Shown here in pieces: positions 1 to 58,756 of a stretch of DNA of 58,756 bases. A model generated the notes under the pieces. The model saw nothing but the letters and a program-made list of their open reading frames with translations. It had not been told where the DNA came from and did not search any database. Every line of letters begins with the position of its first letter. Within the stretch, counting starts at the first letter, position 1. Made by a program: the position numbers and the translations under genes. Origin of the DNA: an uncultured Ruminococcus sp. (GTDB lineage Bacteria; Bacillota; Clostridia; Oscillospirales; Acutalibacteraceae); NCBI GenBank assembly GCA_902798755.1, contig CADBYC010000009.1:1-58756 (forward strand). The letters are read 5' to 3'.

Positions 1-189
1 AAGGCCGTCGTAACACAAAGGCGAAACTGGCGATATATACCTAAATGAATACCACTTTTTAGCCTTTCATCACTCCAAAATTGGGTGCCCCCCATGATCT
101 AAGTATAAACTCTTATAGTATCCATTAACGGGACTTTGAGAAAGTATATTTCTATCAGAGAATAAAAACAGAATTTTTTCATAAAAAGA

Positions 190-263
190 ACGCAACACAT
201 GATATGTAACTACCTGACAGAATTACCGTCACAGTTGCTCACAAATGGTCTGTGTTGCGTTTT
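190..263. other. nested hairpin, structured RNA or terminator
   Basis: ACGCAACACA (190-199) is the exact reverse complement of TGTGTTGCGT (251-260), followed by a short T run. Inside it GTAACT (206-211) can pair with AGTTGC (233-238), and TGAC (215-218) with GTCA (228-231). The arms are therefore nested rather than a single stem. It could be a rightward terminator for a gene left of the window or a small structured RNA. The rest of bases 1-349 shows no convincing gene. Confidence 0.4.
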
Positions 264-315
264 GAATTATACTCCGAGTCTTTATCGGCAGAGGAGGAAT
301 ATCTGGACAAACACG

Positions 316-351
316 AACAGCGGGGACGACTGATGTGTCATTCCCGCTGTT
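316..351 (-). terminator. hairpin after the DUF6809-like gene
   Basis: AACAGCGGG (316-324) pairs with CCCGCTGTT (343-351) and overlaps the stop codon of the leftward small gene. The following T run is poor, so termination is only plausible. Confidence 0.4.
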
Positions 352-613
352 ATGTATCTGCATATATTTCTGTTATCATCTTCACACCGAGTTTGAATCC
401 CTCGATGTAGGCATCACGTTCCGAGAGTGCAATCAGCGAGAGTTGACAGTTATCTATCTGCTCCAGCTTCTCTTTCTGTGGTTCGGTAGTCAGCAAGTTT
501 TTTAATTCATCAAGCAGCTTTGTCATATCCGACAGCTTTCTCTTGGTATCCTTACACTGTTTATACTCACTCGGATTGATATTACCAAAGTAGAAGTCCT
601 CCAATGTGGTCAT
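350..613 (-). CDS. DUF6809-like small protein
   Basis: An 87-residue acidic, helical protein. The opening MTTLEDFYFGNINPSE and the closing region with 'ERDAYIEGFKLG' match my recollection of the DUF6809 family, small proteins of unknown function common in clostridia. The start at 613 is chosen because GAAGGAG lies about 9 bases upstream; an in-frame ATG at 640 lacks a good site. No signal peptide or membrane segment is visible. It sits alone, leftward, at the AT-rich edge of the window, and its function is unknown. Confidence 0.7.
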   Translation of the reverse strand: MTTLEDFYFGNINPSEYKQCKDTKRKLSDMTKLLDELKNLLTTEPQKEKLEQIDNCQLSLIALSERDAYIEGFKLGVKMITEIYADT

Positions 614-719
614 GGTATCACGCTCCTTCAAGCACAACACAATACCACAGAAAAGGAATAAGTCAAGTGTAACTCTTCCGTTGGAGTTTAATCATATTGA
701 TATTCTTCTTCGGAAATTC

Positions 720-1784
720 CTAGTCTACATCTGATTGAAGCATATTTTCTCCTATGATTTGAATCAACTTGTCAAAATGCTTCGGTTCTTTTGCTAAATA
801 AACTATAATTGGTGTTGGCTGCAATGCATATGGGTTCATTCCTGTGATTTCATATAGATTATCGCAGTTATGCATCCCAATAATTCCATAACGCCGTCCC
901 CCGTCTGACATCCTTGAAAGAAATATCTGTCTAAAATCTCCGAACATTAAGCTACTGACTAACTCCGTGTAAACAATTACCGCTGTGATTTTTTCATAGA
1001 CTTCTTCATGAACACCAATGCTTAGTCCAATGTCCTTGTGTTCGAGAATTCCATTAATCGGGTGAGCTAATAACGAAAAAGCTTCTTCAAAACCAGATTC
1101 CATTATTTCACTAAATGTCCAGTTAATGTATAGAATATTCATGTGTGTAACATGATCGACGTTCTCAAATTTCTCAGCGGCGCTATTTAAAAAGTCTTTC
1201 AATTTTCCTATGCGGGGCATAATACCATTTATACTATGTGAACTACAGTATGAAGAAAAATCATCGCGTCCTTTATCGTTAAGCAACACAAGTGGAAGAA
1301 CAATTCCTTTTAATCCATCAAAGTCGTGGAATCCCGGTGTCTTAACTTCGATATCTACGGTTACACCGTTAGTGCACCTAAACCTTGCTTCCGGATTTTT
1401 CTTTCCGTTAGTCTTTGGTTCGTAGTCCCCCGATTTCGATCGCTGTCTCCAGAATCTCAATATGCTGATTTCAGATAATGCGCGAAAAAACTGTGCTTCA
1501 TCATAGTTACCTTTTCCCGCAGAAAGCTGATCTGTAAAAAAGGTTTTGATCTTGTCCTCTCCAAAGAACTGAATCAATCCAGCGATATTTTGGGAAAAGT
1601 TTAGGCAGAAGTTTTGTTGGAAGTTTTCCTTTGTAACGCCGTAAAGCGTCACACAGATTGAGGTATAGTGATAGGATCCAAGATATTTATCTAATCTTCC
1701 CTCAATAGCCTTAACAAGAAAATGATCATTAGAAAACTCATCCATCCATCCTTCAGACCAAGCTTTTGAAAGTGCACCTGCCAA
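720..1784 (-). CDS. putative PD-(D/E)XK-fold protein
   Basis: A 354-residue protein I do not recognise as a whole. Residues 131-148 contain Pro-Glu followed, after a short hairpin-like stretch, by VDIEVK. With Glu105 in a preceding helix this fits the PD-(D/E)XK nuclease core: acidic residue, then E-x-K on the next strand. The rest is predicted soluble. The start is uncertain: TTG at 1784 gives the longest form but lacks a clear ribosome site, and ATG at 1745 follows GAAGGA closely. The reading frame stays coding-like upstream of 1784, so the real N-terminus may use a rare start codon. The gene is strongly AT-rich and lies about 200 bases downstream of the glycine-rich gene. A nuclease role is an inference from the motif only. 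Confidence 0.6.
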   Translation of the reverse strand: MAGALSKAWSEGWMDEFSNDHFLVKAIEGRLDKYLGSYHYTSICVTLYGVTKENFQQNFCLNFSQNIAGLIQFFGEDKIKTFFTDQLSAGKGNYDEAQFFRALSEISILRFWRQRSKSGDYEPKTNGKKNPEARFRCTNGVTVDIEVKTPGFHDFDGLKGIVLPLVLLNDKGRDDFSSYCSSHSINGIMPRIGKLKDFLNSAAEKFENVDHVTHMNILYINWTFSEIMESGFEEAFSLLAHPINGILEHKDIGLSIGVHEEVYEKITAVIVYTELVSSLMFGDFRQIFLSRMSDGGRRYGIIGMHNCDNLYEITGMNPYALQPTPIIVYLAKEPKHFDKLIQIIGENMLQSDVD

Positions 1785-1983
1785 ATCTAAGCTAGCAAGC
1801 GGAAACTCTTTATCAGATCGTCTAGTATTATTGATTCTAACCCCGTCCTTTCTGCGACAAACGCTCTACAGAGTTTACTTATTTATCTGCATCCACGAGC
1901 CAAAACATAATCTTTTCCAATACAATCTATTGATTCTTTCATAATATGATCCAGATTTGAATCATCATATGAAAACGACCGAT

Positions 1984-2970
1984 TTACTGTGCAACCTTCT
2001 CACAAAGAAGCTTCGACTCATCAGTCAGACCTCCGTCATCAGTGAGAATAGGAGTATCCAGGATAGATTTAATGCTGACAGCCAAAGAAGCAGTTGCAGC
2101 TATCGTCTTTTTTGATTCAAGAGAGTATTTTGAATAGTCATATCCTTCCTCGGCAACAATCTCTTTCATCTGCTGAACCAATGGAAGGAATCGCGCGTCA
2201 AGCAGAGCCAACAAACTATAGAACATATCTGTTCTTCTGCGAATAGCGATACACTGTTCGGTGCCGGCGTCCATTTGTTCACAATAAACGGTCGCTTCTG
2301 CTGCGCTTGCTTTCGCATTTTCCAGATTCTTTCCGGCTTTCGCGCCGACTATGATTCCCATGATCATCAGAGCAGGTCCGGCTACCAGACCGCCGAGCAC
2401 AGCAGCACCTCCTGCCATACCCATACCGCCCGCAGCAAGAGAACCGCCTCCGAAAAAGGCTAAGGTTGCGTTGGAAGCTGCCGCTCCGCTGAGCGCGGAG
2501 ATAGCGGTTCCGGTAGAAGCGGAAGCAAAGGTTGCCGCAGCGCTGTACGCACCGAACGCAGCTAAAGCGCCGCCTGTCGCTCCTGCGGCAAGTCCGTCTG
2601 TAATTGATAAGGCAAAACTGCGCATCTCACCGAGTTCTTCAAACTCTTTTTTATCGATCGCCAGTTTACTCAGCTCTGTTAAACCGAGGGAATCTGTAAA
2701 ATCAACATTTTTTATTTGTGTGAAGGTATCGAGAAAATCTGAAATGTTTCCGTTCAGTACGAACAGCTTTTCGTTTCCCAGCGCTTCAAGAGAAGTCTCG
2801 CATTGCTTACGATAAGCATTCAGCCTGTCAGCGGCTTCTTTCATTCTCGCGTTGGAATTTTCATTCAGCTTTGACGCTTTGTGCTGGTCAAAGCCTGCCA
2901 TAGTTGATTTTCCGATTCCGACAGCGCCTGTCGCTACGGCAATTCCTATAAACAATATCGGTAACGGCAT
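1984..2970 (-). CDS. glycine/alanine-rich membrane-active-like protein
   Basis: A 328-residue protein with an N-terminal hydrophobic segment (about residues 3-20), a charged helical region (30-125), then a long Gly/Ala-rich hydrophobic stretch (about 125-215) with small-xxx-small spacing like glycine zippers. A soluble helical tail follows. Such stretches occur in membrane-inserting or oligomerising proteins; no family was recognised. The start is set by GGAGGGAG just upstream of ATG. It is the third gene of a tight leftward group after the 523-residue protein and the TerB-like protein, 12 bases downstream of the latter, so co-transcription is likely. Confidence 0.65.
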   Translation of the reverse strand: MPLPILFIGIAVATGAVGIGKSTMAGFDQHKASKLNENSNARMKEAADRLNAYRKQCETSLEALGNEKLFVLNGNISDFLDTFTQIKNVDFTDSLGLTELSKLAIDKKEFEELGEMRSFALSITDGLAAGATGGALAAFGAYSAAATFASASTGTAISALSGAAASNATLAFFGGGSLAAGGMGMAGGAAVLGGLVAGPALMIMGIIVGAKAGKNLENAKASAAEATVYCEQMDAGTEQCIAIRRRTDMFYSLLALLDARFLPLVQQMKEIVAEEGYDYSKYSLESKKTIAATASLAVSIKSILDTPILTDDGGLTDESKLLCEKVAQ

Positions 2971-2982
2971 ATTTCTCCCTCC

Positions 2983-3753
2983 TTAGTCTTCTGCGGAAGC
3001 TGTTTCCTCATCAGAGGATTCCGTCTTTTTATTCCTTGTGAACATCTTACCGATGCCTCCGAAGAATCCTGATACGGCAGCTCCTGTTTTTTCAGTGGCG
3101 TCTTTTATTCCCGAGGTAACGGGAGCGGTTGCTTCGGCAATCGTTTCGGATAGAGTCGGATCCATTTTTAGTTCTTCAATAGAAGGCTCGCTAATTTCGT
3201 CAGCAATCAAATTCTTGGCAGCTTCAGAGAGATTCTCGATCCGCTTCTCAACCTGAGCCATGATCGGAACGATCTCACGGTACGGACGATCTGACTGAGA
3301 GAGCCAATCCCTTTCATGATTGACTTCTATTGCAGATCGCATAATCTGCTCCATTTCCAAAAAGACATCAGCAGGAATACCACAGACCCGCACAATATGC
3401 TTCATCAGTCTTCGCTCATCGTGATGATAAATCTCATCTTCGTAAGCAAGCGTCAACATATTCCATACCAAAAATCGAGAAGCTACAACATCATCGTCTT
3501 CCCCGACAGAATCGTAAAGAGCTTTGTCCACACCTTCCGCAAGAACATCATAGCTGTCTTCCTCATCAATGAAGGTTTCAAGCTGTTTCTGACACGCTTC
3601 AAGCAGCTCGTCCCTGTAATCAAGGAAATGATATTTATCAAGCTCCATACCGATTTCATCAAGCTTTTCTAACTCGTGCTCTGTGACTTCTCCATCTACA
3701 TGAAGAAGATAGCAAAAAACCGTGACTGCATTTTTAACAGAAATATACTTCAT
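2983..3753 (-). CDS. TerB-like domain protein
   Basis: 256 residues. Residues 1-140 are all-helical and acidic, with 'HVDGEVTEHELEKLDEIG' near residue 18 resembling the metal-binding D-G-x-[IV]-x-x-x-E helix pairs of TerB (tellurite-resistance-associated) domains. The C-terminal part (about 205-240) is a short Gly-rich segment, 'GFFGGIGKMF', then an acidic tail. The start at 3753 follows AAGGAGGATAAG; a longer form from 3783 would overlap the preceding gene. TerB domains often accompany membrane stress or phage-defence genes, but the exact role here is unknown. It sits between two glycine-rich proteins in one operon. Confidence 0.65.
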   Translation of the reverse strand: MKYISVKNAVTVFCYLLHVDGEVTEHELEKLDEIGMELDKYHFLDYRDELLEACQKQLETFIDEEDSYDVLAEGVDKALYDSVGEDDDVVASRFLVWNMLTLAYEDEIYHHDERRLMKHIVRVCGIPADVFLEMEQIMRSAIEVNHERDWLSQSDRPYREIVPIMAQVEKRIENLSEAAKNLIADEISEPSIEELKMDPTLSETIAEATAPVTSGIKDATEKTGAAVSGFFGGIGKMFTRNKKTESSDEETASAED

Positions 3754-3763
3754 CTTATCCTCC

Positions 3764-5335
3764 TTACAGTTTAAAGCTTTCATCGGAAAGCATCAGATCA
3801 TCGAATTCTTCCTGTGTACAAAACTGCGGCTTGCGACCCAGTGCAATCTGTATCTGCGCGTTAGCGCCGAGAAATCCGTTGACGTCTTCCTCTATCATCG
3901 TAGTGTCCATCGCATCGACGCCGTTACGAAAGGCTTCCAGATACTCTGTGAAAGATTGCTCATATGCCGCGATCATCTGCTCTCGGTACTCTCTGATCAT
4001 CGCAACGGCTTCTTCACACTCGGCTTCGATCCTTTTACGTTCTTTAACGGCAAGTTGGTATTCTACCAGCGATGTTTTGAGTTCCTGATACACTGCTACA
4101 GCCGCCATATATCCGATCGTACTGCCTGCCGCTCCTGCTACAACTGTCAGCGCACGACTGCCGACGCCTTTTACTACGGTCGTAAAAGCAGTCGCGTACA
4201 TAGCCGCGCCTAATTCTCCGAATCCATCCTCTCCGAGTTGTACAATACACTCAGTACCGGTGATCTCGCCCTTGATGAAACGCGCCATAACCTTGCCGAC
4301 ATTTACGGTAGTGGAAACCATCTGAGCAGGTAATGATGTTTTAGATAAACTACGGATATACTCCGAAGAAGCGTTTTGCATCGTTCCCTTTACCACGGCG
4401 CCGGAGAAAGCGGTTGCATAGCTGAATGCCGCTCCTGTTCCGGTATCTTTGGCAACTTCAATGGCAGCATCCTGTGGATTTTTCTCTCCCTTTACACAAG
4501 CAACAAAGTTTTTGATAATGGAGATCGAACCTGACATTGCTGCGCCGATACCGGCTTGCTTAAGACCTGCTTTGTTTGCGGTCTTGATAACATCCTTTGC
4601 AGTTGAAAGCTTAGGATGCTTACGCGCAAAGATAGCTTCTTCATTGGTAACATTGCTTTGTTTCAGATTTTTACTGGTCGTTTCAACAATATCTCGTTGT
4701 TTTTCCAGTTTGGCTACCAACTCTGTATCTCCTTTGACTTTTGCTTTTTGTATACGCTCATCCAATTTGCAGATTCTATCGGCATACTCAGCCTGTACCT
4801 TGTCATAGAAGTCTTTCGGTATTTCTATTGGTACATCACTATCGCGGTATTTATCGTATTTTTTATCTAACAACTTTTCAGCGCAAGACTTGGCGTCACC
4901 GCCAACAAATTTCAGTTGTCTGGCGGTTCCCTCAACAATTGTGCCATCCCCATTCATCTCAACAAGGTCAAACAACTGATCATTTGTGCCGCCGATACTG
5001 CGGCCTGTGCTGTCAACCTGTTTTGCGACGTCATCCGTTCGGGAGGTACGCTTTTCAGAGCCACGAATGATCTTGTCGGCATTATCCTTCGCAACAGATT
5101 TGACTTCAGCTGAAAAGCCTGCCTGCTGTTTGATATTCTGATCTTTGAAACTATCATTGACCTTGCTCTCAGCGATAGATTTCAGAGATCGTGTTGCTTC
5201 TTTTCCAAGCTCATTATCCTGTCCCGAGAAAGCGACAAGGTGTTCTTTCACCGCGCTGCCATAACGCTCCACAACTTCGACAGCAGCTCCTTCCAGCGCT
5301 TTTTTCTCAAGTTCCTTCTTTTGCTTTTCGTCCAC
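3764..5335 (-). CDS. large glycine-rich and coiled-coil protein
   Basis: 523 residues, unrecognised. Residues 1-250 are charged, helical and partly coiled-coil. Residues about 255-420 hold several Gly/Ala/Thr-rich hydrophobic segments that could insert in or associate with a membrane. Residues 420-470 form a strongly charged helix. The translation starts with GTG at 5335, with GAAAGG upstream; no better ATG lies nearby. A promoter (5362-5390) directly precedes it, so it probably heads the operon with the TerB-like and 328-residue proteins. It might form a pore, a scaffold or a toxin-like assembly; this is speculation from composition. Confidence 0.6.
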   Translation of the reverse strand: MDEKQKKELEKKALEGAAVEVVERYGSAVKEHLVAFSGQDNELGKEATRSLKSIAESKVNDSFKDQNIKQQAGFSAEVKSVAKDNADKIIRGSEKRTSRTDDVAKQVDSTGRSIGGTNDQLFDLVEMNGDGTIVEGTARQLKFVGGDAKSCAEKLLDKKYDKYRDSDVPIEIPKDFYDKVQAEYADRICKLDERIQKAKVKGDTELVAKLEKQRDIVETTSKNLKQSNVTNEEAIFARKHPKLSTAKDVIKTANKAGLKQAGIGAAMSGSISIIKNFVACVKGEKNPQDAAIEVAKDTGTGAAFSYATAFSGAVVKGTMQNASSEYIRSLSKTSLPAQMVSTTVNVGKVMARFIKGEITGTECIVQLGEDGFGELGAAMYATAFTTVVKGVGSRALTVVAGAAGSTIGYMAAVAVYQELKTSLVEYQLAVKERKRIEAECEEAVAMIREYREQMIAAYEQSFTEYLEAFRNGVDAMDTTMIEEDVNGFLGANAQIQIALGRKPQFCTQEEFDDLMLSDESFKL

Positions 5336-5361
5336 CGGAAATCACCGACCTTTCATTCTCT

Positions 5362-5390
5362 ATCATAGCACCAAGTTAGACTATTTGCAA
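5362..5390 (-). promoter_or_regulatory. promoter of the glycine-rich/TerB operon
   Basis: Read leftward: TTGCAA, a 17-base spacer, then TATGAT. It lies 27 bases upstream of the GTG start at 5335. Confidence 0.6.
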
Positions 5391-5409
5391 CGATTTTCAC
5401 TTATTATTT

Positions 5410-5434
5410 CAGCCTCCGTTATAAACGGAGGCTG
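5410..5434. terminator. strong hairpin between lipoprotein and 523-aa genes
   Basis: An 11-base perfect inverted repeat (CAGCCTCCGTT / AACGGAGGCTG) with a 3-base loop, downstream of the lipoprotein stop. T runs on both sides are weak, so it may act as a terminator or as an RNA stabiliser. Confidence 0.55.
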
Positions 5435-5462
5435 CTATCAGAAACATCATATGAATAATGTG

Positions 5463-6482
5463 TTAAAACTCAATTGTTACGGCAGTTTCCTGAGTCACAG
5501 ACGTACCATCCGTATTTGTCAGATTGATATTAAAGTCGGCGGTTTTCAGATTATCAGCGCTTAATGTTTCGTTGTTCTCAAAATAGTCGCCGAGCGACAC
5601 GGATAACACATCCTTCTTTCCCTGCCAGATGAGATCAGAAGCAAGATATGAGGTACTGACTTCTACTCCGTTGAGCTTTAAGCCGGACAATCTGACATTC
5701 AATGCCTGATCTGCGTTGCTCTCAAATTCGAGCATCAGTTTACTATCGCCGTCTTTGTTTGTCACGAGAGCCTGAGAGATCAGGCTTATGCCGCCTTCGG
5801 AATATGCCGTTCTTTCCGAAAGTGCGTCAATGGTAATACCGTAGGCGCTTTGAAGTGCGTTGCCTTTCATTGTCTTTAGATAGGTATCCTCCGAGTAATC
5901 ATATCCGTCTGAATTTTGTGTCTCGATAAAGATCATTTCACTGTATTCATGATGATACTCGTCGTCTTCAACATCAAAGCCGATACCGATATCGGCGATT
6001 TTGCTGATTCCGTGACAATACAACTCGGCGTAGGAGAAAGAGACCTCTTCCTCTTCGGTTGCTCCCGGATCGAGTTCACATCGCATATAACCATCATGGA
6101 TCATATATCCGTTAACAGAATTGCAGCCGTAACCTGCCGTTCCGGCATATGCTTCACGCTTTGAATCGGCTTTGTTTTCCAATTTTAACGAAAGCTTCAC
6201 TGCGCTGTTGGTGTAAGTAAGCCCGGTAGCAGTAATACTGACGTCGTATGTTTCTGTCAGAAGCGTTTCTTCGATTGTTCCGGTTTTATCAAACTGTGGA
6301 AGAATATCGTTCTTTCCTTGGTTATTGCTCTTGGCGTCGCTTTCGTTGGACGATACTGAACTTGTGTCATTTTTTGAAGAAGTCGAACCGTCGTTTGAGG
6401 ATCCGCCGTCAGAGCATGCTGAAAACGTGAAAATCAGCACCGCTGCCATCATAATAGCTGTCATCATTCTTATCATTCTCAT
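5463..6482 (-). CDS. lipoprotein of unknown function
   Basis: 339 residues. The N-terminus has basic residues, a hydrophobic core and a lipobox-like FSAC with Cys23, so it is probably an exported lipid-anchored protein. A Ser/Asn/Asp-rich linker (24-60) is followed by two beta-rich, acidic regions (about 65-190 and 215-339) that look like repeated Ig-like folds. No enzyme motif is visible. The start follows AAGGAGAG. It lies between the kinase and the glycine-rich operon, separated from both by hairpins, so it may be transcribed separately. Phe at lipobox -3 is slightly unusual. Confidence 0.7.
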   Translation of the reverse strand: MRMIRMMTAIMMAAVLIFTFSACSDGGSSNDGSTSSKNDTSSVSSNESDAKSNNQGKNDILPQFDKTGTIEETLLTETYDVSITATGLTYTNSAVKLSLKLENKADSKREAYAGTAGYGCNSVNGYMIHDGYMRCELDPGATEEEEVSFSYAELYCHGISKIADIGIGFDVEDDEYHHEYSEMIFIETQNSDGYDYSEDTYLKTMKGNALQSAYGITIDALSERTAYSEGGISLISQALVTNKDGDSKLMLEFESNADQALNVRLSGLKLNGVEVSTSYLASDLIWQGKKDVLSVSLGDYFENNETLSADNLKTADFNINLTNTDGTSVTQETAVTIEF

Positions 6483-6528
6483 AATAATCTCTCCTTATAG
6501 ATTTCGTTTCGGCTACTGATAAAATAAT

Positions 6529-6553
6529 AACCGTGTACATAATATACACGGTT
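6529..6553 (-). terminator. terminator after the Ser/Thr kinase
   Basis: AACCGTGTA pairs with TACACGGTT around a 7-base loop, followed leftward by ATTATTTTAT. It ends the kinase transcript before the lipoprotein gene. Confidence 0.55.
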
Positions 6554-6614
6554 TCAGTATAAAAATGTTATTCTGCCAGTATAACTTTTCGTCTGTCGAT
6601 TTTATATAATACAG

Positions 6615-7730
6615 TCAAATCGCAAGGATGCCCTGTGTGCTCAAATAAACCATTACGAAGAATAAAATGATCCCCAGAATAATGCTCAGCCATCCGAAGA
6701 GTCTGTTGATTCTCTTTCTCGACAACGGATCTTTTGTAAATCTCAAACTGTATTTACCGACGTCACCGAATAGAAAATACGGAAACAGCGTAAAGAAACC
6801 AAAAACAAGAATCGTAAAGTACACTAAGGCAAAAATATGCTGAATCGAATGCTTTGTGTGATACTCCGGACTGAATATATAAGCGACAAATGTAATTAGA
6901 CCAAAGGAGTATAGGATGATTGCAATGGTTGTAATCAGCTTTGGGAAGAAGCGTTTGGAACGATAACCCGGCAGCGGGCGGAACCTCATACTTTCGATCT
7001 CGTTGTTATCCATCAGTTTGATGTATCTTCTGTCGTTTGTCAAAACAGCGCGCAGGTAATCAATACTGCCATAGCGGTTATTCGGGTCAAGCTCCATACA
7101 GCGCTCAATAACCATACTCAGCGTGCCCTGATGCATCTGTTCGTTCGGTAATCTGCCTGTCAACAAAAAATTCAGCAATACGCCGCAGGAGTATATATCA
7201 ACTTTCTCGTTTGTCTGCTGAAAGCCGAACTGTTCCGGCGCTGTATAACCAGGAGTTCCCATGATTTCCGTATCCTGATTTTGATCAGCTTTCACGGTTC
7301 TGGAAATATCATAATCGATGATTTTAACACAGCCTGTATGATCTATCATAACATTGTTCGGATTGATATCTCTGTGAACAATGTTGTTCTGATGAAGCGC
7401 TTTCAGACCGTTGCATACCGACGCGATAACAGAGGCGGCTTGTCGTTCTGTAAATAAACCTCTTTGTTTTATAGAATCTGCAAGCGTGACGCCATTTACA
7501 TATTCACCGAGGGTAACGCATAATCCCCCGATAATATCCGCGTCAAATATCTGCATGAGATTTTGGTTGCGAATACCGCAAAGCCTGCGCATAATCTCGA
7601 TAGCAGAGGGATCGGAGAATCGCTTGATCATCAATTCTCCCGTATAGACATTTCTGACAATTATCATTTCGGATGAGATTCTATTCACTTCTTCAACTGC
7701 CCAAAGCCTGATTCTTTCATTTTCAGTCAT
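6615..7730 (-). CDS. membrane-anchored Ser/Thr protein kinase
   Basis: 371 residues. A Hanks-type kinase domain fills about residues 8-250: putative ATP-binding Lys36, catalytic loop HRDINPNN (119-126), metal-binding DYD (139-141) in place of DFG, GTPGYTAPEQ activation segment (159-167) and Asp178. A canonical glycine-rich loop is not obvious near residue 20. Three hydrophobic segments after residue 260 make a C-terminal membrane anchor; no PASTA or other sensor domain follows. The start at 7730 (GGTGG upstream) is preferred over an upstream frame that lacks a site. It is divergent from an HTH gene whose start codon overlaps the kinase promoter, so the two are probably co-regulated. The substrate is unknown. 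Confidence 0.85.
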   Translation of the reverse strand: MTENERIRLWAVEEVNRISSEMIIVRNVYTGELMIKRFSDPSAIEIMRRLCGIRNQNLMQIFDADIIGGLCVTLGEYVNGVTLADSIKQRGLFTERQAASVIASVCNGLKALHQNNIVHRDINPNNVMIDHTGCVKIIDYDISRTVKADQNQDTEIMGTPGYTAPEQFGFQQTNEKVDIYSCGVLLNFLLTGRLPNEQMHQGTLSMVIERCMELDPNNRYGSIDYLRAVLTNDRRYIKLMDNNEIESMRFRPLPGYRSKRFFPKLITTIAIILYSFGLITFVAYIFSPEYHTKHSIQHIFALVYFTILVFGFFTLFPYFLFGDVGKYSLRFTKDPLSRKRINRLFGWLSIILGIILFFVMVYLSTQGILAI

Positions 7731-7760
7731 TTTTCCACCTGACAGATTATCAACCAAACA

Positions 7761-7788
7761 TTGCATTTGATGATAGTTATGATATGAT
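7761..7788 (+). promoter_or_regulatory. possible promoter of the HTH gene
   Basis: TTGCAT, a 16-base spacer and TATGAT, about 45 bases upstream of the HTH start. The sequence around it is rich in short AT repeats. Confidence 0.4.
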
Positions 7789-7818
7789 ATATGTAAATCT
7801 AATATAACCCGCAAGACT

Positions 7819-7847
7819 ATTATAGGAGGATACCATGAAAAAATCAA
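7819..7847 (-). promoter_or_regulatory. kinase promoter overlapping the HTH start codon
   Basis: Read leftward: TTGATT (7842-7847), exactly 17 bases, then a perfect TATAAT (7819-7824). The spacer covers the ribosome site and ATG of the divergent HTH gene. Transcription would start near 7812, about 80 bases before the kinase ATG. Confidence 0.6.
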
Positions 7848-8263
7848 CTGATGAATTACTGAAACAATTGAAAACGAAAACGAATATCGAAGAATTCTTT
7901 AAAGAGAACGGCTCTGAACTGATTTTTGACAGCTTATCCGAAATGATAGACTTCTTTATGAATCAAAAAGGGCTTAAGAAAGCCGATGTAGTCAAACGCT
8001 CTATGCTCGGCAATTATGCTTACAGTATCCTAAACGGGAACAGAAAGAAACCGGAAAGGGATAAATTAATCATGCTGTGCTTTGGGCTGAGGCTGACAGC
8101 AGATGAAGCAAACCGTCTGTTAAAGATGAGTTCTAATGGCGAACTGTACGTCAGAAATCCGCGCGACTTAGTTTTGATCTATGCTTTGGACAGAAACCAA
8201 AGTGTAATAGAAGCCAATAACAAACTCGAAGAACTCGGTCTGGACGAACTGCCCTTACCGTAA
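7835..8263 (+). CDS. helix-turn-helix (XRE-like) regulator
   Basis: 142 residues. Residues about 35-90 resemble a lambda-repressor-type HTH: 'KGLKKADVVKRS' (turn and first helices), 'YAYSILNGNRKKPERDKLI' (recognition helix and following basic segment) and 'GLRLTADEANRLLKMS'. The C-terminal 45 residues are acidic and could mediate partner contact. The start follows AGGAGG. It is divergent from the Ser/Thr kinase, and its first codons overlap the kinase promoter, so autoregulation or kinase-controlled repression is plausible. The next gene downstream encodes a 30-residue hydrophobic peptide. Confidence 0.75.
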   Translation: MKKSTDELLKQLKTKTNIEEFFKENGSELIFDSLSEMIDFFMNQKGLKKADVVKRSMLGNYAYSILNGNRKKPERDKLIMLCFGLRLTADEANRLLKMSSNGELYVRNPRDLVLIYALDRNQSVIEANNKLEELGLDELPLP

Positions 8264-8283
8264 CACAAGCAAAGGAGGAAATT

Positions 8284-8376
8284 ATGGTCAGTATCATTAA
8301 CGCTTTAATTAAAGGGATCACAACTATCATTGTTGCCATAATCGCGTGTTTTGCGTTCCTATTAATTATACCGTGA
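8284..8376 (+). CDS. 30-residue hydrophobic peptide
   Basis: A very short frame with an excellent ribosome site (AAAGGAGG, 8270-8277) six bases before ATG, ending in TGA directly before a strong terminator. The product is one hydrophobic helix (Ile/Ala/Leu-rich, residues 3-29) with Lys10 as the only charged side chain. It lies 20 bases after the HTH gene and is probably co-transcribed with it. It may be a small membrane regulator or a type-I-toxin-like peptide; neither is shown. Confidence 0.55.
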   Translation: MVSIINALIKGITTIIVAIIACFAFLLIIP

Positions 8377-8392
8377 ACGATTATTCAAAAGG

Positions 8393-8425
8393 AAAAAGCG
8401 AGGAGTTAACGTTCCTCGCTTTTTC
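8393..8425 (+). terminator. strong terminator after HTH-peptide operon
   Basis: A 12-base perfect stem (AAAAAGCGAGGA / TCCTCGCTTTTT) with an 8-base loop and a T tail. Bases 8426-8663 hold nothing I can support. Confidence 0.85.
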
Positions 8426-8663
8426 TTTGATACCGCCATATTCTTTCTATCAGATTTCTATTTATTGCTTTCAAATATCGGTTACCGAATAAAGCACCTA
8501 AGCCGCAGAATAGCCGCATAGAGAAAAAGTTGGTTTTAACTGCTGAAAAGAAGAAAACGTTCTTGGATGGGGTCAAATGAGGTGATCTACTCGCTGAATC
8601 TGCCTTCACCATCCAAAACCTGTAGAATCGTTCGGGATAATCAACAGAGTTTTCATTTTTATC

Positions 8664-8692
8664 TTGACATTTTTCCCATTCGATGATATACT
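8664..8692 (+). promoter_or_regulatory. promoter of the tRNA-Trp locus
   Basis: Consensus TTGACA, a 17-base spacer and TATACT, about 63 bases before the tRNA sequence. Confidence 0.8.
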
Positions 8693-8755
8693 AATTCTCG
8701 CACGAAAGAAAGTGCCGCACGTTTATGCGACACCCACTCGTACAACTCAATATTT

Positions 8756-8822
8756 AGGGGTATAGCTCAGTTGGTAGAGCAGCGGTCTCCAAACGAGGGT
8801 TCAAGTCCTTCTGCCCCTGCCA
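8756..8822 (+). tRNA. tRNA-Trp(CCA), shortened, probably broken
   Basis: The acceptor arms AGGGGTA and TGCCCCT pair, followed by G and an encoded CCA. The D arm (GCTCAGTTGGTAGAGC) and T arm (GAGGG TTCAAGT CCTTC) are normal. The anticodon loop CTCCAAA gives CCA, hence Trp. The 5' anticodon stem GCGGT is present, but the matching ACCGC and the variable loop are missing: the sequence passes directly from the loop into the T arm. The gene is 67 bases long including CCA, about 9 shorter than usual, so it cannot form a standard cloverleaf. It is a pseudogene, a real deletion or an assembly error. Confidence 0.8.
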
Positions 8823-9017
8823 CAAACAGGTAGCAGTAACAAATTCGTTACTGCTGCTTTTTCTATATCTGAAAAGTCCGTTTCAGTACCTATAAATCCT
8901 CTAACTATGCGATATACCAATCGAAACATTAGTGATTCATTATTCTAAATCGGAACTATAATCAATGATCAATACGATATAATCAAAGCAGAAATAATGC
9001 TCAGAGGAGGTACCGCG

Positions 9018-9320
9018 ATGGATAAAAAAGAAATCATTGAGAAAGTCATCAGCGAGACAGGATTGAAAGAAAAGATCGATGAAACATTCAAAGAGCTTGA
9101 AGAGCAGGCTAAAGCGAAACTCATCGAAGAACTGGAATCCGTGATACGCAAAAAGCTCGAAGCAGCATACATAAAGAAAGCCGAAGAGCTGAAGATGAAA
9201 GCGAAGAAGCGTATGCGTAAAGCTGCCGCTGTTGTCGGCGTCGGTTGTTTTTGTTCCGCGGCGCTGCTCGCGAGCTTGATCCACTATATCACGTCGTCAA
9301 GAAAGAGTTTCTTCCATTGA
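9018..9320 (+). CDS. small coiled-coil protein with C-terminal membrane segment
   Basis: 100 residues. Residues 1-70 are almost all Glu/Lys/Ala/Leu helix with heptad character, typical of a coiled coil. Residues about 72-92 are hydrophobic and could cross the membrane, followed by a short basic tail. The start at 9018 follows AGAGGAGG; an upstream in-frame ATG at 8997 lacks a site. It is a single gene closed by a terminator. The function is unknown; a tail-anchored scaffold or membrane-proximal protein fits the shape. Confidence 0.65.
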   Translation: MDKKEIIEKVISETGLKEKIDETFKELEEQAKAKLIEELESVIRKKLEAAYIKKAEELKMKAKKRMRKAAAVVGVGCFCSAALLASLIHYITSSRKSFFH

Positions 9321-9321
9321 C

Positions 9322-9349
9322 AAAAGCCATCCGCTCGGATGGCTTTTTT
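9322..9349 (+). terminator. terminator
   Basis: AAAGCCATCC pairs with GGATGGCTTT around a 4-base loop, followed by a T run, just after the small coiled-coil gene. Confidence 0.85.
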
Positions 9350-9371
9350 AGTGCTGTTATTTTCTGATCAA

Positions 9372-10298
9372 TCAGTTATTATTTTTCTCAATAAACCCTT
9401 CAACGATCCCGATGTATCTCTCTTCATCTTCAAAGTAGCTCATGCCATGGTCCGCATGGGGGAAGGTGTGCATTTCGATCATCGAGGGATTCGCCTTCTG
9501 CACCTCTTTGCTCATGCTCATTGGTACAAAGTCGTCCGCCTCACCGTGGAGAATGACGATCGGTATCTTCGAACGTTTTACTTCATCAGCGGCAGTGGTA
9601 GCGTTGACTCTCAGCCTGCCGTATACAAGCCCGGCAAGCCAGATGATCGGCCATAGCAGATCGGGATTCAGCTTGATCTTGCGGCAAACATGCTTGATGA
9701 TATCCTTCGGAGAGTTGAACGGACAGTCCGCGACGATTCCCTTGACGTTTCGCGGCAGCCTCTGTCCCGACGCCATCAGTACCGTACCGCCGCCCATGGA
9801 GATACCGAACAGGAAAATGCTCTTGTCTTTTCCGAATCGCTTGTTAGCGAATTTGACCCATGAAATAACGTCGAACCGTTCCTTGATACCGAAGCAGATC
9901 GTGTGCCCCTGAGAGCGCCAGTGCGCGCGTTCGTCAACGATCAGCACATTGTAGCCTTCATGGATCAGGTGCAGCCCGATACCCGCAAAGTCACGCACCG
10001 CCGATCCGCGATAACCGTGAAAGCAGATGCACAGTGGTTTATCGTCGTCACCCTCAAAGTATCTTGCGCTCAGCTTTAGCCCGTCATAGGAGCGAATGGT
10101 ATAAAACTTACACGGAGTCGTATTCACCTCGTTGATCCTCTCGCTGACCCTCTTACCGTAGGCAAGCCGTTCGATGGCGGGAGGATTCTTCGTTTCGGAC
10201 ATATCTTTCTTCGGTGAGTAAAACACCTTATAATAGGAAGCGTATAATCCCGCTAAAATCAGCAGTATCACCGCGGTGACGATCAGGAAAGCAACCAT
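9372..10298 (-). CDS. membrane-anchored alpha/beta hydrolase
   Basis: 308 residues. An N-terminal hydrophobic segment (2-22) anchors the protein. The hydrolase core shows an oxyanion-type 'FHGYRG' (93-98), nucleophile elbow GISMGG (Ser167), acid residue in HGEADD (Asp255 or 256) and His284 in HADHG. It resembles the YqkD/BEM46-like serine hydrolases of Firmicutes; the substrate could be a lipid ester or a small acyl ester. The start at 10298 follows GGAGGTGG. It is transcribed alone, leftward. Two paralogues with the same layout occur at 17.5 and 21.5 kb. Confidence 0.85.
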   Translation of the reverse strand: MVAFLIVTAVILLILAGLYASYYKVFYSPKKDMSETKNPPAIERLAYGKRVSERINEVNTTPCKFYTIRSYDGLKLSARYFEGDDDKPLCICFHGYRGSAVRDFAGIGLHLIHEGYNVLIVDERAHWRSQGHTICFGIKERFDVISWVKFANKRFGKDKSIFLFGISMGGGTVLMASGQRLPRNVKGIVADCPFNSPKDIIKHVCRKIKLNPDLLWPIIWLAGLVYGRLRVNATTAADEVKRSKIPIVILHGEADDFVPMSMSKEVQKANPSMIEMHTFPHADHGMSYFEDEERYIGIVEGFIEKNNN

Positions 10299-10441
10299 TT
10301 TTCCACCTCCGAATCTGATAGTTTGATTGTAGCACATCGCCTTTTGAATTGCAATCAAATTATAATATATATAAATCGAAAAGCCCCTGTAATATTTTTA
10401 TAAAATTTTTTCGAATAAGTAGTGATTTTTTGATTTTGATA

Positions 10442-10450
10442 TGTTATAAT
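10442..10450 (+). promoter_or_regulatory. extended -10 promoter of the STAS gene
   Basis: TGT followed by a perfect TATAAT (10445-10450). No good -35 box lies at the right distance, which suits an extended -10 promoter. Confidence 0.55.
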
Positions 10451-10496
10451 CAAGAGGAACTTGTTTTACAGATTATTAAATAAAGGAGTTTTTGAC

Positions 10497-10793
10497 ATGA
10501 CGATCAATAAAAAAAGAAACGGAAACACTTTGAACGTCTCTATCGAAGGCCGTCTGGATACCGGTACTACTCCCGAAGCGGAAAAGGAGTTAAAGGGCTG
10601 TTTGGACGACATCACCGAGCTGAATCTGGATTTCTCTCATCTTGACTACATTTCTTCCGCCGGCTTGAGACTGTTACTTTCTCTGCAGAAGACCATGAAC
10701 ACCCGCGGATCGATGAAGATCCAGCATCCCAACGATGTTGTCAAGGAGATCTTTGAGGTCACAGGCTTCTCCGATATCCTGACCGTAGAATAA
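10497..10793 (+). CDS. STAS-domain anti-sigma factor antagonist
   Basis: 98 residues, the usual length of a stand-alone STAS protein of the SpoIIAA/RsbV type. The conserved region 'DFSHLDYISSAGLRLLL' (about 45-61) carries the Ser pair 53/54 that is the phosphorylation site in this family. In relatives the unphosphorylated protein releases a sigma factor from an anti-sigma kinase. No RsbW/SpoIIAB kinase or sigma gene adjoins it, so the partner is elsewhere. The start at 10497 follows AAAGGAG. It is a single gene with its own promoter and terminator. Confidence 0.85.
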   Translation: MTINKKRNGNTLNVSIEGRLDTGTTPEAEKELKGCLDDITELNLDFSHLDYISSAGLRLLLSLQKTMNTRGSMKIQHPNDVVKEIFEVTGFSDILTVE

Positions 10794-10846
10794 TTCGGAT
10801 AGGGGAGAGCTATGCTCTCAACTGTATCTTATCCAAACTCAATACT

Positions 10847-10886
10847 AAAACGCGTACAGACGACTGATCTGTACGCGTTTTCTTTT
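10847..10886 (+). terminator. terminator after the STAS gene
   Basis: A 14-base perfect stem (AAAACGCGTACAGA / TCTGTACGCGTTTT) with a T-rich tail. Confidence 0.85.
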
Positions 10887-10931
10887 TGTATGGCTTTTCA
10901 GCGCGGAGTCGCCGCGGTTGAAATCATTTGA

Positions 10932-11780
10932 TCATTTCTTGCTTCCGGCGATCGTGATGATGATGTCGAGCACCTTGAGGTAGAGCCAGATCACGGTGAA
11001 CGCGAGACCGAACGCCGCCTGCCACTCATATTTCTTCGGCAGCTTGTCGTTGACCACGTGTTCGATGGTATCAAAATCGCAGATCAGGAACAGCGCCGCA
11101 ATGATGATGAAGATCACGGAGAAGCCGATAGAGAACACGAGATTACCCCGGATCGCCTGAACGATCGGTCTGGTGAACGGAATGAACGAGCAGATGAGCG
11201 TCAGCAGTGTGACGGCGATCACTGTGACGAACAAGGTCAGCATGATCGCTTTGAATTTCTTTGTCACGCGGATAACGCCCTTGGTATACAGCAGCGCCAT
11301 CACTAATATAATGACCATAGTGATCGCCAGCGCCAGAGCGCCGAGGTATTCCATGCCCGCAAGCACCTTGAAGATCAGGAAGGAGATGAAGTAGCCCTGA
11401 GTGATGCAGTATAATGCGCCTGTTACGGGAGTGGTCGCCTTCGCGAAGAACGCGAGCAGCTGGAAGACGATCGCCGCAATAACGCTGACGCCTAACGCGA
11501 TCGCTTCGGTTATATACATCGTTACCTCAAAGCCCTTGATGTTGACGGTGAATTCTTCACCGGTAGCGAACGTCTTAGCGAGTATCAGCTGTAAAACGAT
11601 GCCCACGATCGTGAACAGCAGGAAGTAGACGGTCTTTGCGGTGATGCCGCCGTAGGTAGCGGCATTTGTTACGTCATACTCATTGACCTTGTTGAGTCTA
11701 CGCATGACAGGGTTGGAAGCCAAGATAGAGTTCCTCTTTTTGGCAGTAGTACCATTTGCGTTGTTAGTGAGTCTGTTCAT
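10932..11780 (-). CDS. Bax inhibitor-1/YccA family membrane protein
   Basis: 282 residues. A polar N-terminus with 'ASNPVMRRL' (typical of the YccA-like subgroup) is followed by about seven membrane helices between residues 55 and 275. The last helices contain 'FDTIEHVV' and 'EWQAAFGLAFTVIWLYLKVL', typical family sequence. BI-1 proteins are membrane pH-sensitive calcium-leak channels or protease regulators; no bacterial role is proven here. The start at 11780 with AGAAGGAT upstream is preferred to an upstream frame start. It is divergent from the lipid operon that starts at 12041. Confidence 0.85.
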   Translation of the reverse strand: MNRLTNNANGTTAKKRNSILASNPVMRRLNKVNEYDVTNAATYGGITAKTVYFLLFTIVGIVLQLILAKTFATGEEFTVNIKGFEVTMYITEAIALGVSVIAAIVFQLLAFFAKATTPVTGALYCITQGYFISFLIFKVLAGMEYLGALALAITMVIILVMALLYTKGVIRVTKKFKAIMLTLFVTVIAVTLLTLICSFIPFTRPIVQAIRGNLVFSIGFSVIFIIIAALFLICDFDTIEHVVNDKLPKKYEWQAAFGLAFTVIWLYLKVLDIIITIAGSKK

Positions 11781-11933
11781 ATGATCCTTCTTTCTGTAAA
11801 GCGTTGGTGTGTGGCTTGCAACTCTATGATAATATATCCCGTCGTTCTTTTCAAGTAAATATTTTGTAATCAAATCCGGTGTATAAGCGGAGGCTGTCAG
11901 CACCTCTGCCAAGAAGAACCATGTCGAATTTCC

Positions 11934-11962
11934 TTGCTTTTTAGGGGCATGTGTGATAAGAT
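11934..11962 (+). promoter_or_regulatory. possible promoter of the lipid operon
   Basis: TTGCTT (11934-11939), a 17-base spacer and TAAGAT preceded by TGA (extended -10). It is the best candidate upstream of the first operon gene. Confidence 0.4.
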
Positions 11963-12040
11963 GATTACCGATAATGTTAAAAAGGAGAGTTTCGGCTTTT
12001 TGCGGTTATCCTGTCGATAATCGGCTGAGCCTGTACGCTT

Positions 12041-13966
12041 ATGGGTGACCTCGGTCTCGGAAAATATAAGACCATCAGAGAATTTGTCGAGTCAAAGCTC
12101 CGTGCGTTTGAAGAGCGCGGACTGACGATGCAAACGCTGTTTTCCCTGATGTTTCAGGAAAAAGAGAATATCATGTATGAGCGCAGCCGCGGTTATCATA
12201 TCGAGACCTTCTCCTACGGCGAAGCGGAGGACAGGATCCTCTCCCGCGCTGTATTGTTAATAGAACGGCTCTCCGATATTGAGCCGGGCTCTGTCGTCGG
12301 ACTGTCGATGGACAACTCCCTTACATGGATCGAGATGTTCTGGGCGATCATTCTGTGCGGCTATAACCCGCTGCTCATCAACCTGCGCCTGTCACAGGAG
12401 ATGGTCGAGGGCGCTTTGCGCGATTGCCACGCGAAAGCCGTCGTATCCGATCAGCGCGCCTATTCCGTCAAGACCGTCATGAGCGGCGACGTCGGGTTAT
12501 CCGATCAGCGCATAAAGCCCGATACCTTCGGCGAAGAGATCCTTGTCATGACGTCGGGCACTTCCCGTCATGTCAAGATTTGTGCCTACTCAGCCGAAGA
12601 ACTGTATCATCAGATCAAGGGCAGTTACGGCATTATCCGAGAGTGTGACTTGATCAAGCGCCATTATGAAGACCGCTTGAAGCTTTTGACCTTCCTGCCG
12701 TTTTACCACACCTTCGGTCTGGTAGCGGTCTACATTTGGTTCTCGTTCTTTTCCCGCACCTTTGTAGAGCTGAAGGACATGCAGCCTGATACCATCACGG
12801 GCACGGTGCGCCGCCATAAGGTGACTCACATCTTTGCCGTTCCGCTGTTCTGGGAAAAGGTATACGAACAGGCGAAAAAGACCATTCATCTGCGCGGTGA
12901 GGAAACGAAGCAAAAATTCGAGAAAGCCATGCGCCTGAGAGAGAAGCTCGGCGATTCCTCTGCGGGTAAGCTGTTCTCAAAGCTTGCGTTCAAGGAAGTC
13001 CGCGAGAACCTCTTCGGCGAGAGCATCCGCTTTATGATCACGGGAGGCTCGACCATCTCTAAAGACGCCATGCGCTTTTTCAACTTCATCGGCTACCACC
13101 TTGCCGACGGCTACGGCATGAGCGAGATCGGCATCACTTCCGTGGAGTTATCCGCAAAGCCGAGTATCCTCAACGACTGCTTCATCGGCAAACCGATGGA
13201 CGGCATGGAGTACCGTATCAATGAGCACGGAGAGCTCGAAGTCAAAGGCAAAGCCGTCGCGCGGTACATCATCGAGGACGGAAAGCGCAAGATCATCAAT
13301 CGGGATTTCTTCCAAACCCATGATCTCGCAAAATGTGTTGGCGGTCATTATCAGATACTCGGCAGAAAAGACGATCTGATCATCGGCAGCTCGGGAGAGA
13401 ACCTCAACCCGAACATGATCGAGCCTGAACTGAAGCTCGACGGCGTGAACGAAGTCTGCCTGATCGGAGCGCAAAGCGGCGATCAGGTCACGCCGACATT
13501 GGTGTTCTCCGTCAACCGCTTTATCACCGCGGAAAAGCTCACAGCCATCGACCGCGCGGTCAAAGCAAAGCTCGATGAAATCCACCTGTCCTCTGAGATC
13601 CGCCGGCTGCTCTACGTCAGCGACCCGCTGATCGTCGGCGACGAATTCAAGCTCAACCGCCTGCGCTTAAAACAGCAGTTGGAGGATAACGCCTTTACAG
13701 CTGTCGTACCGTTACGGCTCAGCGACAGTCTGCACGACGAGCTCGCTCAGCGGATCAGAGAATTCTTTTCAGCCGCATTAAATATAAAGACTGAGGAGAT
13801 CGCCGATCAGGCGGATTTCTTCCTTAATCTCGGCGGTTCCTCGCTCGACTACTTCGGCATGATCAGCGCCATCGAAAACGAGTTCTCGGTCAAGATACCT
13901 GTCGAAAAAAGCGCTGAGCTGTCCACCGTAGCGGCGTTCCACCGCTATTTGTCCGAAACGCTCTAA
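12041..13966 (+). CDS. acyl-activating enzyme fused to a carrier domain
   Basis: 641 residues. Residues about 20-545 are an ANL-superfamily adenylation domain: MTSGTS (around 170) in the ATP loop, LPFYHTFG (about 222), DGYGMSEIG (A5-like), GRKDDLIIGSSGENLNPN (about 445) and a terminal Lys region FKLNR. The ATP loop lacks the usual TTGxPK, so activity is not certain. Residues about 565-641 are an acyl-carrier domain with LGGSSLD, whose Ser carries phosphopantetheine. The fusion could activate a fatty acid and load it on itself. No strong ribosome site precedes the ATG, and an in-frame stop lies 5 codons upstream. It heads a seven-gene operon with PlsC-, ACP- and LRAT-type genes. Confidence 0.85.
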   Translation: MGDLGLGKYKTIREFVESKLRAFEERGLTMQTLFSLMFQEKENIMYERSRGYHIETFSYGEAEDRILSRAVLLIERLSDIEPGSVVGLSMDNSLTWIEMFWAIILCGYNPLLINLRLSQEMVEGALRDCHAKAVVSDQRAYSVKTVMSGDVGLSDQRIKPDTFGEEILVMTSGTSRHVKICAYSAEELYHQIKGSYGIIRECDLIKRHYEDRLKLLTFLPFYHTFGLVAVYIWFSFFSRTFVELKDMQPDTITGTVRRHKVTHIFAVPLFWEKVYEQAKKTIHLRGEETKQKFEKAMRLREKLGDSSAGKLFSKLAFKEVRENLFGESIRFMITGGSTISKDAMRFFNFIGYHLADGYGMSEIGITSVELSAKPSILNDCFIGKPMDGMEYRINEHGELEVKGKAVARYIIEDGKRKIINRDFFQTHDLAKCVGGHYQILGRKDDLIIGSSGENLNPNMIEPELKLDGVNEVCLIGAQSGDQVTPTLVFSVNRFITAEKLTAIDRAVKAKLDEIHLSSEIRRLLYVSDPLIVGDEFKLNRLRLKQQLEDNAFTAVVPLRLSDSLHDELAQRIREFFSAALNIKTEEIADQADFFLNLGGSSLDYFGMISAIENEFSVKIPVEKSAELSTVAAFHRYLSETL

Positions 13967-13981
13967 AGCGATCACTATATT

Positions 13982-14626
13982 ATGTTACATACGTTATTCA
14001 ATTGGTTTGTGAAAGTGACAGGCTGGCCTGTCCAGTACTTCTGTTTTCATACAAAGATATATTATGAAGATAAGTCCGTCCGGTCGCGCCGTATCCGCGG
14101 CAAGGCGATCCTGATCTCGAACCACCTGTCCGTCTACGATTATCCTGTCGCGATGTTCACGTTCCCGACGCGTACCCTGCGTTTCCAGATGTCGGAGCTT
14201 GTCATGAAAAAGCCCGTTCTCGGTACTTTCCTGAGAATGCTCGGCGGCATTTATGTCAACCGCGATTCGCATGATTTTTCTTTTATGGCAAAATGCGAGA
14301 AGATACTCGCTAAAGGCGGCGTCATCGGTATCTGCCCCGAGGGGAGATTACCGATGAAAGGGGAGACCCCTCCGCTCGCGTTCAAGACAGGAGCCGCATA
14401 TCTCGCGCTCACGACGGATACCCCGATCATCCCGATGGTCACCGACGGCAACTACTTTCGGTTTAGACAGCGTGCCCATGTCATCATCGGTACGCCGATC
14501 AACCCCTCCGATGTCGCCGATCCCGCGTTGAGCGACAAGGAGAATATCGAGAAGCTGACGCGCGTCATGCGTGAGAAAATCATATCATTAGGAAAAATGC
14601 TGAATGAAAGAACAAAAGAAAGCTAA
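13982..14626 (+). CDS. PlsC-type acyltransferase 1
   Basis: 214 residues, the size of 1-acyl-glycerol-3-phosphate acyltransferases. NHLSVYD (about residues 47-53) is the catalytic H-x4-D box, and PEGRLP (about 119) is the substrate-binding EG-R motif. 'TPIIPMV' near residue 150 is another family block. It would transfer an acyl group from ACP or CoA to a hydroxyl of a phospholipid precursor. It is 15 bases after the acyl-activating gene and overlaps the next acyltransferase by 23 bases, so translation is coupled. The natural acceptor is unknown. Confidence 0.85.
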   Translation: MLHTLFNWFVKVTGWPVQYFCFHTKIYYEDKSVRSRRIRGKAILISNHLSVYDYPVAMFTFPTRTLRFQMSELVMKKPVLGTFLRMLGGIYVNRDSHDFSFMAKCEKILAKGGVIGICPEGRLPMKGETPPLAFKTGAAYLALTTDTPIIPMVTDGNYFRFRQRAHVIIGTPINPSDVADPALSDKENIEKLTRVMREKIISLGKMLNERTKES

Positions 14627-15254
14627 GCTGTTTTCTCTGAAATACTGGTTTGTCGATTTCGTCAGGGTCACGGGCGCGATTCCCACCTATTTGTGGTATC
14701 GCCCGAAGATCGTCTACGAAAGCAAATCCGCGAAGAAGAAGATCCGCGGCGGCGCACTCTTGATGTGCAATCACAATTGCTTTTATGACCCGATCTATCT
14801 GATGATCGCGGTCTGGTACCGTCGTCATCATTTCATCATCAATAAGCAGTTTTTAGAAACAAAGGCAAGATGGTTTTTAGAGCACGTTCTGTGCATCCCC
14901 ATCGATATCGAGAATACAGGTTTTCAGACCATGAAAACGATCAACGACCACCTGACAAGCGGCGAGATCGTGTCGATCTTCCCGGAAGGCCATATCAACG
15001 ACGGTTCCGGCGAGATGCGACAGTTCAAGAGCGGTATGGTGCTGATGGCGATGCGCGCCAAGGTGCCGATCGTCCCCGTCTATATCCGCGCGCATGAACC
15101 GCGCTTTAGCCGCTTGAAGATCGTCATCGGCGAGGCGGTGGATATCAACAAGCTGTTTGACTCCCGCCCCTCGATGTCCGATATCGAGAAAGTGACGGAA
15201 CAGCTCTTTGAAAAAGAAAGCCAGCTCAAAGAGATCGCCTTTCAACTGAAATAA
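14604..15254 (+). CDS. PlsC-type acyltransferase 2
   Basis: 216 residues. NHNCFYD (H-x4-D) and FPEGHIND mark the same family as its upstream neighbour, but identity between the two is low, so they are probably not a recent duplication and may use different acceptors or positions. 'KVPIVPVYI' is the conserved downstream block. The start lies inside the end of the preceding gene, and the following AMP-binding gene is 12 bases downstream. Two acyltransferases side by side with two acyl-activating enzymes suggest stepwise acylation of one product. Confidence 0.85.
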   Translation: MKEQKKAKLFSLKYWFVDFVRVTGAIPTYLWYRPKIVYESKSAKKKIRGGALLMCNHNCFYDPIYLMIAVWYRRHHFIINKQFLETKARWFLEHVLCIPIDIENTGFQTMKTINDHLTSGEIVSIFPEGHINDGSGEMRQFKSGMVLMAMRAKVPIVPVYIRAHEPRFSRLKIVIGEAVDINKLFDSRPSMSDIEKVTEQLFEKESQLKEIAFQLK

Positions 15255-15266
15255 TAGGAGGATATC

Positions 15267-16781
15267 ATGATCAATCCCGACAGAGAAAGATTCAGAAAAT
15301 ATACCGACTCTGCAGAGTTCGAACGCCTTGTCGACATGGACAGCGTGTCCGAAATGTGGCAGCGATCCGTGTGCGATTACCCCGACGTGATCGCCATTGA
15401 GGATAACGGCAATCAGTATACCTATGCGCAGATCGACGCGGATGTCAGCCGCTTTCGTTCGCTGATAAAGCGCGAGGACAAAACACACCGCGTCGGTATC
15501 TATTGCCCCAATTCCTATGACTTTGTCCGCGCGTATCTCGCCGTGACGACCCTCGGCTATACCGCTGTGATCCTGCCGCCCCAGCTCGACGGCGTGACCG
15601 TGTTCGGCTGTGTGATGAAGTTCGGTATCGACATGCTGATCTATCATCCTGCTTTGAAAGAGAACACCGCCTTCTTATCGGAGAAGCGCCCCGACGTCAC
15701 GCTGATCAAGAGCGATTCACAGGGCGAAACAGATACCGAAATGGTGTTCCCCTCGGGGGATACTCCCTGTGTGATCATGTTCACAGGCGGCACGACAGGT
15801 AAGAGCAAAGGAGCGTTACTTTCCAACTCCGCCGTCATGCAGGGCACTGTCAACGGCTGTTACGGCGTATGGAACGTGTTCTCTCAGCGCTATCTGCTCA
15901 TACTCCCGCTGTCGCACGTGTTCGGCTTGATCCGCAACCTGATGACGGCGCTGTATACAGGCTCGACCCTGTACATCTGCCGCAACAATAAAGATATGTT
16001 CCGCGATATCGCGATGTTCCGTCCGACGATCCTGGTTCTCGTGCCCGCGCTCGCGGAAATGGCGCTGAACCTCTCGAAGAAGTTCGGCAGGAATATGCTC
16101 GGCGACTCGTTGAAAACCATCATCTGCGGAGCCGCCGCCGTACCGCCTTATCTGATCCGTGAGTATAAAAGCGTATTCGGCATCGACATTTTCCCCGGCT
16201 ACGGTTTGACCGAGAGCGCGAACCTTGTCACAGGCAATCCCGAGAATCTGAGCAAGCCCGAATCCGTCGGACTCCTCTATCCGAACCAGCAGGTCAAGGT
16301 CGTCGACGGAGAACTCCGACTCAAGGGCGCGAATATGATGCTCGGCTATGTCGGCGAAGAGGAAGACGGCGTCTATGACGAAGAAGGCTACTTCTGCACA
16401 GGCGATCTCGTTCGTTTTGACGATGACGGCTTCTTGTACATCACAGGCAGGATCAAGGAGATCATCGTCCTCCCGACAGGCGAGAATATTTCTCCCGCTG
16501 AGTTAGAGGTCAGATTCCTTGAACTGAACCTGATCCAAGACGCGCAGGTGTATGAGGATATATCCGACGACGGCAGTCATTTCTTAGCGCTCGAGGTCGT
16601 GCCCCGCGCGCCTGAGATCGCAAAGCTCGGTGATGCCGATCCCGTTCAGACGATTACTGACGAGCTTGAGAAGATCAACAGTACCCTGCCCACCTACCAG
16701 CGTGTGTCCCGCATCATCGTCCGTGATTCGGACTTTGAGCGCACGCCCAGTATGAAGATCAAGAGGTATCACAAATGCTGA
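15267..16781 (+). CDS. AMP-binding acyl-CoA/acyl-ACP synthetase
   Basis: 504 residues with the full ANL signature: MFTGGTTGKSKG (about residues 172-183, ATP loop), LPLSHVFG (about 214), GYGLTES (A5), YFCTGDLVRF (A7), TGRIKEIIV (A8) and a terminal Lys region in MKIKR. The ATP loop is canonical, unlike the first enzyme of the operon. It probably activates a fatty acid and passes it to the ACP encoded next. The start follows AGGAGGATATC. The stop overlaps the start of the ACP gene by several bases. Confidence 0.9.
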   Translation: MINPDRERFRKYTDSAEFERLVDMDSVSEMWQRSVCDYPDVIAIEDNGNQYTYAQIDADVSRFRSLIKREDKTHRVGIYCPNSYDFVRAYLAVTTLGYTAVILPPQLDGVTVFGCVMKFGIDMLIYHPALKENTAFLSEKRPDVTLIKSDSQGETDTEMVFPSGDTPCVIMFTGGTTGKSKGALLSNSAVMQGTVNGCYGVWNVFSQRYLLILPLSHVFGLIRNLMTALYTGSTLYICRNNKDMFRDIAMFRPTILVLVPALAEMALNLSKKFGRNMLGDSLKTIICGAAAVPPYLIREYKSVFGIDIFPGYGLTESANLVTGNPENLSKPESVGLLYPNQQVKVVDGELRLKGANMMLGYVGEEEDGVYDEEGYFCTGDLVRFDDDGFLYITGRIKEIIVLPTGENISPAELEVRFLELNLIQDAQVYEDISDDGSHFLALEVVPRAPEIAKLGDADPVQTITDELEKINSTLPTYQRVSRIIVRDSDFERTPSMKIKRYHKC

Positions 16782-17029
16782 CAAGACCTGAGATATTCGA
16801 ACAACTCAAAGATATACTCATTTTTGCGGACGACAAAAACCGCGATGTCATCGAGCATTGCGACGAGAGCACCAAGCTCGTTGCTGACCTTGGTTTCACT
16901 TCCGTTTCCGTATTATATATGGTCATCGCCATTGAGGAGAGCTTCGGTATCGTTTTCGGCGACGTTTCGATGAACGACTTTCCCACCGTCGGCGACGTCG
17001 TCAGCTATATCGAGGCGCGGCTTCAATGA
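16775..17029 (+). CDS. acyl carrier protein
   Basis: 84 residues, acidic and helical, with DLGFTSVS around residues 33-40; Ser in this motif is the phosphopantetheine site (the usual form is D-S-L, here F-T-S). It is not the fatty-acid-synthase ACP by context, since it lies between a synthetase and an LRAT-like gene, so it is likely a dedicated carrier. The start overlaps the preceding stop (ATGCTGA) and the stop overlaps the next start (ATGA), both signs of tight coupling. Confidence 0.85.
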   Translation: MLTRPEIFEQLKDILIFADDKNRDVIEHCDESTKLVADLGFTSVSVLYMVIAIEESFGIVFGDVSMNDFPTVGDVVSYIEARLQ

Positions 17030-17451
17030 AGTGGGAGTATAAGGACTGTCAATACGGCGATATCATCCGCGTCAAGCTCGGCTCCGTCTATCACTACGGT
17101 ATTTTTGTCAGCGATAATGAGGTGATCGCATTCGGTCTCCCTCCGACAGCCGAGAACCTGCAAAATCAGCAGGCGATCAAGGTGCTCGCTACCGATATCA
17201 ACGTTTTCTCCTACGGTAATCTTGTCGAGACCGCTGTGCTTTCTTTCAAAGAACGTATGAAGCGCCGCAGTCCCGAGCAGACCGTAACCCTTGCCAGAGA
17301 GCGTATCGGCGAGGGCGGCTACAACATTATCCACAACAACTGCGAGCACTTCGTCAATGATGTTGTATTTGGCGAGAAGGTATCACAGCAGGAGCGCTCC
17401 GTCCGCGAGAAGTGGCGTCGCTTTCAGTCTGAGAAATCCAACGATCAATGA
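17026..17451 (+). CDS. LRAT-like (NlpC/P60 superfamily) acyltransferase
   Basis: 141 residues. 'GSVYHYGIFV' holds the conserved His and 'NNCEHFVN' the catalytic Cys of the lecithin-retinol-acyltransferase domain, a permuted papain fold. Members form an acyl-thioester on Cys and transfer it to an amine or hydroxyl. Next to an ACP and an acyl-activating enzyme, an acyl-ACP donor is the natural guess. No signal peptide is present, so it acts in the cytoplasm. Alternatively it could be a hydrolase. It shares 4 bases with the ACP gene. Confidence 0.85.
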   Translation: MKWEYKDCQYGDIIRVKLGSVYHYGIFVSDNEVIAFGLPPTAENLQNQQAIKVLATDINVFSYGNLVETAVLSFKERMKRRSPEQTVTLARERIGEGGYNIIHNNCEHFVNDVVFGEKVSQQERSVREKWRRFQSEKSNDQ

Positions 17452-17472
17452 TCCTTCAGAATAGGATATAAC

Positions 17473-18399
17473 ATGCTATACATTTATCTGTTACTTGGCC
17501 TGATACTGTTTTTGATCATCTTTGTTTTCGCACCGGCGGCGGTATGCTATCGGTCTGTTTTCGGGCGCAGAAAAACACTCCCGCTCGACAGCGAAAAGCT
17601 CTATAAGCCCGCTATCGAACCGTATAAAGAGAAGATGATCTCCGACCGCGACGCTCTGCAAGCGCATGGCTGTAAACGGTTGACGGTCACCGCCTACGAC
17701 GGCGTGAAGCTCTGCGGCGATTACTATGACCGCGGCGCTGACAAGACCGCGATCATGATACACGGCTACAACGCCGACCCTTATGTAAATCTCGTGTCGC
17801 CCGCAAAATGGCTCTTTGACGAGGGCTTCAACGTTCTTGTGATCTGTCACCGTGCGCATGGTGAGAGCGGCGGCGAACGCTGCGGAATGGGCTTGATCGA
17901 GAAGAACGACGTCCTGACGTGGCTCAGATTCATCTTGGACGAGAATCCCCGCCGGTATGTCCTGCTGTACGGTATGTCTATGGGCGGCACGACGCTCGCG
18001 TATCTTTCCAACTCGCTCGACGATCCGCGCGTACCGTGTATGGTCATCGACTGCGGTTATATTTCCACGGAAAATCAGCTTCGCCACGACGCAAAGCGCA
18101 TGCACATGCCGCCTTTGTTGATCCCCTTGATACGCCGACTCGGCATATGGGATCAGCATATCGATATCCGTGAGCGGTCAATAGACCATTTGAAAGAAGC
18201 GCAAAAGCCGATCCTCTTTATCCACGGCACCGCCGATCTCACCGTTCCTCTCGAAGAAGGAAAGCGCAATCTCGAAGCCTGTTCCTCTGAGAAGCGCATG
18301 ATCATCGTCGAGGATGGCGGCCATACCACCGCTTTTCAGACGAACGAGAAGCAGGTGACCGCTGAGATGGGGGAGTTCCTCCGTCAGTATTTCAAGTGA
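17473..18399 (+). CDS. membrane-anchored alpha/beta hydrolase in lipid operon
   Basis: 308 residues. An N-terminal hydrophobic segment (about 2-24), 'IHGYNAD' (oxyanion region), GMSMGG (nucleophile Ser near 171), HGTADLTVP (acid) and GGHTT (His) give a complete serine-hydrolase triad. It is paralogous to the hydrolases at 9.4 and 21.5 kb. As the last gene of the operon, 21 bases after the LRAT-like gene, it may release or edit the acyl product at the membrane. The substrate is unknown. Confidence 0.85.
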   Translation: MLYIYLLLGLILFLIIFVFAPAAVCYRSVFGRRKTLPLDSEKLYKPAIEPYKEKMISDRDALQAHGCKRLTVTAYDGVKLCGDYYDRGADKTAIMIHGYNADPYVNLVSPAKWLFDEGFNVLVICHRAHGESGGERCGMGLIEKNDVLTWLRFILDENPRRYVLLYGMSMGGTTLAYLSNSLDDPRVPCMVIDCGYISTENQLRHDAKRMHMPPLLIPLIRRLGIWDQHIDIRERSIDHLKEAQKPILFIHGTADLTVPLEEGKRNLEACSSEKRMIIVEDGGHTTAFQTNEKQVTAEMGEFLRQYFK

Positions 18400-18440
18400 G
18401 CTTTCACTGGCTCGTCTTTGTTTGTTGTTAGCTAAGTGTT

Positions 18441-18449
18441 TTATCCACA
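18441..18449 (+). promoter_or_regulatory. lone DnaA-box-like site
   Basis: TTATCCACA, a perfect match to the consensus DnaA box, in the 148-base gap before the DegV gene. CCACAG and CTGTGG around it could also pair as a small hairpin. One box alone may be chance. Confidence 0.3.
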
Positions 18450-18547
18450 GAGCTGATATTCATTCTGTGGAACTATAGATTATGTCAGTAAAATTGCCGC
18501 ATCCTTTCGTGCTGCGCAATATCATATAAAACAGAAAGGAAAAGAAT

Positions 18548-19483
18548 ATGAACGATTACATCATCATGGCGGACGCGGGCTGCGACCTCTCCGCTGAATT
18601 CCAGGAAAAATACGACGTCAAGGTCATCAACGGTCATCTGGTACTGCCCGGCAAGGGCGACGTGCCCTCTTTCATGAAGTGGGAGGACACGACCTTAGAG
18701 CAGTTCTATGCCGACCTCAAAAAGAACCCTTCCGACTACGCGACCGCTCCGCCCAATACGACAGAGTATGAGAACTTCTTTGAACCCTTTGTCAAAGAGG
18801 GAAAGGCGATCATCTGTGTGACTATTTCATCCACCATGAGCGGCTCCTTCGATTTCGCGACCGCCGCCCGCAAGAATATCCTCGCTAAATACCCCGACGC
18901 GAAAATCGAGCTGATCGATTCCATGCGTTTCGGCCCGGGCTTCGGCTTGATGGTGGTACACGCTTCTATCCTGCGTTCACAGGGCAAGAGCTTTGAAGAA
19001 GTGTCGCAGTATCTTGTAAAGAACCGCAACCGCTTCCATCAGGCGGGCTGGCTTGACGACCTCAGCTTTGTCGCAAAAAAGGGCAGACTGACCCATTCCA
19101 AGGCGTTCTTCGGCACGCTCGCGGGCATCAAGCCCATCGGCGAATTCGACTCCGGCGGCATGACCACCGTCCTCGGCAAGGCAAAGGGCGCAAAGGCGGC
19201 ATATGCCGTCCTGCTCAAGTACATCGAAGCGACGATCGAAAATCCTGAGGAGCAGTATATCTTCATCGCTCAGTCCTCGCGCTATCCGCAGGCTGAGGCG
19301 TATAAGAAGATGCTCGAAGAGAAGTTCAGCCCCAAGGGTGTATTTATCATCGACGTGTTCCCGTTCTGCGGTATCAACGTCGGCCCCGGACTGATGGCGG
19401 CTTATTATATGGGCAAGCCGATCTCCGACGATCTGAGCACCGAGCGTGAGCTGATCGAGCGGTTCATCGCCGAGTCGAAGTAA
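18548..19483 (+). CDS. DegV family fatty-acid-binding protein (FakB-like)
   Basis: 311 residues. 'TISSTMSGS' (about 92-100) is the carboxylate-binding segment of DegV proteins, and 'DDLSFVAKKGRL' (about 170) the second signature. DegV/FakB proteins hold a fatty acid for phosphorylation by FakA. A FakA-type gene lies 250 bases downstream and a lipid operon upstream, which supports that role. The start follows AGAAAGGAAAAG. It is slightly longer than typical DegV proteins (about 280). Fatty-acid specificity cannot be read. Confidence 0.85.
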   Translation: MNDYIIMADAGCDLSAEFQEKYDVKVINGHLVLPGKGDVPSFMKWEDTTLEQFYADLKKNPSDYATAPPNTTEYENFFEPFVKEGKAIICVTISSTMSGSFDFATAARKNILAKYPDAKIELIDSMRFGPGFGLMVVHASILRSQGKSFEEVSQYLVKNRNRFHQAGWLDDLSFVAKKGRLTHSKAFFGTLAGIKPIGEFDSGGMTTVLGKAKGAKAAYAVLLKYIEATIENPEEQYIFIAQSSRYPQAEAYKKMLEEKFSPKGVFIIDVFPFCGINVGPGLMAAYYMGKPISDDLSTERELIERFIAESK

Positions 19484-19491
19484 TACAAAAG

Positions 19492-19537
19492 AACAGAGCA
19501 GCGTCATTCCGTTTACCGATCAACGGCGCTGCTGTTT
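19492..19537 (+). terminator. terminator after the DegV gene
   Basis: GCAGCG pairs with CGCTGC around a long loop, with AACAG and CTGTT extending the stem, followed by the palindromic repeat at 19538. Confidence 0.5.
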
Positions 19538-19703
19538 ATACTAATCCTTAATAAAAATCTTTATCATCTATTGCGCTATATTTCGTATAGCTTTGTTGGG
19601 CTCCTTGACAGGCGCCAGCCTGTCTGCGTCTCCCGTCGCGCTATCCGAAATATATCAATATATCACTAATATCTGATTAAATCTTTTTATCAAGGATTAG
19701 TAT
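19538..19703. repeat. palindromic MITE-like element, copy 1 (166 bp)
   Basis: The ends ATACTAATCCTT and AAGGATTAGTAT are exact inverted repeats; matching continues inward with A/T changes. The centre contains CTTGACAGGCGCCAGCCTGTC, itself largely self-complementary. There is no coding capacity. It lies between the DegV and fakA genes and ends 28 bases before fakA. Copies 2 and 3 are at 29.0 and 41.1 kb. Confidence 0.75.
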
Positions 19704-19731
19704 TATCTCTGAAAGATTGGTAGTCTGATAT

Positions 19732-21372
19732 ATGTCAACAAGAAGAATCAACGGAATCCATCTGGAGAAGATGGTCAAAAACGGTCTTGCTGTTTTACAG
19801 CGGCACGAGGACGAGGTCAATCGGCTGAACGTCTTTCCTGTTCCCGACGGCGATACGGGCACGAATATGGTGCTCACCCTCGGCAACGGTATCCGCTACG
19901 CAAAGTCGAGCGAGGACGCGGGTGCGTATCTCAGGAGTCTTTCCGACGGTATGCTCCTCGGCGCGCGTGGAAATTCAGGCGTGATCCTGTCGCAGTTTTT
20001 CAAGGGCTTTGCGGTCGAACTGACGCGCTCGCCCCTGATCGGTCCGGGAGAACTGAGGAACGGTCTGATCCGCGGCTACCGCTGTGCGTATGACGCGGTC
20101 GTCCACCCTGTAGAGGGCACGATCCTGTCCGTCGCACGCGAGGGTATCGAGCATATCCGCACCCAGATCACCCGCAATTCCTCTATCGAAAGCATCCTCT
20201 CCATGTACATTGCCGAAATGCGCAAGACCCTTTCCTTTACGCCTGAGATGCTCAGCGTACTCAAGGAGGCGGGGGTCGTCGACAGCGGCGCTTACGGTTT
20301 TATCCTGATCTTTGAGGGTATGCTGAAATGCTTATACGGCGAGGTGATCGATCCCAAGGAGCTGCCCTTGCCGCAGACTCAGCCGCCTGTTGATCTGTCC
20401 TTGTTCAATGAGAATTCAGAATTCAGCGATGGCTACTGCACCGAGTTCATCCTGCAAAGATTAGTCAATTCAAAGTACAGGCAGGATTTCAACAAGGACG
20501 ATTTCATCGCTGAGTTGCGCTTCTACGGCAACTCGATTGCGGTCGTCGTCGATGGCACGCGCGTCAAGGTGCATATCCATACGCTCTATCCCGCTAAGGT
20601 GATCGCTTTTGCTCAGCAGTACGGCGAATTCCTGACCTTCAAGATGGATAACATGCAGGTACAGCATAACGAGCGCGACTTGATCGTTGAAAAGAAACAG
20701 GAGCACAAGCCGCTGGCGGTGATCGCTGTCGTCAACGGCGAGGGGCTGCACACGCTGTTCTCCAATCTCGGCTGTGATATCGTAATCGACGGCGGTACGA
20801 CGATGAATACCTCATCCGCGGAATTCGTCGAAGCGTTCTCTCAGGTGGACGCCGACGCGATCGTCGTCCTGCCCAATAATCCCAATATTATTCTTGCCGC
20901 GAACCAGGCGGTCGAGTTGAGCAAGCGGAAGAACGTGACGGTCATTGAGTCGAGGAGCGTGGCGCAGGGGTACTTCGCAATGGCGATGGATATCCCCGAC
21001 AGCGACGATACCGCGTTCCGTATCTCTCAGATGCAGAGCGGTATCGCTGATATCGCGACCATCAGCCAGACGGTCGCCTCGCGTGATTATAGCTTTCATG
21101 AGATCAGTTGCCGCAAGGGCGACGAGATCGCGCTTCTTGACAGTGAGATCGTCAGCGTCGGCTACGATTATGCCAAGACGATCCTCGATACGATGGCTGT
21201 CATCGAGGATATCGACGATAAAGAAACCTGCGTACTGTTCCGCGGTATCGGCGTTCCCGAGGAGAGAGAACAGGAGCTCTATGAGCTTCTGTCCGCGAAG
21301 TATCCGATGATGGATTTTGAGTTCATCGACGGCAAGCAGGAGATCTATCACTGGATCATCGGTATCACTTGA
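19732..21372 (+). CDS. fakA: fatty acid kinase FakA (DAK2/DegV fusion)
   Basis: 546 residues, the usual length of FakA/YloV. Residues 1-200 are the ATP-binding DAK2 domain with PVPDGDTGTNM (36-46, metal-binding Asp residues) and GARGNSG (77-83). A middle domain (about 210-310) and a C-terminal DegV-like domain (about 315-546) complete the family layout. FakA phosphorylates a fatty acid held by FakB, giving acyl-phosphate for phospholipid synthesis by PlsX/PlsY; plsY is present at 53.2 kb. No strong ribosome site is seen. The repeat upstream separates it from the DegV gene. Confidence 0.9.
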   Translation: MSTRRINGIHLEKMVKNGLAVLQRHEDEVNRLNVFPVPDGDTGTNMVLTLGNGIRYAKSSEDAGAYLRSLSDGMLLGARGNSGVILSQFFKGFAVELTRSPLIGPGELRNGLIRGYRCAYDAVVHPVEGTILSVAREGIEHIRTQITRNSSIESILSMYIAEMRKTLSFTPEMLSVLKEAGVVDSGAYGFILIFEGMLKCLYGEVIDPKELPLPQTQPPVDLSLFNENSEFSDGYCTEFILQRLVNSKYRQDFNKDDFIAELRFYGNSIAVVVDGTRVKVHIHTLYPAKVIAFAQQYGEFLTFKMDNMQVQHNERDLIVEKKQEHKPLAVIAVVNGEGLHTLFSNLGCDIVIDGGTTMNTSSAEFVEAFSQVDADAIVVLPNNPNIILAANQAVELSKRKNVTVIESRSVAQGYFAMAMDIPDSDDTAFRISQMQSGIADIATISQTVASRDYSFHEISCRKGDEIALLDSEIVSVGYDYAKTILDTMAVIEDIDDKETCVLFRGIGVPEEREQELYELLSAKYPMMDFEFIDGKQEIYHWIIGIT

Positions 21373-21386
21373 TGGTTTAGAACAAA

Positions 21387-21402
21387 TGTTTCACGTGAAA
21401 CA
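21387..21402. other. parS: parS site for ParB/Spo0J
   Basis: TGTTTCACGTGAAACA is a perfect match to the 16-bp parS consensus bound by ParB/Spo0J. AAA and TTT flanks extend the perfect palindrome to 22 bp (21384-21405). It is intergenic, 14 bases after fakA. parS sites usually cluster near the replication origin. Confidence 0.9.
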
Positions 21403-21497
21403 TTTGGATAGGTCAATCGGTTTTATGCAAAAGAATTAATCAACTATCATTGACTCAGATTGACACCGCTGTCGGTCTGTTGAAATAAGGAGGCAGT

Positions 21498-22436
21498 ATG
21501 CCTTTTTGGATTTGGATCATTATTATCGCGGTCATCGTGTTCGGCATTTTGCCGTTGCCGATACTGGGCTTTTATCTCTATTCCGTCCTGCTGGTGAGGA
21601 CGTCTAAAAAGAAATGGGGCAGAGAGTGCAGTATCCCCGATGACGAAGAATACAAGTGCATGTTTGACATCGGTATCGCTTGGGATGAACGATATGCTTC
21701 CCGCAAACAGCCCGTCGAGATCGAAAGCGACGGACTAAAGCTCGTCGGCGAGTACTTTGACTTTGGTTCCGATACCTCTGTCATCATCATTGCGGGCAGA
21801 ATGGAATCGCTTTTGTATTCCTACTACTTTGCTGAGCCGTACCGAAAGCTCGGATATAACATACTCGTGATCGATAACCGCGCTCATGGCCTGTCACAGG
21901 GCAGGTTCCTGTCGCTCGGACATAATGAGTACCGCGATATACTCAAATGGGGCGAATTGCTCCATGATCAGTTTCATCAGAGAAGCATCGTGATCCACGG
22001 TATCTGTATCGGCTCATGCGTCGGCTTGTTTGCGTTGTGCTCGCCCGACTGTCCCGATTACTTCAAGGGGATCGTTGCCGAGGGAATGTTCACGACCTTC
22101 CATGATTCCTTTGTCAATCATCTTGTGGACGGTCATCACCCCATCGAGCCCGCGACCTTCTTTGTCATGAATTATATCAAGCTGTTCACGGGCGCCGATG
22201 TCGTGCACGACGGACCGCTGTATCGGATCAATCGGCTCAAAAGACCGATCCTGTTCTTACACAGCAAGCAGGACGTCTTTTCGCTCCCTGAAGAAGTACA
22301 GCAGGTGTATGACCGCTGTCAGAGTGAGAAGAAGCTCGTCTGGTTTGAAAAAGGCGACCATTCCCGCGTGCGAATCAACGCACCTGAAAGATATGACGAA
22401 ACTGTAATTGACTTTTTCAGCCACTTGGATATATAA
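21498..22436 (+). CDS. alpha/beta hydrolase paralogue with Cys at nucleophile site
   Basis: 312 residues. An N-terminal membrane segment (about 2-30), 'VIDNRAHGLSQG' like its paralogues, and an elbow that reads HGICIGSC, so the expected nucleophile Ser is Cys (about residue 173). Asp in SKQDVFSLP and His in KGDHSR complete a possible triad. The oxyanion region is also altered ('IIAGRMES'). It might be a cysteine hydrolase, a weak enzyme, or a non-catalytic binder. The start follows AAGGAGG. The neighbours are fakA and a zinc-ribbon protein. Confidence 0.75.
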   Translation: MPFWIWIIIIAVIVFGILPLPILGFYLYSVLLVRTSKKKWGRECSIPDDEEYKCMFDIGIAWDERYASRKQPVEIESDGLKLVGEYFDFGSDTSVIIIAGRMESLLYSYYFAEPYRKLGYNILVIDNRAHGLSQGRFLSLGHNEYRDILKWGELLHDQFHQRSIVIHGICIGSCVGLFALCSPDCPDYFKGIVAEGMFTTFHDSFVNHLVDGHHPIEPATFFVMNYIKLFTGADVVHDGPLYRINRLKRPILFLHSKQDVFSLPEEVQQVYDRCQSEKKLVWFEKGDHSRVRINAPERYDETVIDFFSHLDI

Positions 22437-22570
22437 TGATTTTATTGATAACCCGCTGTCAGCTGACGACGGTTATCATACGTTCATTCTGATTCGCAGT
22501 TGATATCCTATGAGAGCGGATCGGTTATATCAACCGCCGTTTTATCGGCCGAAATTATAGGAGGAAATAT

Positions 22571-23359
22571 ATGATTTGTAAACAGTGTGGTAACGAAGTC
22601 GGCCCTGACGCGAAGTTCTGTGCCGTTTGCGGTACGCGTGTTGAACGCGTAGATGTTGAGCCTCAGCAGGTTCAGTCTGTTGAGGAGCCGCAGGTCGCTC
22701 AGCCTGTAGAACAGCCGCAGTATGCTCAGCCTGTAGAACAGCCGCAGTACGCACAGCCTGTCGAACAGGTACAGTATGCTCAGCCTGCAGAACAGCCGCA
22801 GTATGCTCAGCCTGTAGAACAGCCGCAGTATGCTCAGCCTGTCGAGCAGCCCCAGTACGCGCAGCCTGTCGAACAGGTACAGTATGCTCAGCCTGTCACA
22901 CCGCCTCAGCAGTATGGACAGCAGCCTTATAATCAGCCTCAGCAGAATCAACCTTATGGTCAGCAGCCTTACGGTCAGCCTCAGCAGTATCAGCAGTATG
23001 GCCAGCAGCCTTACGGTCAGCAGCCGTATGGTCAACAGCAGTACGGTGCTCCCGTAGTAACTGATCCAGTAGAGCGCAGTATGTCAAAGAGCACTCTCGT
23101 TTTCGGTATCCTGGCTATCTCGTTTGCCTTTATTCCGTATATCAACTTCTTAGGCATCATCTTCGGCGCGATCGCGCTGAGCAAGGCAAAAGCTTATAAG
23201 AGAGCAGGCTATGTGCTCGCAGGCAGAGCTAATGTAGGTAAGATCCTTGGCTTGATCGGTTTGATCGTCGGTATCGTTTTCACCGTCATCTTTACGATCC
23301 TCATTATTGGCGCGATTGCCGCAGTAGCTTCTTACAGCAACTACAATTACTACTATTGA
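22571..23359 (+). CDS. zinc-ribbon, QP-rich repeat, membrane protein
   Basis: 262 residues. The N-terminal zinc ribbon has CKQCG (C3, C6) and CAVCG (C18, C21). A low-complexity middle (about 40-155) repeats 'QPQYAQPVE' and then 'QQPYGQ' units. The C-terminal 90 residues carry two membrane helices of the DUF4190 type. The zinc ribbon faces the cytoplasm if the tail inserts as expected. The start follows AGGAGG. The repeat region is expandable by slippage. Function unknown. Confidence 0.75.
   Translation: MICKQCGNEVGPDAKFCAVCGTRVERVDVEPQQVQSVEEPQVAQPVEQPQYAQPVEQPQYAQPVEQVQYAQPAEQPQYAQPVEQPQYAQPVEQPQYAQPVEQVQYAQPVTPPQQYGQQPYNQPQQNQPYGQQPYGQPQQYQQYGQQPYGQQPYGQQQYGAPVVTDPVERSMSKSTLVFGILAISFAFIPYINFLGIIFGAIALSKAKAYKRAGYVLAGRANVGKILGLIGLIVGIVFTVIFTILIIGAIAAVASYSNYNYYY
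22700..22912 (+). repeat. tandem coding repeats of 24-30 bases
   Basis: Near-identical units encoding QPQYAQPVEQ or VQYAQPVEQ occur about eight times, then QQPYGQ-type units continue to 23045. Copies differ mainly in synonymous third positions. Confidence 0.7.
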
Positions 23360-23374
23360 TCGGGCTTTCAGATC

Positions 23375-23402
23375 GGAGCTGTCGTTGTGACAGCTCCTTT
23401 TT
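23375..23402 (+). terminator. terminator
   Basis: GGAGCTGTC pairs with GACAGCTCC around a 5-base loop and is followed by TTTTT. Confidence 0.9.
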
Positions 23403-23461
23403 GCTTTGTATCGGTTATGAATGATCCTTATGTCAGGCTAAAGGTTGAGAATGATTAACAG

Positions 23462-23490
23462 TTGACTTTTTGACTGATAGATGGCATAAT
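23462..23490 (+). promoter_or_regulatory. promoter of the PqqD/S26 pair
   Basis: TTGACT, a 17-base spacer and CATAAT, 32 bases before the PqqD-like ATG. Confidence 0.6.
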
Positions 23491-23522
23491 CTTAAGATAA
23501 GATATTTTATGGATGTGAACAG

Positions 23523-23783
23523 ATGAAACTCAAAGATGAATTTATCGTACATAATATAGGAGAAGAAACGCTTCTGGTGCCGACTGCCGAAGCTTCATTT
23601 CACGGCTTGGTTCAGGGAAACAAAACGGTAGATGTGATCCTGAACTGTCTGGTGAAGGATACGACTGAGGAAGCCATCTTAGCGGTAATGAAAGAGAGAT
23701 TTGACGGCGATGAGGCGGACATGCGCGAGGATATCGCTGATGTGATCGCTCAGTTGCGCAAGATAGGGGCTATAGATGGCTAA
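23523..23783 (+). CDS. PqqD-like peptide chaperone
   Basis: 86 residues. The beta-rich N-terminus ('EFIVHNIGEETLLVPT') and the helical C-terminus ('VIAQLRKIGAI') match the winged-helix PqqD fold that presents precursor peptides to radical SAM or other modifying enzymes. No radical SAM enzyme or clear precursor peptide adjoins it. It overlaps the next gene by 8 bases. The promoter is directly upstream; the ribosome site is weak (GATGTGAACAG). Confidence 0.75.
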   Translation: MKLKDEFIVHNIGEETLLVPTAEASFHGLVQGNKTVDVILNCLVKDTTEEAILAVMKERFDGDEADMREDIADVIAQLRKIGAIDG

Positions 23784-24195
23784 TTCTTCATTTGAGAAAG
23801 TGATCGAGGAGAAGGGCGAACTGATCTATACTAACGTCGGCGACAGTATGTATCCGCTGATACGTCCGCGCGATCTCTTGGTCATCAAAAAGCCCGATCT
23901 GCCTTTGAAGCGGTTTGATATCCCGCTGTATAAGCGCGACAGCGGTCAGTATGTACTGCACCGTATCGTCAAGATCAAAAACGGCGAATACTATATCTGC
24001 GGCGATAACCGCGTCGGATATGAGAGAGGGATCACCGACAGTCATATCATCGGCGTACTGACTGACATCGTCCGCAACGGAGAGAAGATATCGGTCTACA
24101 GCTTCAAGAACCGTGTGTACGCTCGCTTCTGGTGCGGCTCCATGCTGCTCAGACGAGTCGTCTTTCGCGTCAGGAGAGTATTCGGAAAGAAATAA
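23776..24195 (+). CDS. S24/S26-like serine peptidase (signal-peptidase-like)
   Basis: 139 residues. VGDSMYPLIRPRD places a candidate nucleophile at Ser24; LHRIV has His62 where ER/SipW-type signal peptidases use His as general base; CGDNR (about 75-79) is the third signature. There is no N-terminal membrane anchor, unlike standard signal peptidases; a basic, hydrophobic C-terminus may bind the membrane. Overlap with the PqqD-like gene argues that the pair acts on the same peptide, perhaps leader removal. Confidence 0.8.
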   Translation: MANSSFEKVIEEKGELIYTNVGDSMYPLIRPRDLLVIKKPDLPLKRFDIPLYKRDSGQYVLHRIVKIKNGEYYICGDNRVGYERGITDSHIIGVLTDIVRNGEKISVYSFKNRVYARFWCGSMLLRRVVFRVRRVFGKK

Positions 24196-24292
24196 TTTGT
24201 TGTATCCTGCAATCTTTTGAACCCTTGCGGTGTTTATATATTGGCAGACTTGCGTTCTGATTACTGATACCAATTGAAAGAGAGAAAATAAT

Positions 24293-25864
24293 ATGATGAA
24301 AAAAGCGATATCCCTGATACTTGCTATGATGATGGCGGTATCTGTAACAATGATCGGAGCGTCGGCTCAAGTATCGGCTGACATGCCTGCTGAAACGGTG
24401 AATTCATCAGGCACTTTCGATAAAAAGAATGCGGCGCTTGCCGCAACGGGTGTGACCCTTGACGACCCGATGCTTGTTCCGCGTGTCGTTGTAACGACCG
24501 AAAATGGAAACGGCACCAGCCTGCGCAAGTCCGATGATTATGTGAGCGCTCAAATATCCATTACCGATATGGATGGTGCGGTTCTTTCAGACAGCTGTTC
24601 TTTTAAGGTGCACGGCAATACCACTGCGTTTGATCCGATTCCGAAAAAGGCGTTTACCTTCAAGTTCGCAAAGAAAAAAGACGTCCTCGGAATGGGAAAA
24701 GGCAAGAAGTGGTTTTTGATCGCCAACGCCTATGATCCCACTTTGCTGAGAAATTATATGGCGATCGATTTCGCCCGAGAGATGGGGCTTGAATATACGT
24801 CCGAGCAGAAGTTTGTTGAGCTGTGGCTTGACGGAAGCTATCGCGGATGTTACACCTTGTATGAGCCTGTGCAGGAGGGTAAGGACAGGGTCAATATCGA
24901 TATCGAGACCAACGACGGGAAGAAAGACTTTCTGATCGAATATGAACAGCTCGCCAATGAAGAGGATAAAAAGTATTTTACCGTTGATGGGATTCGCTTT
25001 GCGGTCAAGGAGCCTGACGACACGACCGACGATCAGCTCGCATATGTCAGCGGCGTGATGAGCGATATCGTCGAGGTTCTCAAAAGCGGCAAGCGAGAGG
25101 ACGCTCAGAGTGTGATCGATATCCCGTCGTTTGCGGAGTACTATCTGCTGAACGAGTATATGAAGAATATGGACTTCGATATGTCGTCTGTATACTTTTA
25201 CTATAAAGATGGTAAGCTGTACGCGGGACCTGCGTGGGATTTTGATAAGTCCAGCGGCAACACGAACCCGAACATCGGATCCGTCCGCGCGACCAATACC
25301 TATAAAAGCGACGGCATCATTCAGGATCAAAGGACGCTGTATAAATACATCGGCAGACAGCCGTGGTTCGTGCAGGAGGTCAAGAGCGTATACGAGGAGC
25401 ATTACGACTATATCGAGGCGATCTTTGCGGACGGCGGACTGCTTGACAGCCTCCGCGAAGAGTACGGTGAATTGTTCGCGCGCAACTTTACGGTGTATAA
25501 CATTCAGTACGCGTGCAGTAACTATCAGCTCCCGCCGCTCCCGACTTATGAGGAAAACTACAGCTACCTGAAAAACTGGCTCAATGAGCGCAACAGCTGG
25601 CTTCGTGAGCACTATGATCTGTTCAGCTATGAGTATCTGCGTGGTGACGCTGACGGCGACGGTATCGTCGATATGCTTGACGTCACGACGCTCCAGCGCG
25701 CGCTTGTCAATATCAAAGTGGACGACGACGGCCATATGGCGCTTCGTGCCGCGATGAACGGAGAATCCATCGAGATCACGGACGCGACGATCTTACAGCG
25801 TTATTTTGCTGCAATAGATGTTCCGTTCGAGCTGAACGTTAAGGTGAAAACGTATTTGAGATGA
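24293..25864 (+). CDS. secreted CotH-kinase-like protein with dockerin
   Basis: 523 residues. A signal peptide (1-26, cleavage after ASA) is followed by a CotH-type domain (about 55-390): 'FKVHGNTT', 'KKWFLIANAYDPTLLRNYMA', 'NEYMKNMDFD' and 'YAGPAWDFDKSSGN', the last resembling the metal-binding DxD of CotH protein kinases. Residues about 450-515 are a dockerin with a GDADGDGIVDMLDVTTLQR calcium loop and a second, degenerate repeat. It would attach to a cohesin on a cell-surface scaffold. Some CotH domains in dockerin proteins have unknown substrates. Confidence 0.85.
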   Translation: MMKKAISLILAMMMAVSVTMIGASAQVSADMPAETVNSSGTFDKKNAALAATGVTLDDPMLVPRVVVTTENGNGTSLRKSDDYVSAQISITDMDGAVLSDSCSFKVHGNTTAFDPIPKKAFTFKFAKKKDVLGMGKGKKWFLIANAYDPTLLRNYMAIDFAREMGLEYTSEQKFVELWLDGSYRGCYTLYEPVQEGKDRVNIDIETNDGKKDFLIEYEQLANEEDKKYFTVDGIRFAVKEPDDTTDDQLAYVSGVMSDIVEVLKSGKREDAQSVIDIPSFAEYYLLNEYMKNMDFDMSSVYFYYKDGKLYAGPAWDFDKSSGNTNPNIGSVRATNTYKSDGIIQDQRTLYKYIGRQPWFVQEVKSVYEEHYDYIEAIFADGGLLDSLREEYGELFARNFTVYNIQYACSNYQLPPLPTYEENYSYLKNWLNERNSWLREHYDLFSYEYLRGDADGDGIVDMLDVTTLQRALVNIKVDDDGHMALRAAMNGESIEITDATILQRYFAAIDVPFELNVKVKTYLR

Positions 25865-25934
25865 TCGGGAATATCGTTTTATCAACTCATAAGTTTCATT
25901 ATGATGAACTTTAATTCGATTAAAGAATAAAAAC

Positions 25935-25970
25935 AAGGAGCTTTCGCTTTTGATTGCGACAGCTCCTTTG
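25935..25970 (+). terminator. terminator after the CotH-dockerin gene
   Basis: AAGGAGCT pairs with AGCTCCTT around an 18-base loop, T-rich tail. Confidence 0.6.
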
Positions 25971-26046
25971 TGTTTAAATATTATTTTTCTGTGATCTGCG
26001 AAAAAGCGGTGATATTGTCGTTGTATAGGGTAAAGGAGGGGTAAAT

Positions 26047-26481
26047 TTGTTTGTGTGTGAGATCAATAAAGACGGAGTCGTGAAGTATTTGATGGCATAT
26101 GCGGAGTCACTCGGCAAAAAGGTGACGCGCAATGTCGGCGAATTTATCGCGAGTCTCTACAAGACGATCAAGGAGCAGACGAAGGACGAGGCGCGCTATA
26201 TCGAGTGCACCGAAGCGGAGCTCGCGAAATTAGTGCCTGAATACATCAATCCGCTGACCTATCACGACCATATCCTGCTTGTGGTGTACTTAGGTCAGCA
26301 GGTATCGTATCATTGCAAAGGTAAGGTGGAACAAGCGCTCTTTGAAGCGTCAAAGACGATCGTGTTCCCGTCAAAGTATGAGGATGATAAGATCCGTATC
26401 TGCCTGATGTTCTACAAGGCGGGAGTTGTCGATACCCGCTCGATCGATGACTCGGCGATCGACCTGCTGTATTATTTCTAA
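26047..26481 (+). CDS. hypothetical protein, TTG start
   Basis: 144 residues, unrecognised. It starts with TTG at 26047 behind AAAGGAGG (26032-26039). It is soluble, mixed alpha/beta, with no signal peptide or membrane segment. A bidirectional terminator separates it from the convergent pncB gene. No family motif is visible. Confidence 0.65.
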   Translation: MFVCEINKDGVVKYLMAYAESLGKKVTRNVGEFIASLYKTIKEQTKDEARYIECTEAELAKLVPEYINPLTYHDHILLVVYLGQQVSYHCKGKVEQALFEASKTIVFPSKYEDDKIRICLMFYKAGVVDTRSIDDSAIDLLYYF

Positions 26482-26488
26482 CCAAAAA

Positions 26489-26524
26489 GAAAGCCGCTGT
26501 ATGTGATGCATACGGCGGCTTTTG
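26489..26524. terminator. bidirectional terminator
   Basis: AAAGCCGC and GCGGCTTT, with GTATG/CATAC inside, between convergent genes. Confidence 0.8.
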
Positions 26525-26537
26525 TGATAAGCGTACT

Positions 26538-27734
26538 TTATATGGTCTCGCGCTTGAGACGGAAGGCAACGGAGCGCTTGAGGTATTTGAGATAATCCGC
26601 GTCGTGACACATGCTCTTTTCGGGATTATCGCTGAGCTTCGCGACGGGCTTATCGTTGACGTACTGGAGCTTGATGACGATGTTCAGCGCGTCGACGCAG
26701 GTATCGTTGGAGCAGAAGGTGCCGATACCGAAGGCGACCTTTGCTCTGTCCTTGAAGTAGTCAAAGAGCTTTTGCGCGCGGTCAAAGTCAAGGCCGTCGG
26801 AGAAGAGCAGCTGCTTGGTGCGCGGGTCTACGCCGTAGCTCTCATAGTGCTTGATGATCTTCTCGCCCCACTCGTAGGGATCGCCCGAGTCGTGGCGAAC
26901 GCCGTTGTAGTTGTTGACGTTGGAGCGATTGAAGTCGAGCAGGAAGAGGTCGGTGGTGATGGTATCGGTGAGGGCGGTACCGTTGTCGCCGTCGTACTCG
27001 TCATACCAGTCGCGCATGGCGTAGTGGTTGGTGTAGGCGAGGGGATAGCGGTCGATGCCCTGATACATCTGGACGAACTCATGCGCGTAGGTGCCGATAG
27101 GGGTGAGGTTGTACTTCATCGCAAGGTATACGTTTGAAGTACCGATACACTTGTCCGTTTCTGTGCTCAGTCTGCGAACGACAACGTCCTCCCACTCGCG
27201 GGAGAGTCGTCTGCGGCAGCCGAATTCGGCGAATTTAAAGGTGTAGGTGCCGTTGTTCAGCGCTTCGATCTTGGCGTTGAGCTTTTCTTCGGCAGATTTC
27301 AACAGCGTGTCGTAGTCGTAAGACATACGGAAGTAGACCTCGTTGACGATCTCGAGCAGGTGGATCTCAAACTGCATGGCGGAGAACAGCGGACCGTCTA
27401 CGATGATGGACAGCTCGCCGTCCTTGCTCAGAGAGGTGGTGACGTACTCGCGGATGGGTCTCCACAGGCGCAGAAACTCGACATAGTCGTTCTTGATGAA
27501 GCGGATGGAGCGCAGATAGTCCAGCTCGTCCTTGCGGAAGCGCAGGGTGCAGAGATAGTCGATCTGGGAGTTGATCTCGTCGAGCATTTCGGGAGTGAAC
27601 TTCACGCCTTCGTTGCGGCATTTGAAGTAGTATTTACCGCACAGGTCGGTGTGTTTATGGAAGATGACCTGATCCATATTGAACTTGTACAGGTCGGTAT
27701 CTAAGAGGGATATAACGATCGGATCTAATTTCAT
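26538..27734 (-). CDS. pncB: nicotinate phosphoribosyltransferase
   Basis: 398 residues, the length of bacterial PncB. 'LLDTDLYKFNMDQ' (about 10-22), 'GTSNVYLAMKYNLTPIGTYAHE' (about 200-220; the His is the phosphorylated/active residue in this family) and 'VRHDSGDPYEWGEK' (about 288-300) are diagnostic. It converts nicotinate and PRPP to nicotinate mononucleotide in NAD salvage, in the cytoplasm. It has its own promoter at 27771-27799 and is transcribed alone. Confidence 0.95.
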   Translation of the reverse strand: MKLDPIVISLLDTDLYKFNMDQVIFHKHTDLCGKYYFKCRNEGVKFTPEMLDEINSQIDYLCTLRFRKDELDYLRSIRFIKNDYVEFLRLWRPIREYVTTSLSKDGELSIIVDGPLFSAMQFEIHLLEIVNEVYFRMSYDYDTLLKSAEEKLNAKIEALNNGTYTFKFAEFGCRRRLSREWEDVVVRRLSTETDKCIGTSNVYLAMKYNLTPIGTYAHEFVQMYQGIDRYPLAYTNHYAMRDWYDEYDGDNGTALTDTITTDLFLLDFNRSNVNNYNGVRHDSGDPYEWGEKIIKHYESYGVDPRTKQLLFSDGLDFDRAQKLFDYFKDRAKVAFGIGTFCSNDTCVDALNIVIKLQYVNDKPVAKLSDNPEKSMCHDADYLKYLKRSVAFRLKRETI

Positions 27735-27770
27735 AATAATTTCCTTTCATACTTTTCAGTATTCCAGTTT

Positions 27771-27799
27771 ATTCTAATACTAATGAATTCATAAGTCAA
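27771..27799 (-). promoter_or_regulatory. pncB promoter
   Basis: Leftward TTGACT, a 17-base spacer and TAGAAT, 37 bases before the pncB start. The rest of 27800-27940 shows nothing else clear. Confidence 0.6.
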
Positions 27800-27940
27800 G
27801 TAATTATCTGATGATAACACGTGAATATGATTTGGTTATCAAAGTGATAAATCAGTTGATTGTCTGAAATCCTGCTATCCAACGAGTTACGGAACAATTA
27901 CTAAATTAGATTGACGTGATAATGAAAATTCTAATTAAGA

Positions 27941-27971
27941 AAAAAGCGCCTGTAGATTACAAGCGCTTTTG
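27941..27971 (-). terminator. terminator after the MscS gene
   Basis: AAAAGCGC pairs with GCGCTTTT, followed leftward by T-rich sequence. Confidence 0.75.
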
Positions 27972-27974
27972 ACT

Positions 27975-28793
27975 TTACTGAGCGATATGGACGTCGAGCT
28001 GATTGAACGGAATGGTGATATCGTTTTCGTCGAGGGCTTCCTTGACGCGTTCGGTCAGGTCGTAATAGACTGTCCAGTAGTCCTTGAAATCACAGTAACA
28101 GCGGATGTTGAATTCCAGTGCGCTGTCGCCGAACTTTTCGAGACGAACGGTGTCCTGATGCTTTTCATCATGTACCAGCAATTCTGTTTTGCCGAGAACG
28201 CCGAAGAGGACTTCCTTGACCTTTTTGATGTCCGCGTCATAGGGAATAGGGATATCGACCTGCACTCTGACGACTGGCTCGGAGGTATGGTTGTTGACCT
28301 CGCTGTTGGAGATGACGGAGTTCGGGATGATGACGTTCGTGCCGCCGTAGGTGAGGATATTGGTGTGCATGATGTCGATCTTCTGCACAAAACCCTGATA
28401 TTTGCCGAATTCGATGAAGTCGCCCGTGACAAAGGGCTTGGAGAACAGGATCACGATACCGCTGGCAATATCGTTGAGGCGATCCTTGAGCGCTAAGGCG
28501 ACCGCCGCGGCTGCTGCTGAGAAGAACGCAACAATGGCAGTGATGGAGATGCCCATGGCGGATAGCGCCGCTAAGAGCGTAAAGACATACAGCACGATCC
28601 GAACGGTGCGGCAGATAAAGTCGCTGAGTGAGGGGTCGACCTTGCGCCTTGCCATCGCCTTGCGCGTGAGATAGACGATCAGCGCGGTGATCAGGATACC
28701 GACGACGGCGATCAAGATCGCGCTCAACAGGTTAGGGGTGTTCAGGATAATAGCGTCCTTGATGTTGTTCAATAATTCTTCTAAACGTTTCAA
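27975..28793 (-). CDS. MscS-family mechanosensitive channel
   Basis: 272 residues. Three membrane helices lie within the first 130 residues; the third contains the 'AFFSAAAAAVALALKDRLNDIASGI' pore-lining helix pattern of MscS. The beta domain has 'GKYQGFVQKIDIMHTNI' and 'VIIPNS'. It releases solutes during osmotic down-shock. The start is TTG at 28793 with AAGGGAG upstream; a longer frame to 28853 would overlap the promoter, so it is rejected. It is a single gene. Confidence 0.9.
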   Translation of the reverse strand: MKRLEELLNNIKDAIILNTPNLLSAILIAVVGILITALIVYLTRKAMARRKVDPSLSDFICRTVRIVLYVFTLLAALSAMGISITAIVAFFSAAAAAVALALKDRLNDIASGIVILFSKPFVTGDFIEFGKYQGFVQKIDIMHTNILTYGGTNVIIPNSVISNSEVNNHTSEPVVRVQVDIPIPYDADIKKVKEVLFGVLGKTELLVHDEKHQDTVRLEKFGDSALEFNIRCYCDFKDYWTVYYDLTERVKEALDENDITIPFNQLDVHIAQ

Positions 28794-28824
28794 GCGATCA
28801 GCTCCCTTGTTTATAGCTGATAAT

Positions 28825-28853
28825 ATTCTATCGGAAAGGATTGACAAAAGCAA
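28825..28853 (-). promoter_or_regulatory. mscS-like gene promoter
   Basis: Leftward TTGCTT, a 17-base spacer and TAGAAT, 31 bases before the TTG start at 28793. Confidence 0.55.
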
Positions 28854-28876
28854 GTGTTAAGTTGTAAACTTTTTGA

Positions 28877-28987
28877 GGTGCAGTCCAATCACAGGCAGAG
28901 CCTGCGATTGGCTAACTGCACCCACGCAAGGCTCTCCCAAGAATCGGAGCGGGCAATATTGCCTGCGAACGATGATTGGCTGAGAGC
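28877..28987. repeat. two adjacent imperfect palindromes
   Basis: First: GTGCAGT, CCAATC and CAGGC (28879 on) pair with GCCTG, GATTGG and ACTGCAC (to 28920). Second: GCTCTC (about 28932) pairs with GAGAGC (to 28987) with further pairs inside, including GGGCAATATTGCC. Together with copy 2 of the MITE-like element they fill the 350-base gap between the channel and SDR genes. Confidence 0.5.
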
Positions 28988-29011
28988 TACTGCGAGGAAC
29001 TGATCGTATTC

Positions 29012-29118
29012 ATACTAATCCTTAATAAAAACCTTTATCATCTATTGCGCTATATTTCGTATAGCTTTGTTGGGCTCCTTGACAGGCGCCAGCCTGTCTG
29101 CGTCTCAAGGATTAGTAT
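29012..29118. repeat. palindromic MITE-like element, copy 2 (107 bp, deleted)
   Basis: It has the same ends as copy 1 and matches its left half almost base for base (one difference over about 84 bases), but the right inner half is missing: the sequence jumps from the central GCGTCTC straight to AAGGATTAGTAT. It ends 25 bases before the SDR start codon. Confidence 0.75.
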
Positions 29119-29143
29119 CAATCATTCTTTTGGAGGGATAAGC

Positions 29144-29902
29144 ATGAAAGCACTGATCACAGGAGCGTCGTCGGGAATCGGGCGCGATATGGCAAGATAT
29201 CTGGCGAGCATGGGCTGGGATCTGATCTTAGTCGCTCGGCGCGAGGACAGGATCAAGGAGCTCAAAGAGGAACTCGAAAATGTAGATGTGCGCTGTATCA
29301 CGACGGACGTCGGCAGAGCAGAGGACTGCATGGCGCTGTATGAGATGGTGAAGGATGAAAAGATCGATATGTTGGTGAATAACGCGGGCTTTGGGCTTGC
29401 GGGTGAATTCACCAAGACCGATCTCGATACAGAGCTGAACATGATCGACGTCAATATCCGCGCGGTGCATATCCTGACTAAACTCTTTGTGCGTGACTTC
29501 GTCAAGCGCGACAGCGGATATATCCTGAACGTCGCTTCATCGGCGGGCTTCATGCCCGGGCCGCTGTTGTCGACCTATTACGCTTCAAAGAATTATGTCC
29601 TGCGCCTGTCGGAAGCGATCTATGAGGAGCTCCGACACAAAGGCAGTAGGGTGAAGATCTCCGTCCTGTGTCCCGGTCCCGTGAATACGGAGTTCAATCA
29701 GGTGGCGAAGGTGAAATTTGCCGTGGACGGTATTTCGTCCGAGCTATGCGCCAAGACGGCGATCGACGGAGCGCTCAGGGGCAAGCTGATCATCATACCC
29801 GGAGCGATGATGAAGGCGGGATTATTCTTCCGCAGATTCGCGCCCGAGAAGCTGTTGTTGAAGCTCGCGTACAACTTCCAGAGAAGAAAGAATGAAAGAT
29901 AA
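29144..29902 (+). CDS. short-chain dehydrogenase/reductase (SDR)
   Basis: 252 residues. TGASSGIG (6-13) binds NAD(P); NNAG (about 82); Ser in NVASSAG and YYASK (Tyr/Lys) form the catalytic set. An Arg-rich 'LVARRED' after strand 2 suggests NADP preference. It resembles YqjQ/DltE-like SDRs. The start at 29144 follows GGAGGG; upstream in-frame sequence runs through the MITE-like element and is not coding. The substrate is unknown. Confidence 0.9.
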   Translation: MKALITGASSGIGRDMARYLASMGWDLILVARREDRIKELKEELENVDVRCITTDVGRAEDCMALYEMVKDEKIDMLVNNAGFGLAGEFTKTDLDTELNMIDVNIRAVHILTKLFVRDFVKRDSGYILNVASSAGFMPGPLLSTYYASKNYVLRLSEAIYEELRHKGSRVKISVLCPGPVNTEFNQVAKVKFAVDGISSELCAKTAIDGALRGKLIIIPGAMMKAGLFFRRFAPEKLLLKLAYNFQRRKNER

Positions 29903-29923
29903 TTCTATTTTAGAAATATAAAC

Positions 29924-29950
29924 AAAGCCCGCTGCTTTCAGCGGGCTTTT
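29924..29950. terminator. bidirectional terminator
   Basis: AAAGCCCGCTG pairs with CAGCGGGCTTT between the convergent SDR and mreB genes. Confidence 0.85.
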
Positions 29951-29961
29951 GAACTGTGTGA

Positions 29962-30975
29962 TCAATATACAGTCATCAAGGGGTTGAGGGTAGAGCGCTG
30001 GACCTCGGCTTCTTCGATGAAGCGGGTCGCCTTGAAGCAGCCTGATACCACGCAGTCGGCGGGATTCTTCGCAACGTGAATAGTGATGCCTGTCTCCTTT
30101 TCCAACAGCTCCTTCATGCCTTTGAGCTGAGCAAGCCCCCCTGTGAGGGTGATGCCGTCCATCTGGATATCGCCGAGCAGCTCGGGAGGGGTGTCCTCGA
30201 GGACGTCAATGACGGCGTTGAGGATGGTGGTGGTGATATCGCTGATCGCTTCGGCGATTTCTACAGAAGTGATCTGTTGGGCGCGGGGGAGACCGCGCAG
30301 GGAATCCCTGCCCTTCAAGCGGAAGGTCAGCGCTTCGTCAGGCTCATGGACGCAGGCAATCGCTTCCTTGCAGGAGGTCGCCATCGCTTTGCCGATGATC
30401 AGACCGTGCTTGCGGCGGACGTACTTGATGATCTCCTCGTCCATGGCGTTGCCCGCCGTCTTGATGGTCTTGCTTGCGGACATACCGCCCAGCGACATGA
30501 CGGCGATATCCACGGTGCCCGCTCCCATGTCGACGATCATCGTGCCGTGGGGAGACATGATATCTCTGCCGCTGCCGAACGCGGCGGCCTTGGCGGCTTC
30601 AATGAGCAATACGCGCCTGACGCCGAAGCTGGAGATCGCGCCGACGATCGCGCGCTTTTCGACCTCTGTGATCTCACCGGGGATACAGGCGACGACGCGC
30701 GGCATGACGACGCGGCTGGTGCAGACCTCCGCCATATAAATGTTGACCATTTCTTCTACGAGTCCCGATTCGGCGATGACGCCGCCCTCGAGGGGGAAGA
30801 TGACGTTGATCTTTGACGAGGTCTTGCCGAGCATGGCGTAGGCTTCTTCACCTACGGCGAGGATCTCGTTGTTATCTTTATTATACGCAATGACCGAGGG
30901 CTGGTCGATGGCGTTCTCACTGTCTTTGATCCGTAATCTGGCGTTGGCGGTGCCTAAATCCAAAGCGATATCCAT
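29962..30975 (-). CDS. mreB: MreB/Mbl rod-shape protein
   Basis: 337 residues, actin fold. 'ALDLGTANARLRI' (phosphate 1), 'IVDMGAGTVDIAVMSLGG' (phosphate 2, about 155-172) and 'TLTGGLAQLKGM' (adenosine loop, about 285) are intact. MreB polymers guide cell-wall synthesis at the membrane. The usual mreC/mreD neighbours are absent; here it is last in a recD2-comF-mreB run, so it may be an Mbl-type paralogue. The start at 30975 follows AAGGAG. Confidence 0.9.
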   Translation of the reverse strand: MDIALDLGTANARLRIKDSENAIDQPSVIAYNKDNNEILAVGEEAYAMLGKTSSKINVIFPLEGGVIAESGLVEEMVNIYMAEVCTSRVVMPRVVACIPGEITEVEKRAIVGAISSFGVRRVLLIEAAKAAAFGSGRDIMSPHGTMIVDMGAGTVDIAVMSLGGMSASKTIKTAGNAMDEEIIKYVRRKHGLIIGKAMATSCKEAIACVHEPDEALTFRLKGRDSLRGLPRAQQITSVEIAEAISDITTTILNAVIDVLEDTPPELLGDIQMDGITLTGGLAQLKGMKELLEKETGITIHVAKNPADCVVSGCFKATRFIEEAEVQRSTLNPLMTVY

Positions 30976-31052
30976 AGTGTTCTCCTTGCTGTTTGGTTTC
31001 TGTATGTTTATTATATATGAGTCGGTTTTAGTTTTCAAGTAACATTAGTGTA

Positions 31053-31727
31053 TCAAATGACGGTCGACTGGGGATATTTGCCCTGCGCGGAGGCGATGGT
31101 CGCACAGCAGATCAGCTCGGGCTTAGCGCTCGATAGCTTCTTTGCGCAGTTGCCGAGGGTGTAGCCGCTGGTGACGATATCGTCGATCAGCAAGATACGC
31201 TTGTCTTTGATAAGCTCCTTGTCGATGACTTCAAACGCGCCGGTGAGATTGGTTTTGCGCTCGGCGTATTTGAGACGGTGTTGTTTCTTTGTCCGCTTTA
31301 TCTTGCGTAATGTATCTTGATAAGGAATGTCAAGTAAAGACGACAGGGCTTTAGAAAGTAATTGCGACTGGTTGTACCCTCGCTTTTTCAGATCCTTCTC
31401 GTGCATGGGGACAAAGGTGATCAGGTCGAAAGCGTTTTCTCCGTAGGCGGATCTGATATCATCCGCCATCAGCTCCGCAACCTGCGGAACATACTGGATA
31501 CGGTCAAAATATTTCAGGCGCAGGATCATGCGGCGTACCTTGCCGCCGTAGACGAAGGCGGAGATACAGCGAAAGCCTCTCGCGCCGCTTTTGAGCGGGA
31601 CATGCTTGCGGCGGATCTCGCTATAGCAATGCTCGCACGCGATCTCACACGGTTCGATCAGATCGCTGCAGTAGGGGCACCGCTCGGGAAAGATCAGAGC
31701 GGTCACTTGGCGTAAGAAGGTTTTCAT
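31053..31727 (-). CDS. comF: ComF family phosphoribosyltransferase-like protein
   Basis: 224 residues. An N-terminal zinc site (CPYCSDLIEPCEIACEHC, four or more Cys, about 18-36) and a PRPP-binding loop LLIDDIVTSGYT (about 178-189) are typical of ComF/GntX. In competent bacteria ComF is needed for uptake of single-stranded DNA. It follows recD2 with one base between, so it is co-transcribed with a helicase. Confidence 0.9.
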   Translation of the reverse strand: MKTFLRQVTALIFPERCPYCSDLIEPCEIACEHCYSEIRRKHVPLKSGARGFRCISAFVYGGKVRRMILRLKYFDRIQYVPQVAELMADDIRSAYGENAFDLITFVPMHEKDLKKRGYNQSQLLSKALSSLLDIPYQDTLRKIKRTKKQHRLKYAERKTNLTGAFEVIDKELIKDKRILLIDDIVTSGYTLGNCAKKLSSAKPELICCATIASAQGKYPQSTVI

Positions 31728-31728
31728 A

Positions 31729-33927
31729 TCAATCTCTCATCAAAAATGTTTTCAGTCCTGTAAAACGCAGTACGCGGCGGTTGTTCTCGACCATTGTTTT
31801 CAGGGCGCTTTCATCGCCGACGATGATCAGCATTTTCTTGGCGCGGGTAACGGCGGTGTACAGCAGGTTGCGGTACATCAGCTGGGGCGCTCCGCGGAAC
31901 ATCGGCAGGATCACGCAGTCGAATTCGTTGCCCTGACTTTTGTGTACGGTGCAGGCGTAGGCAAGCTCAAGATCGGTCACGCTGTCGCCGTCATAGGTCG
32001 CGACCTTATCATCAAAGCGAACCTTGTAGACCTTTGATGCGTTGTTGACCTCGATCATCACGCCGATATCGCCGTTGAACACGCCTTCGCCGTACTCGCC
32101 GTTGTCCTTGTTCCATGTGATGTCGTAGTTGTTCTTGGTCTGCATGACCTTATCGCCTTCATAGAGGGTATAGCCGCCGACCTTGACCCCTCGGGAGGGG
32201 TTGGGGTTGACTAACTGCTGTAAGCGGTTGTTGAGCTCAAAGGTGCCGAGTATCCCTTTGCGGGTAGGGGAAAGCACCTGTATATTGTCGTAGAGGTTGT
32301 AGCCGTAGGCGTTTTTGAGCCTGCGGGCGCAGAGGTCGCCGACGGTCTCGGCGATATGCTCCTGCGGGTAGTCGTGCATGAAGAAAAAGTCGTTGTCCCT
32401 GACACGGATATCGGGCATTTCACCGCTGACGATCTTGTGGGCGTTGGTGACGATCAGGCTCTGCATGGACTGGCGGAAGATCTCGTTGAGCTCCACGACG
32501 GGAATAAGGCGGGATTCGATCAGGTCATGCAGGACGTTTCCCGCGCCGACAGAGGGGAGCTGGTTGCTGTCGCCGACTAAGATCAGACGGCAGGAGAGGG
32601 GGAGCGCTCTCAACAGGCTTTCGAGCAGGACGGTATCGACCATGCTGACTTCGTCGACGATCAGCGCTTCGGTGTTCAACAGATTGCGCTCGTTACGCTT
32701 GAAAACAGGCTTGTCCTCGATATCGTAGCTGACCTCGAGCATGCGGTGGATGGTCTTGGCTTCTTCTCCCGTGACGGAGGACATGCGCTGGGCGGCTCTG
32801 CCGGTGGGAGCGCATAAGAATACCTTTTGACCGCTTTCTTTCAGGATGCGGATAATGGCGTTGAGCGTCGTGGTCTTGCCCGTGCCCGGACCGCCTGTAA
32901 GGATCAACAGACCCGTGTTCAGCGCGTCGGTGATGGCTTTCTTCTGCAAGGCGGCATATTCGATGCCTGTTTCCTTCTCGACGGCTTCGATCTTTTCTTC
33001 TGCGCCCTCGATCGCCATAGCGGGATAACGCAGGAGCATTTTGATGCGCGCGGCGATATAGGTCTCGCTGTCGTAGAGAGAGGGGAGAAAGATGAAGTCT
33101 TTATCGTCGATCGTATTCAGGATCAGGGCGTTTTCCTCGACCATTTCCTTCAGGGCGGATTCACAGGAGGGCAGCTCGATACCGAGCAGGCTCGCTGTCG
33201 CCCGGAGCAGTTTGTCCTGCGGCAGGCAGGTGTGACCGTTGAGACGGTTGTGCTTTAAGACATAGGCAAGCGCCGCGCGGACGCGGATACGGGCGTCGGC
33301 GGAGGTGTTCTTCGACATAGCGATCATATCGGCGGTGTCAAAGGAAATGCCCAGTCCGTTCTCACAGAGGATATAGGGATTGTCCTCTATCACAGAGATC
33401 GCTTCATTGCCGAACTTTTTCCATATCCTGACGGCGTAGGTCGCCGTGATGGAGTAGGCGGCGAGATAGACCATCAGCTCGCGGATACCGACGGCGCTTT
33501 TGAGCTGTTCGCTGATATCCTGCGCTTTTTTCAGGGAGATACCCTTGAGCTTTGCGACGCGTTCGGGATCATTTTCGAGGACGTTCAATGTATCGGAGCC
33601 GAATTCGAGCACGAGCCTTCGGGCAGTGGAGGGACCGATCCCCTTGACGGCTCCGCCTGAGAGATATTTTAAAATGCCGTCAAGGTTCTCGGGCATGGTG
33701 CGCTCATAGGTCGTGACGGCGAACTGCTCGCCGTAGGTAGGGTGGTTCTTGAATACGCCGTACAGGATCACGCCCTCGCCCGAGCTGATCATCGGCATGA
33801 TGCCCGTAGCGGTGACGAGCGATTCTTCCGTGCTCAGCTCTAAAACCGTGTAGCCGTCGCGCTCACTGCGGTAGATGACGGTCTCTACCTGACCTTTTAT
33901 TTGAAATAGCTGTTCGTTATTAGTCAT
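31729..33927 (-). CDS. recD2: RecD-like SF1B DNA helicase
   Basis: 732 residues, the length of RecD2. An N-terminal OB-like region and helix-hairpin-helix motifs ('GGAVKGIGPSTARRL', about 91-105) precede the helicase core: Walker A GGPGTGKTTT (345-354), VDEVSM (motif II), 'GDSNQLPSVGAG' (motif III) and 'YACTVHKSQG' (motif V/VI). It unwinds DNA 5' to 3' in repair without RecBC. It is the first gene of the leftward run with comF and mreB. Confidence 0.95.
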   Translation of the reverse strand: MTNNEQLFQIKGQVETVIYRSERDGYTVLELSTEESLVTATGIMPMISSGEGVILYGVFKNHPTYGEQFAVTTYERTMPENLDGILKYLSGGAVKGIGPSTARRLVLEFGSDTLNVLENDPERVAKLKGISLKKAQDISEQLKSAVGIRELMVYLAAYSITATYAVRIWKKFGNEAISVIEDNPYILCENGLGISFDTADMIAMSKNTSADARIRVRAALAYVLKHNRLNGHTCLPQDKLLRATASLLGIELPSCESALKEMVEENALILNTIDDKDFIFLPSLYDSETYIAARIKMLLRYPAMAIEGAEEKIEAVEKETGIEYAALQKKAITDALNTGLLILTGGPGTGKTTTLNAIIRILKESGQKVFLCAPTGRAAQRMSSVTGEEAKTIHRMLEVSYDIEDKPVFKRNERNLLNTEALIVDEVSMVDTVLLESLLRALPLSCRLILVGDSNQLPSVGAGNVLHDLIESRLIPVVELNEIFRQSMQSLIVTNAHKIVSGEMPDIRVRDNDFFFMHDYPQEHIAETVGDLCARRLKNAYGYNLYDNIQVLSPTRKGILGTFELNNRLQQLVNPNPSRGVKVGGYTLYEGDKVMQTKNNYDITWNKDNGEYGEGVFNGDIGVMIEVNNASKVYKVRFDDKVATYDGDSVTDLELAYACTVHKSQGNEFDCVILPMFRGAPQLMYRNLLYTAVTRAKKMLIIVGDESALKTMVENNRRVLRFTGLKTFLMRD

Positions 33928-34118
33928 AATAATCCCTTGCGTGAAAATGATAATATCGGTAATAATACTGTTGAATTTTTTGCCGAATTATTTTATAATA
34001 TCCATATATGTGTATTGATGCTGTCAAAGAAACTATCCATATATATTGTATAGCCAAAAACAGTATATCATATATTTTGTAAAAATGCTACCTTTTTGGA
34101 AGGGGTTGAGGTGAAATC

Positions 34119-34817
34119 ATGGAATTTGTTGCAAGCGAAGGCAAGAACGTTGATATTACCGTGAACGGTGTGACCTATATGCGCCATGCGATCAAGACGC
34201 ACTTTGTCAAGCAGGGCGAGGATTACATCGAGATATTCAGAAAATATGTACAGCCGCTGTATGAGGAGGGGGATATCGTATCGTCCTCTGAGAAGATCAT
34301 CGCGCTGTGTCAGGGCAGAGTCGTCAAGCGCGAGGAGCTGAAGATCGGCTTCTGGGCGAAGTTCCTCTCAAAATTCGCTTCTCACCCCGATACCGGCGTC
34401 GGCGTAGGCGAGACCATCAAGATGCAGTACGCGATCACTAAGGTCGGTCTGCCCCGCGTTTTGTGGGCTTCTCTTGCGGGCGGCGTGTGCAAGCTCTTCG
34501 GTAAGAAGGGCGTTTTCTATGAGATCGTCGGCAGCGAGGTCGCGGGTCTTGACGGCTTTTATGACCATGTGTGGAGCGAGTACAGAGATATCGGTATCGA
34601 GAATCCCGCGAACCCCTCGGGCGTATGCGACGAGATCAAAGAGAAGCTCGGTATGTCCTGCATGATCGTTGACGCGAACGACCTCGGTCAGGAGGTCTTA
34701 GGCTATTCCTCCGACATCAAGCTCAGCGAGGAAGAGCTGCACGGACTGATCGCGGACAATCCCTGCGGTCAGGGACAGGAAACGACTCCGATCGTTTTGA
34801 TTCGCAGAAAGAAATAA
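34119..34817 (+). CDS. CofE-like (F420-0:glutamate ligase domain) protein
   Basis: 232 residues. The N-terminal 'RHAIKTHFVKQGEDYIEIF' and 'GDIVSSSEKIIALCQGR' (about 52-68) match the coenzyme F420-0:gamma-glutamyl ligase domain. F420 is not expected in such clostridia and no other F420 gene is near, so this is probably a ligase for another acceptor. The start follows GGGGTTGAGG. An alanine racemase and an ATP-grasp gene follow in the same direction, which points to amino-acid ligation, perhaps to a cell-wall or cofactor target. Confidence 0.75.
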   Translation: MEFVASEGKNVDITVNGVTYMRHAIKTHFVKQGEDYIEIFRKYVQPLYEEGDIVSSSEKIIALCQGRVVKREELKIGFWAKFLSKFASHPDTGVGVGETIKMQYAITKVGLPRVLWASLAGGVCKLFGKKGVFYEIVGSEVAGLDGFYDHVWSEYRDIGIENPANPSGVCDEIKEKLGMSCMIVDANDLGQEVLGYSSDIKLSEEELHGLIADNPCGQGQETTPIVLIRRKK

Positions 34818-34834
34818 GGTAAGTATATTGATAA

Positions 34835-34930
34835 GCGGTTGAGATTGCCACAGCCCTGCGGGCTTCGCAATGACACTTGATAGCGGTTGAGATTGCCGCA
34901 GCCCTGTGGGCTTCGCAATGACTATTGATA
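34835..34930 (+). repeat. two 48-bp tandem repeats
   Basis: Units 34835-34882 and 34883-34930 differ at only a few positions. Each contains ATTGC/GCAAT and GCCC/GGGC pairs that can form a small hairpin. They lie just before the alanine racemase gene. Confidence 0.75.
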
Positions 34931-34944
34931 AGTAGAGGATTATC

Positions 34945-36105
34945 ATGGCTGATTCCTATGTTGAAATCAATTTATCCCGCCTGACGGCGAATGTACAGGC
35001 GATACTCGAGAAATACCCCGAGTACAGAAGCTATATCGCGGTCGTCAAGGGCGACGCCTACGGTCACGGTATGCGCTCGGTCAAAGCCTTCCACAACGGC
35101 GGTATCCGCTATTTCGCGGTATCCTCGCTGGAGGAAGCAAGAGATCTGCGTGTGTATAACGCGCATGTTCCCGTATTATGCCTTGAGCCTGTCGCGATCG
35201 AGCGGCTCAATGAGGCGGCTGACCTTGATCTGACCCTCGCTATCCCCGATATCGAATATCTCAGGGATATGCTCGAATCGGGCGTCGAGCACAGCTTCAA
35301 GCTCCATATCCAGGTGGACGCGGGCTTTGGCAGACTCGGCTTCAAGGATAAGGGCGAGATCAAAGAGGCGGTTCAGCTGATCAATAATTCCTCGCATTTC
35401 CTCGAGGGTATCTATCAGCACTTCGCGACGGCAGGTATCTTTGATCCGCATTATGATAATCAGATCAGACGATTCAAGGAGCTGACCTCCCTGATCGATT
35501 TAAATGAGATACCGATCGTGCATTTAGGCAGCGGCGTGTCGCTGCTGGCGCACCCGAAGATCGACATCGCGACCGCGACCCGTATGGGACTGATCATGTA
35601 CGGATATAATATCGGTCCGTCGTCTTACGGCAGCGGCGTCAAGGACAGGCTCAGAGATCTGCGTGATAAGCGTAATCAGCGCAAGTATCACCTGACGGAG
35701 ACCTACAGAGATATCAAGCTCGACCTCACGCCCGCCATGCAGTACAAATGCCGTATCTTACAGATCAAGGACGTCAACGCGGGCGAGTACGTCGGCTACG
35801 GCGCGGAATATCAGGCGCAGGAGCTGATCAGTATCGCGGTACTGCCTGTCGGCTACAACAATGGTATCGGTCACGCAAACTACGGCAGAGTGGTCGAGAT
35901 CAACGGCAAGCGGTATCCGATCATCGGCGAGATCGGCATGAATATGTGCTGCGTCAAGATCGATAACCGCGTCAAGCTCACCGACACGGTCACCGTCCTC
36001 GGCGGCGGTATCAGCTTAGGCAGATTTTCCCGTTCTTCGGGACTGGGACTCGCGGAGATCCTTCTCGGTATCGGCAAGAACAACGAGAGAGTATATGTGA
36101 AATAA
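34945..36105 (+). CDS. alr: alanine racemase
   Basis: 386 residues. Fold-type III PLP enzyme: VVKGDAYGHG places the PLP Lys at residue 35; 'VGYGAEYQAQ' (about 278) holds the C-terminal catalytic Tyr; 'GEIGMNMCCV' (about 330) is the usual GxxxMD region, but Asp is replaced by Cys. An inserted charged segment (about 230-260, many Arg/Lys/Asp) is longer than usual. It makes D-Ala for peptidoglycan, or racemises a related amino acid. The start follows AGAGGAT. Confidence 0.85.
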   Translation: MADSYVEINLSRLTANVQAILEKYPEYRSYIAVVKGDAYGHGMRSVKAFHNGGIRYFAVSSLEEARDLRVYNAHVPVLCLEPVAIERLNEAADLDLTLAIPDIEYLRDMLESGVEHSFKLHIQVDAGFGRLGFKDKGEIKEAVQLINNSSHFLEGIYQHFATAGIFDPHYDNQIRRFKELTSLIDLNEIPIVHLGSGVSLLAHPKIDIATATRMGLIMYGYNIGPSSYGSGVKDRLRDLRDKRNQRKYHLTETYRDIKLDLTPAMQYKCRILQIKDVNAGEYVGYGAEYQAQELISIAVLPVGYNNGIGHANYGRVVEINGKRYPIIGEIGMNMCCVKIDNRVKLTDTVTVLGGGISLGRFSRSSGLGLAEILLGIGKNNERVYVK

Positions 36106-36207
36106 TTAGGCTTCATTTTCATGGAGCTGTCAGCAATGCTGACTGAGGGTTGACTTGTTGAATGTCAGATGACTTTTGAATGAAGTTATACAAAGATGTG
36201 TTTCAAC

Positions 36208-36260
36208 CCTCCGACCTCGCCTTGCGGCGAGCCCACCTCCCTTAGGAAAGGGAGGCTTGA
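36208..36260 (+). repeat. intergenic palindromic repeat before the ATP-grasp gene
   Basis: GCCTTGCGGC and CCTCCCTTAGGAAAGGGAGG are adjacent hairpins. The second ends 7 bases before the ribosome site of the next gene. The layout resembles the palindromes at 45599 and 50503. Confidence 0.55.
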
Positions 36261-36276
36261 TAAGGAAGGTGATTTT

Positions 36277-37308
36277 ATGGCAATGTCAGTTACCAAGTGG
36301 CTGATGAATAAATTCAAAGACATCAACAAGGACAGGATGAACCGTCATATCGAGATCATTCAGCAGCAGAGCGGTAAATCCAAGTTTTATATCAAATGCA
36401 GTTTAGCGTGGAACTTTTTGACGCAGGGCACTGGCTACACGGATTATTTCCGCGGACATTTTATTGACAGAACCAAGGAAGAGAAAAAGACCTACGCTAC
36501 CGCTAAGCGCTTCTACAGACTGATGGCGTATCTCAATGATGAAGAATACATCGTTGTTTTGGGCGATAAGCTGATCTTCGACGAGGTGTTCCGCGATTAC
36601 CTCAAGCGCGATTTTATCAACCTGAGAAAATCCACTCCCGATGACCTCAGAGAATTCCTCAAGGGCAAGGACATCGTCTTTGCAAAGGAAACCAAGGGTG
36701 AGGGCGGCCACGGTATCTCGAAATGTGTGGTCAAGGATATCACAGACGTTGAGGCGTTCTATAACCGGTGTAAGGAGAACGGTCAGTACCTGATCGAGGA
36801 CGGTATCAAACAGCATCCCGACCTCAACCAGATCAACCCGAACGTTGTCAACTCCTTCCGCGTCATCACTCTCCTGAATGATAAGGGCGAGATCAAAATG
36901 ATCGCGAACGCCCTGCGCGTCAATCAGGACGACAGCGTTGTTATCGGCTGTACTAACGACCTGTATTTCAGCCTCGGCGCTGACGGTAAGATCGACAGTA
37001 ATGTTGTCGACGACTACGGACAGGTGTACGACACCCATCCGCTGACGGGCGTGAAGTTCAAGGACGTGTACATTCACGGCGTTCAGGAAGCCTTTGATAT
37101 GTGTATCGACGCGCATAAGCGTATCCCTCAGTGTCGTTACATCGGCTGGGATATCGCTTTCTCGGAGAACGGTCCCGTGATCGTAGAGGGTAACGAATAC
37201 CCCGGCTACGGACTTGTCCAGCATTACGCGCTGAAGAACAAGCGTACCGGACACCTCAAAGAGGTCGCCGATCACCTCGGCGACGAGTATAACAGAATCA
37301 AGCTGTGA
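36277..37308 (+). CDS. ATP-grasp protein (sugar-transfer-associated type)
   Basis: 343 residues. 'DIVFAKETKGEGGHGISKCVV' (about 140-160) is the ATP-grasp nucleotide loop; 'GYIGWDIAFSENGPVIVEGNEYPGY'-like sequence near 290-315 holds the metal-binding Asp, Glu and Asn. It resembles the ATPgrasp_ST family (PF14397) often found with polysaccharide or wall genes. It would ligate an amine to a carboxylate. The start at 36277 follows AAGGAAGG. It lies after the CofE-like and alanine racemase genes. Confidence 0.8.
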   Translation: MAMSVTKWLMNKFKDINKDRMNRHIEIIQQQSGKSKFYIKCSLAWNFLTQGTGYTDYFRGHFIDRTKEEKKTYATAKRFYRLMAYLNDEEYIVVLGDKLIFDEVFRDYLKRDFINLRKSTPDDLREFLKGKDIVFAKETKGEGGHGISKCVVKDITDVEAFYNRCKENGQYLIEDGIKQHPDLNQINPNVVNSFRVITLLNDKGEIKMIANALRVNQDDSVVIGCTNDLYFSLGADGKIDSNVVDDYGQVYDTHPLTGVKFKDVYIHGVQEAFDMCIDAHKRIPQCRYIGWDIAFSENGPVIVEGNEYPGYGLVQHYALKNKRTGHLKEVADHLGDEYNRIKL

Positions 37309-37317
37309 ATCAAGATC

Positions 37318-37350
37318 AGATCCCTGTGCTGCGGCATAGGGATCTTTTTG
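37318..37350 (+). terminator. terminator after the ATP-grasp gene
   Basis: AGATCCCT pairs with AGGGATCT, followed by TTTT. Confidence 0.8.
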
Positions 37351-37417
37351 TGTACCCTGCATAAACTACTTGTGATTATTTCGTGTAATTTACCCGTTGT
37401 TTATGCCGCTGTTGTAC

Positions 37418-37446
37418 TTGCAATATCAACCGGTGTTACTTATAAT
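37418..37446 (+). promoter_or_regulatory. promoter facing into the IS element
   Basis: TTGCAA, a 17-base spacer and perfect TATAAT, rightward. Downstream, AAAGGAG (about 37507) is followed by a TTG-started frame of only 11 codons before the IS gene. The promoter and ribosome site may once have served a gene now cut off by the insertion. Confidence 0.5.
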
Positions 37447-37616
37447 AGAATTGTGCAGACTTCCATATGGCAAATACCCTTTCGTACTATTCTGCTCTCT
37501 GATTTTGAAAGGAGTTAAGGTTGAAACACAATGATTTAAGTTCTATTCCGAAATAGGGCGCAAGAATACAAACCCTCAAAAAAGGGCTTTTCAAAATAGA
37601 AAATCTGCTGTATAAT

Positions 37617-38858
37617 CTATGTGGCGCTGGGCGTCACGAGATAGCCTTGCCTTTGTAAAATGAAGATAGCCTCCTCCACGGAAACTGTCCTATGCTCCGG
37701 CGGAGTGTTGATGTGAGCATAAAGCTCGGGATTGTAGGGCTCATTCTTCTTTAAGATGTTGTAAATGGCAGTGAGCAGCATTCTTGCAATGGCAATGATA
37801 GCTTTTTTGTGACCCCTGCGCTTTTTTAGGTTATTGTAGCGATTTCGAATTTCAGGGTTGCTTTTCTTACGAATTGCACACAGCGCACACTGAACAAGCA
37901 ACGGTTTGATGTAAGCTCCGGCTCTGCTGATTCTGGTAGTTTTCTTCTTTCCGGCGCTTTCGTTGTTCTGAGGTGTAAGACCCGCCCAAGAGCAAAGATG
38001 CTTGGATGTCGGGAACACGGACATATCCACGCCGATTTCAGAAATAATGCCGATAGCGGCAAAGGCTTGGATACCCGGCACCGTCATAACAAGTTCAAGC
38101 TGAGAAAGATACTTTTGAGCAACAGAGAGGATAAGAGATTCCAGATTGGCTTTACAGAGATCAAGTCCATCCATGTGAGAACGGATAATGCGGAGCTTTT
38201 CAGCCTGTTCGACACACATTTCTCCGTCAACGGCGGCAAGGATTTGTTCGTCGGTCGCTTTCATCCCTCTGGTGCGAAAAGCGGAAACGTTGGTGAGCTT
38301 CTCTGACGGAGCCTCCAACAAGCGTGTGGTAATAGCGGTAGCCGCTTTACCAAACACATCAGAGAAAACGTCGTCTAATTTGATGTTGGAAACGGTAAGA
38401 CAATTTTGAGCACGGTTCTTTTCTCCTGTAGTAAAATTCGTGAGTTTCCAACGATAGCGAACTAAATCCCGAAGCTGGCGAATATCTGCAGGAGGAATAA
38501 AGCTGCCGGAAACCAAATCGTGTTTGAAAATATCCGCAATCCATTTTGCGTCTTTCTTATCTGTTTTCTTTCCTCTAATCGCTTTGACATACTTTGGATG
38601 AGCGAGAACAATATTACAGGTTGGCTCTAAGATGTTGTAGATAGGAATCCAGTATTTTCCTGTAGATTCCATACAAACATCCTTACAGTTGTGATTTGCA
38701 AGCCAAGCGGAGCATTTACGCAGATCCCCTGTAAAGGTAGAAAACCTTTTGCTGACATAAGTGGTGACTCCCTGATTGTTCGTAGAAGCAATACAAGCGA
38801 CAAGGAAAGATTTGTGGACATCCATTCCACAGCAGATTGGGTAAACGATTTTTAACAT
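37617..38858 (-). mobile_element. IS110-family transposase
   Basis: 413 residues with both family domains. The N-terminal RuvC-like DEDD domain has CGMDVHK (Asp13), MESTGKYW (Glu), and [10 protein letters not shown] (two Asp). The C-terminal domain has '[17 protein letters not shown]', '[16 protein letters not shown]' and 'RISRAG' with the catalytic Ser region. The start at 38858 follows GAGGGATG. IS110 transposases recombine DNA guided by a bridge RNA. No terminal inverted repeats or target duplication were found, as usual for the family, so the exact ends are not set. Confidence 0.95.
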
Positions 38859-38859
38859 A

Positions 38860-39030
38860 ACACATCCCTCAAAAAATACAGGGTTCAATGCCCTACTTAT
38901 TTGTGCTTGAAAGAGCATCCGGCACACATAATGATTCAGTCCAGCACAAGCTGAGCCTACTCACCTTCACGTGCTCTGTAGTGTGCCTGCTTTCTCAAGC
39001 ATATTCTAACACATTTTAACTTGCTGCGTT
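38860..39030 (-). ncRNA. candidate bridge RNA of the IS110 element
   Basis: The region 5' of the transposase gene is noncoding and strongly structured. On the transposase strand GCTTGA...AGCA and GGCACAC (39000 to about 38980) pair with GTGTGCC...TGCT...TCAAGC (to 38905). An inner stem AGCAC/GTGCT encloses a loop with GTGAGTAGGCTCAG. A second hairpin lies at GGG/CCC near 38881-38894. Position and structure fit the bridge RNA of IS110-group elements. The guide loops are not assigned. Confidence 0.55.
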
Positions 39031-39091
39031 AGAAGCAGAAAAGGTTTCATTTCTTTTTGTGCCTTCCGCGCAGCGGAAAGGAATGGTCATA

Positions 39092-40480
39092 ATGATGAAA
39101 AGGAATGTTGTTTCTTTTGTTTTGGTTCTCGCGCTGATGATCGGATTGCTGCCGGTGACGGCATTCGCTCAACCTGCCGTTGATCTGTCCGACTGCGATA
39201 TCCTCTATGATGGAGAAGGCTGGAAGGTCTTTCCTGTAGAGAATAAGGAGGATTCACTTAACGTTGCTGATCTGAATATCACGCTCGTGGATAAAGACGG
39301 TCAGGAAATACCTTCTGACGCGTATGAGCTCATGTTTGGCACATTTATCTGGGACGACGTCAAGCAGGAGGATAATTTTACACCGATCGAAGAACCGTTC
39401 AGCTTGACAATGAATGACGACTATATGCATAGCGGCTTCGGCGGCTTTGCGGCGTATGCCGTCGCAAAGGAGAACAGTGGATATACGGGACAGACGGAAC
39501 CGCGCGAGTTTATGCTGTGGCATAAATACAGCTTCAACTGGTTCGGCGCGAATGCTGACTTCGGTGAAGAATACAAGGGACAATGCATGTGGTCATGGCA
39601 TGATTTCTTTGAGATTCCCGCGGATGAAATGCACGCGCCTGTGATCCACGGTATCGCCTTTGAGGATGTTGATCCTCAGTATTATGAGATCACTTATTTT
39701 GAACGTGGGGAACAGCCTGCTTTTGACGATCCCGAATATGATCAAAAGCTCTATCCCGAGACTGATCCGCTCGAAGATTTGCCGACGGATGAAGGTAAAT
39801 ACTTTGCGACTATCGTCGGTAAGGAGCCGTATTACGGTACAAGCTATGTCGATTTTGATATCGTTCCTGCTACTGAGAGCTTCGCGATAGTGCGTGGATC
39901 GGACAGAAGATATTTTGACGGAGACACGATATACCTTCACAAAGATGAGGAATTATATATCTGTTTTAAAATGGAACCTTATAAGGATTGGATCATCCCC
40001 GGCTGGCGCAACGATCTGTTAAAGGAAGACGGTTTTACGGTCGACGACGATCCGAGCTTCTTTGACGGGGAAGATTCTGCTTATGTTCATGTAAAAGCTG
40101 ACGGCATGTCAGAGGGTGACATCGGCACGTTGTATTACAGCTGGTGCCGTTTTGAGGATGTCTTTGACGAGCACGGCGGAATGCATTGGGATACCGCTGA
40201 GCCTGTATTAAGCTGTTCGGTAATCCTAGAGGTTATGCCCGACGAGTATGATTATCTGCTCGGCGACGCGGATGGTGACGGTGATATCACGATCATGGAT
40301 GTGACGATCCTGCAGCGGCATTTAGCAGGATCCCCTGTGAACGTCAGTAAGTCCTTGTTGATGCAGGGCGATGTTGACGAGGACGATGATCTGTCGATCG
40401 CCGACGCGAATCTCATTCAGCGGCGTTTGGCGAATATCCGTATTCCGTATCACGTCGGCAAGCCGATCGTGCTTAAATGA
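39092..40480 (+). CDS. secreted dockerin-containing protein
   Basis: 462 residues. A signal peptide (1-26, MMKRN start, AFA cleavage) is followed by a beta-rich acidic region of unknown fold (about 30-385), rich in Asp, Tyr and Trp. Residues about 393-455 form a type I-like dockerin: two calcium repeats, DADGDGDITIMDVTILQRHL and GDVDEDDDLSIADANLIQRR. It would bind a cohesin. No glycosidase motif was recognised. The start at 39092 follows AAAGGAAT. The promoter is unclear; the IS110 element lies just upstream. Confidence 0.8.
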   Translation: MMKRNVVSFVLVLALMIGLLPVTAFAQPAVDLSDCDILYDGEGWKVFPVENKEDSLNVADLNITLVDKDGQEIPSDAYELMFGTFIWDDVKQEDNFTPIEEPFSLTMNDDYMHSGFGGFAAYAVAKENSGYTGQTEPREFMLWHKYSFNWFGANADFGEEYKGQCMWSWHDFFEIPADEMHAPVIHGIAFEDVDPQYYEITYFERGEQPAFDDPEYDQKLYPETDPLEDLPTDEGKYFATIVGKEPYYGTSYVDFDIVPATESFAIVRGSDRRYFDGDTIYLHKDEELYICFKMEPYKDWIIPGWRNDLLKEDGFTVDDDPSFFDGEDSAYVHVKADGMSEGDIGTLYYSWCRFEDVFDEHGGMHWDTAEPVLSCSVILEVMPDEYDYLLGDADGDGDITIMDVTILQRHLAGSPVNVSKSLLMQGDVDEDDDLSIADANLIQRRLANIRIPYHVGKPIVLK

Positions 40481-40483
40481 TTG

Positions 40484-40510
40484 AAAATCCTCCCGATCGG
40501 GAGGATTTTT
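40484..40510. terminator. bidirectional terminator
   Basis: AAAATCCTCCCGATCGGGAGGATTTT, a near-perfect palindrome between convergent genes. Confidence 0.85.
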
Positions 40511-40511
40511 G

Positions 40512-40808
40512 TCAGTTGCGGTCGGCGGGTATGATCTCGATAAAGGGATAATCCTTTTGCATCAATTTGCAGAGATCGTAGGCGGGATCGGATTCGTCAC
40601 ATATGATCACTAAACGGATCCCTCTGTGGTGCTGACAGATATGTGCCGCCGAACGGATGCTGGATTCCGCGTTCTCGGGAGTGAGATTTTTGAGAATCAG
40701 CTCGGCGTCGGTACTGTTCCGATAACAAAGATCGAGCAGGGACGTGACGAAAGCGCAAAGTCCGATCACGGCAAAGAAAACCAGAATGATCATACAAAGA
40801 ATGTACAT
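40512..40808 (-). CDS. small membrane protein, unknown
   Basis: 98 residues. One N-terminal membrane helix (about 2-26) and a cytoplasmic alpha/beta tail (30-98) with several Cys and His. No family was recognised. It starts with ATG behind GAGGTG and is transcribed alone, leftward. Confidence 0.55.
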   Translation of the reverse strand: MYILCMIILVFFAVIGLCAFVTSLLDLCYRNSTDAELILKNLTPENAESSIRSAAHICQHHRGIRLVIICDESDPAYDLCKLMQKDYPFIEIIPADRN

Positions 40809-40922
40809 TGATAAATCACCTCAATTTATCATATCGAAAAAGGCGGGAAAGGTGCATAGTATCGTGGATTCGGCAGATACTAATTGTGTCGGAGAACCGA
40901 CAATTCGCATAGAGGTGAAAAT

Positions 40923-41105
40923 ATGTTTAACGAAAGCAAACCTAATCACAATATCCACTGCAGCGTCAAAGCCTGCGAGTTCCACTGCGGCGACGAGAAT
41001 TACTGCTCTCTGAACAGTATCCAGGTAGCTTCTCACGAGAAGCATCCGACGGACGAGCGTTGTGTGGACTGCCGTTCCTTTGCCTGTAAGGGCGGGGAGT
41101 GCTGA
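40923..41105 (+). CDS. DUF1540 Cys-rich protein
   Basis: 60 residues with eight Cys (13, 18, 22, 28, 47, 50, 55, 60) in a pattern like that of the DUF1540 family, probably a metal-binding small protein. The start at 40923 follows AGAGGTG. These proteins are common in spore-forming clostridia, role unknown. Confidence 0.8.
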   Translation: MFNESKPNHNIHCSVKACEFHCGDENYCSLNSIQVASHEKHPTDERCVDCRSFACKGGEC

Positions 41106-41112
41106 TCTTCTA

Positions 41113-41271
41113 ATACTAAACTCTGACTAAAAAGATTGACAATCTATCGCGTTAAATTCCACATAGCTTTGTTGTCGGTCTTGACAGGCGCCGGCCTGCC
41201 TGCGACCTCCGCCGCGCTCTGTGAAATTTCCCGCTGATATCTTATCAAATGTTTAATCAGAGTTTAGTATA
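41113..41271. repeat. palindromic MITE-like element, copy 3 (159 bp, divergent)
   Basis: The ends ATACTAAACTCTGA and TCAGAGTTTAGTAT are exact inverted repeats but differ from those of copies 1 and 2 on both sides together. The centre (TAGCTTTGTTG, CTTGACAGGCGCC) is shared. Arms therefore change in a compensating way. Confidence 0.7.
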
Positions 41272-41315
41272 AGATCGGTGAATGAAAAGACCTGAGTAAA
41301 ACTCTCGGGTGATCG

Positions 41316-41349
41316 AAGGAGCTATCGCTTTACGGCGGTAGCTCCTTTT
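41316..41349 (+). terminator. terminator before dpaA
   Basis: AAGGAGCTA pairs with TAGCTCCTT and is followed by TT. Confidence 0.7.
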
Positions 41350-41405
41350 CACGTTTCTAAGGCTTTTTGCATAGTATGCAGTGTATTCTGTGGTGAGGTG
41401 AGCAT

Positions 41406-42245
41406 ATGAAGATCGCGGTATTGGGCGGAGATAAGCGGATGCTGTTCGCGGCGAGGGCGTTCGCGGACGAGGGGCATGAGGTGTATGTAGCGGGCTTTGA
41501 CGATCTGCTGAGCCTGTGCGAGATATGCGTTTGTGATGAAGTGAAGGCGGTAACAAATTGCGATATCGCTGTGCTGCCTGTCAGACCGATGAAGGACGGC
41601 TTTCTCAACGCGCCGTTTTCAAAGAAGAATATCAAGCTCGATGAACTGCTCAGGCAGTTGGGCGATAAGCCGATCTTTACGGGCTTTGCGGAACAGATCG
41701 AGTCACATGCGGTCGGTAAGGTGTATGATTACGCCGCTGAGGAGGATTTCACGCTGAAGAACGCGGAGTTGACCGCCGAGGGCGCAGTCGGGATACTCAT
41801 TCGTGATTATGAAGGGTCTGTATACGATACCGATATGCTGATAACGGGTTACGGGAGGATCGGTAAGGTGCTGGCGCAATATCTGAGAGCGATGGGCGCG
41901 AAGGTGACCGTAGCGGCTAGAAAGGCGGCTGACCGTGAGAAGATAGCGGAAAACGGTTGTATTGCTGTCGATTACCCTAATATCGCATATGAAAAGTACC
42001 GTGTGATCATCAATACCGTTCCCGCATTGGTGGTGGATAGGACTGCTGTAGAGCGTATGCGCGACGACGTATTCATCATCGAATTGGCGTCCGCTCCGGG
42101 CGGCTTTGGTACTCAGCATATCAAAGAAAGAGATCTAAGCTTCATCAACGCTTCGGGACTGCCCGGGAAGACCGCTCCTCTTGCCGCGGGCGTGATCATC
42201 AAGGACACCATCATGAATATATTGAACCGAGGCTCTCTCGGATAA
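41406..42245 (+). CDS. dpaA: dipicolinate synthase subunit A
   Basis: 279 residues. An N-terminal Rossmann-like domain and a second one with 'ITGYGRIGKVLAQYLRAMGAKVTVAARK' (GxGxxG, about 142-165) match SpoVFA/DpaA. With DpaB it oxidises dihydrodipicolinate to dipicolinic acid in the mother cell during sporulation. The dpaB gene starts 13 bases later. The start follows GAGGTGAGC. Its presence shows the organism can form spores or recently could. Confidence 0.92.
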   Translation: MKIAVLGGDKRMLFAARAFADEGHEVYVAGFDDLLSLCEICVCDEVKAVTNCDIAVLPVRPMKDGFLNAPFSKKNIKLDELLRQLGDKPIFTGFAEQIESHAVGKVYDYAAEEDFTLKNAELTAEGAVGILIRDYEGSVYDTDMLITGYGRIGKVLAQYLRAMGAKVTVAARKAADREKIAENGCIAVDYPNIAYEKYRVIINTVPALVVDRTAVERMRDDVFIIELASAPGGFGTQHIKERDLSFINASGLPGKTAPLAAGVIIKDTIMNILNRGSLG

Positions 42246-42258
42246 AGGAGGGAAAACG

Positions 42259-42831
42259 GTGGAAAAGATTAAAATAGGTTATGCGATGACCGGTTCCTTT
42301 TGCACCTTGGATAAAAGCATCGGCGAGATGGCGAAGTTAGCGGAAGAGGGCTGCGATATCCTGCCGATCATGTCGGAGAATGCTTATTCGATCTCGACGA
42401 GATTCGGTAAGGCGAGCGAGATCGTCACCCGCGTGGAGAATATCGCCAATAAGAGCGTGATCCATACCGTGAACTCAGCGGAACCGATCGGACCGCGGAA
42501 AATGTGCGATCTGCTGATCGTCGCGCCATGTACGGGCAACACGCTGTCAAAGATCGCGCTGGGTATCACCGACACGCCTGTGACGATGGCGGTGAAATCT
42601 CAGCTGAGGATCGGCGCGCCCGTGCTGCTGTGCGTGGCGACAAATGACGCGCTGGGCGCTTCGGCGGAGAATATCGGCAAGCTGCTCAACCGAAAGAACA
42701 TGTACTTTGTACCGTTCTCGCAGGACGATCCGCAGAATAAGCCGAACTCGCTGGTGGCGTATTTTGACCTGATACAGCAGGCGGCTCAGGCGGCGCTTGA
42801 GGGCAAACAAATGCAGCCGATATTCGCATAG
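42259..42831 (+). CDS. dpaB: dipicolinate synthase subunit B
   Basis: 190 residues, flavoprotein-like fold (SpoVFB). 'IGYAMTGSFCTLDKSI' (about 4-19) and 'DLLIVAPCTGNTLSKIALGITDTPVTMAVKS' (about 84-115) are family blocks. It partners DpaA in making dipicolinate. The start follows AAAGGAGGG. Confidence 0.92.
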   Translation: MEKIKIGYAMTGSFCTLDKSIGEMAKLAEEGCDILPIMSENAYSISTRFGKASEIVTRVENIANKSVIHTVNSAEPIGPRKMCDLLIVAPCTGNTLSKIALGITDTPVTMAVKSQLRIGAPVLLCVATNDALGASAENIGKLLNRKNMYFVPFSQDDPQNKPNSLVAYFDLIQQAAQAALEGKQMQPIFA

Positions 42832-42852
42832 TGTGACTGAATATTGATAGAT

Positions 42853-42883
42853 AGGGCAGAGAAGATAACTTTTCTGCCCTTTG
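42853..42883 (+). terminator. terminator after dpaB
   Basis: AGGGCAGA pairs with TCTGCCCT, T-rich tail. Confidence 0.75.
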
Positions 42884-42979
42884 TTATTGAAATAGCGAAT
42901 GATTTATGATAGAATAACAAATTAGAGAATTATGGAATAATTCTGATTATGAATAATAATCATCTGTTAGGAGAAAAGA

Positions 42980-43498
42980 ATGAAGTACTGTAAAGTATGT
43001 AAACGGCTGTGCTTCGGCGATACCATGCCGTTTGACGGCTGTAAGCATAAGCTCAGAGAGATCGAGGATATCAACGAGCCTGTGAGGTTGTGTATTGCGG
43101 GCGGTACGGAGCGCGCGATGCTGACGGGTATGCTCAAGGACGCCGAGATCCCGTATGTTGAAGAAAATATTCAGCCGCAGGGCGTCGCGAATGAGATCGT
43201 GACGGGCTATGACGTGAAGCTGTCGAATATCTCGGTCGTGGTACCGTTCTCCGCTTTGCCGAAGGCGAGCGAGCTTCTCAGTGCCATCGAAACGCTGAAT
43301 AATGAGATCGAGCCGCATATGGATGAGATCAAGGCGGCAATCGAGAAGCTGAAAGCGGAGAAGGAAGAAGCAAAGCAGATGAAGCCCGCTCTGCGGACAA
43401 CCATCAAGGTGATCACGGCGCTGTTGTTCTTAGCGGCGGTAGCGCTGGTGGTATTCGGCACAGACGCGATAACAAGCTGGATCAAAGGCTTGTTTTGA
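42980..43498 (+). CDS. zinc-finger-like, tail-anchored protein, unknown
   Basis: 172 residues. An N-terminal Cys/His cluster (CKVCKRLC...CKHK, about 4-25) may bind zinc. A small alpha/beta domain (about 35-95) resembles DUF2007 signal proteins. A charged coiled coil (100-140) leads to one C-terminal membrane helix (about 145-165). The start follows AGGAG. Neighbours do not indicate a role. Confidence 0.65.
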   Translation: MKYCKVCKRLCFGDTMPFDGCKHKLREIEDINEPVRLCIAGGTERAMLTGMLKDAEIPYVEENIQPQGVANEIVTGYDVKLSNISVVVPFSALPKASELLSAIETLNNEIEPHMDEIKAAIEKLKAEKEEAKQMKPALRTTIKVITALLFLAAVALVVFGTDAITSWIKGLF

Positions 43499-43545
43499 TG
43501 TATATTTAACATGATTGATTTCATAATAATTTGGAGGTAAAACAT

Positions 43546-44811
43546 ATGAAACTTGATACTTTATGCGTACAGGCGGGCTATGATCCGCAGAACGGAGATC
43601 CGAGAGTTCTCCCGATCGTACAAAGCACCACCTTTGTCTATGACAGTGCCGAGACCATGGGCAAGCTGTTTGACCTGGAGGCGGACGGCTGCTTCTACAC
43701 CCGTCTGGCGAATCCGACCCTGAACACCGTAGCGGCTAAGATCGCCGCTTTGGAGGGCGGCGTCGGCGCGATGCTGACCGCTTCGGGACAGGCTGCTTCT
43801 CTCATCAGTATCACCAATATCTGCAAGGCGGGCGATCATGTCATCGCTTCCGCGGCGATCTACGGCGGTACTTTCAATCTGTTCAATAAGACCCTGCGTG
43901 ATCTGGGCATCGACTTTGACTTTGTCAGCCCCGAGATCAGCGCGGAGGAACTGGATAAGGCGTTCAAGCCGAACACCAAGGCCGTTTTTATCGAGACCGT
44001 CACCAATCCCTCTCTGGACGTTGTCGATATCGAGATGTTCGCAAAGGTCGCTCACGCGCATCACGTCGCGCTGATTGTCGACAATACCTTCGCGACTCCG
44101 ATCAACTGCCGTCCGTTCGAGTGGGGCGCGGATATCGTCGTACACTCTACCTCTAAATACATGGACGGTCACGCGGTCGCGCTGGGCGGCGTTATCGTCG
44201 ATTCCGGCAACTTTGACTGGACACAGGGCGATTATCCCATGCTGACCACCCCCGACGAGACCTATCACGGCGTTGTCTACACCGAGCAGTTCGGTAAAGC
44301 GGCGTATATCACCAAGTGCTGTACGCACTTGATGCGTGACTTCGGCGCTCAGCAGTCGCCGCAGAACGCCTTCCTGCTCAACCTCGGTCTGGATACGCTG
44401 GCACTGAGAATGGCGCGCCATTGCTCCAACGCGCAGGCTGTCGCGGAGTTCTTAGAGGGTCACGACAAGGTCGAGTCCGTCAATTATCCCGGCCTGAAAT
44501 CCAACAAGTATTATGAGATCGCGAATAAATATATGCCGAACGGTTCCTGCGGCGTTATCTCCGTATGTATCAAGGGCGGCAAAGAGGGCGCTGTGCGCTT
44601 TATGGAAGGTCTGAAGCTCGCGAAGATCGTTATTCATGTTGCTGACGCCCGTACCTGTGTACTGCATCCTGCTTCCACGACCCACCGTCAGCTGACCGAT
44701 CAGCAGTTGATTGACGCGGGCATCGCGCCGAATATGGTGCGTCTGTCCGTCGGTATCGAAGATCCCGAGGATATTATCGCGGATCTTGAGCAGGCGCTTG
44801 AGCAGGTTTGA
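43546..44811 (+). CDS. metY: O-acetylhomoserine sulfhydrylase family PLP enzyme
   Basis: 421 residues. Cys/Met-metabolism PLP fold: 'SASGQAASL'-like phosphate-binding area, 'DNTFATPINCRPFEWGADIVVHSTSKYMDGH' (PLP Lys in STSKY), and 'RTCVLHPASTTHRQL' near the C-terminus. The length and 'NPTLNTVAAKIAALEGG' favour O-acetylhomoserine sulfhydrylase over cystathionine synthase. It would make homocysteine for methionine. The start at 43546 follows GGAGG. The next gene, ispD, begins 2 bases after its stop. Confidence 0.88.
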   Translation: MKLDTLCVQAGYDPQNGDPRVLPIVQSTTFVYDSAETMGKLFDLEADGCFYTRLANPTLNTVAAKIAALEGGVGAMLTASGQAASLISITNICKAGDHVIASAAIYGGTFNLFNKTLRDLGIDFDFVSPEISAEELDKAFKPNTKAVFIETVTNPSLDVVDIEMFAKVAHAHHVALIVDNTFATPINCRPFEWGADIVVHSTSKYMDGHAVALGGVIVDSGNFDWTQGDYPMLTTPDETYHGVVYTEQFGKAAYITKCCTHLMRDFGAQQSPQNAFLLNLGLDTLALRMARHCSNAQAVAEFLEGHDKVESVNYPGLKSNKYYEIANKYMPNGSCGVISVCIKGGKEGAVRFMEGLKLAKIVIHVADARTCVLHPASTTHRQLTDQQLIDAGIAPNMVRLSVGIEDPEDIIADLEQALEQV

Positions 44812-44812
44812 T

Positions 44813-45508
44813 ATGGACGGCAGATATACAACCGCTGTCATCGTCGCGGCGGGCGACAGTACCAGAATGGGGTATAAGCTCTCAAAACAGCTGATTCCCC
44901 TGAACGGCCGCGCGGCGATCGAATATACGCTCAAGGCGTTTCAAAACTGTCCGATGATCGACGAGATCATCGTGGTCGCCCGATCAAAAGATATCGACGA
45001 TATCGCGCATATCGCTTTCTCCTTCAAGAAGGTCAGCTCCGTTACTGCGGGCGGCGCGACGAGGGTGGAAAGCGTGAAGAAAGGCGTGAAAGCCGCCGAC
45101 AAGCGCGCGACGTATTACGCGATCCACGACGGCGCGCGCGTGCTGATCACGCCCGAACAGATCGAAAAGGCGCTGAACGCAGCCTTCGAGTGCGGCGCGG
45201 CGGCGCTGGGCACGCCCGTGACGGATACCGTGAAGGTCGTCAGCGAGAACGGCGAGATCATTTCGACTCCCGACCGCTCGTCAATGTGGGCGGTACAAAC
45301 GCCGCAGGTGTTTGAGAAGGAGCTGTACAGACGCGCAATGGATAACGCGGTGGAAAAGGGCTTGAATGTGACGGACGACTGCTCGATGGTCGAGGCGATC
45401 GGCGCGACGGTGCGTATCGTCAGAGGCGAGTACTCCAACATCAAGCTGACGACTCCTGTTGATATCACCGTCGCGGAGGCACTGTTAGCGAAGAGAAACA
45501 AAAATTAG
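44813..45508 (+). CDS. ispD: 2-C-methyl-D-erythritol 4-phosphate cytidylyltransferase
   Basis: 231 residues, typical for IspD. 'VIVAAGDSTRMG' (about 9-20, CTP loop), 'IHDGARVLI' (about 104), 'TPQVFEKELYRRA' and 'TDDCSMVEAIG' are diagnostic. It makes CDP-ME in the MEP isoprenoid pathway. The ATG at 44813 directly follows the metY stop. ispF lies 130 bases downstream. Confidence 0.93.
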   Translation: MDGRYTTAVIVAAGDSTRMGYKLSKQLIPLNGRAAIEYTLKAFQNCPMIDEIIVVARSKDIDDIAHIAFSFKKVSSVTAGGATRVESVKKGVKAADKRATYYAIHDGARVLITPEQIEKALNAAFECGAAALGTPVTDTVKVVSENGEIISTPDRSSMWAVQTPQVFEKELYRRAMDNAVEKGLNVTDDCSMVEAIGATVRIVRGEYSNIKLTTPVDITVAEALLAKRNKN

Positions 45509-45598
45509 TTTACAATTATCTCACTGTTTTCGATTGGTGAATGAGCGGGATAGAGATACAGCGTATTCACCTCATTCGTCTCGCTTGATTGCTCGACA

Positions 45599-45618
45599 CC
45601 TTCCCCTCAAGGGGAAGG
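45599..45618. repeat. palindrome CCTTCCCCTCAAGGGGAAGG
   Basis: A perfect 20-bp palindrome 5 bases before the ribosome site of ispF, preceded by TTCACCTCATTCG. The same layout occurs at 50503-50522. Confidence 0.7.
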
Positions 45619-45640
45619 CTATAGGAAAGGATTGATATCT

Positions 45641-46114
45641 ATGAGAATCGGACACGGATATGACGTACATCGCTTCAAGAAGGGCAGAGAGCTGATCTTA
45701 GGCGGCGTAGAGATCCCGTATGAGCTGGGGCTCGACGGACATTCCGACGCGGATGTGCTGATCCATGCCGTGATGGACGCGCTCTTGGGCGCGGCTGCTC
45801 TGGGCGATATCGGCAAGCACTTTCCCGACACCGATCCGCGCTATGAAGGCGCTGAGAGCATAAAGCTCTTGTGGGACGTGATCGGTATGCTCAAAGAAGC
45901 AGGCTTCAAGCCCCACAATATCGACTGCACCATCTGCGCTCAGGCGCCGAAGCTCGCGCCGTATATCGACGAGATGCGCGAGAATATCGCGGTCGCCTGC
46001 GGTCTGAAGAAAAGCGCCGTCAGTGTGAAAGCGACGACCGAAGAAGGCTTGGGCTTTACGGGTAAGATGGAAGGTATTTCCGCAACCGCGGTCTGTCTGC
46101 TTGACGAAATCTGA
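45641..46114 (+). CDS. ispF: 2-C-methyl-D-erythritol 2,4-cyclodiphosphate synthase
   Basis: 157 residues, the usual IspF length. '[11 protein letters not shown]' (Asp8 and His10, zinc), '[22 protein letters not shown]' (about 36-57, His42) and '[14 protein letters not shown]' are conserved. It converts CDP-ME-2P to MEcPP. The start at 45641 follows AGGAAAGG. Confidence 0.95.
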
Positions 46115-46138
46115 GTTTCATATCGAATCATAATATCA

Positions 46139-46176
46139 GCACCTCTCTCATACACATATGGGGAGAGGTGCTTTTT
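46139..46176 (+). terminator. terminator containing the next gene's ribosome site
   Basis: AGCACCTCTC pairs with GAGAGGTGCT (46162-46171), followed by TTTT, directly before ATG at 46177. The 3' arm holds the GGAGAGG ribosome site of the carboxypeptidase gene, so the hairpin can both end ispF transcription and hide that site. Confidence 0.7.
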
Positions 46177-47313
46177 ATGTTGAAACGACTTTTTGCGGTA
46201 CTATTGGCAGTAGTGATCATTGGTGCGTCGGCTGTATCGGCGAGCGCTTTGGGCGAGGGGGATATCTCCGCTCCCGCGGCGGTATTGATGGACGCTGACA
46301 CAGGTAAAATTCTCTATGAGAAAAATGCGCATGAACAGCGCGCCTGTGCTTCTATCACAAAGGTAATGACGCTGACATTGGTTATGGAAGCGGTGGACAG
46401 CGGGAAGATACACATGGACGACGTTGTGACCGCTTCGGCTCACGCGGCTTCGATGGGCGGATCGGATATCTGGCTCGAAGAAGGCGAGCAGATGACGGTG
46501 GACGATATGATCAAGGCGACCGCTGTCGCTTCCGCTAATGACGCGGCGGTGGCGCTGGCTGAATTTATCTGCGGCACGGAGGACGATTTTGTCGCCGCAA
46601 TGAATGAAAAGGCAAATGCGCTCGGGATGGACGACACGACCTTCATGAACTGCAACGGCTTGGATGAAGAAGGTCATATCACCTCGGCGTATGACGTCGC
46701 GCTGATGTCAAGAGAGCTGATCAAGCACGAGAAGATATTCGATTACACGAACATCTGGCTCGATAATCTGCGCGGGGGAGAGACGCAGATCGTCAATACC
46801 AATAAGCTGCTGCGCTCTTATGACGGTATCACCGGACTGAAAACAGGTACGACAGGCGAGGCGGGCGCGTGTATCTCGGCGACCGCTGAGAGAAACGGGC
46901 TGAGCCTGATCGGAGTCGTCTTGGGCGCGGACAGCGGTAAAGAACGCTTTCGCGACGCGGCGACGTTGCTTGATTACGGCTTTGCGAATTTCGAAAGCAA
47001 AGAATTAGGATTGGAAGAAGAACTTGCCCCGATCACGGTCGAGGGCGGTATGGAGGACGAGGTAAGTATCAGTTGCGAGGGCGTGACCGGTCTGACCGTA
47101 CCGAAAGGCGAGGGAAAGGGGATAACGCAGACGGTGGATATCCCCGAGAGCCTTACCGCGCCCGTCAGGAAAGGCGACGTAGTCGGCAGGGTGGTCTTTA
47201 CGCTGAATGGGGAAGAGCTCGCTTCTTTTGATGTAACGGCGAATGATGATGTGGAGGAAAAGAGCTTCGGGAGTATTTTGGGTTTGCTGTTACATTCTCT
47301 GATAAAGATGTAG
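46177..47313 (+). CDS. D-alanyl-D-alanine carboxypeptidase (first copy)
   Basis: 378 residues. A signal peptide (1-25) is followed by a penicillin-binding fold: SITK (about 62-65, nucleophile Ser), SAND (about 122) and KTG (about 225). The C-terminal beta domain and an amphipathic end ('GLLLHSLIKM') match DacF/PBP5-type enzymes. It trims pentapeptide to tetrapeptide at the membrane. Some relatives act in spore cortex formation. The start at 46177 lies next to a terminator hairpin. Confidence 0.9.
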   Translation: MLKRLFAVLLAVVIIGASAVSASALGEGDISAPAAVLMDADTGKILYEKNAHEQRACASITKVMTLTLVMEAVDSGKIHMDDVVTASAHAASMGGSDIWLEEGEQMTVDDMIKATAVASANDAAVALAEFICGTEDDFVAAMNEKANALGMDDTTFMNCNGLDEEGHITSAYDVALMSRELIKHEKIFDYTNIWLDNLRGGETQIVNTNKLLRSYDGITGLKTGTTGEAGACISATAERNGLSLIGVVLGADSGKERFRDAATLLDYGFANFESKELGLEEELAPITVEGGMEDEVSISCEGVTGLTVPKGEGKGITQTVDIPESLTAPVRKGDVVGRVVFTLNGEELASFDVTANDDVEEKSFGSILGLLLHSLIKM

Positions 47314-47319
47314 GAAAGG

Positions 47320-47350
47320 CAGGGCGCGAGCGTTTCGTGCCCTGATTTTT
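47320..47350 (+). terminator. terminator
   Basis: CAGGGC pairs with GCCCTG, followed by ATTTTT. Confidence 0.8.
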
Positions 47351-47429
47351 ATTGATCCTACATTTTGTGCCCGAGTGTATGCGAAATACCAAAATTTAGA
47401 AATCATTCATAAATAATGAGATAAAATTC

Positions 47430-47458
47430 TTGCAAAGGGGCTGAAAATATAGTATAAT
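47430..47458 (+). promoter_or_regulatory. pgi promoter
   Basis: TTGCAA, a 17-base spacer and perfect TATAAT, about 92 bases before the pgi ATG. Confidence 0.7.
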
Positions 47459-47550
47459 GCTATTAATCATATAAGAAGAAGTATGCATTTTTCCAACAAG
47501 GAAATTTGATGAGATTTTACTTCTTTTTTGGAATTATAAGGAGGGTATTT

Positions 47551-48888
47551 ATGCCTACAACTTTAAGCGATAAGCATTTACAAGGCTTCTTAGGCGCTGA
47601 CGAATACGTCGGTATCGCGCCTGCTGTCAAAGCCGCTCATGACGCGCTCCACGCGGGCGAGGGTCTGGGCAACGACTTCATCGGCTGGCTCGATCTGCCT
47701 ACCAATTATGATAAGGATGAATTTGCCCGCATCAAGGCGGCGGCAAAGAAGATCCAGTCGAATTCCGATATCTTTGTCGTGATCGGTATCGGCGGCTCTT
47801 ATCTGGGCGCGCGTGCCGCGATCGAATTCATCAAGTCCCCGAACTACAACGCGCTGTGCAAGGACACGCCGCAGATCTACTACACCGGTAACTCCATCAG
47901 CTCCAACGCTCTGTCTGAGCTGCTCGAGATCTGCGAGGGCAAGGACGTTTCCATCAACATGATCTCCAAGTCCGGTACTACTACCGAGCCCGCGATCGCG
48001 TTCCGTGTATTCCGCGAGATGCTCGAGAAGAAGTACGGCAAGGAGGGCGCGAAGGAGCGTATCTTCTGCACCACCGATAAGGCGCGCGGTACCTTGAAGC
48101 AGCTTGCCGACCGCGAGGGCTATGAGACCTTTGTCGTTCCGGACGACGTCGGCGGCCGCTACAGCGTTCTGACTGCTGTCGGTCTGCTCCCGATCGCTGT
48201 ATCCGGCGCGGATATCGACGCTCTCATGCAGGGCGCGAAGGACGCTCAGGACAAGTTTGCTGAGCCTGACCTTGAAAAGAACGATTGTTACAAGTACGCG
48301 GCGATCCGCAATATGCTCTATAACAAGGGCAAGACCACCGAGATCCTTGTCAGCTACGAGCCTGCGTTCACCTTGATGAACGAGTGGTTCAAGCAGCTGT
48401 ACGGCGAGTCTGAGGGCAAGGACAACAAGGGTATTTTCCCGGCTTCCGTTATCTTCTCTACCGACCTGCACTCTATGGGTCAGTACATCCAGGACGGCAG
48501 ACGCAACCTCTTTGAGACCGTAGTCCTGTTCGATTCCGTTCAGAGAGAGATCACCCTCGGCACCGACCCCGAGAACGTAGACGGTCTGAACTTCCTGTCC
48601 GGCAAGACCATGGAATTCGTCAACCGCAAGGCGTTTGAGGGCACCGTACTGGCGCACAACGACGGCGGCGTACCGAATATCGTACTGACGGTCGACAAGA
48701 TGGACGAGTACAACCTCGGCTACCTGATCTACTTCTTTGAGAAGGCTTGCGCGATCTCCGGCTATATCCTCGGCGTGAACCCGTTCAACCAGCCCGGCGT
48801 TGAGAGCTACAAGAAGAATATGTTCGCTCTCTTGGGCAAGCCCGGCTATGAGGATCAGAAAGCGGCTCTCGAAGCAAGATTAAAGTAA
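47551..48888 (+). CDS. pgi: glucose-6-phosphate isomerase
   Basis: 445 residues, the shorter bacterial class. '[17 protein letters not shown]' (about 78-94), '[15 protein letters not shown]' (about 138-152) and '[11 protein letters not shown]' are family signatures. It interconverts glucose-6-phosphate and fructose-6-phosphate in the cytoplasm. The start follows AAGGAGGG. A longer frame begins upstream but lacks a site. Confidence 0.95.
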
Positions 48889-48973
48889 TTTGTGCCGGCG
48901 ACGGTGATCCCGCCGCGGCGATTCAATAAACAGTTATAATATTACAATACTATAACATGGAGGAATGATTAAA

Positions 48974-49390
48974 ATGGTAACATTGATTATTGGTAAAAAA
49001 GGTTCCGGCAAGACAAAGAAGCTCATTCAGCTCGCTAACGAAGCGGTCGAGAAGTCCAGCGGCAACGTTGTTGTCGTCGAAAAAGGCGCGGGGCTTACTT
49101 ATGACGTCACTCACAGAGCACGTCTGATCGACACCGACGTTTACGGTATCAAGGGCTATGACATGCTGCTCGGTTTCATCAGCGGCATCTGCGCGGGCAA
49201 TTATGACGTTACTGATATTTTTGTTGACTCCACCTTCAAGATCGCTCCCGAGGGCGTAGAGGGTATTGAGGAATTCATCACTAAGGTCGACGCGCTGTCC
49301 AAGGAAAGCGACGCGCATATCACGTTCCTGGTGTCCTCCGACGAGGCGGAACTGCCCTCCGGTCTGAAGGCTGTCTGCGAAGAGATCTGA
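48974..49390 (+). CDS. P-loop protein of unknown function
   Basis: 138 residues. GKKGSGKT (about 7-14) is a Walker A motif, and 'DIFVDSTFKI' (about 80) may be a Walker B-like strand. It resembles small P-loop ATP-binding proteins of clostridia. The ATG at 48974 is preferred because GGAGG is ten bases upstream; the ATG at 48965 is too close. It follows pgi by about 85 bases. Confidence 0.7.
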   Translation: MVTLIIGKKGSGKTKKLIQLANEAVEKSSGNVVVVEKGAGLTYDVTHRARLIDTDVYGIKGYDMLLGFISGICAGNYDVTDIFVDSTFKIAPEGVEGIEEFITKVDALSKESDAHITFLVSSDEAELPSGLKAVCEEI

Positions 49391-49405
49391 TTACCTGAAT
49401 AAACT

Positions 49406-49434
49406 CAGCCGCTCCTATCGGGGCGGCTGTTTTG
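49406..49434 (+). terminator. terminator
   Basis: CAGCCGC pairs with GCGGCTG, followed by TTTT. Confidence 0.8.
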
Positions 49435-49538
49435 CTGAATATCGACGAGAGTGCGTGCTGTGTGCCGCTCAGTATGACCTTGTGTCGGAAAATCTTTTGA
49501 AATCAGTGAGAAAAACGGTTAAATTCTTGTGATTTTAC

Positions 49539-49567
49539 TTGACAAAGTTTAACTGTTTTATTATAAT
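49539..49567 (+). promoter_or_regulatory. promoter of yceD-rpmF
   Basis: Consensus TTGACA, a 17-base spacer and TATAAT, 51 bases before the yceD ATG. Confidence 0.85.
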
Positions 49568-49617
49568 ACGAATTAGCGTTTTAATGTAGATAACTGCGTG
49601 AACTGCTTGGAGGTACT

Positions 49618-50124
49618 ATGCTGTTAGATTTGAAAGAACTTTTCGTATCCGACGGAGACTCCGAATGCGTCAGTTATCCGCTTTCGCTGAGCGATATTGA
49701 GATCGACGGTGAACATCCATTCAATTCACCTGTAGAGATCAAGGCTCTGGCGGAGAATAAAGCAGGCATGGTGACGTTGTACATTGATGCTGCGTTTGAT
49801 TACAGCACTTTTTGTAGCCGATGCCTTTCTCCCATCGAGCGTCATTTTGACTATCACTTCACTCATAAGGTCATTCAGAACCTTGAGGAAGAATTCAACG
49901 ATGATTACATTGAAGCGCCCGACCTCACCGTCGATATCGACGATTTAGCTTCGTCCGATATCCTTCTGGAGCTGCCGACCAAGTTCCTTTGCAAGGGGGA
50001 CTGTCAAGGTCTCTGTCAAAAATGTGGACATAATCTTAACTTGGGTGACTGCGGCTGTGACAAGAAGGAGATCGATCCTCGGCTTGAGGCGTTGAAAGCG
50101 TTATTAAATGATGAAAACATATAA
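49618..50124 (+). CDS. yceD: YceD/DUF177 family protein
   Basis: 168 residues. Two Cys pairs, CSRC (about 62-65) and 'CKGDCQGLCQKCGHNL' (about 124-139), match the DUF177 family, which lies upstream of rpmF in many bacteria and has been linked to 23S rRNA handling. The start follows TGGAGGT. It is co-transcribed with rpmF, 19 bases downstream. Confidence 0.85.
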   Translation: MLLDLKELFVSDGDSECVSYPLSLSDIEIDGEHPFNSPVEIKALAENKAGMVTLYIDAAFDYSTFCSRCLSPIERHFDYHFTHKVIQNLEEEFNDDYIEAPDLTVDIDDLASSDILLELPTKFLCKGDCQGLCQKCGHNLNLGDCGCDKKEIDPRLEALKALLNDENI

Positions 50125-50143
50125 ATGGTAAGGAGGGTTTTTC

Positions 50144-50329
50144 ATGGCTGTACCGGCAAGAAAACATTCACATGCTCGTAAAATGAAGAGAAGATCCAAC
50201 GTATGGAAGCTCCAGGCTCCTGCTCTGTCTATCTGCCCTGAGTGCGGTGAGTACAAGGCTCCCCATAAGGTATGCCCGAACTGCGGTATGTATCGCGGCA
50301 GACAGGTCATCGCTAAGGACGAGGATTAA
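50144..50329 (+). CDS. rpmF: 50S ribosomal protein L32
   Basis: 61 residues. 'AVPARKHSHARKMKRRS' and two zinc pairs CPECG and CPNCG identify L32. It follows yceD, the usual order. The start follows AAGGAGGG. Confidence 0.97.
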   Translation: MAVPARKHSHARKMKRRSNVWKLQAPALSICPECGEYKAPHKVCPNCGMYRGRQVIAKDED

Positions 50330-50353
50330 TAATATCATTTAGAGAACAACAAC

Positions 50354-50386
50354 GGCGGGCAGATATCTGACCGCCATTTTGTTTTT
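50354..50386 (+). terminator. terminator after rpmF
   Basis: GGCGG and CCGCC enclose the palindrome CAGATATCTG; a T-rich tail follows. Confidence 0.75.
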
Positions 50387-50502
50387 ATTGACTCCCTTTT
50401 CAGAGAGTGGGTCGAAGCCTCTCTGATTTATGTATGAATGAAATGTAGGGTGAAGCGGTTTCACCTCATCCGCCCTTTTCGGCACAAATGCCGAAAAGCC
50501 TA

Positions 50503-50522
50503 CCTTCCCCTTGAGGGGAAGG
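50503..50522. repeat. palindrome CCTTCCCCTTGAGGGGAAGG
   Basis: Near-identical to the palindrome at 45599. It is preceded by TTCACCTCATCCG and a second hairpin (CTTTTCGGCA/TGCCGAAAAG, about 50475-50498). It ends 6 bases before the ribosome site of the DUF512 gene. Confidence 0.7.
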
Positions 50523-50538
50523 CTATATGGAGGTCAGC

Positions 50539-51855
50539 ATGGCTGTTATAATTAAAGATGTAATGCGCAACAGCTATGCCTACCGTGCGGGCTGTGAAAA
50601 GGGGGATACCCTGCTGTCAATCAACGGCAACGATATTGTCGATGTGCTCGACTATCGCTTTTATCAGCTTAATTCTGATTTAGAATTAAAAATCCGCGAT
50701 CAAAAGGGCGTTGTCCACTCTGTCAAGGTGCGTAAGCCCGAGTATGAAGAGCTGGGGTTGGAGTTCGACACCTACCTGATGGATAAGGAGAAGTCCTGCC
50801 GCAATAAATGCGTGTTCTGCTTTATTGATCAGCTGCCAAAGGGTCTGCGTGAGAGCCTGTACTTCAAGGACGACGACAGCCGTCTGTCCTTTCTGTTCGG
50901 CAACTATATCACGCTGACGAACCTGACGGAGCATGAGATCAGCCGTATCATCAAAATGCATATCAGCCCCGTGAACGTCAGCGTACACACGACGAATCCC
51001 GAGCTGCGCGTCAGAATGATGAAGAACCGCTTTGCCGGCGACGCGCTGAAGATACTCAAGCGACTGTCGGAGCATGATATCGTTCTGAACACGCAGATCG
51101 TCTGCTGCCCCTCTTGGAACGACGGGGAAGAACTGAAGCGCACGCTGAAGGACCTGTATGAGCTGAACGTCAACCTGATCGGCGTAGTACCTGTCGGACT
51201 GACAAAGTACCGCGAGGGGTTGGAGAAATTAGAGCCGTTCACGGTCGAGAAGGCGAGAGAGACCGTCGATATCCTCGAAGAATTCGGCGAAATGTGCCTG
51301 AAAACGCGTGGAAAGCGTATCGCTTATGCCGCCGACGAGCTGTATATCAAGGCGGGATATGAGATCCCCGACGCGTCGTTTTACGGCGACTTTGAAGCGA
51401 TCGAGAACGGTATCGGACTGGTCGCTCAGCTCAGAGAGGATTTCCGCGACGAGCTCGATTGGCGAGAAGCGGACGACAGCATCAAAAGGACGGTGTCGAT
51501 CGCCTGCGGCGTATCAGCCGCGCCGTATCTCAGAGAATTGATGGATGAGGCGGAGCAAAAATTCCCTAATGTAAAGGTGAACGTCTATCCCATCGTCAAT
51601 GAATATTTCGGTGAGATGATCAACGTCAGCGGCTTGATCGTCGGAAAAGATCTGATCAACCAACTGAAAAACAAACCGCTGGGGGACGCTTTGCTGATCT
51701 CCTCGGCGATGTTACGATTTGAAAACGATTTATTCCTTGACGACGTGCATATCGACGACGTCAAGAGGAAGCTCAATACAGAAGTAATACCGATCAATAA
51801 CGACGGCGTGATGTTACTCAGCGCCGTTTTAGGAAAGGAGGAGGAAGATGTCTAA
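50539..51855 (+). CDS. DUF512 radical SAM-like protein with PDZ domain
   Basis: 438 residues. An N-terminal PDZ-like region (1-65) precedes Cys87, Cys91 and Cys94 (CRNKCVFC), the 4Fe-4S ligands of radical SAM enzymes, and a C-terminal DUF512 domain. The family usually lies next to der in Firmicutes; its reaction is unknown. GGAGG favours the start at 50539 over ATG at 50527. The stop overlaps the der start by 8 bases. Confidence 0.88.
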   Translation: MAVIIKDVMRNSYAYRAGCEKGDTLLSINGNDIVDVLDYRFYQLNSDLELKIRDQKGVVHSVKVRKPEYEELGLEFDTYLMDKEKSCRNKCVFCFIDQLPKGLRESLYFKDDDSRLSFLFGNYITLTNLTEHEISRIIKMHISPVNVSVHTTNPELRVRMMKNRFAGDALKILKRLSEHDIVLNTQIVCCPSWNDGEELKRTLKDLYELNVNLIGVVPVGLTKYREGLEKLEPFTVEKARETVDILEEFGEMCLKTRGKRIAYAADELYIKAGYEIPDASFYGDFEAIENGIGLVAQLREDFRDELDWREADDSIKRTVSIACGVSAAPYLRELMDEAEQKFPNVKVNVYPIVNEYFGEMINVSGLIVGKDLINQLKNKPLGDALLISSAMLRFENDLFLDDVHIDDVKRKLNTEVIPINNDGVMLLSAVLGKEEEDV

Positions 51856-53167
51856 ACCCGTTATCGCGATCGTCGGCAGACCGAACGTTGGCAAAAGCAC
51901 CCTGTTCAATAAGCTCGTCGGCGAGCGTATCTCTATCGTGGACGATACCCCGGGCGTAACGCGCGACCGTATCTACGGCGAGGTGGAGTGGAGCGGCAGA
52001 AGCGCTCTGCTGATCGACACCGGCGGTATTGAACCCTATTCGGATGATGTTATTCTTTCTCAGATGCGCGAGCAGGCACAGCTCGCCATCGATACAGCGA
52101 ACGTCATCATCATGGTGACGGACGTTCGCTCCGGCTTGGTGGCGACCGATGAGGACGTTGCGCATATGCTGATCAAAAGCAACAAGCCGCTGGTATTGTG
52201 CGTAAATAAATGCGATTCTATCGGCGATCCTCCGCCTGAATTCTATGAATTTTACAAGCTCCCGCTCGAGCCGATCGCCGTATCCTCTGTGCATGGTCAC
52301 GGGACTGGCGATCTATTGGACGCGGCGTTCAAGGAGCTTGACAGCTATGTGGAGGATGAAGCTGATCCCGAGGTGATCTCGGTCGCCGTTATCGGCAGAC
52401 CGAACGTCGGCAAATCCTCGCTGATCAATAAGATCACGGGCGAGAACCGCTGTATCGTGTCGGATATCGCGGGTACGACCCGTGACAGTATCGATACGAA
52501 GATCGAGAACAAGCACGGTATCTTCAACTTCATCGATACAGCGGGTATGCGCCGCAAGAGCAAGGTCACCGACCAGATCGAGCGCTACTCGATCCTGCGC
52601 GCGAAGATGGCGATCGAACGCTGTGACGTGTGCGTGATCATGCTCGACGCCGAGACGGGTATCACCGAACAGGATACCAAGGTCGCTGGGCTCGCGCTGG
52701 AAGCGGGCAAGGCGTGCGTGATCGCCGTCAATAAATGGGACGCGATCGAAAAAGACGACAAGACAATGCAGAACTTCCGCAAGGATATCGAGCGCGACTT
52801 TGCCTTCATGAGCTACGCGCCGACGGTGTTCATTTCCGCTAAGACGGGTCAGCGGCTCGATAATCTCTTTGAGAATATCGTGCATGTCACCAATACCGCC
52901 GCGACGCGTATCACAACGGGTCTTTTGAATGATCTGTTGGCGAACGCGACGGCGCGCGTACAGCCGCCGACAGACAAGGGCAAGAGGTTGAAGATCTACT
53001 ATATGACCCAGACCTCAGTGAAGCCGCCGACCTTCATCTTCTTCTGCAATAACGCTGAGCTGTTCCACTTTTCCTATCAGCGCTATCTCGAGAACCGACT
53101 GCGTGAGGCGTTCGATTTCAGCGGAACGCCTGTCAGATTTATCATAAGGGAGAGGAATAACAAGTGA
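51848..53167 (+). CDS. der: ribosome biogenesis GTPase Der
   Basis: 439 residues with two GTPase domains. GRPNVGKS occurs near residues 9-16 and again near 182-189; DTGGI and DTAGM, NKCD and NKWD complete G3 and G4. The C-terminal KH-like domain binds ribosomal RNA. It acts in 50S assembly. It overlaps the plsY gene by 4 bases. Confidence 0.97.
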   Translation: MSKPVIAIVGRPNVGKSTLFNKLVGERISIVDDTPGVTRDRIYGEVEWSGRSALLIDTGGIEPYSDDVILSQMREQAQLAIDTANVIIMVTDVRSGLVATDEDVAHMLIKSNKPLVLCVNKCDSIGDPPPEFYEFYKLPLEPIAVSSVHGHGTGDLLDAAFKELDSYVEDEADPEVISVAVIGRPNVGKSSLINKITGENRCIVSDIAGTTRDSIDTKIENKHGIFNFIDTAGMRRKSKVTDQIERYSILRAKMAIERCDVCVIMLDAETGITEQDTKVAGLALEAGKACVIAVNKWDAIEKDDKTMQNFRKDIERDFAFMSYAPTVFISAKTGQRLDNLFENIVHVTNTAATRITTGLLNDLLANATARVQPPTDKGKRLKIYYMTQTSVKPPTFIFFCNNAELFHFSYQRYLENRLREAFDFSGTPVRFIIRERNNK

Positions 53168-53868
53168 CTATTGAACTGATTATTCGCACCTTAGCTACCA
53201 TGATCATCGCGTATCTGATCGGCAGTTTCAATCCTGCTATCGTGATCACGCGGCTCAAAACAGGAAAGGATATTCGCACGATGGGTTCGGGCAACGCGGG
53301 CTTTACCAACGTGTTGCGCTCTGTCGGCAAGGGACCCGCGATCGCGACGATCGCGCTGGACTACTTAAAAGGAACCGTAGGCGTATTGATCGGCTGGTGG
53401 ATCTTCTCACAGCTGACCGTCACCAATGAAGTTTCTCCGACCGAGTACGTCATCTACGGACGATATCTTGCGGGATTGTTCGTTATCCTCGGACATTCCT
53501 TCCCGATCTATTACGGCTTCAAGGGCGGCAAGAGCGTTGTTACGGCAAATGCTTTGATGCTGGTGGTCGACTGGCGTGTGTTCCTGATCGTATTAGGCAC
53601 CTTTTTGATCATCTTCTTTTTGACGAAGCTGATCTCCTTGGGATCGATCATCTGCGCGGGACTGTATCCTGTATACACCCTGCTGATCACCTATTTCTGC
53701 GATTATCTGCCGAACCTCGGCACGGAAAATGAGCTGAGATTCCGCTTTGTGCTGATATCGACCGCCTGTGCTTTCGCGGTCGGCGCGCTCGTCATCTTCC
53801 GTCATAAGGATAATCTGAAACGCCTGATCAACGGAGAAGAAAAGCGCATCAAAGCGAAAAAGGATTGA
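53164..53868 (+). CDS. plsY: acyl-phosphate:glycerol-3-phosphate acyltransferase
   Basis: 234 residues, multipass membrane protein. 'GSFNPAIVITRLKTGKDIRTMGSGNAGFTN' (about 20-50) and 'GHSFPIYYGFKGGKSV' (about 112-128) are the PlsY loops. It starts phosphatidate synthesis from acyl-phosphate, which FakA or PlsX can supply. Placement after der is usual. Confidence 0.95.
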   Translation: MTIELIIRTLATMIIAYLIGSFNPAIVITRLKTGKDIRTMGSGNAGFTNVLRSVGKGPAIATIALDYLKGTVGVLIGWWIFSQLTVTNEVSPTEYVIYGRYLAGLFVILGHSFPIYYGFKGGKSVVTANALMLVVDWRVFLIVLGTFLIIFFLTKLISLGSIICAGLYPVYTLLITYFCDYLPNLGTENELRFRFVLISTACAFAVGALVIFRHKDNLKRLINGEEKRIKAKKD

Positions 53869-53899
53869 TACTTGACTCTATCAAGATAGGGAGTATGTT

Positions 53900-55225
53900 A
53901 TGAAACGAATTGTATGTTTCCTGCTGGCAATGATCGCCGTCTTTGCGATGACGATCTCCGCTTCTGCTGTTGATTACGGCTGTAATTTCAGCACCGTATC
54001 AAAGGCGGTATATCTCGAGAATTTGGATACCGGCGCTGTTGTATATGAAAAGAGCGCGGATGAGAAGATGTATCCCGCTTCTACCACCAAGATCATGACC
54101 TATGTCGTGGTCGCGGACAATGTAGCCGACTTTGACGGCACGATGGTGACGATCAATCAGAGCGTGATCGACGGGCTTGATCCCGAGAGCACCGTGATGG
54201 GACTGAGCGACCATATCGGCGAGCAGTATTCGATCCGTGAGCTGCTGTATGGCATGATGCTGCCGTCGGGTAACGACGCGGCGCTGGTGCTGGCGGATTA
54301 CGTCGGCTCAGGTATCGCTGGCTTTGTCGAGAAGATGAACGCGAAAGCGGCGGAGCTCGGCTGCACCAATACGCATTTCGCAAATCCGCACGGTCTTTTT
54401 GACAGTCAGCATTATTCGACGGCGCGGGATATGGCGACGATCGCGAAATATGCCGCGACGACACAGAGCTTCATGGATATCTGTAATACCGAAAGCTATA
54501 CGCCGACGCGCTTTACGCAGCCGATCACCAATACGAACTATATGCTCAGCAAAACAGAGCACGGCGGTCAGTATTACTATCCCTATGTCAAGGGTATCAA
54601 GACAGGCTATCTTGATGAAGCGGGCAAGTGCTTGGTCACGACCGCTGAGAAGGACGGCTATCATTATCTTTGCGTCGCGCTGGGCGCTGATTATTCCTAT
54701 GAGGACGACATCAATCACGCGATGCTGGATAGCTCCTCACTGTACGACTGGGCGTTCAGCAATATCGCCTATCAGACGGTATACAGCGCGTCCGAGGTCG
54801 TCAAGACCATTGACGTCAACTTCGGTAAGAGCGATGATAAGCTGAGCTTAGTGCCGAGCGGCGAACTGACGGCGCTGCTGCCGAATAACTACGATCAGTC
54901 AATGATCAAAGTCGATCTGGAATGTCCCGACAATGTCGACGCGCCTGTATCACAGGATCAGGTCATCGGTAAGGCAACCGTTTACTATGACGATATGACC
55001 GTCGGCACGACCGATATCGTCGCGAACAAGGCGGTAGAGCGCGACCAGATGAAGTATATCATGAATCAGATCAAGGTCTGGTTCCAAAAGAATCTTGTTT
55101 TAGTGATCATCATTGCGGTCGTGATCATTCTGCTGATCATCCTGCTTGTCGCGATCTCAAAGGCGCAGAAGCGCAAACAGCGTGAACGCGCCCGCCAGAG
55201 AGCAAGACGCAGATACAGAGATTAA
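53900..55225 (+). CDS. D-alanyl-D-alanine carboxypeptidase (second copy)
   Basis: 441 residues. A signal peptide (1-23), STTK (about 55-58, catalytic Ser/Lys), SGND (about 117-120) and KTG (about 234-236) show an active-site triad. Unlike the copy at 46.2 kb it ends in a membrane helix (about 400-420) followed by a very basic tail (KRKQRERARQRARRR). It acts on peptidoglycan stem peptides outside the membrane. Confidence 0.9.
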   Translation: MKRIVCFLLAMIAVFAMTISASAVDYGCNFSTVSKAVYLENLDTGAVVYEKSADEKMYPASTTKIMTYVVVADNVADFDGTMVTINQSVIDGLDPESTVMGLSDHIGEQYSIRELLYGMMLPSGNDAALVLADYVGSGIAGFVEKMNAKAAELGCTNTHFANPHGLFDSQHYSTARDMATIAKYAATTQSFMDICNTESYTPTRFTQPITNTNYMLSKTEHGGQYYYPYVKGIKTGYLDEAGKCLVTTAEKDGYHYLCVALGADYSYEDDINHAMLDSSSLYDWAFSNIAYQTVYSASEVVKTIDVNFGKSDDKLSLVPSGELTALLPNNYDQSMIKVDLECPDNVDAPVSQDQVIGKATVYYDDMTVGTTDIVANKAVERDQMKYIMNQIKVWFQKNLVLVIIIAVVIILLIILLVAISKAQKRKQRERARQRARRRYRD

Positions 55226-55240
55226 CCTTAACAATAATTT

Positions 55241-55275
55241 ACCCCTTTGTCCGAATGTGGGCAAAGGGGTTCTTT
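55241..55275. terminator. bidirectional terminator
   Basis: ACCCCTTTG pairs with CAAAGGGGT between convergent genes. Confidence 0.75.
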
Positions 55276-55312
55276 GTATGTAATGGGTTGTTTGAGCTTG
55301 ATAATGAATATA

Positions 55313-56683
55313 TTACATCTTCTCCATGATCTTCTGCGCGACGTAGACGCCGCTGGCGGAGGCATGGGAGAGGGAATGGGTGACGCCTGAGCCGTCGCCG
55401 ATGACGTATAAGCCCTCGTATTCGGTCATCAGGTTCTCGTCGAGAGCGACTTCCATATTGTAGAACTTGACCTCTACGCCGTAGAGCAGGGTGTCGTCGT
55501 TCGCGGTACCGGGGGCGATCTTGTCGAGCGCGTAAATCATCTCGATGATGTCGTCGAGGATACGCTTGGGAAGTACCAGACTCAGGTCGCCGGGGGTCGC
55601 CTGCAGGGTGGGACGAACGGTGCTTTCCTCGATACGGTTGTGGTTGGAGCGTCTGCCGCGTTCGAGATCGCCGAAGCGTTGTACGATAACGCCGCCGCCG
55701 AGCATATTGCTCAGCATGGCGATACTCTCGCCGTAGCCGTTGCTGTCCTCGAAGGGCTCGGAGAAGTGCTTGGAAACAAGCAGCGCGAAGTTGGTGTTCT
55801 CGGTCTTTTTGGAAGGATCCTCAAAGCTGTGACCGTTGACGGTGACGATACCGTTGGTGTTCTCATTGACGACGATTCCGTTGGGATTCATGCAGAAGGT
55901 GCGGACGTTGTCCTCGAATTTTTCGGTGCGGTAGACGATCTTGCTTTCGTACAGCTCGTCGGTCAGATGGGAGAAGATGACGGCGGGCAGCTCGACGCGG
56001 ACGCCGATATCGACGCGGTTTGACTTTGTCCTGATACCGAGCTCGTCGCAGATCTTTTCCATCCATTTAGAGCCGGAGCGACCGACCGATACGATACACT
56101 GCGTGCAGTCGTCGTAACCGTTCTTGTGGTGAACGCGGTAGCCGCCGTCGATGATCTCGATATGCTCGACAGGGGTGTTGAAGTGGAAGTCGATGGTGTC
56201 GGCGATTTTGTTATAAATGTTGCCAAGCACGATGTAGTTGATATCGGTGCCTAAATGACGGACGGACGCGTCCAAGAGATTGAGCTTGTTCTGTGCGCAA
56301 ATCTTTTTGAACGCCGTGCCGGCGGTGGAGTAGAGCTTTGTTTCTGCGCCGCCGTTTTCGACATTGATCTGATCGACATAGCGCATGAGCTCTAAGGCCT
56401 TGTTGCGGCCGATGTACTCGTGCATGGTGCCGCCGAAGTCATTGGTGATGTTGTACTTACCGTCCGAGAAAGCTCCCGCGCCGCCGAAGCCCGACATGAT
56501 CGCGCAGGTCTTGCACTTGACGCAGGATTTTACCTTGTCGCCGTCGATAGGGCATTTGCGGTTTTCAAGGGCGTTGCCTGTCTCAAATACGGCGACCTTT
56601 AAATCGGGACGCTTGGTGGCAAATTCGTATGCCGAGAAAATGCCGCCCGGACCGGCTCCTATGATGATGATATCGTATTTCAT
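55313..56683 (-). CDS. FAD-dependent oxidoreductase (COG2509-like)
   Basis: 456 residues. IGAGPGG (about 7-13) binds FAD. 'CVKCKTCAIMSGFGGAGAFSDG' (about 54-75) is the Cys and Gly-rich segment typical of the COG2509 uncharacterised dehydrogenases. 'YVIGDGSGVTHSLSHASASG' closes the FAD site near the C-terminus. Reaction unknown. The gene lies between a terminator and the adenine deaminase gene, which is upstream in the same direction. Confidence 0.85.
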   Translation of the reverse strand: MKYDIIIIGAGPGGIFSAYEFATKRPDLKVAVFETGNALENRKCPIDGDKVKSCVKCKTCAIMSGFGGAGAFSDGKYNITNDFGGTMHEYIGRNKALELMRYVDQINVENGGAETKLYSTAGTAFKKICAQNKLNLLDASVRHLGTDINYIVLGNIYNKIADTIDFHFNTPVEHIEIIDGGYRVHHKNGYDDCTQCIVSVGRSGSKWMEKICDELGIRTKSNRVDIGVRVELPAVIFSHLTDELYESKIVYRTEKFEDNVRTFCMNPNGIVVNENTNGIVTVNGHSFEDPSKKTENTNFALLVSKHFSEPFEDSNGYGESIAMLSNMLGGGVIVQRFGDLERGRRSNHNRIEESTVRPTLQATPGDLSLVLPKRILDDIIEMIYALDKIAPGTANDDTLLYGVEVKFYNMEVALDENLMTEYEGLYVIGDGSGVTHSLSHASASGVYVAQKIMEKM

Positions 56684-56749
56684 GTTTTTGATTCTCCTGA
56701 TTGTGTGTATTTGCGAGTGAGCGGTTGCCCGCTGACTTGTTTGCTGTAT

Positions 56750-58474
56750 TTAGAACGTCGCTTCGACGATCTTCTGACGGTTGACGTCGATCAAGCCCTT
56801 TCCGTTGAGCCTCAGGACGGGGATAACAGGCAGGCTGACAAAGGCGAGGGTCATAAAGGGGTCAATGTCGTCAGACGCGCCGAGTCGCTTTGCGGCGGCT
56901 TTCAGCTGGTTGAGACGATTTTCGACTTCTTCGATGGGCAGAGGACTCATGAGCCCCGCAATCGGTAGAGGGAGGGATTCGATGACCTTGCCGTTTTCGA
57001 CAACGACCAGTCCGCCGCCCATTTCGCGCACCGCTTCTGCCGCCGCGGCGATATCTTCTTCGCTGCAGCCCGCGACGATCAAATTGTGTGAGTCGTGAGC
57101 GACACTGGTTGCGATAGCGCCGCGCTTGATACCGTAGCCGCTGATAAAGCCGATACCGATGTGACCCGTGTCGTGATGGCGTTCAAAGACGGCGGCTTTG
57201 AGGATATCGCGCTCGATATCGATGCCGTTGTTCTCTTTGCCTGCATCGGTCGGCTGTATGATGATCTCGTCCGTCAGCAGTTCACGGCGTTTGAGACCAA
57301 TCACGCGCTGGCGTTCCTTGATCTCTTTGAAGCGCAGTTGCTCGGGCGTGACCTGAGGCATATGGAAGGAGTGCAGGATCTTCTCGCTGTCGGGGAGCGG
57401 TCTGACGTTGTTATTCAGTACCTTTCCGTTTTCTGCGACCTTTTTGCCGTCGATATAGACCTGCTCGACCTGAAAGTCGATCAGGTCGCTGAGTACGACG
57501 ATATCCGCATGATAACCGGGAGCTACCGCGCCGTAATCCTTCAGACCGAAATAGGTCGCGGTATTGAGGGTGCACATCTGTATCGCGTGCGCGGGCTTGA
57601 CGCCTTTCTCCACCGCCTTGCGGATGATCGCGTCGAGGTGGCCTTCACGGAGGAGATCCTCGGGGTGGCGGTCGTCGGTGCAGAACATCGAACGGCAGCT
57701 ATAGGGCGGCTTGCAGAGGGGGAGAAGGGCGTTGAGGTTCTTCGCGGCGGTGCCCTCGCGGATCATGATCCACTGACCGCGTGACAGTTTCTCGATCGCT
57801 TCGGTCGCGTCGGTACATTCATGGTCGGACTTCACGCCCGCCGCCGTATAGGCGCAAAGGTCCTTGCCGCCGAGGAATGGCGCGTGACCGTCGATGATCC
57901 TGTCCGCTTCTTTTGCGTCGCGGAGCTTTTGCAGTAACGCGGGATCGCCTTCGGTCACGCCGATGGAGTTCATCACTTCGGCGAGTCCGAGGACGTTATC
58001 TTTATCATAATAAGGCTTCAGATCCTCCGCTTCGAGCGTTTCGCCGCTTTCCTCTAAGGGAGCCGCGGGAACGCAGGACGGGAGATTGAAATAGATGTGC
58101 ATATCGAGATTCTCGCACAGCTTCATGATATAGTCGATGCCTTCATTGCCCGCGACATTGGTGATCTCATGCGGGTCGGCCATGACGGCGGTCGTGCCGC
58201 AGGGGAGAGAGCCGCGCTCAAATTCGGCGGGAGTCAGGAGGGTGCTCTCGAGGTGCATATGCGCGTCCATAAAGCCCGGGACGATGATCTTGCCGCTGAC
58301 GTTCACTTCTTCTTTGCCGTCGTACAGTCCGAGTCCCGCGATGAATCCGTCACAGATGGCGACGTCTTTGTGCTCGAGCTGTTCGGTAAAGACATTCAGT
58401 ACGCTGGCGCCTTTGAGGACGAGGTCGGCTTTTTCCCGCCCCATTGCGACGTCGATGATTCTTTTGAGGTTCAT
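56750..58474 (-). CDS. ade: adenine deaminase
   Basis: 574 residues, typical of bacterial Ade. 'PGFMDAHMHLESTLLTPAEFE' (about 70-90) has the HxH metal site, 'TTAVMADPHEITNV' the next ligand, and 'AVAPGYHADIVVLSDL' the amidohydrolase strand. The C-terminal domain with 'SHDSHNLIVAGCSEEDI' is specific for the family. It converts adenine to hypoxanthine. The start follows GGAGGG. Confidence 0.95.
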   Translation of the reverse strand: MNLKRIIDVAMGREKADLVLKGASVLNVFTEQLEHKDVAICDGFIAGLGLYDGKEEVNVSGKIIVPGFMDAHMHLESTLLTPAEFERGSLPCGTTAVMADPHEITNVAGNEGIDYIMKLCENLDMHIYFNLPSCVPAAPLEESGETLEAEDLKPYYDKDNVLGLAEVMNSIGVTEGDPALLQKLRDAKEADRIIDGHAPFLGGKDLCAYTAAGVKSDHECTDATEAIEKLSRGQWIMIREGTAAKNLNALLPLCKPPYSCRSMFCTDDRHPEDLLREGHLDAIIRKAVEKGVKPAHAIQMCTLNTATYFGLKDYGAVAPGYHADIVVLSDLIDFQVEQVYIDGKKVAENGKVLNNNVRPLPDSEKILHSFHMPQVTPEQLRFKEIKERQRVIGLKRRELLTDEIIIQPTDAGKENNGIDIERDILKAAVFERHHDTGHIGIGFISGYGIKRGAIATSVAHDSHNLIVAGCSEEDIAAAAEAVREMGGGLVVVENGKVIESLPLPIAGLMSPLPIEEVENRLNQLKAAAKRLGASDDIDPFMTLAFVSLPVIPVLRLNGKGLIDVNRQKIVEATF

Positions 58475-58548
58475 ATGCTCCCTCCTTCATATCGTTATCA
58501 TGAAAATGATACGGTCTGTGGTTGTTGATACTCATATCTTTTCACTTT

Positions 58549-58577
58549 ATATTATCATATATTTTATAGGAGTTCAA
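58549..58577 (-). promoter_or_regulatory. ade promoter
   Basis: Leftward TTGAAC, a 17-base spacer and TAATAT, 75 bases before the ade start; no riboswitch fold was recognised between them. Confidence 0.5.
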
Positions 58578-58641
58578 TCATTATTTTAGCCATTCTGTCA
58601 AATTGTTTGAAAAAACATTTTCGATTCCTTAAAAATAGATA

Positions 58642-58670
58642 TTGACATTTCAAGAATAAAATGCTATAAT
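58642..58670 (+). promoter_or_regulatory. tRNA-Leu promoter
   Basis: Perfect TTGACA, a 17-base spacer and TATAAT, 15 bases before the tRNA. Confidence 0.9.
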
Positions 58671-58685
58671 TCGACTGTTCGATAT

Positions 58686-58756
58686 GCGAGTGTGCTGGAA
58701 TAGGCAGACAGGCACGTTTGAGGGGCGTGTGTCTTTGACGTACGGGTTCAAGTCCC
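58686..58756 (+). tRNA. tRNA-Leu(GAG), cut by the window end
   Basis: The acceptor 5' strand GCGAGTG begins at 58686. The anticodon stem CACGT/GCGTG holds the loop TTGAGGG, giving anticodon GAG. A long variable arm (TGTCTTTGACGTAC) marks a class II tRNA, and GGGTTCAAGTCCC begins the T arm. The 3' end lies outside the window. Confidence 0.88.

Follow-up and report, generated by a model that had tools for sequence, protein, structure and literature searches.

The window, that is, the whole stretch of 58,756 nt analyzed from an uncultured Ruminococcus sp. (contig CADBYC010000009.1), contains ten conserved genes that, judged from their predicted products, look built to allow a gut bacterium to capture fatty acids, load them onto carriers, and attach them to lipid. 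The genes are as follows, with family matches counted when above the Pfam curated cut-offs.

g1, 12041..13966, + strand: adenylate-forming ligase with a fused carrier domain, 641 aa (Pfam AMP-binding, PP-binding)
g2, 13982..14626, + strand: PlsC-type acyltransferase (PF01553, 76.6 bits)
g3, 14604..15254, + strand: PlsC-type acyltransferase, overlapping g2 (PF01553, 79.8 bits)
g4, 15267..16781, + strand: stand-alone adenylate-forming ligase (PF00501, 203.5 bits, and AMP-binding_C_3)
g5, 16775..17029, + strand: free acyl carrier protein (PF00550, 28.3 bits, cut-off 20.8)
g6, 17026..17451, + strand: LRAT-like protein (PF04970, 62.7 bits, cut-off 24.3)
g7, 17473..18399, + strand: alpha/beta hydrolase with Ser nucleophile and N-terminal hydrophobic segment (Pfam Hydrolase_4)
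g8, 18548..19483, + strand: DegV/FakB-like fatty-acid-binding protein (PF02645, 174 bits)
g9, 19732..21372, + strand: FakA/YloV-like kinase subunit (Pfam Dak2, FakA-like_M, FakA-like_C)
g10, 21498..22436, + strand: alpha/beta hydrolase fold with Cys nucleophile and N-terminal hydrophobic segment (from alignment columns)

A sequence-only reading of this DNA had described seven tightly packed genes, and all seven ORFs were found at their positions on the + strand, with the family assignments upheld by the Pfam matches. According to the coordinates, the junctions from g1 to g7 are +15, -23, +12, -7, -4, and +21 nt, and wider gaps of 148, 248, and 125 nt precede g8, g9, and g10, respectively. The boundary that had been placed at 18399 did not hold, since relatives keep ten genes, onward through g8, g9, and g10; the conserved unit extends past 18399 to 22436. 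A promoter and terminator scan of 11700-22700 yielded 13 of each; shuffled sequence gave averages of 9.1 and 9.5, respectively, each with an sd of 2.9.

The gene content of relative loci was derived from profile searches, and residue counts from alignment columns. The locus counts (n = 96) are given without the window and four contigs taken to be duplicates on the basis of their length and matches (L076, L078, L080, and L142), while the column counts include the window row, may include these duplicates, and are based on alignments restricted to rows that span at least 60% of the query. The same gene order, proposed earlier as a feature to seek in relatives, was found for all ten genes in 23 of the 96 loci, whose first proteins are 44-79% identical to that of the window, indicating that the grouping is more than chance. 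Gene order and tight packing were also retained in distant relatives. Because the contig scan for relative loci starts from g1, co-occurrence in these loci leans towards a cassette; scans of same-genus genomes (59 for g1 and LRAT, 35 of these for FakA and g10) and a separate LRAT scan served as checks on this bias. Orthologues of g1 and g10 (E below 1e-60, weaker matches being regarded as other members of large families) occurred in the same 11 of the 35 genomes, and neither was present in the other 24. Among the best 80 of at least 518 relatives (at least 593 matched stretches), every record was a MAG or an uncultured genome, and 42 of the 80 titles named a herbivore host.

Gene content varied between the loci, and truncation by a contig end is in itself enough to remove genes from a locus. 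The g8 gene lay near g1 in 61 of the 96 loci, g4 was present in 46, g5 and LRAT were both present in 56, and g4 and g5 were consecutive in 44. In addition, a PlsX gene was found in 20 loci and an MFS_2 transporter gene in 31, in many of which it adjoins g1, g2, or FakA. Reduced cassettes without g3-g6 (L071, L140, L141, and L146) show that the LRAT protein and the free ACP are dispensable for the core function. In eight loci with g1, tblastn found no further gene of the ten, and in one genome (G045) the LRAT gene and g1 were on different contigs.

Most residues expected of acyl activation and transfer were conserved in g1 to g5. In g1, 98 of 100 rows have the carrier Ser601 (the other 2 being gaps) and 98 have the C-terminal Lys537, but only 81 have the Lys of the atypical P-loop. 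The predicted structure of g1 (pLDDT 90.4) has A-PCP didomains and acid ligases as its nearest folds; a substrate could not be assigned from this search, as the nearest folds, the A-PCP didomains of McyG and CAR together with MatB and MenE, use different acids. The ligase motifs are retained in g4, where 47 of 48 rows have Lys497 and the remaining row has a gap. Ser43 of g5 was present throughout (71 of 71 rows), and the Asp that normally precedes such a serine is replaced. The His and Asp of the HX4D motif were invariant in both PlsC-type proteins (95 of 95 rows for g2 and 81 of 81 for g3), and the motif glutamates were less strictly kept (Glu120 in 83 of 95 rows and Glu128 in 62 of 81, respectively). 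These two proteins scored 51 and 83 bits, respectively, with PRK08633, the model for acyl-[ACP]--phospholipid O-acyltransferase, whose cut-off is 1221 bits, and were likewise far below the cut-off of PRK06814.

The LRAT-like protein g6 retains His23, Cys106, and His108 in 66 of 66 rows and matches PLAAT/HRASLS chains at E about 1e-4. Position 35, the third polar position of the triad, is Ala in the window and Gln in 45, Ala in 18, Glu in 2, and His in 1 of the 66 rows, its equivalence to His35 of HRASLS3 being judged by eye. The highest 19-residue mean hydropathy is 0.92, at residue 53, and the protein has no strongly hydrophobic segment. The LRAT gene lies directly behind a free ACP gene in 56 of the 96 loci, with a median profile-bounded gap of 2 nt. 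Of the 62 loci with LRAT, counting the window, 26 have it fused to a phosphopantetheinyl-transferase domain. PF04970 was also scanned against 391 genomes of the class that were chosen independently of g1, although some may also underlie loci used to train the profiles. This gave 14 strong hits outside the present genome; 6 had an ACP directly upstream, and the other 8 lacked one within about 1.5 kb. The adjacency and the fusions suggest an LRAT enzyme that draws acyl groups from an ACP, and this gene context suggests that acyl-ACP, rather than phospholipid, may be the donor for g6.

The two hydrolases each have one strongly hydrophobic segment near the N-terminus according to hydropathy. In g7, Ser169, Asp255, and His284 were present in 42 of 42 rows. 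In g10, Cys170 and Asp259 were present in 55 of 55 rows and His288 in 54 (1 gap), and Cys170 aligns to the Ser of GFSMG (GxSxG) in 5g59, the nearest solved relative. A structure search with g10 returned esterases, an acylaminoacyl peptidase, and monoglyceride lipases; no PHA-synthase match was obtained, with Pfam giving general hydrolase families and NCBIfam none over cut-off.

The g8 product matched the DegV model over its cut-off and the FakB1 equivalog at 89.3 bits (cut-off 350), while g9 matched the YloV model over its cut-off and the FakA_VfrB equivalog at 374.7 bits (cut-off 975). The latter, an extra FakA paralogue in this genome, carries the DAK2, middle, and C-terminal domains of FakA, all three over their Pfam cut-offs, and its PDGDTG residues and His281/His283 belong to the columns conserved in 93% or more of 61 rows. 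The dedicated acyl-activation and transfer route proposed from the sequence alone is still the best reading, but it had missed three genes, those for the FakB-like, FakA-like, and Cys-nucleophile hydrolase proteins, which tie the set to exogenous or released fatty acids. Known-pathway neighbours had been named as a finding that would speak against such a route; FakAB is indeed known, but FakAB alone leaves the ligases, carriers, LRAT protein, and two PlsC homologues unexplained.

Tentatively, and as somewhat short of probable, we propose that the ten genes act together as a single pathway, cytoplasmic and membrane-associated, in which scavenged fatty acids are used to make an acylated lipid. 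The g7 hydrolase would free fatty acids from lipids, g8 would bind them, and g9 would phosphorylate them. The ligases g1 and g4 might adenylate acids and pass them to two dedicated carriers, the carrier domain of g1 and the free ACP g5. A glycerol- or lyso-type lipid could then be acylated on a hydroxyl by the PlsC-like g2 and g3, with a carrier as donor. Via Cys106, g6 would take an acyl group from g5 and hand it on to a second acceptor, for which a lipid head-group amine or hydroxyl is the likeliest candidate, and g10 may form a cysteine thioester in acting as a transacylase. The product may be an O- or N-acyl lipid or an amide. The proposal of one pathway draws on the retained order, packing, and catalytic residues, the co-inheritance of g1 and g10, the extra FakA paralogue, the LRAT-ACP links, the PlsX and MFS_2 genes of some relatives, and the hydrophobic segments of g7 and g10, with none in g6. 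The reduced cassettes, the 8 LRAT hits without ACP, the split contigs of G045, the altered third triad position, the atypical g1 P-loop, and the eight lone g1 loci count against it, as does the need to assume two ways of activating a single pool, by FakAB and by ligases, which would be unusual.

Ordinary membrane phospholipid repair is a rather unlikely alternative, in which a split counterpart of Aas/LplT makes acyl-ACP with ligase and carrier, and the PlsC-like proteins re-acylate lysophospholipids, so that no new lipid is formed. Lysolipid would be imported by the transporter of some relatives, with the LRAT protein and hydrolases supplying lysolipid and free fatty acid. Ligase, carrier, and PlsC do occur together, g2 and g3 match PRK08633, MFS_2 adjoins cassette genes in many of its 31 loci, and LRAT relatives include phospholipases A, according to the available part of PMC4624172. 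However, the PRK08633 scores are far from the cut-off, and the two carriers, LRAT-phosphopantetheinyl-transferase fusions, and invariant Cys hydrolase are not obviously needed for repair. An LplT-type MFS transporter beside or fused to Aas is absent from the window unit, which has no transporter gene, and that of the relatives is MFS_2.

Oaa-like synthesis of a fatty-acid amide or N-acyl lipid for secretion or signalling is unlikely; here the ligase would load the ACP, and LRAT would replace the condensation domain in joining acyl group to amine. Such a route would fit the consecutive ligase g4, ACP g5, and LRAT g6, the N-acyltransferases among PLAAT/HRASLS enzymes (PMC4624172, in part), the ligase-ACP-transferase set OaaA-OaaACP-OaaC of gut bacteria (PMC13142362, in part), and the requirement of LnsA, a permuted NlpC/P60 protein, for lipoprotein N-acylation (PMC7387801, in part). 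However, no condensation domain was among the Pfam hits of the ten proteins, g4 is missing from many loci with ACP and LRAT (46 vs. 56 of 96), and the Oaa scheme, as outlined in the available part of PMC13142362, offers no role for FakAB or the two PlsC homologues. Detoxification or storage, in which toxic dietary fatty acids are removed as neutral or bound esters, would suit the herbivore hosts and the lipase-like hydrolases and FakAB nearby, but it is very improbable, as the host pattern may only mirror the MAGs in the collection and no triacylglycerol or wax-ester synthase family was among the Pfam hits of the ten proteins.

In the literature searched, with most subscription papers outside its scope, we found no description of this gene set, nor of acyl-ACP as a donor for LRAT enzymes. 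It is possible, though doubtful, that an LRAT/PLAAT-type enzyme using a dedicated ACP instead of phospholipid, and making an N-acyl or unusual lipid from scavenged fatty acids with a Cys-nucleophile hydrolase-fold acyl shuttle, represents a new bacterial lipid pathway. If the one-pathway proposal is true, gut bacteria would have a conserved route from scavenged fatty acids to a dedicated lipid, with acyl-ACP as LRAT donor. The product could matter to the host, since fatty-acid amides, which are related gut products, act on host receptors (PMC13142362, in part). The ACP-linked LRAT protein, the Cys-nucleophile hydrolase-fold protein, and the ligase-carrier fusion are three directly testable enzymes.

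PHA synthases and SyrC/CmaE are Cys-nucleophile transferases of the alpha/beta hydrolase fold. Similarly, g10 keeps a nucleophile-elbow Cys with Asp and His in its sequence columns, but its closest solved fold is the plain esterase 5g59. Among described systems, FakAB, Aas/LplT, and Oaa come nearest to the ten-gene set, which lacks hallmarks of the latter two. As in FakAB, a DegV-like binding protein and a FakA-like kinase are predicted, with PlsX added in 20 of the 96 relative loci; unlike FakAB, which needs none of them, the set includes ligases, LRAT, and extra PlsC genes, the equivalog cut-offs are missed, and the window unit is without PlsX. With Aas/LplT, as described in part in PMC11416262, the set shares a ligase predicted to make acyl-ACP, followed by a PlsC-type transferase, and, in 31 of the 96 relative loci, a gene for a transporter. 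It differs in having PlsC and ligase as separate genes with the carrier fused to the ligase, instead of a one-protein Aas, in the added LRAT, FakAB, and Cys hydrolase, and in MFS_2 being present in some relatives only. The LRAT Pfam domain, His, and NCEHF motif with its Cys liken g6 to LRAT/PLAAT (HRASLS) proteins, whereas the C-terminal hydrophobic segment and the third triad residue, His35 in HRASLS3, are not kept (PMC4624172, in part). Unlike LRAT/PLAAT and LnsA, g6 is beside or fused to carrier-protein machinery, and the signal peptide predicted for LnsA (PMC7387801, in part) was not seen by eye in g6. The stand-alone ligase g4 and ACP g5 followed by a transferase gene resemble Oaa, from which the set departs by LRAT in place of a condensation domain and by the added PlsC homologues and FakAB (PMC13142362, in part). 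Finally, g5 is a second, atypical ACP predicted to serve exogenous acyl chains, similar to AcpB, the auxiliary ACP for such chains in Enterococcus faecalis (PMC6509188, in part).

Seven plus-strand ORFs with overlaps or gaps of no more than 23 nt were found where the sequence-only reading had placed a packed operon, and every family it had named from motifs was supported by Pfam above curated cut-offs. These seven genes stand, but the cassette has three more downstream, which code for DegV/FakB-like and FakA/YloV-like proteins and for another alpha/beta hydrolase:

12041-18399 (+): g1, adenylate-forming ligase with a fused carrier domain; g2 and g3, PlsC-type acyltransferases; g4, second ligase; g5, free carrier protein (ACP); g6 (17026-17451), LRAT domain protein; g7, alpha/beta hydrolase
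From there to 22436 (+): g8, DegV/FakB-like; g9, FakA/YloV-like; g10 (21498-22436), alpha/beta hydrolase fold with a cysteine

Among the NCBIfam matches listed for g1-g7 (the best 25 for g1 and g4), no model scored above its own cut-off. Both ligases, g1 and g4, contain the LPxxHxFG motif (LPFYHTFG and LPLSHVFG), which is characteristic of ligases for acyl and aryl acids rather than of domains that activate amino acids.

Separate searches with the g1 and LRAT proteins covered this genome and 97 related ones, of which 59 belong to its genus and 38 to its order, and 20 regions were taken from them; named genomes were scanned with the g1 alignment, and the best 80 of at least 518 relatives were kept. 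Gene profiles were run over the collected loci, and counts refer to 96 loci after removal of four duplicates and the window. All ten genes occurred in order in 23 of the 96 loci. By gene, g1 was found in 96/96, g2 in 86, g3 in 76, g5 in 70, LRAT and FakB in 61 each, FakA in 58, g10 in 52, and g4 in 46. The block is real, larger than first described, and well conserved. Three loci (L140, L141, L146) contain a smaller set of FakB, FakA, MFS_2, g1, g2, and g10, and in eight loci having g1 the other nine genes were not detected by tblastn. Four loci from Bacilli MAGs (L152-L155) lack PlsC, FakAB, and LRAT and have a solitary g1 relative (29-31% identity), next to which lies a small gene resembling that of ribosomal protein S20. 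A divergent layout in L070, L128, L131, and L150, where g1-g2-g3-ACP-LRAT is accompanied by PlsX, a GT2 glycosyltransferase, and additional hydrolases, hints at a glycolipid in those species. In L100, a FakB-MFS-FakA-g10 block precedes g1, and a second MFS gene sits between g1 and g2.

All titles of the best 80 of at least 518 relatives denote MAGs or uncultured genomes, labeled Ruminococcus, Clostridia, Oscillospiraceae, Lachnospiraceae, Erysipelotrichaceae, Acholeplasmatales, and Bacilli, among others. In 42 of these 80 titles the host given is a herbivore (roe deer, water deer, reindeer, goat, sheep, cattle, buffalo, yak, or horse), and the remainder give no host; since MAGs of this kind may be overrepresented in the collection, the pattern offers a lead rather than a test.

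Within the genus, g1 orthologues (E below 1e-60, as for g10) were present in 19 of 59 genomes, and an LRAT match was obtained in 15 of those genomes but in none of the 40 lacking a g1 orthologue; in G045, LRAT and g1 are on different contigs. Among the 35 genomes scanned for both, g1 and g10 orthologues occurred in the same 11 (G004, G006, G007, G008, G012, G013, G014, G017, G021, G026, G035), and the remaining 24 lack both. Of the four FakA-like genes in this genome, g9 is a separate paralogue, since it shares 82-85% identity with its counterparts in G004, G012, G017, and G035 and 38-42% with the other three copies. Outside the operon, the genome carries two PF01553 genes, and it has one phosphopantetheinyl-transferase match.

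In the mechanism that we propose, the FakB/FakA-like pair would bind and phosphorylate scavenged or released fatty acids, g4 and g1 would adenylate them and load them on two dedicated carriers, and a membrane lipid would receive the acyl groups through the PlsC-type enzymes, the LRAT enzyme, and the cysteine hydrolase-fold protein g10. Family knowledge underlies the roles given to FakAB (activation), the ligases (acyl-ACP synthesis), and the PlsC homologues (acylation); adjacency, fusion, and residues suggest that g6 uses acyl-ACP and that g10 transfers acyl groups. In alignments of relatives, the HX4D His and Asp were conserved in g2 (95/95 rows) and g3 (81/81), as were Ser43 of g5 (71/71), His23, Cys106, and His108 of g6 (66/66), and Ser169, Asp255, and His284 of g7 (42/42). 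The ligase motifs are retained in g4. In g1, the carrier serine (two gaps) and the C-terminal lysine were each found in 98/100 rows, and an atypical P-loop has Lys in 81/100; the nearest folds to its modeled structure act on different acids. In g10 (structure model pLDDT 95.1), Cys170 was invariant (55/55) at the position of the GFSMG serine in P. furiosus esterase Pf2001 (5g59), the closest relative with a solved structure, and Asp259 (55/55) and His288 (54/55, one gap) are conserved in the alignment. A cysteine at the nucleophile position is known in PHA synthases and in the SyrC/CmaE carrier-to-carrier shuttles.

LRAT lies directly behind the ACP gene in 56/96 relative loci (median profile-bounded gap 2 nt). 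Counting the window, 62 loci have LRAT; in 26, a single ORF joins it to a phosphopantetheinyl-transferase domain, and 17 of these fusions show both motifs sought; a separate transferase gene is nearby in seven, and in 29, including the window, no such domain was found fused or nearby. Pfam confirmed the fusion in L116 (16961-17953; ACPS 26.1 bits, cut-off 25) and finds LRAT only in L084. The transferase motifs are missing in the fusions of L064, L066, L083, L084, and L103, and this part has apparently decayed in some loci. Because the relative loci were picked through g1, PF04970 was also searched in 391 genomes of the class, giving 18 above cut-off, this genome among them. Other genomes gave 14 strong hits, of which six have this ACP directly upstream (g6-profile scores 166-191 bits), whereas the other eight (40-71) had no ACP-profile match within about 1.5 kb on each side. 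Thus, an ACP-linked LRAT subfamily exists, and LRAT in the class is not invariably ACP-linked.

Other genes in the window were as follows:

9372-10358 (-): further alpha/beta hydrolase resembling g7 and g10, encoded 1.7 kb ahead of the operon in the opposite direction; L056 and L061 have a counterpart close to the cassette
22571-23359 (+): zinc-ribbon-like protein with QPVEQPQYA-type repeats, directly behind g10
37617-38927 (-): presumably an IS110-type transposase, from the ORF start
53164-53868 (+): presumably PlsY, an acyl-phosphate acyltransferase, from the inspected sequence start

Similar zinc-ribbon-like genes follow g10 in L056, L058-L062, L065, L083, L086, and L094; the only one scanned (L083) fell below Pfam zinc-ribbon cut-offs.

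The enzyme families of the block are known, but no description of their conserved arrangement was found in the literature searched. Its FakAB-like part corresponds in domains to the known Gram-positive entry route, but both proteins fall below the curated FakA and FakB1 cut-offs. g6 lacks a strongly hydrophobic segment, whereas g7 and g10 each have one, and by eye its N-terminus is not signal-like; cytoplasmic acyl-ACP work therefore fits better than the secreted lipoproteins on which LnsA acts (PMC7387801). The third triad position of g6 is Ala in the window and Gln in most relatives, which speaks against equating it with PLAAT enzymes, as HRASLS3 has His there (PMC4624172). With Aas/LplT, as outlined in PMC11416262, the block shares the ligase, carrier, and PlsC, plus an MFS_2 transporter in 31/96 loci, but they differ in fusion, cut-offs, and transporter family. 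OaaA/OaaACP/OaaC of gut bacteria resembles it as a ligase-ACP-transferase set (PMC13142362), but no condensation domain was found in the block. The second ACP of the block is paralleled by AcpB of E. faecalis, which favors exogenous acyl chains (PMC6509188).
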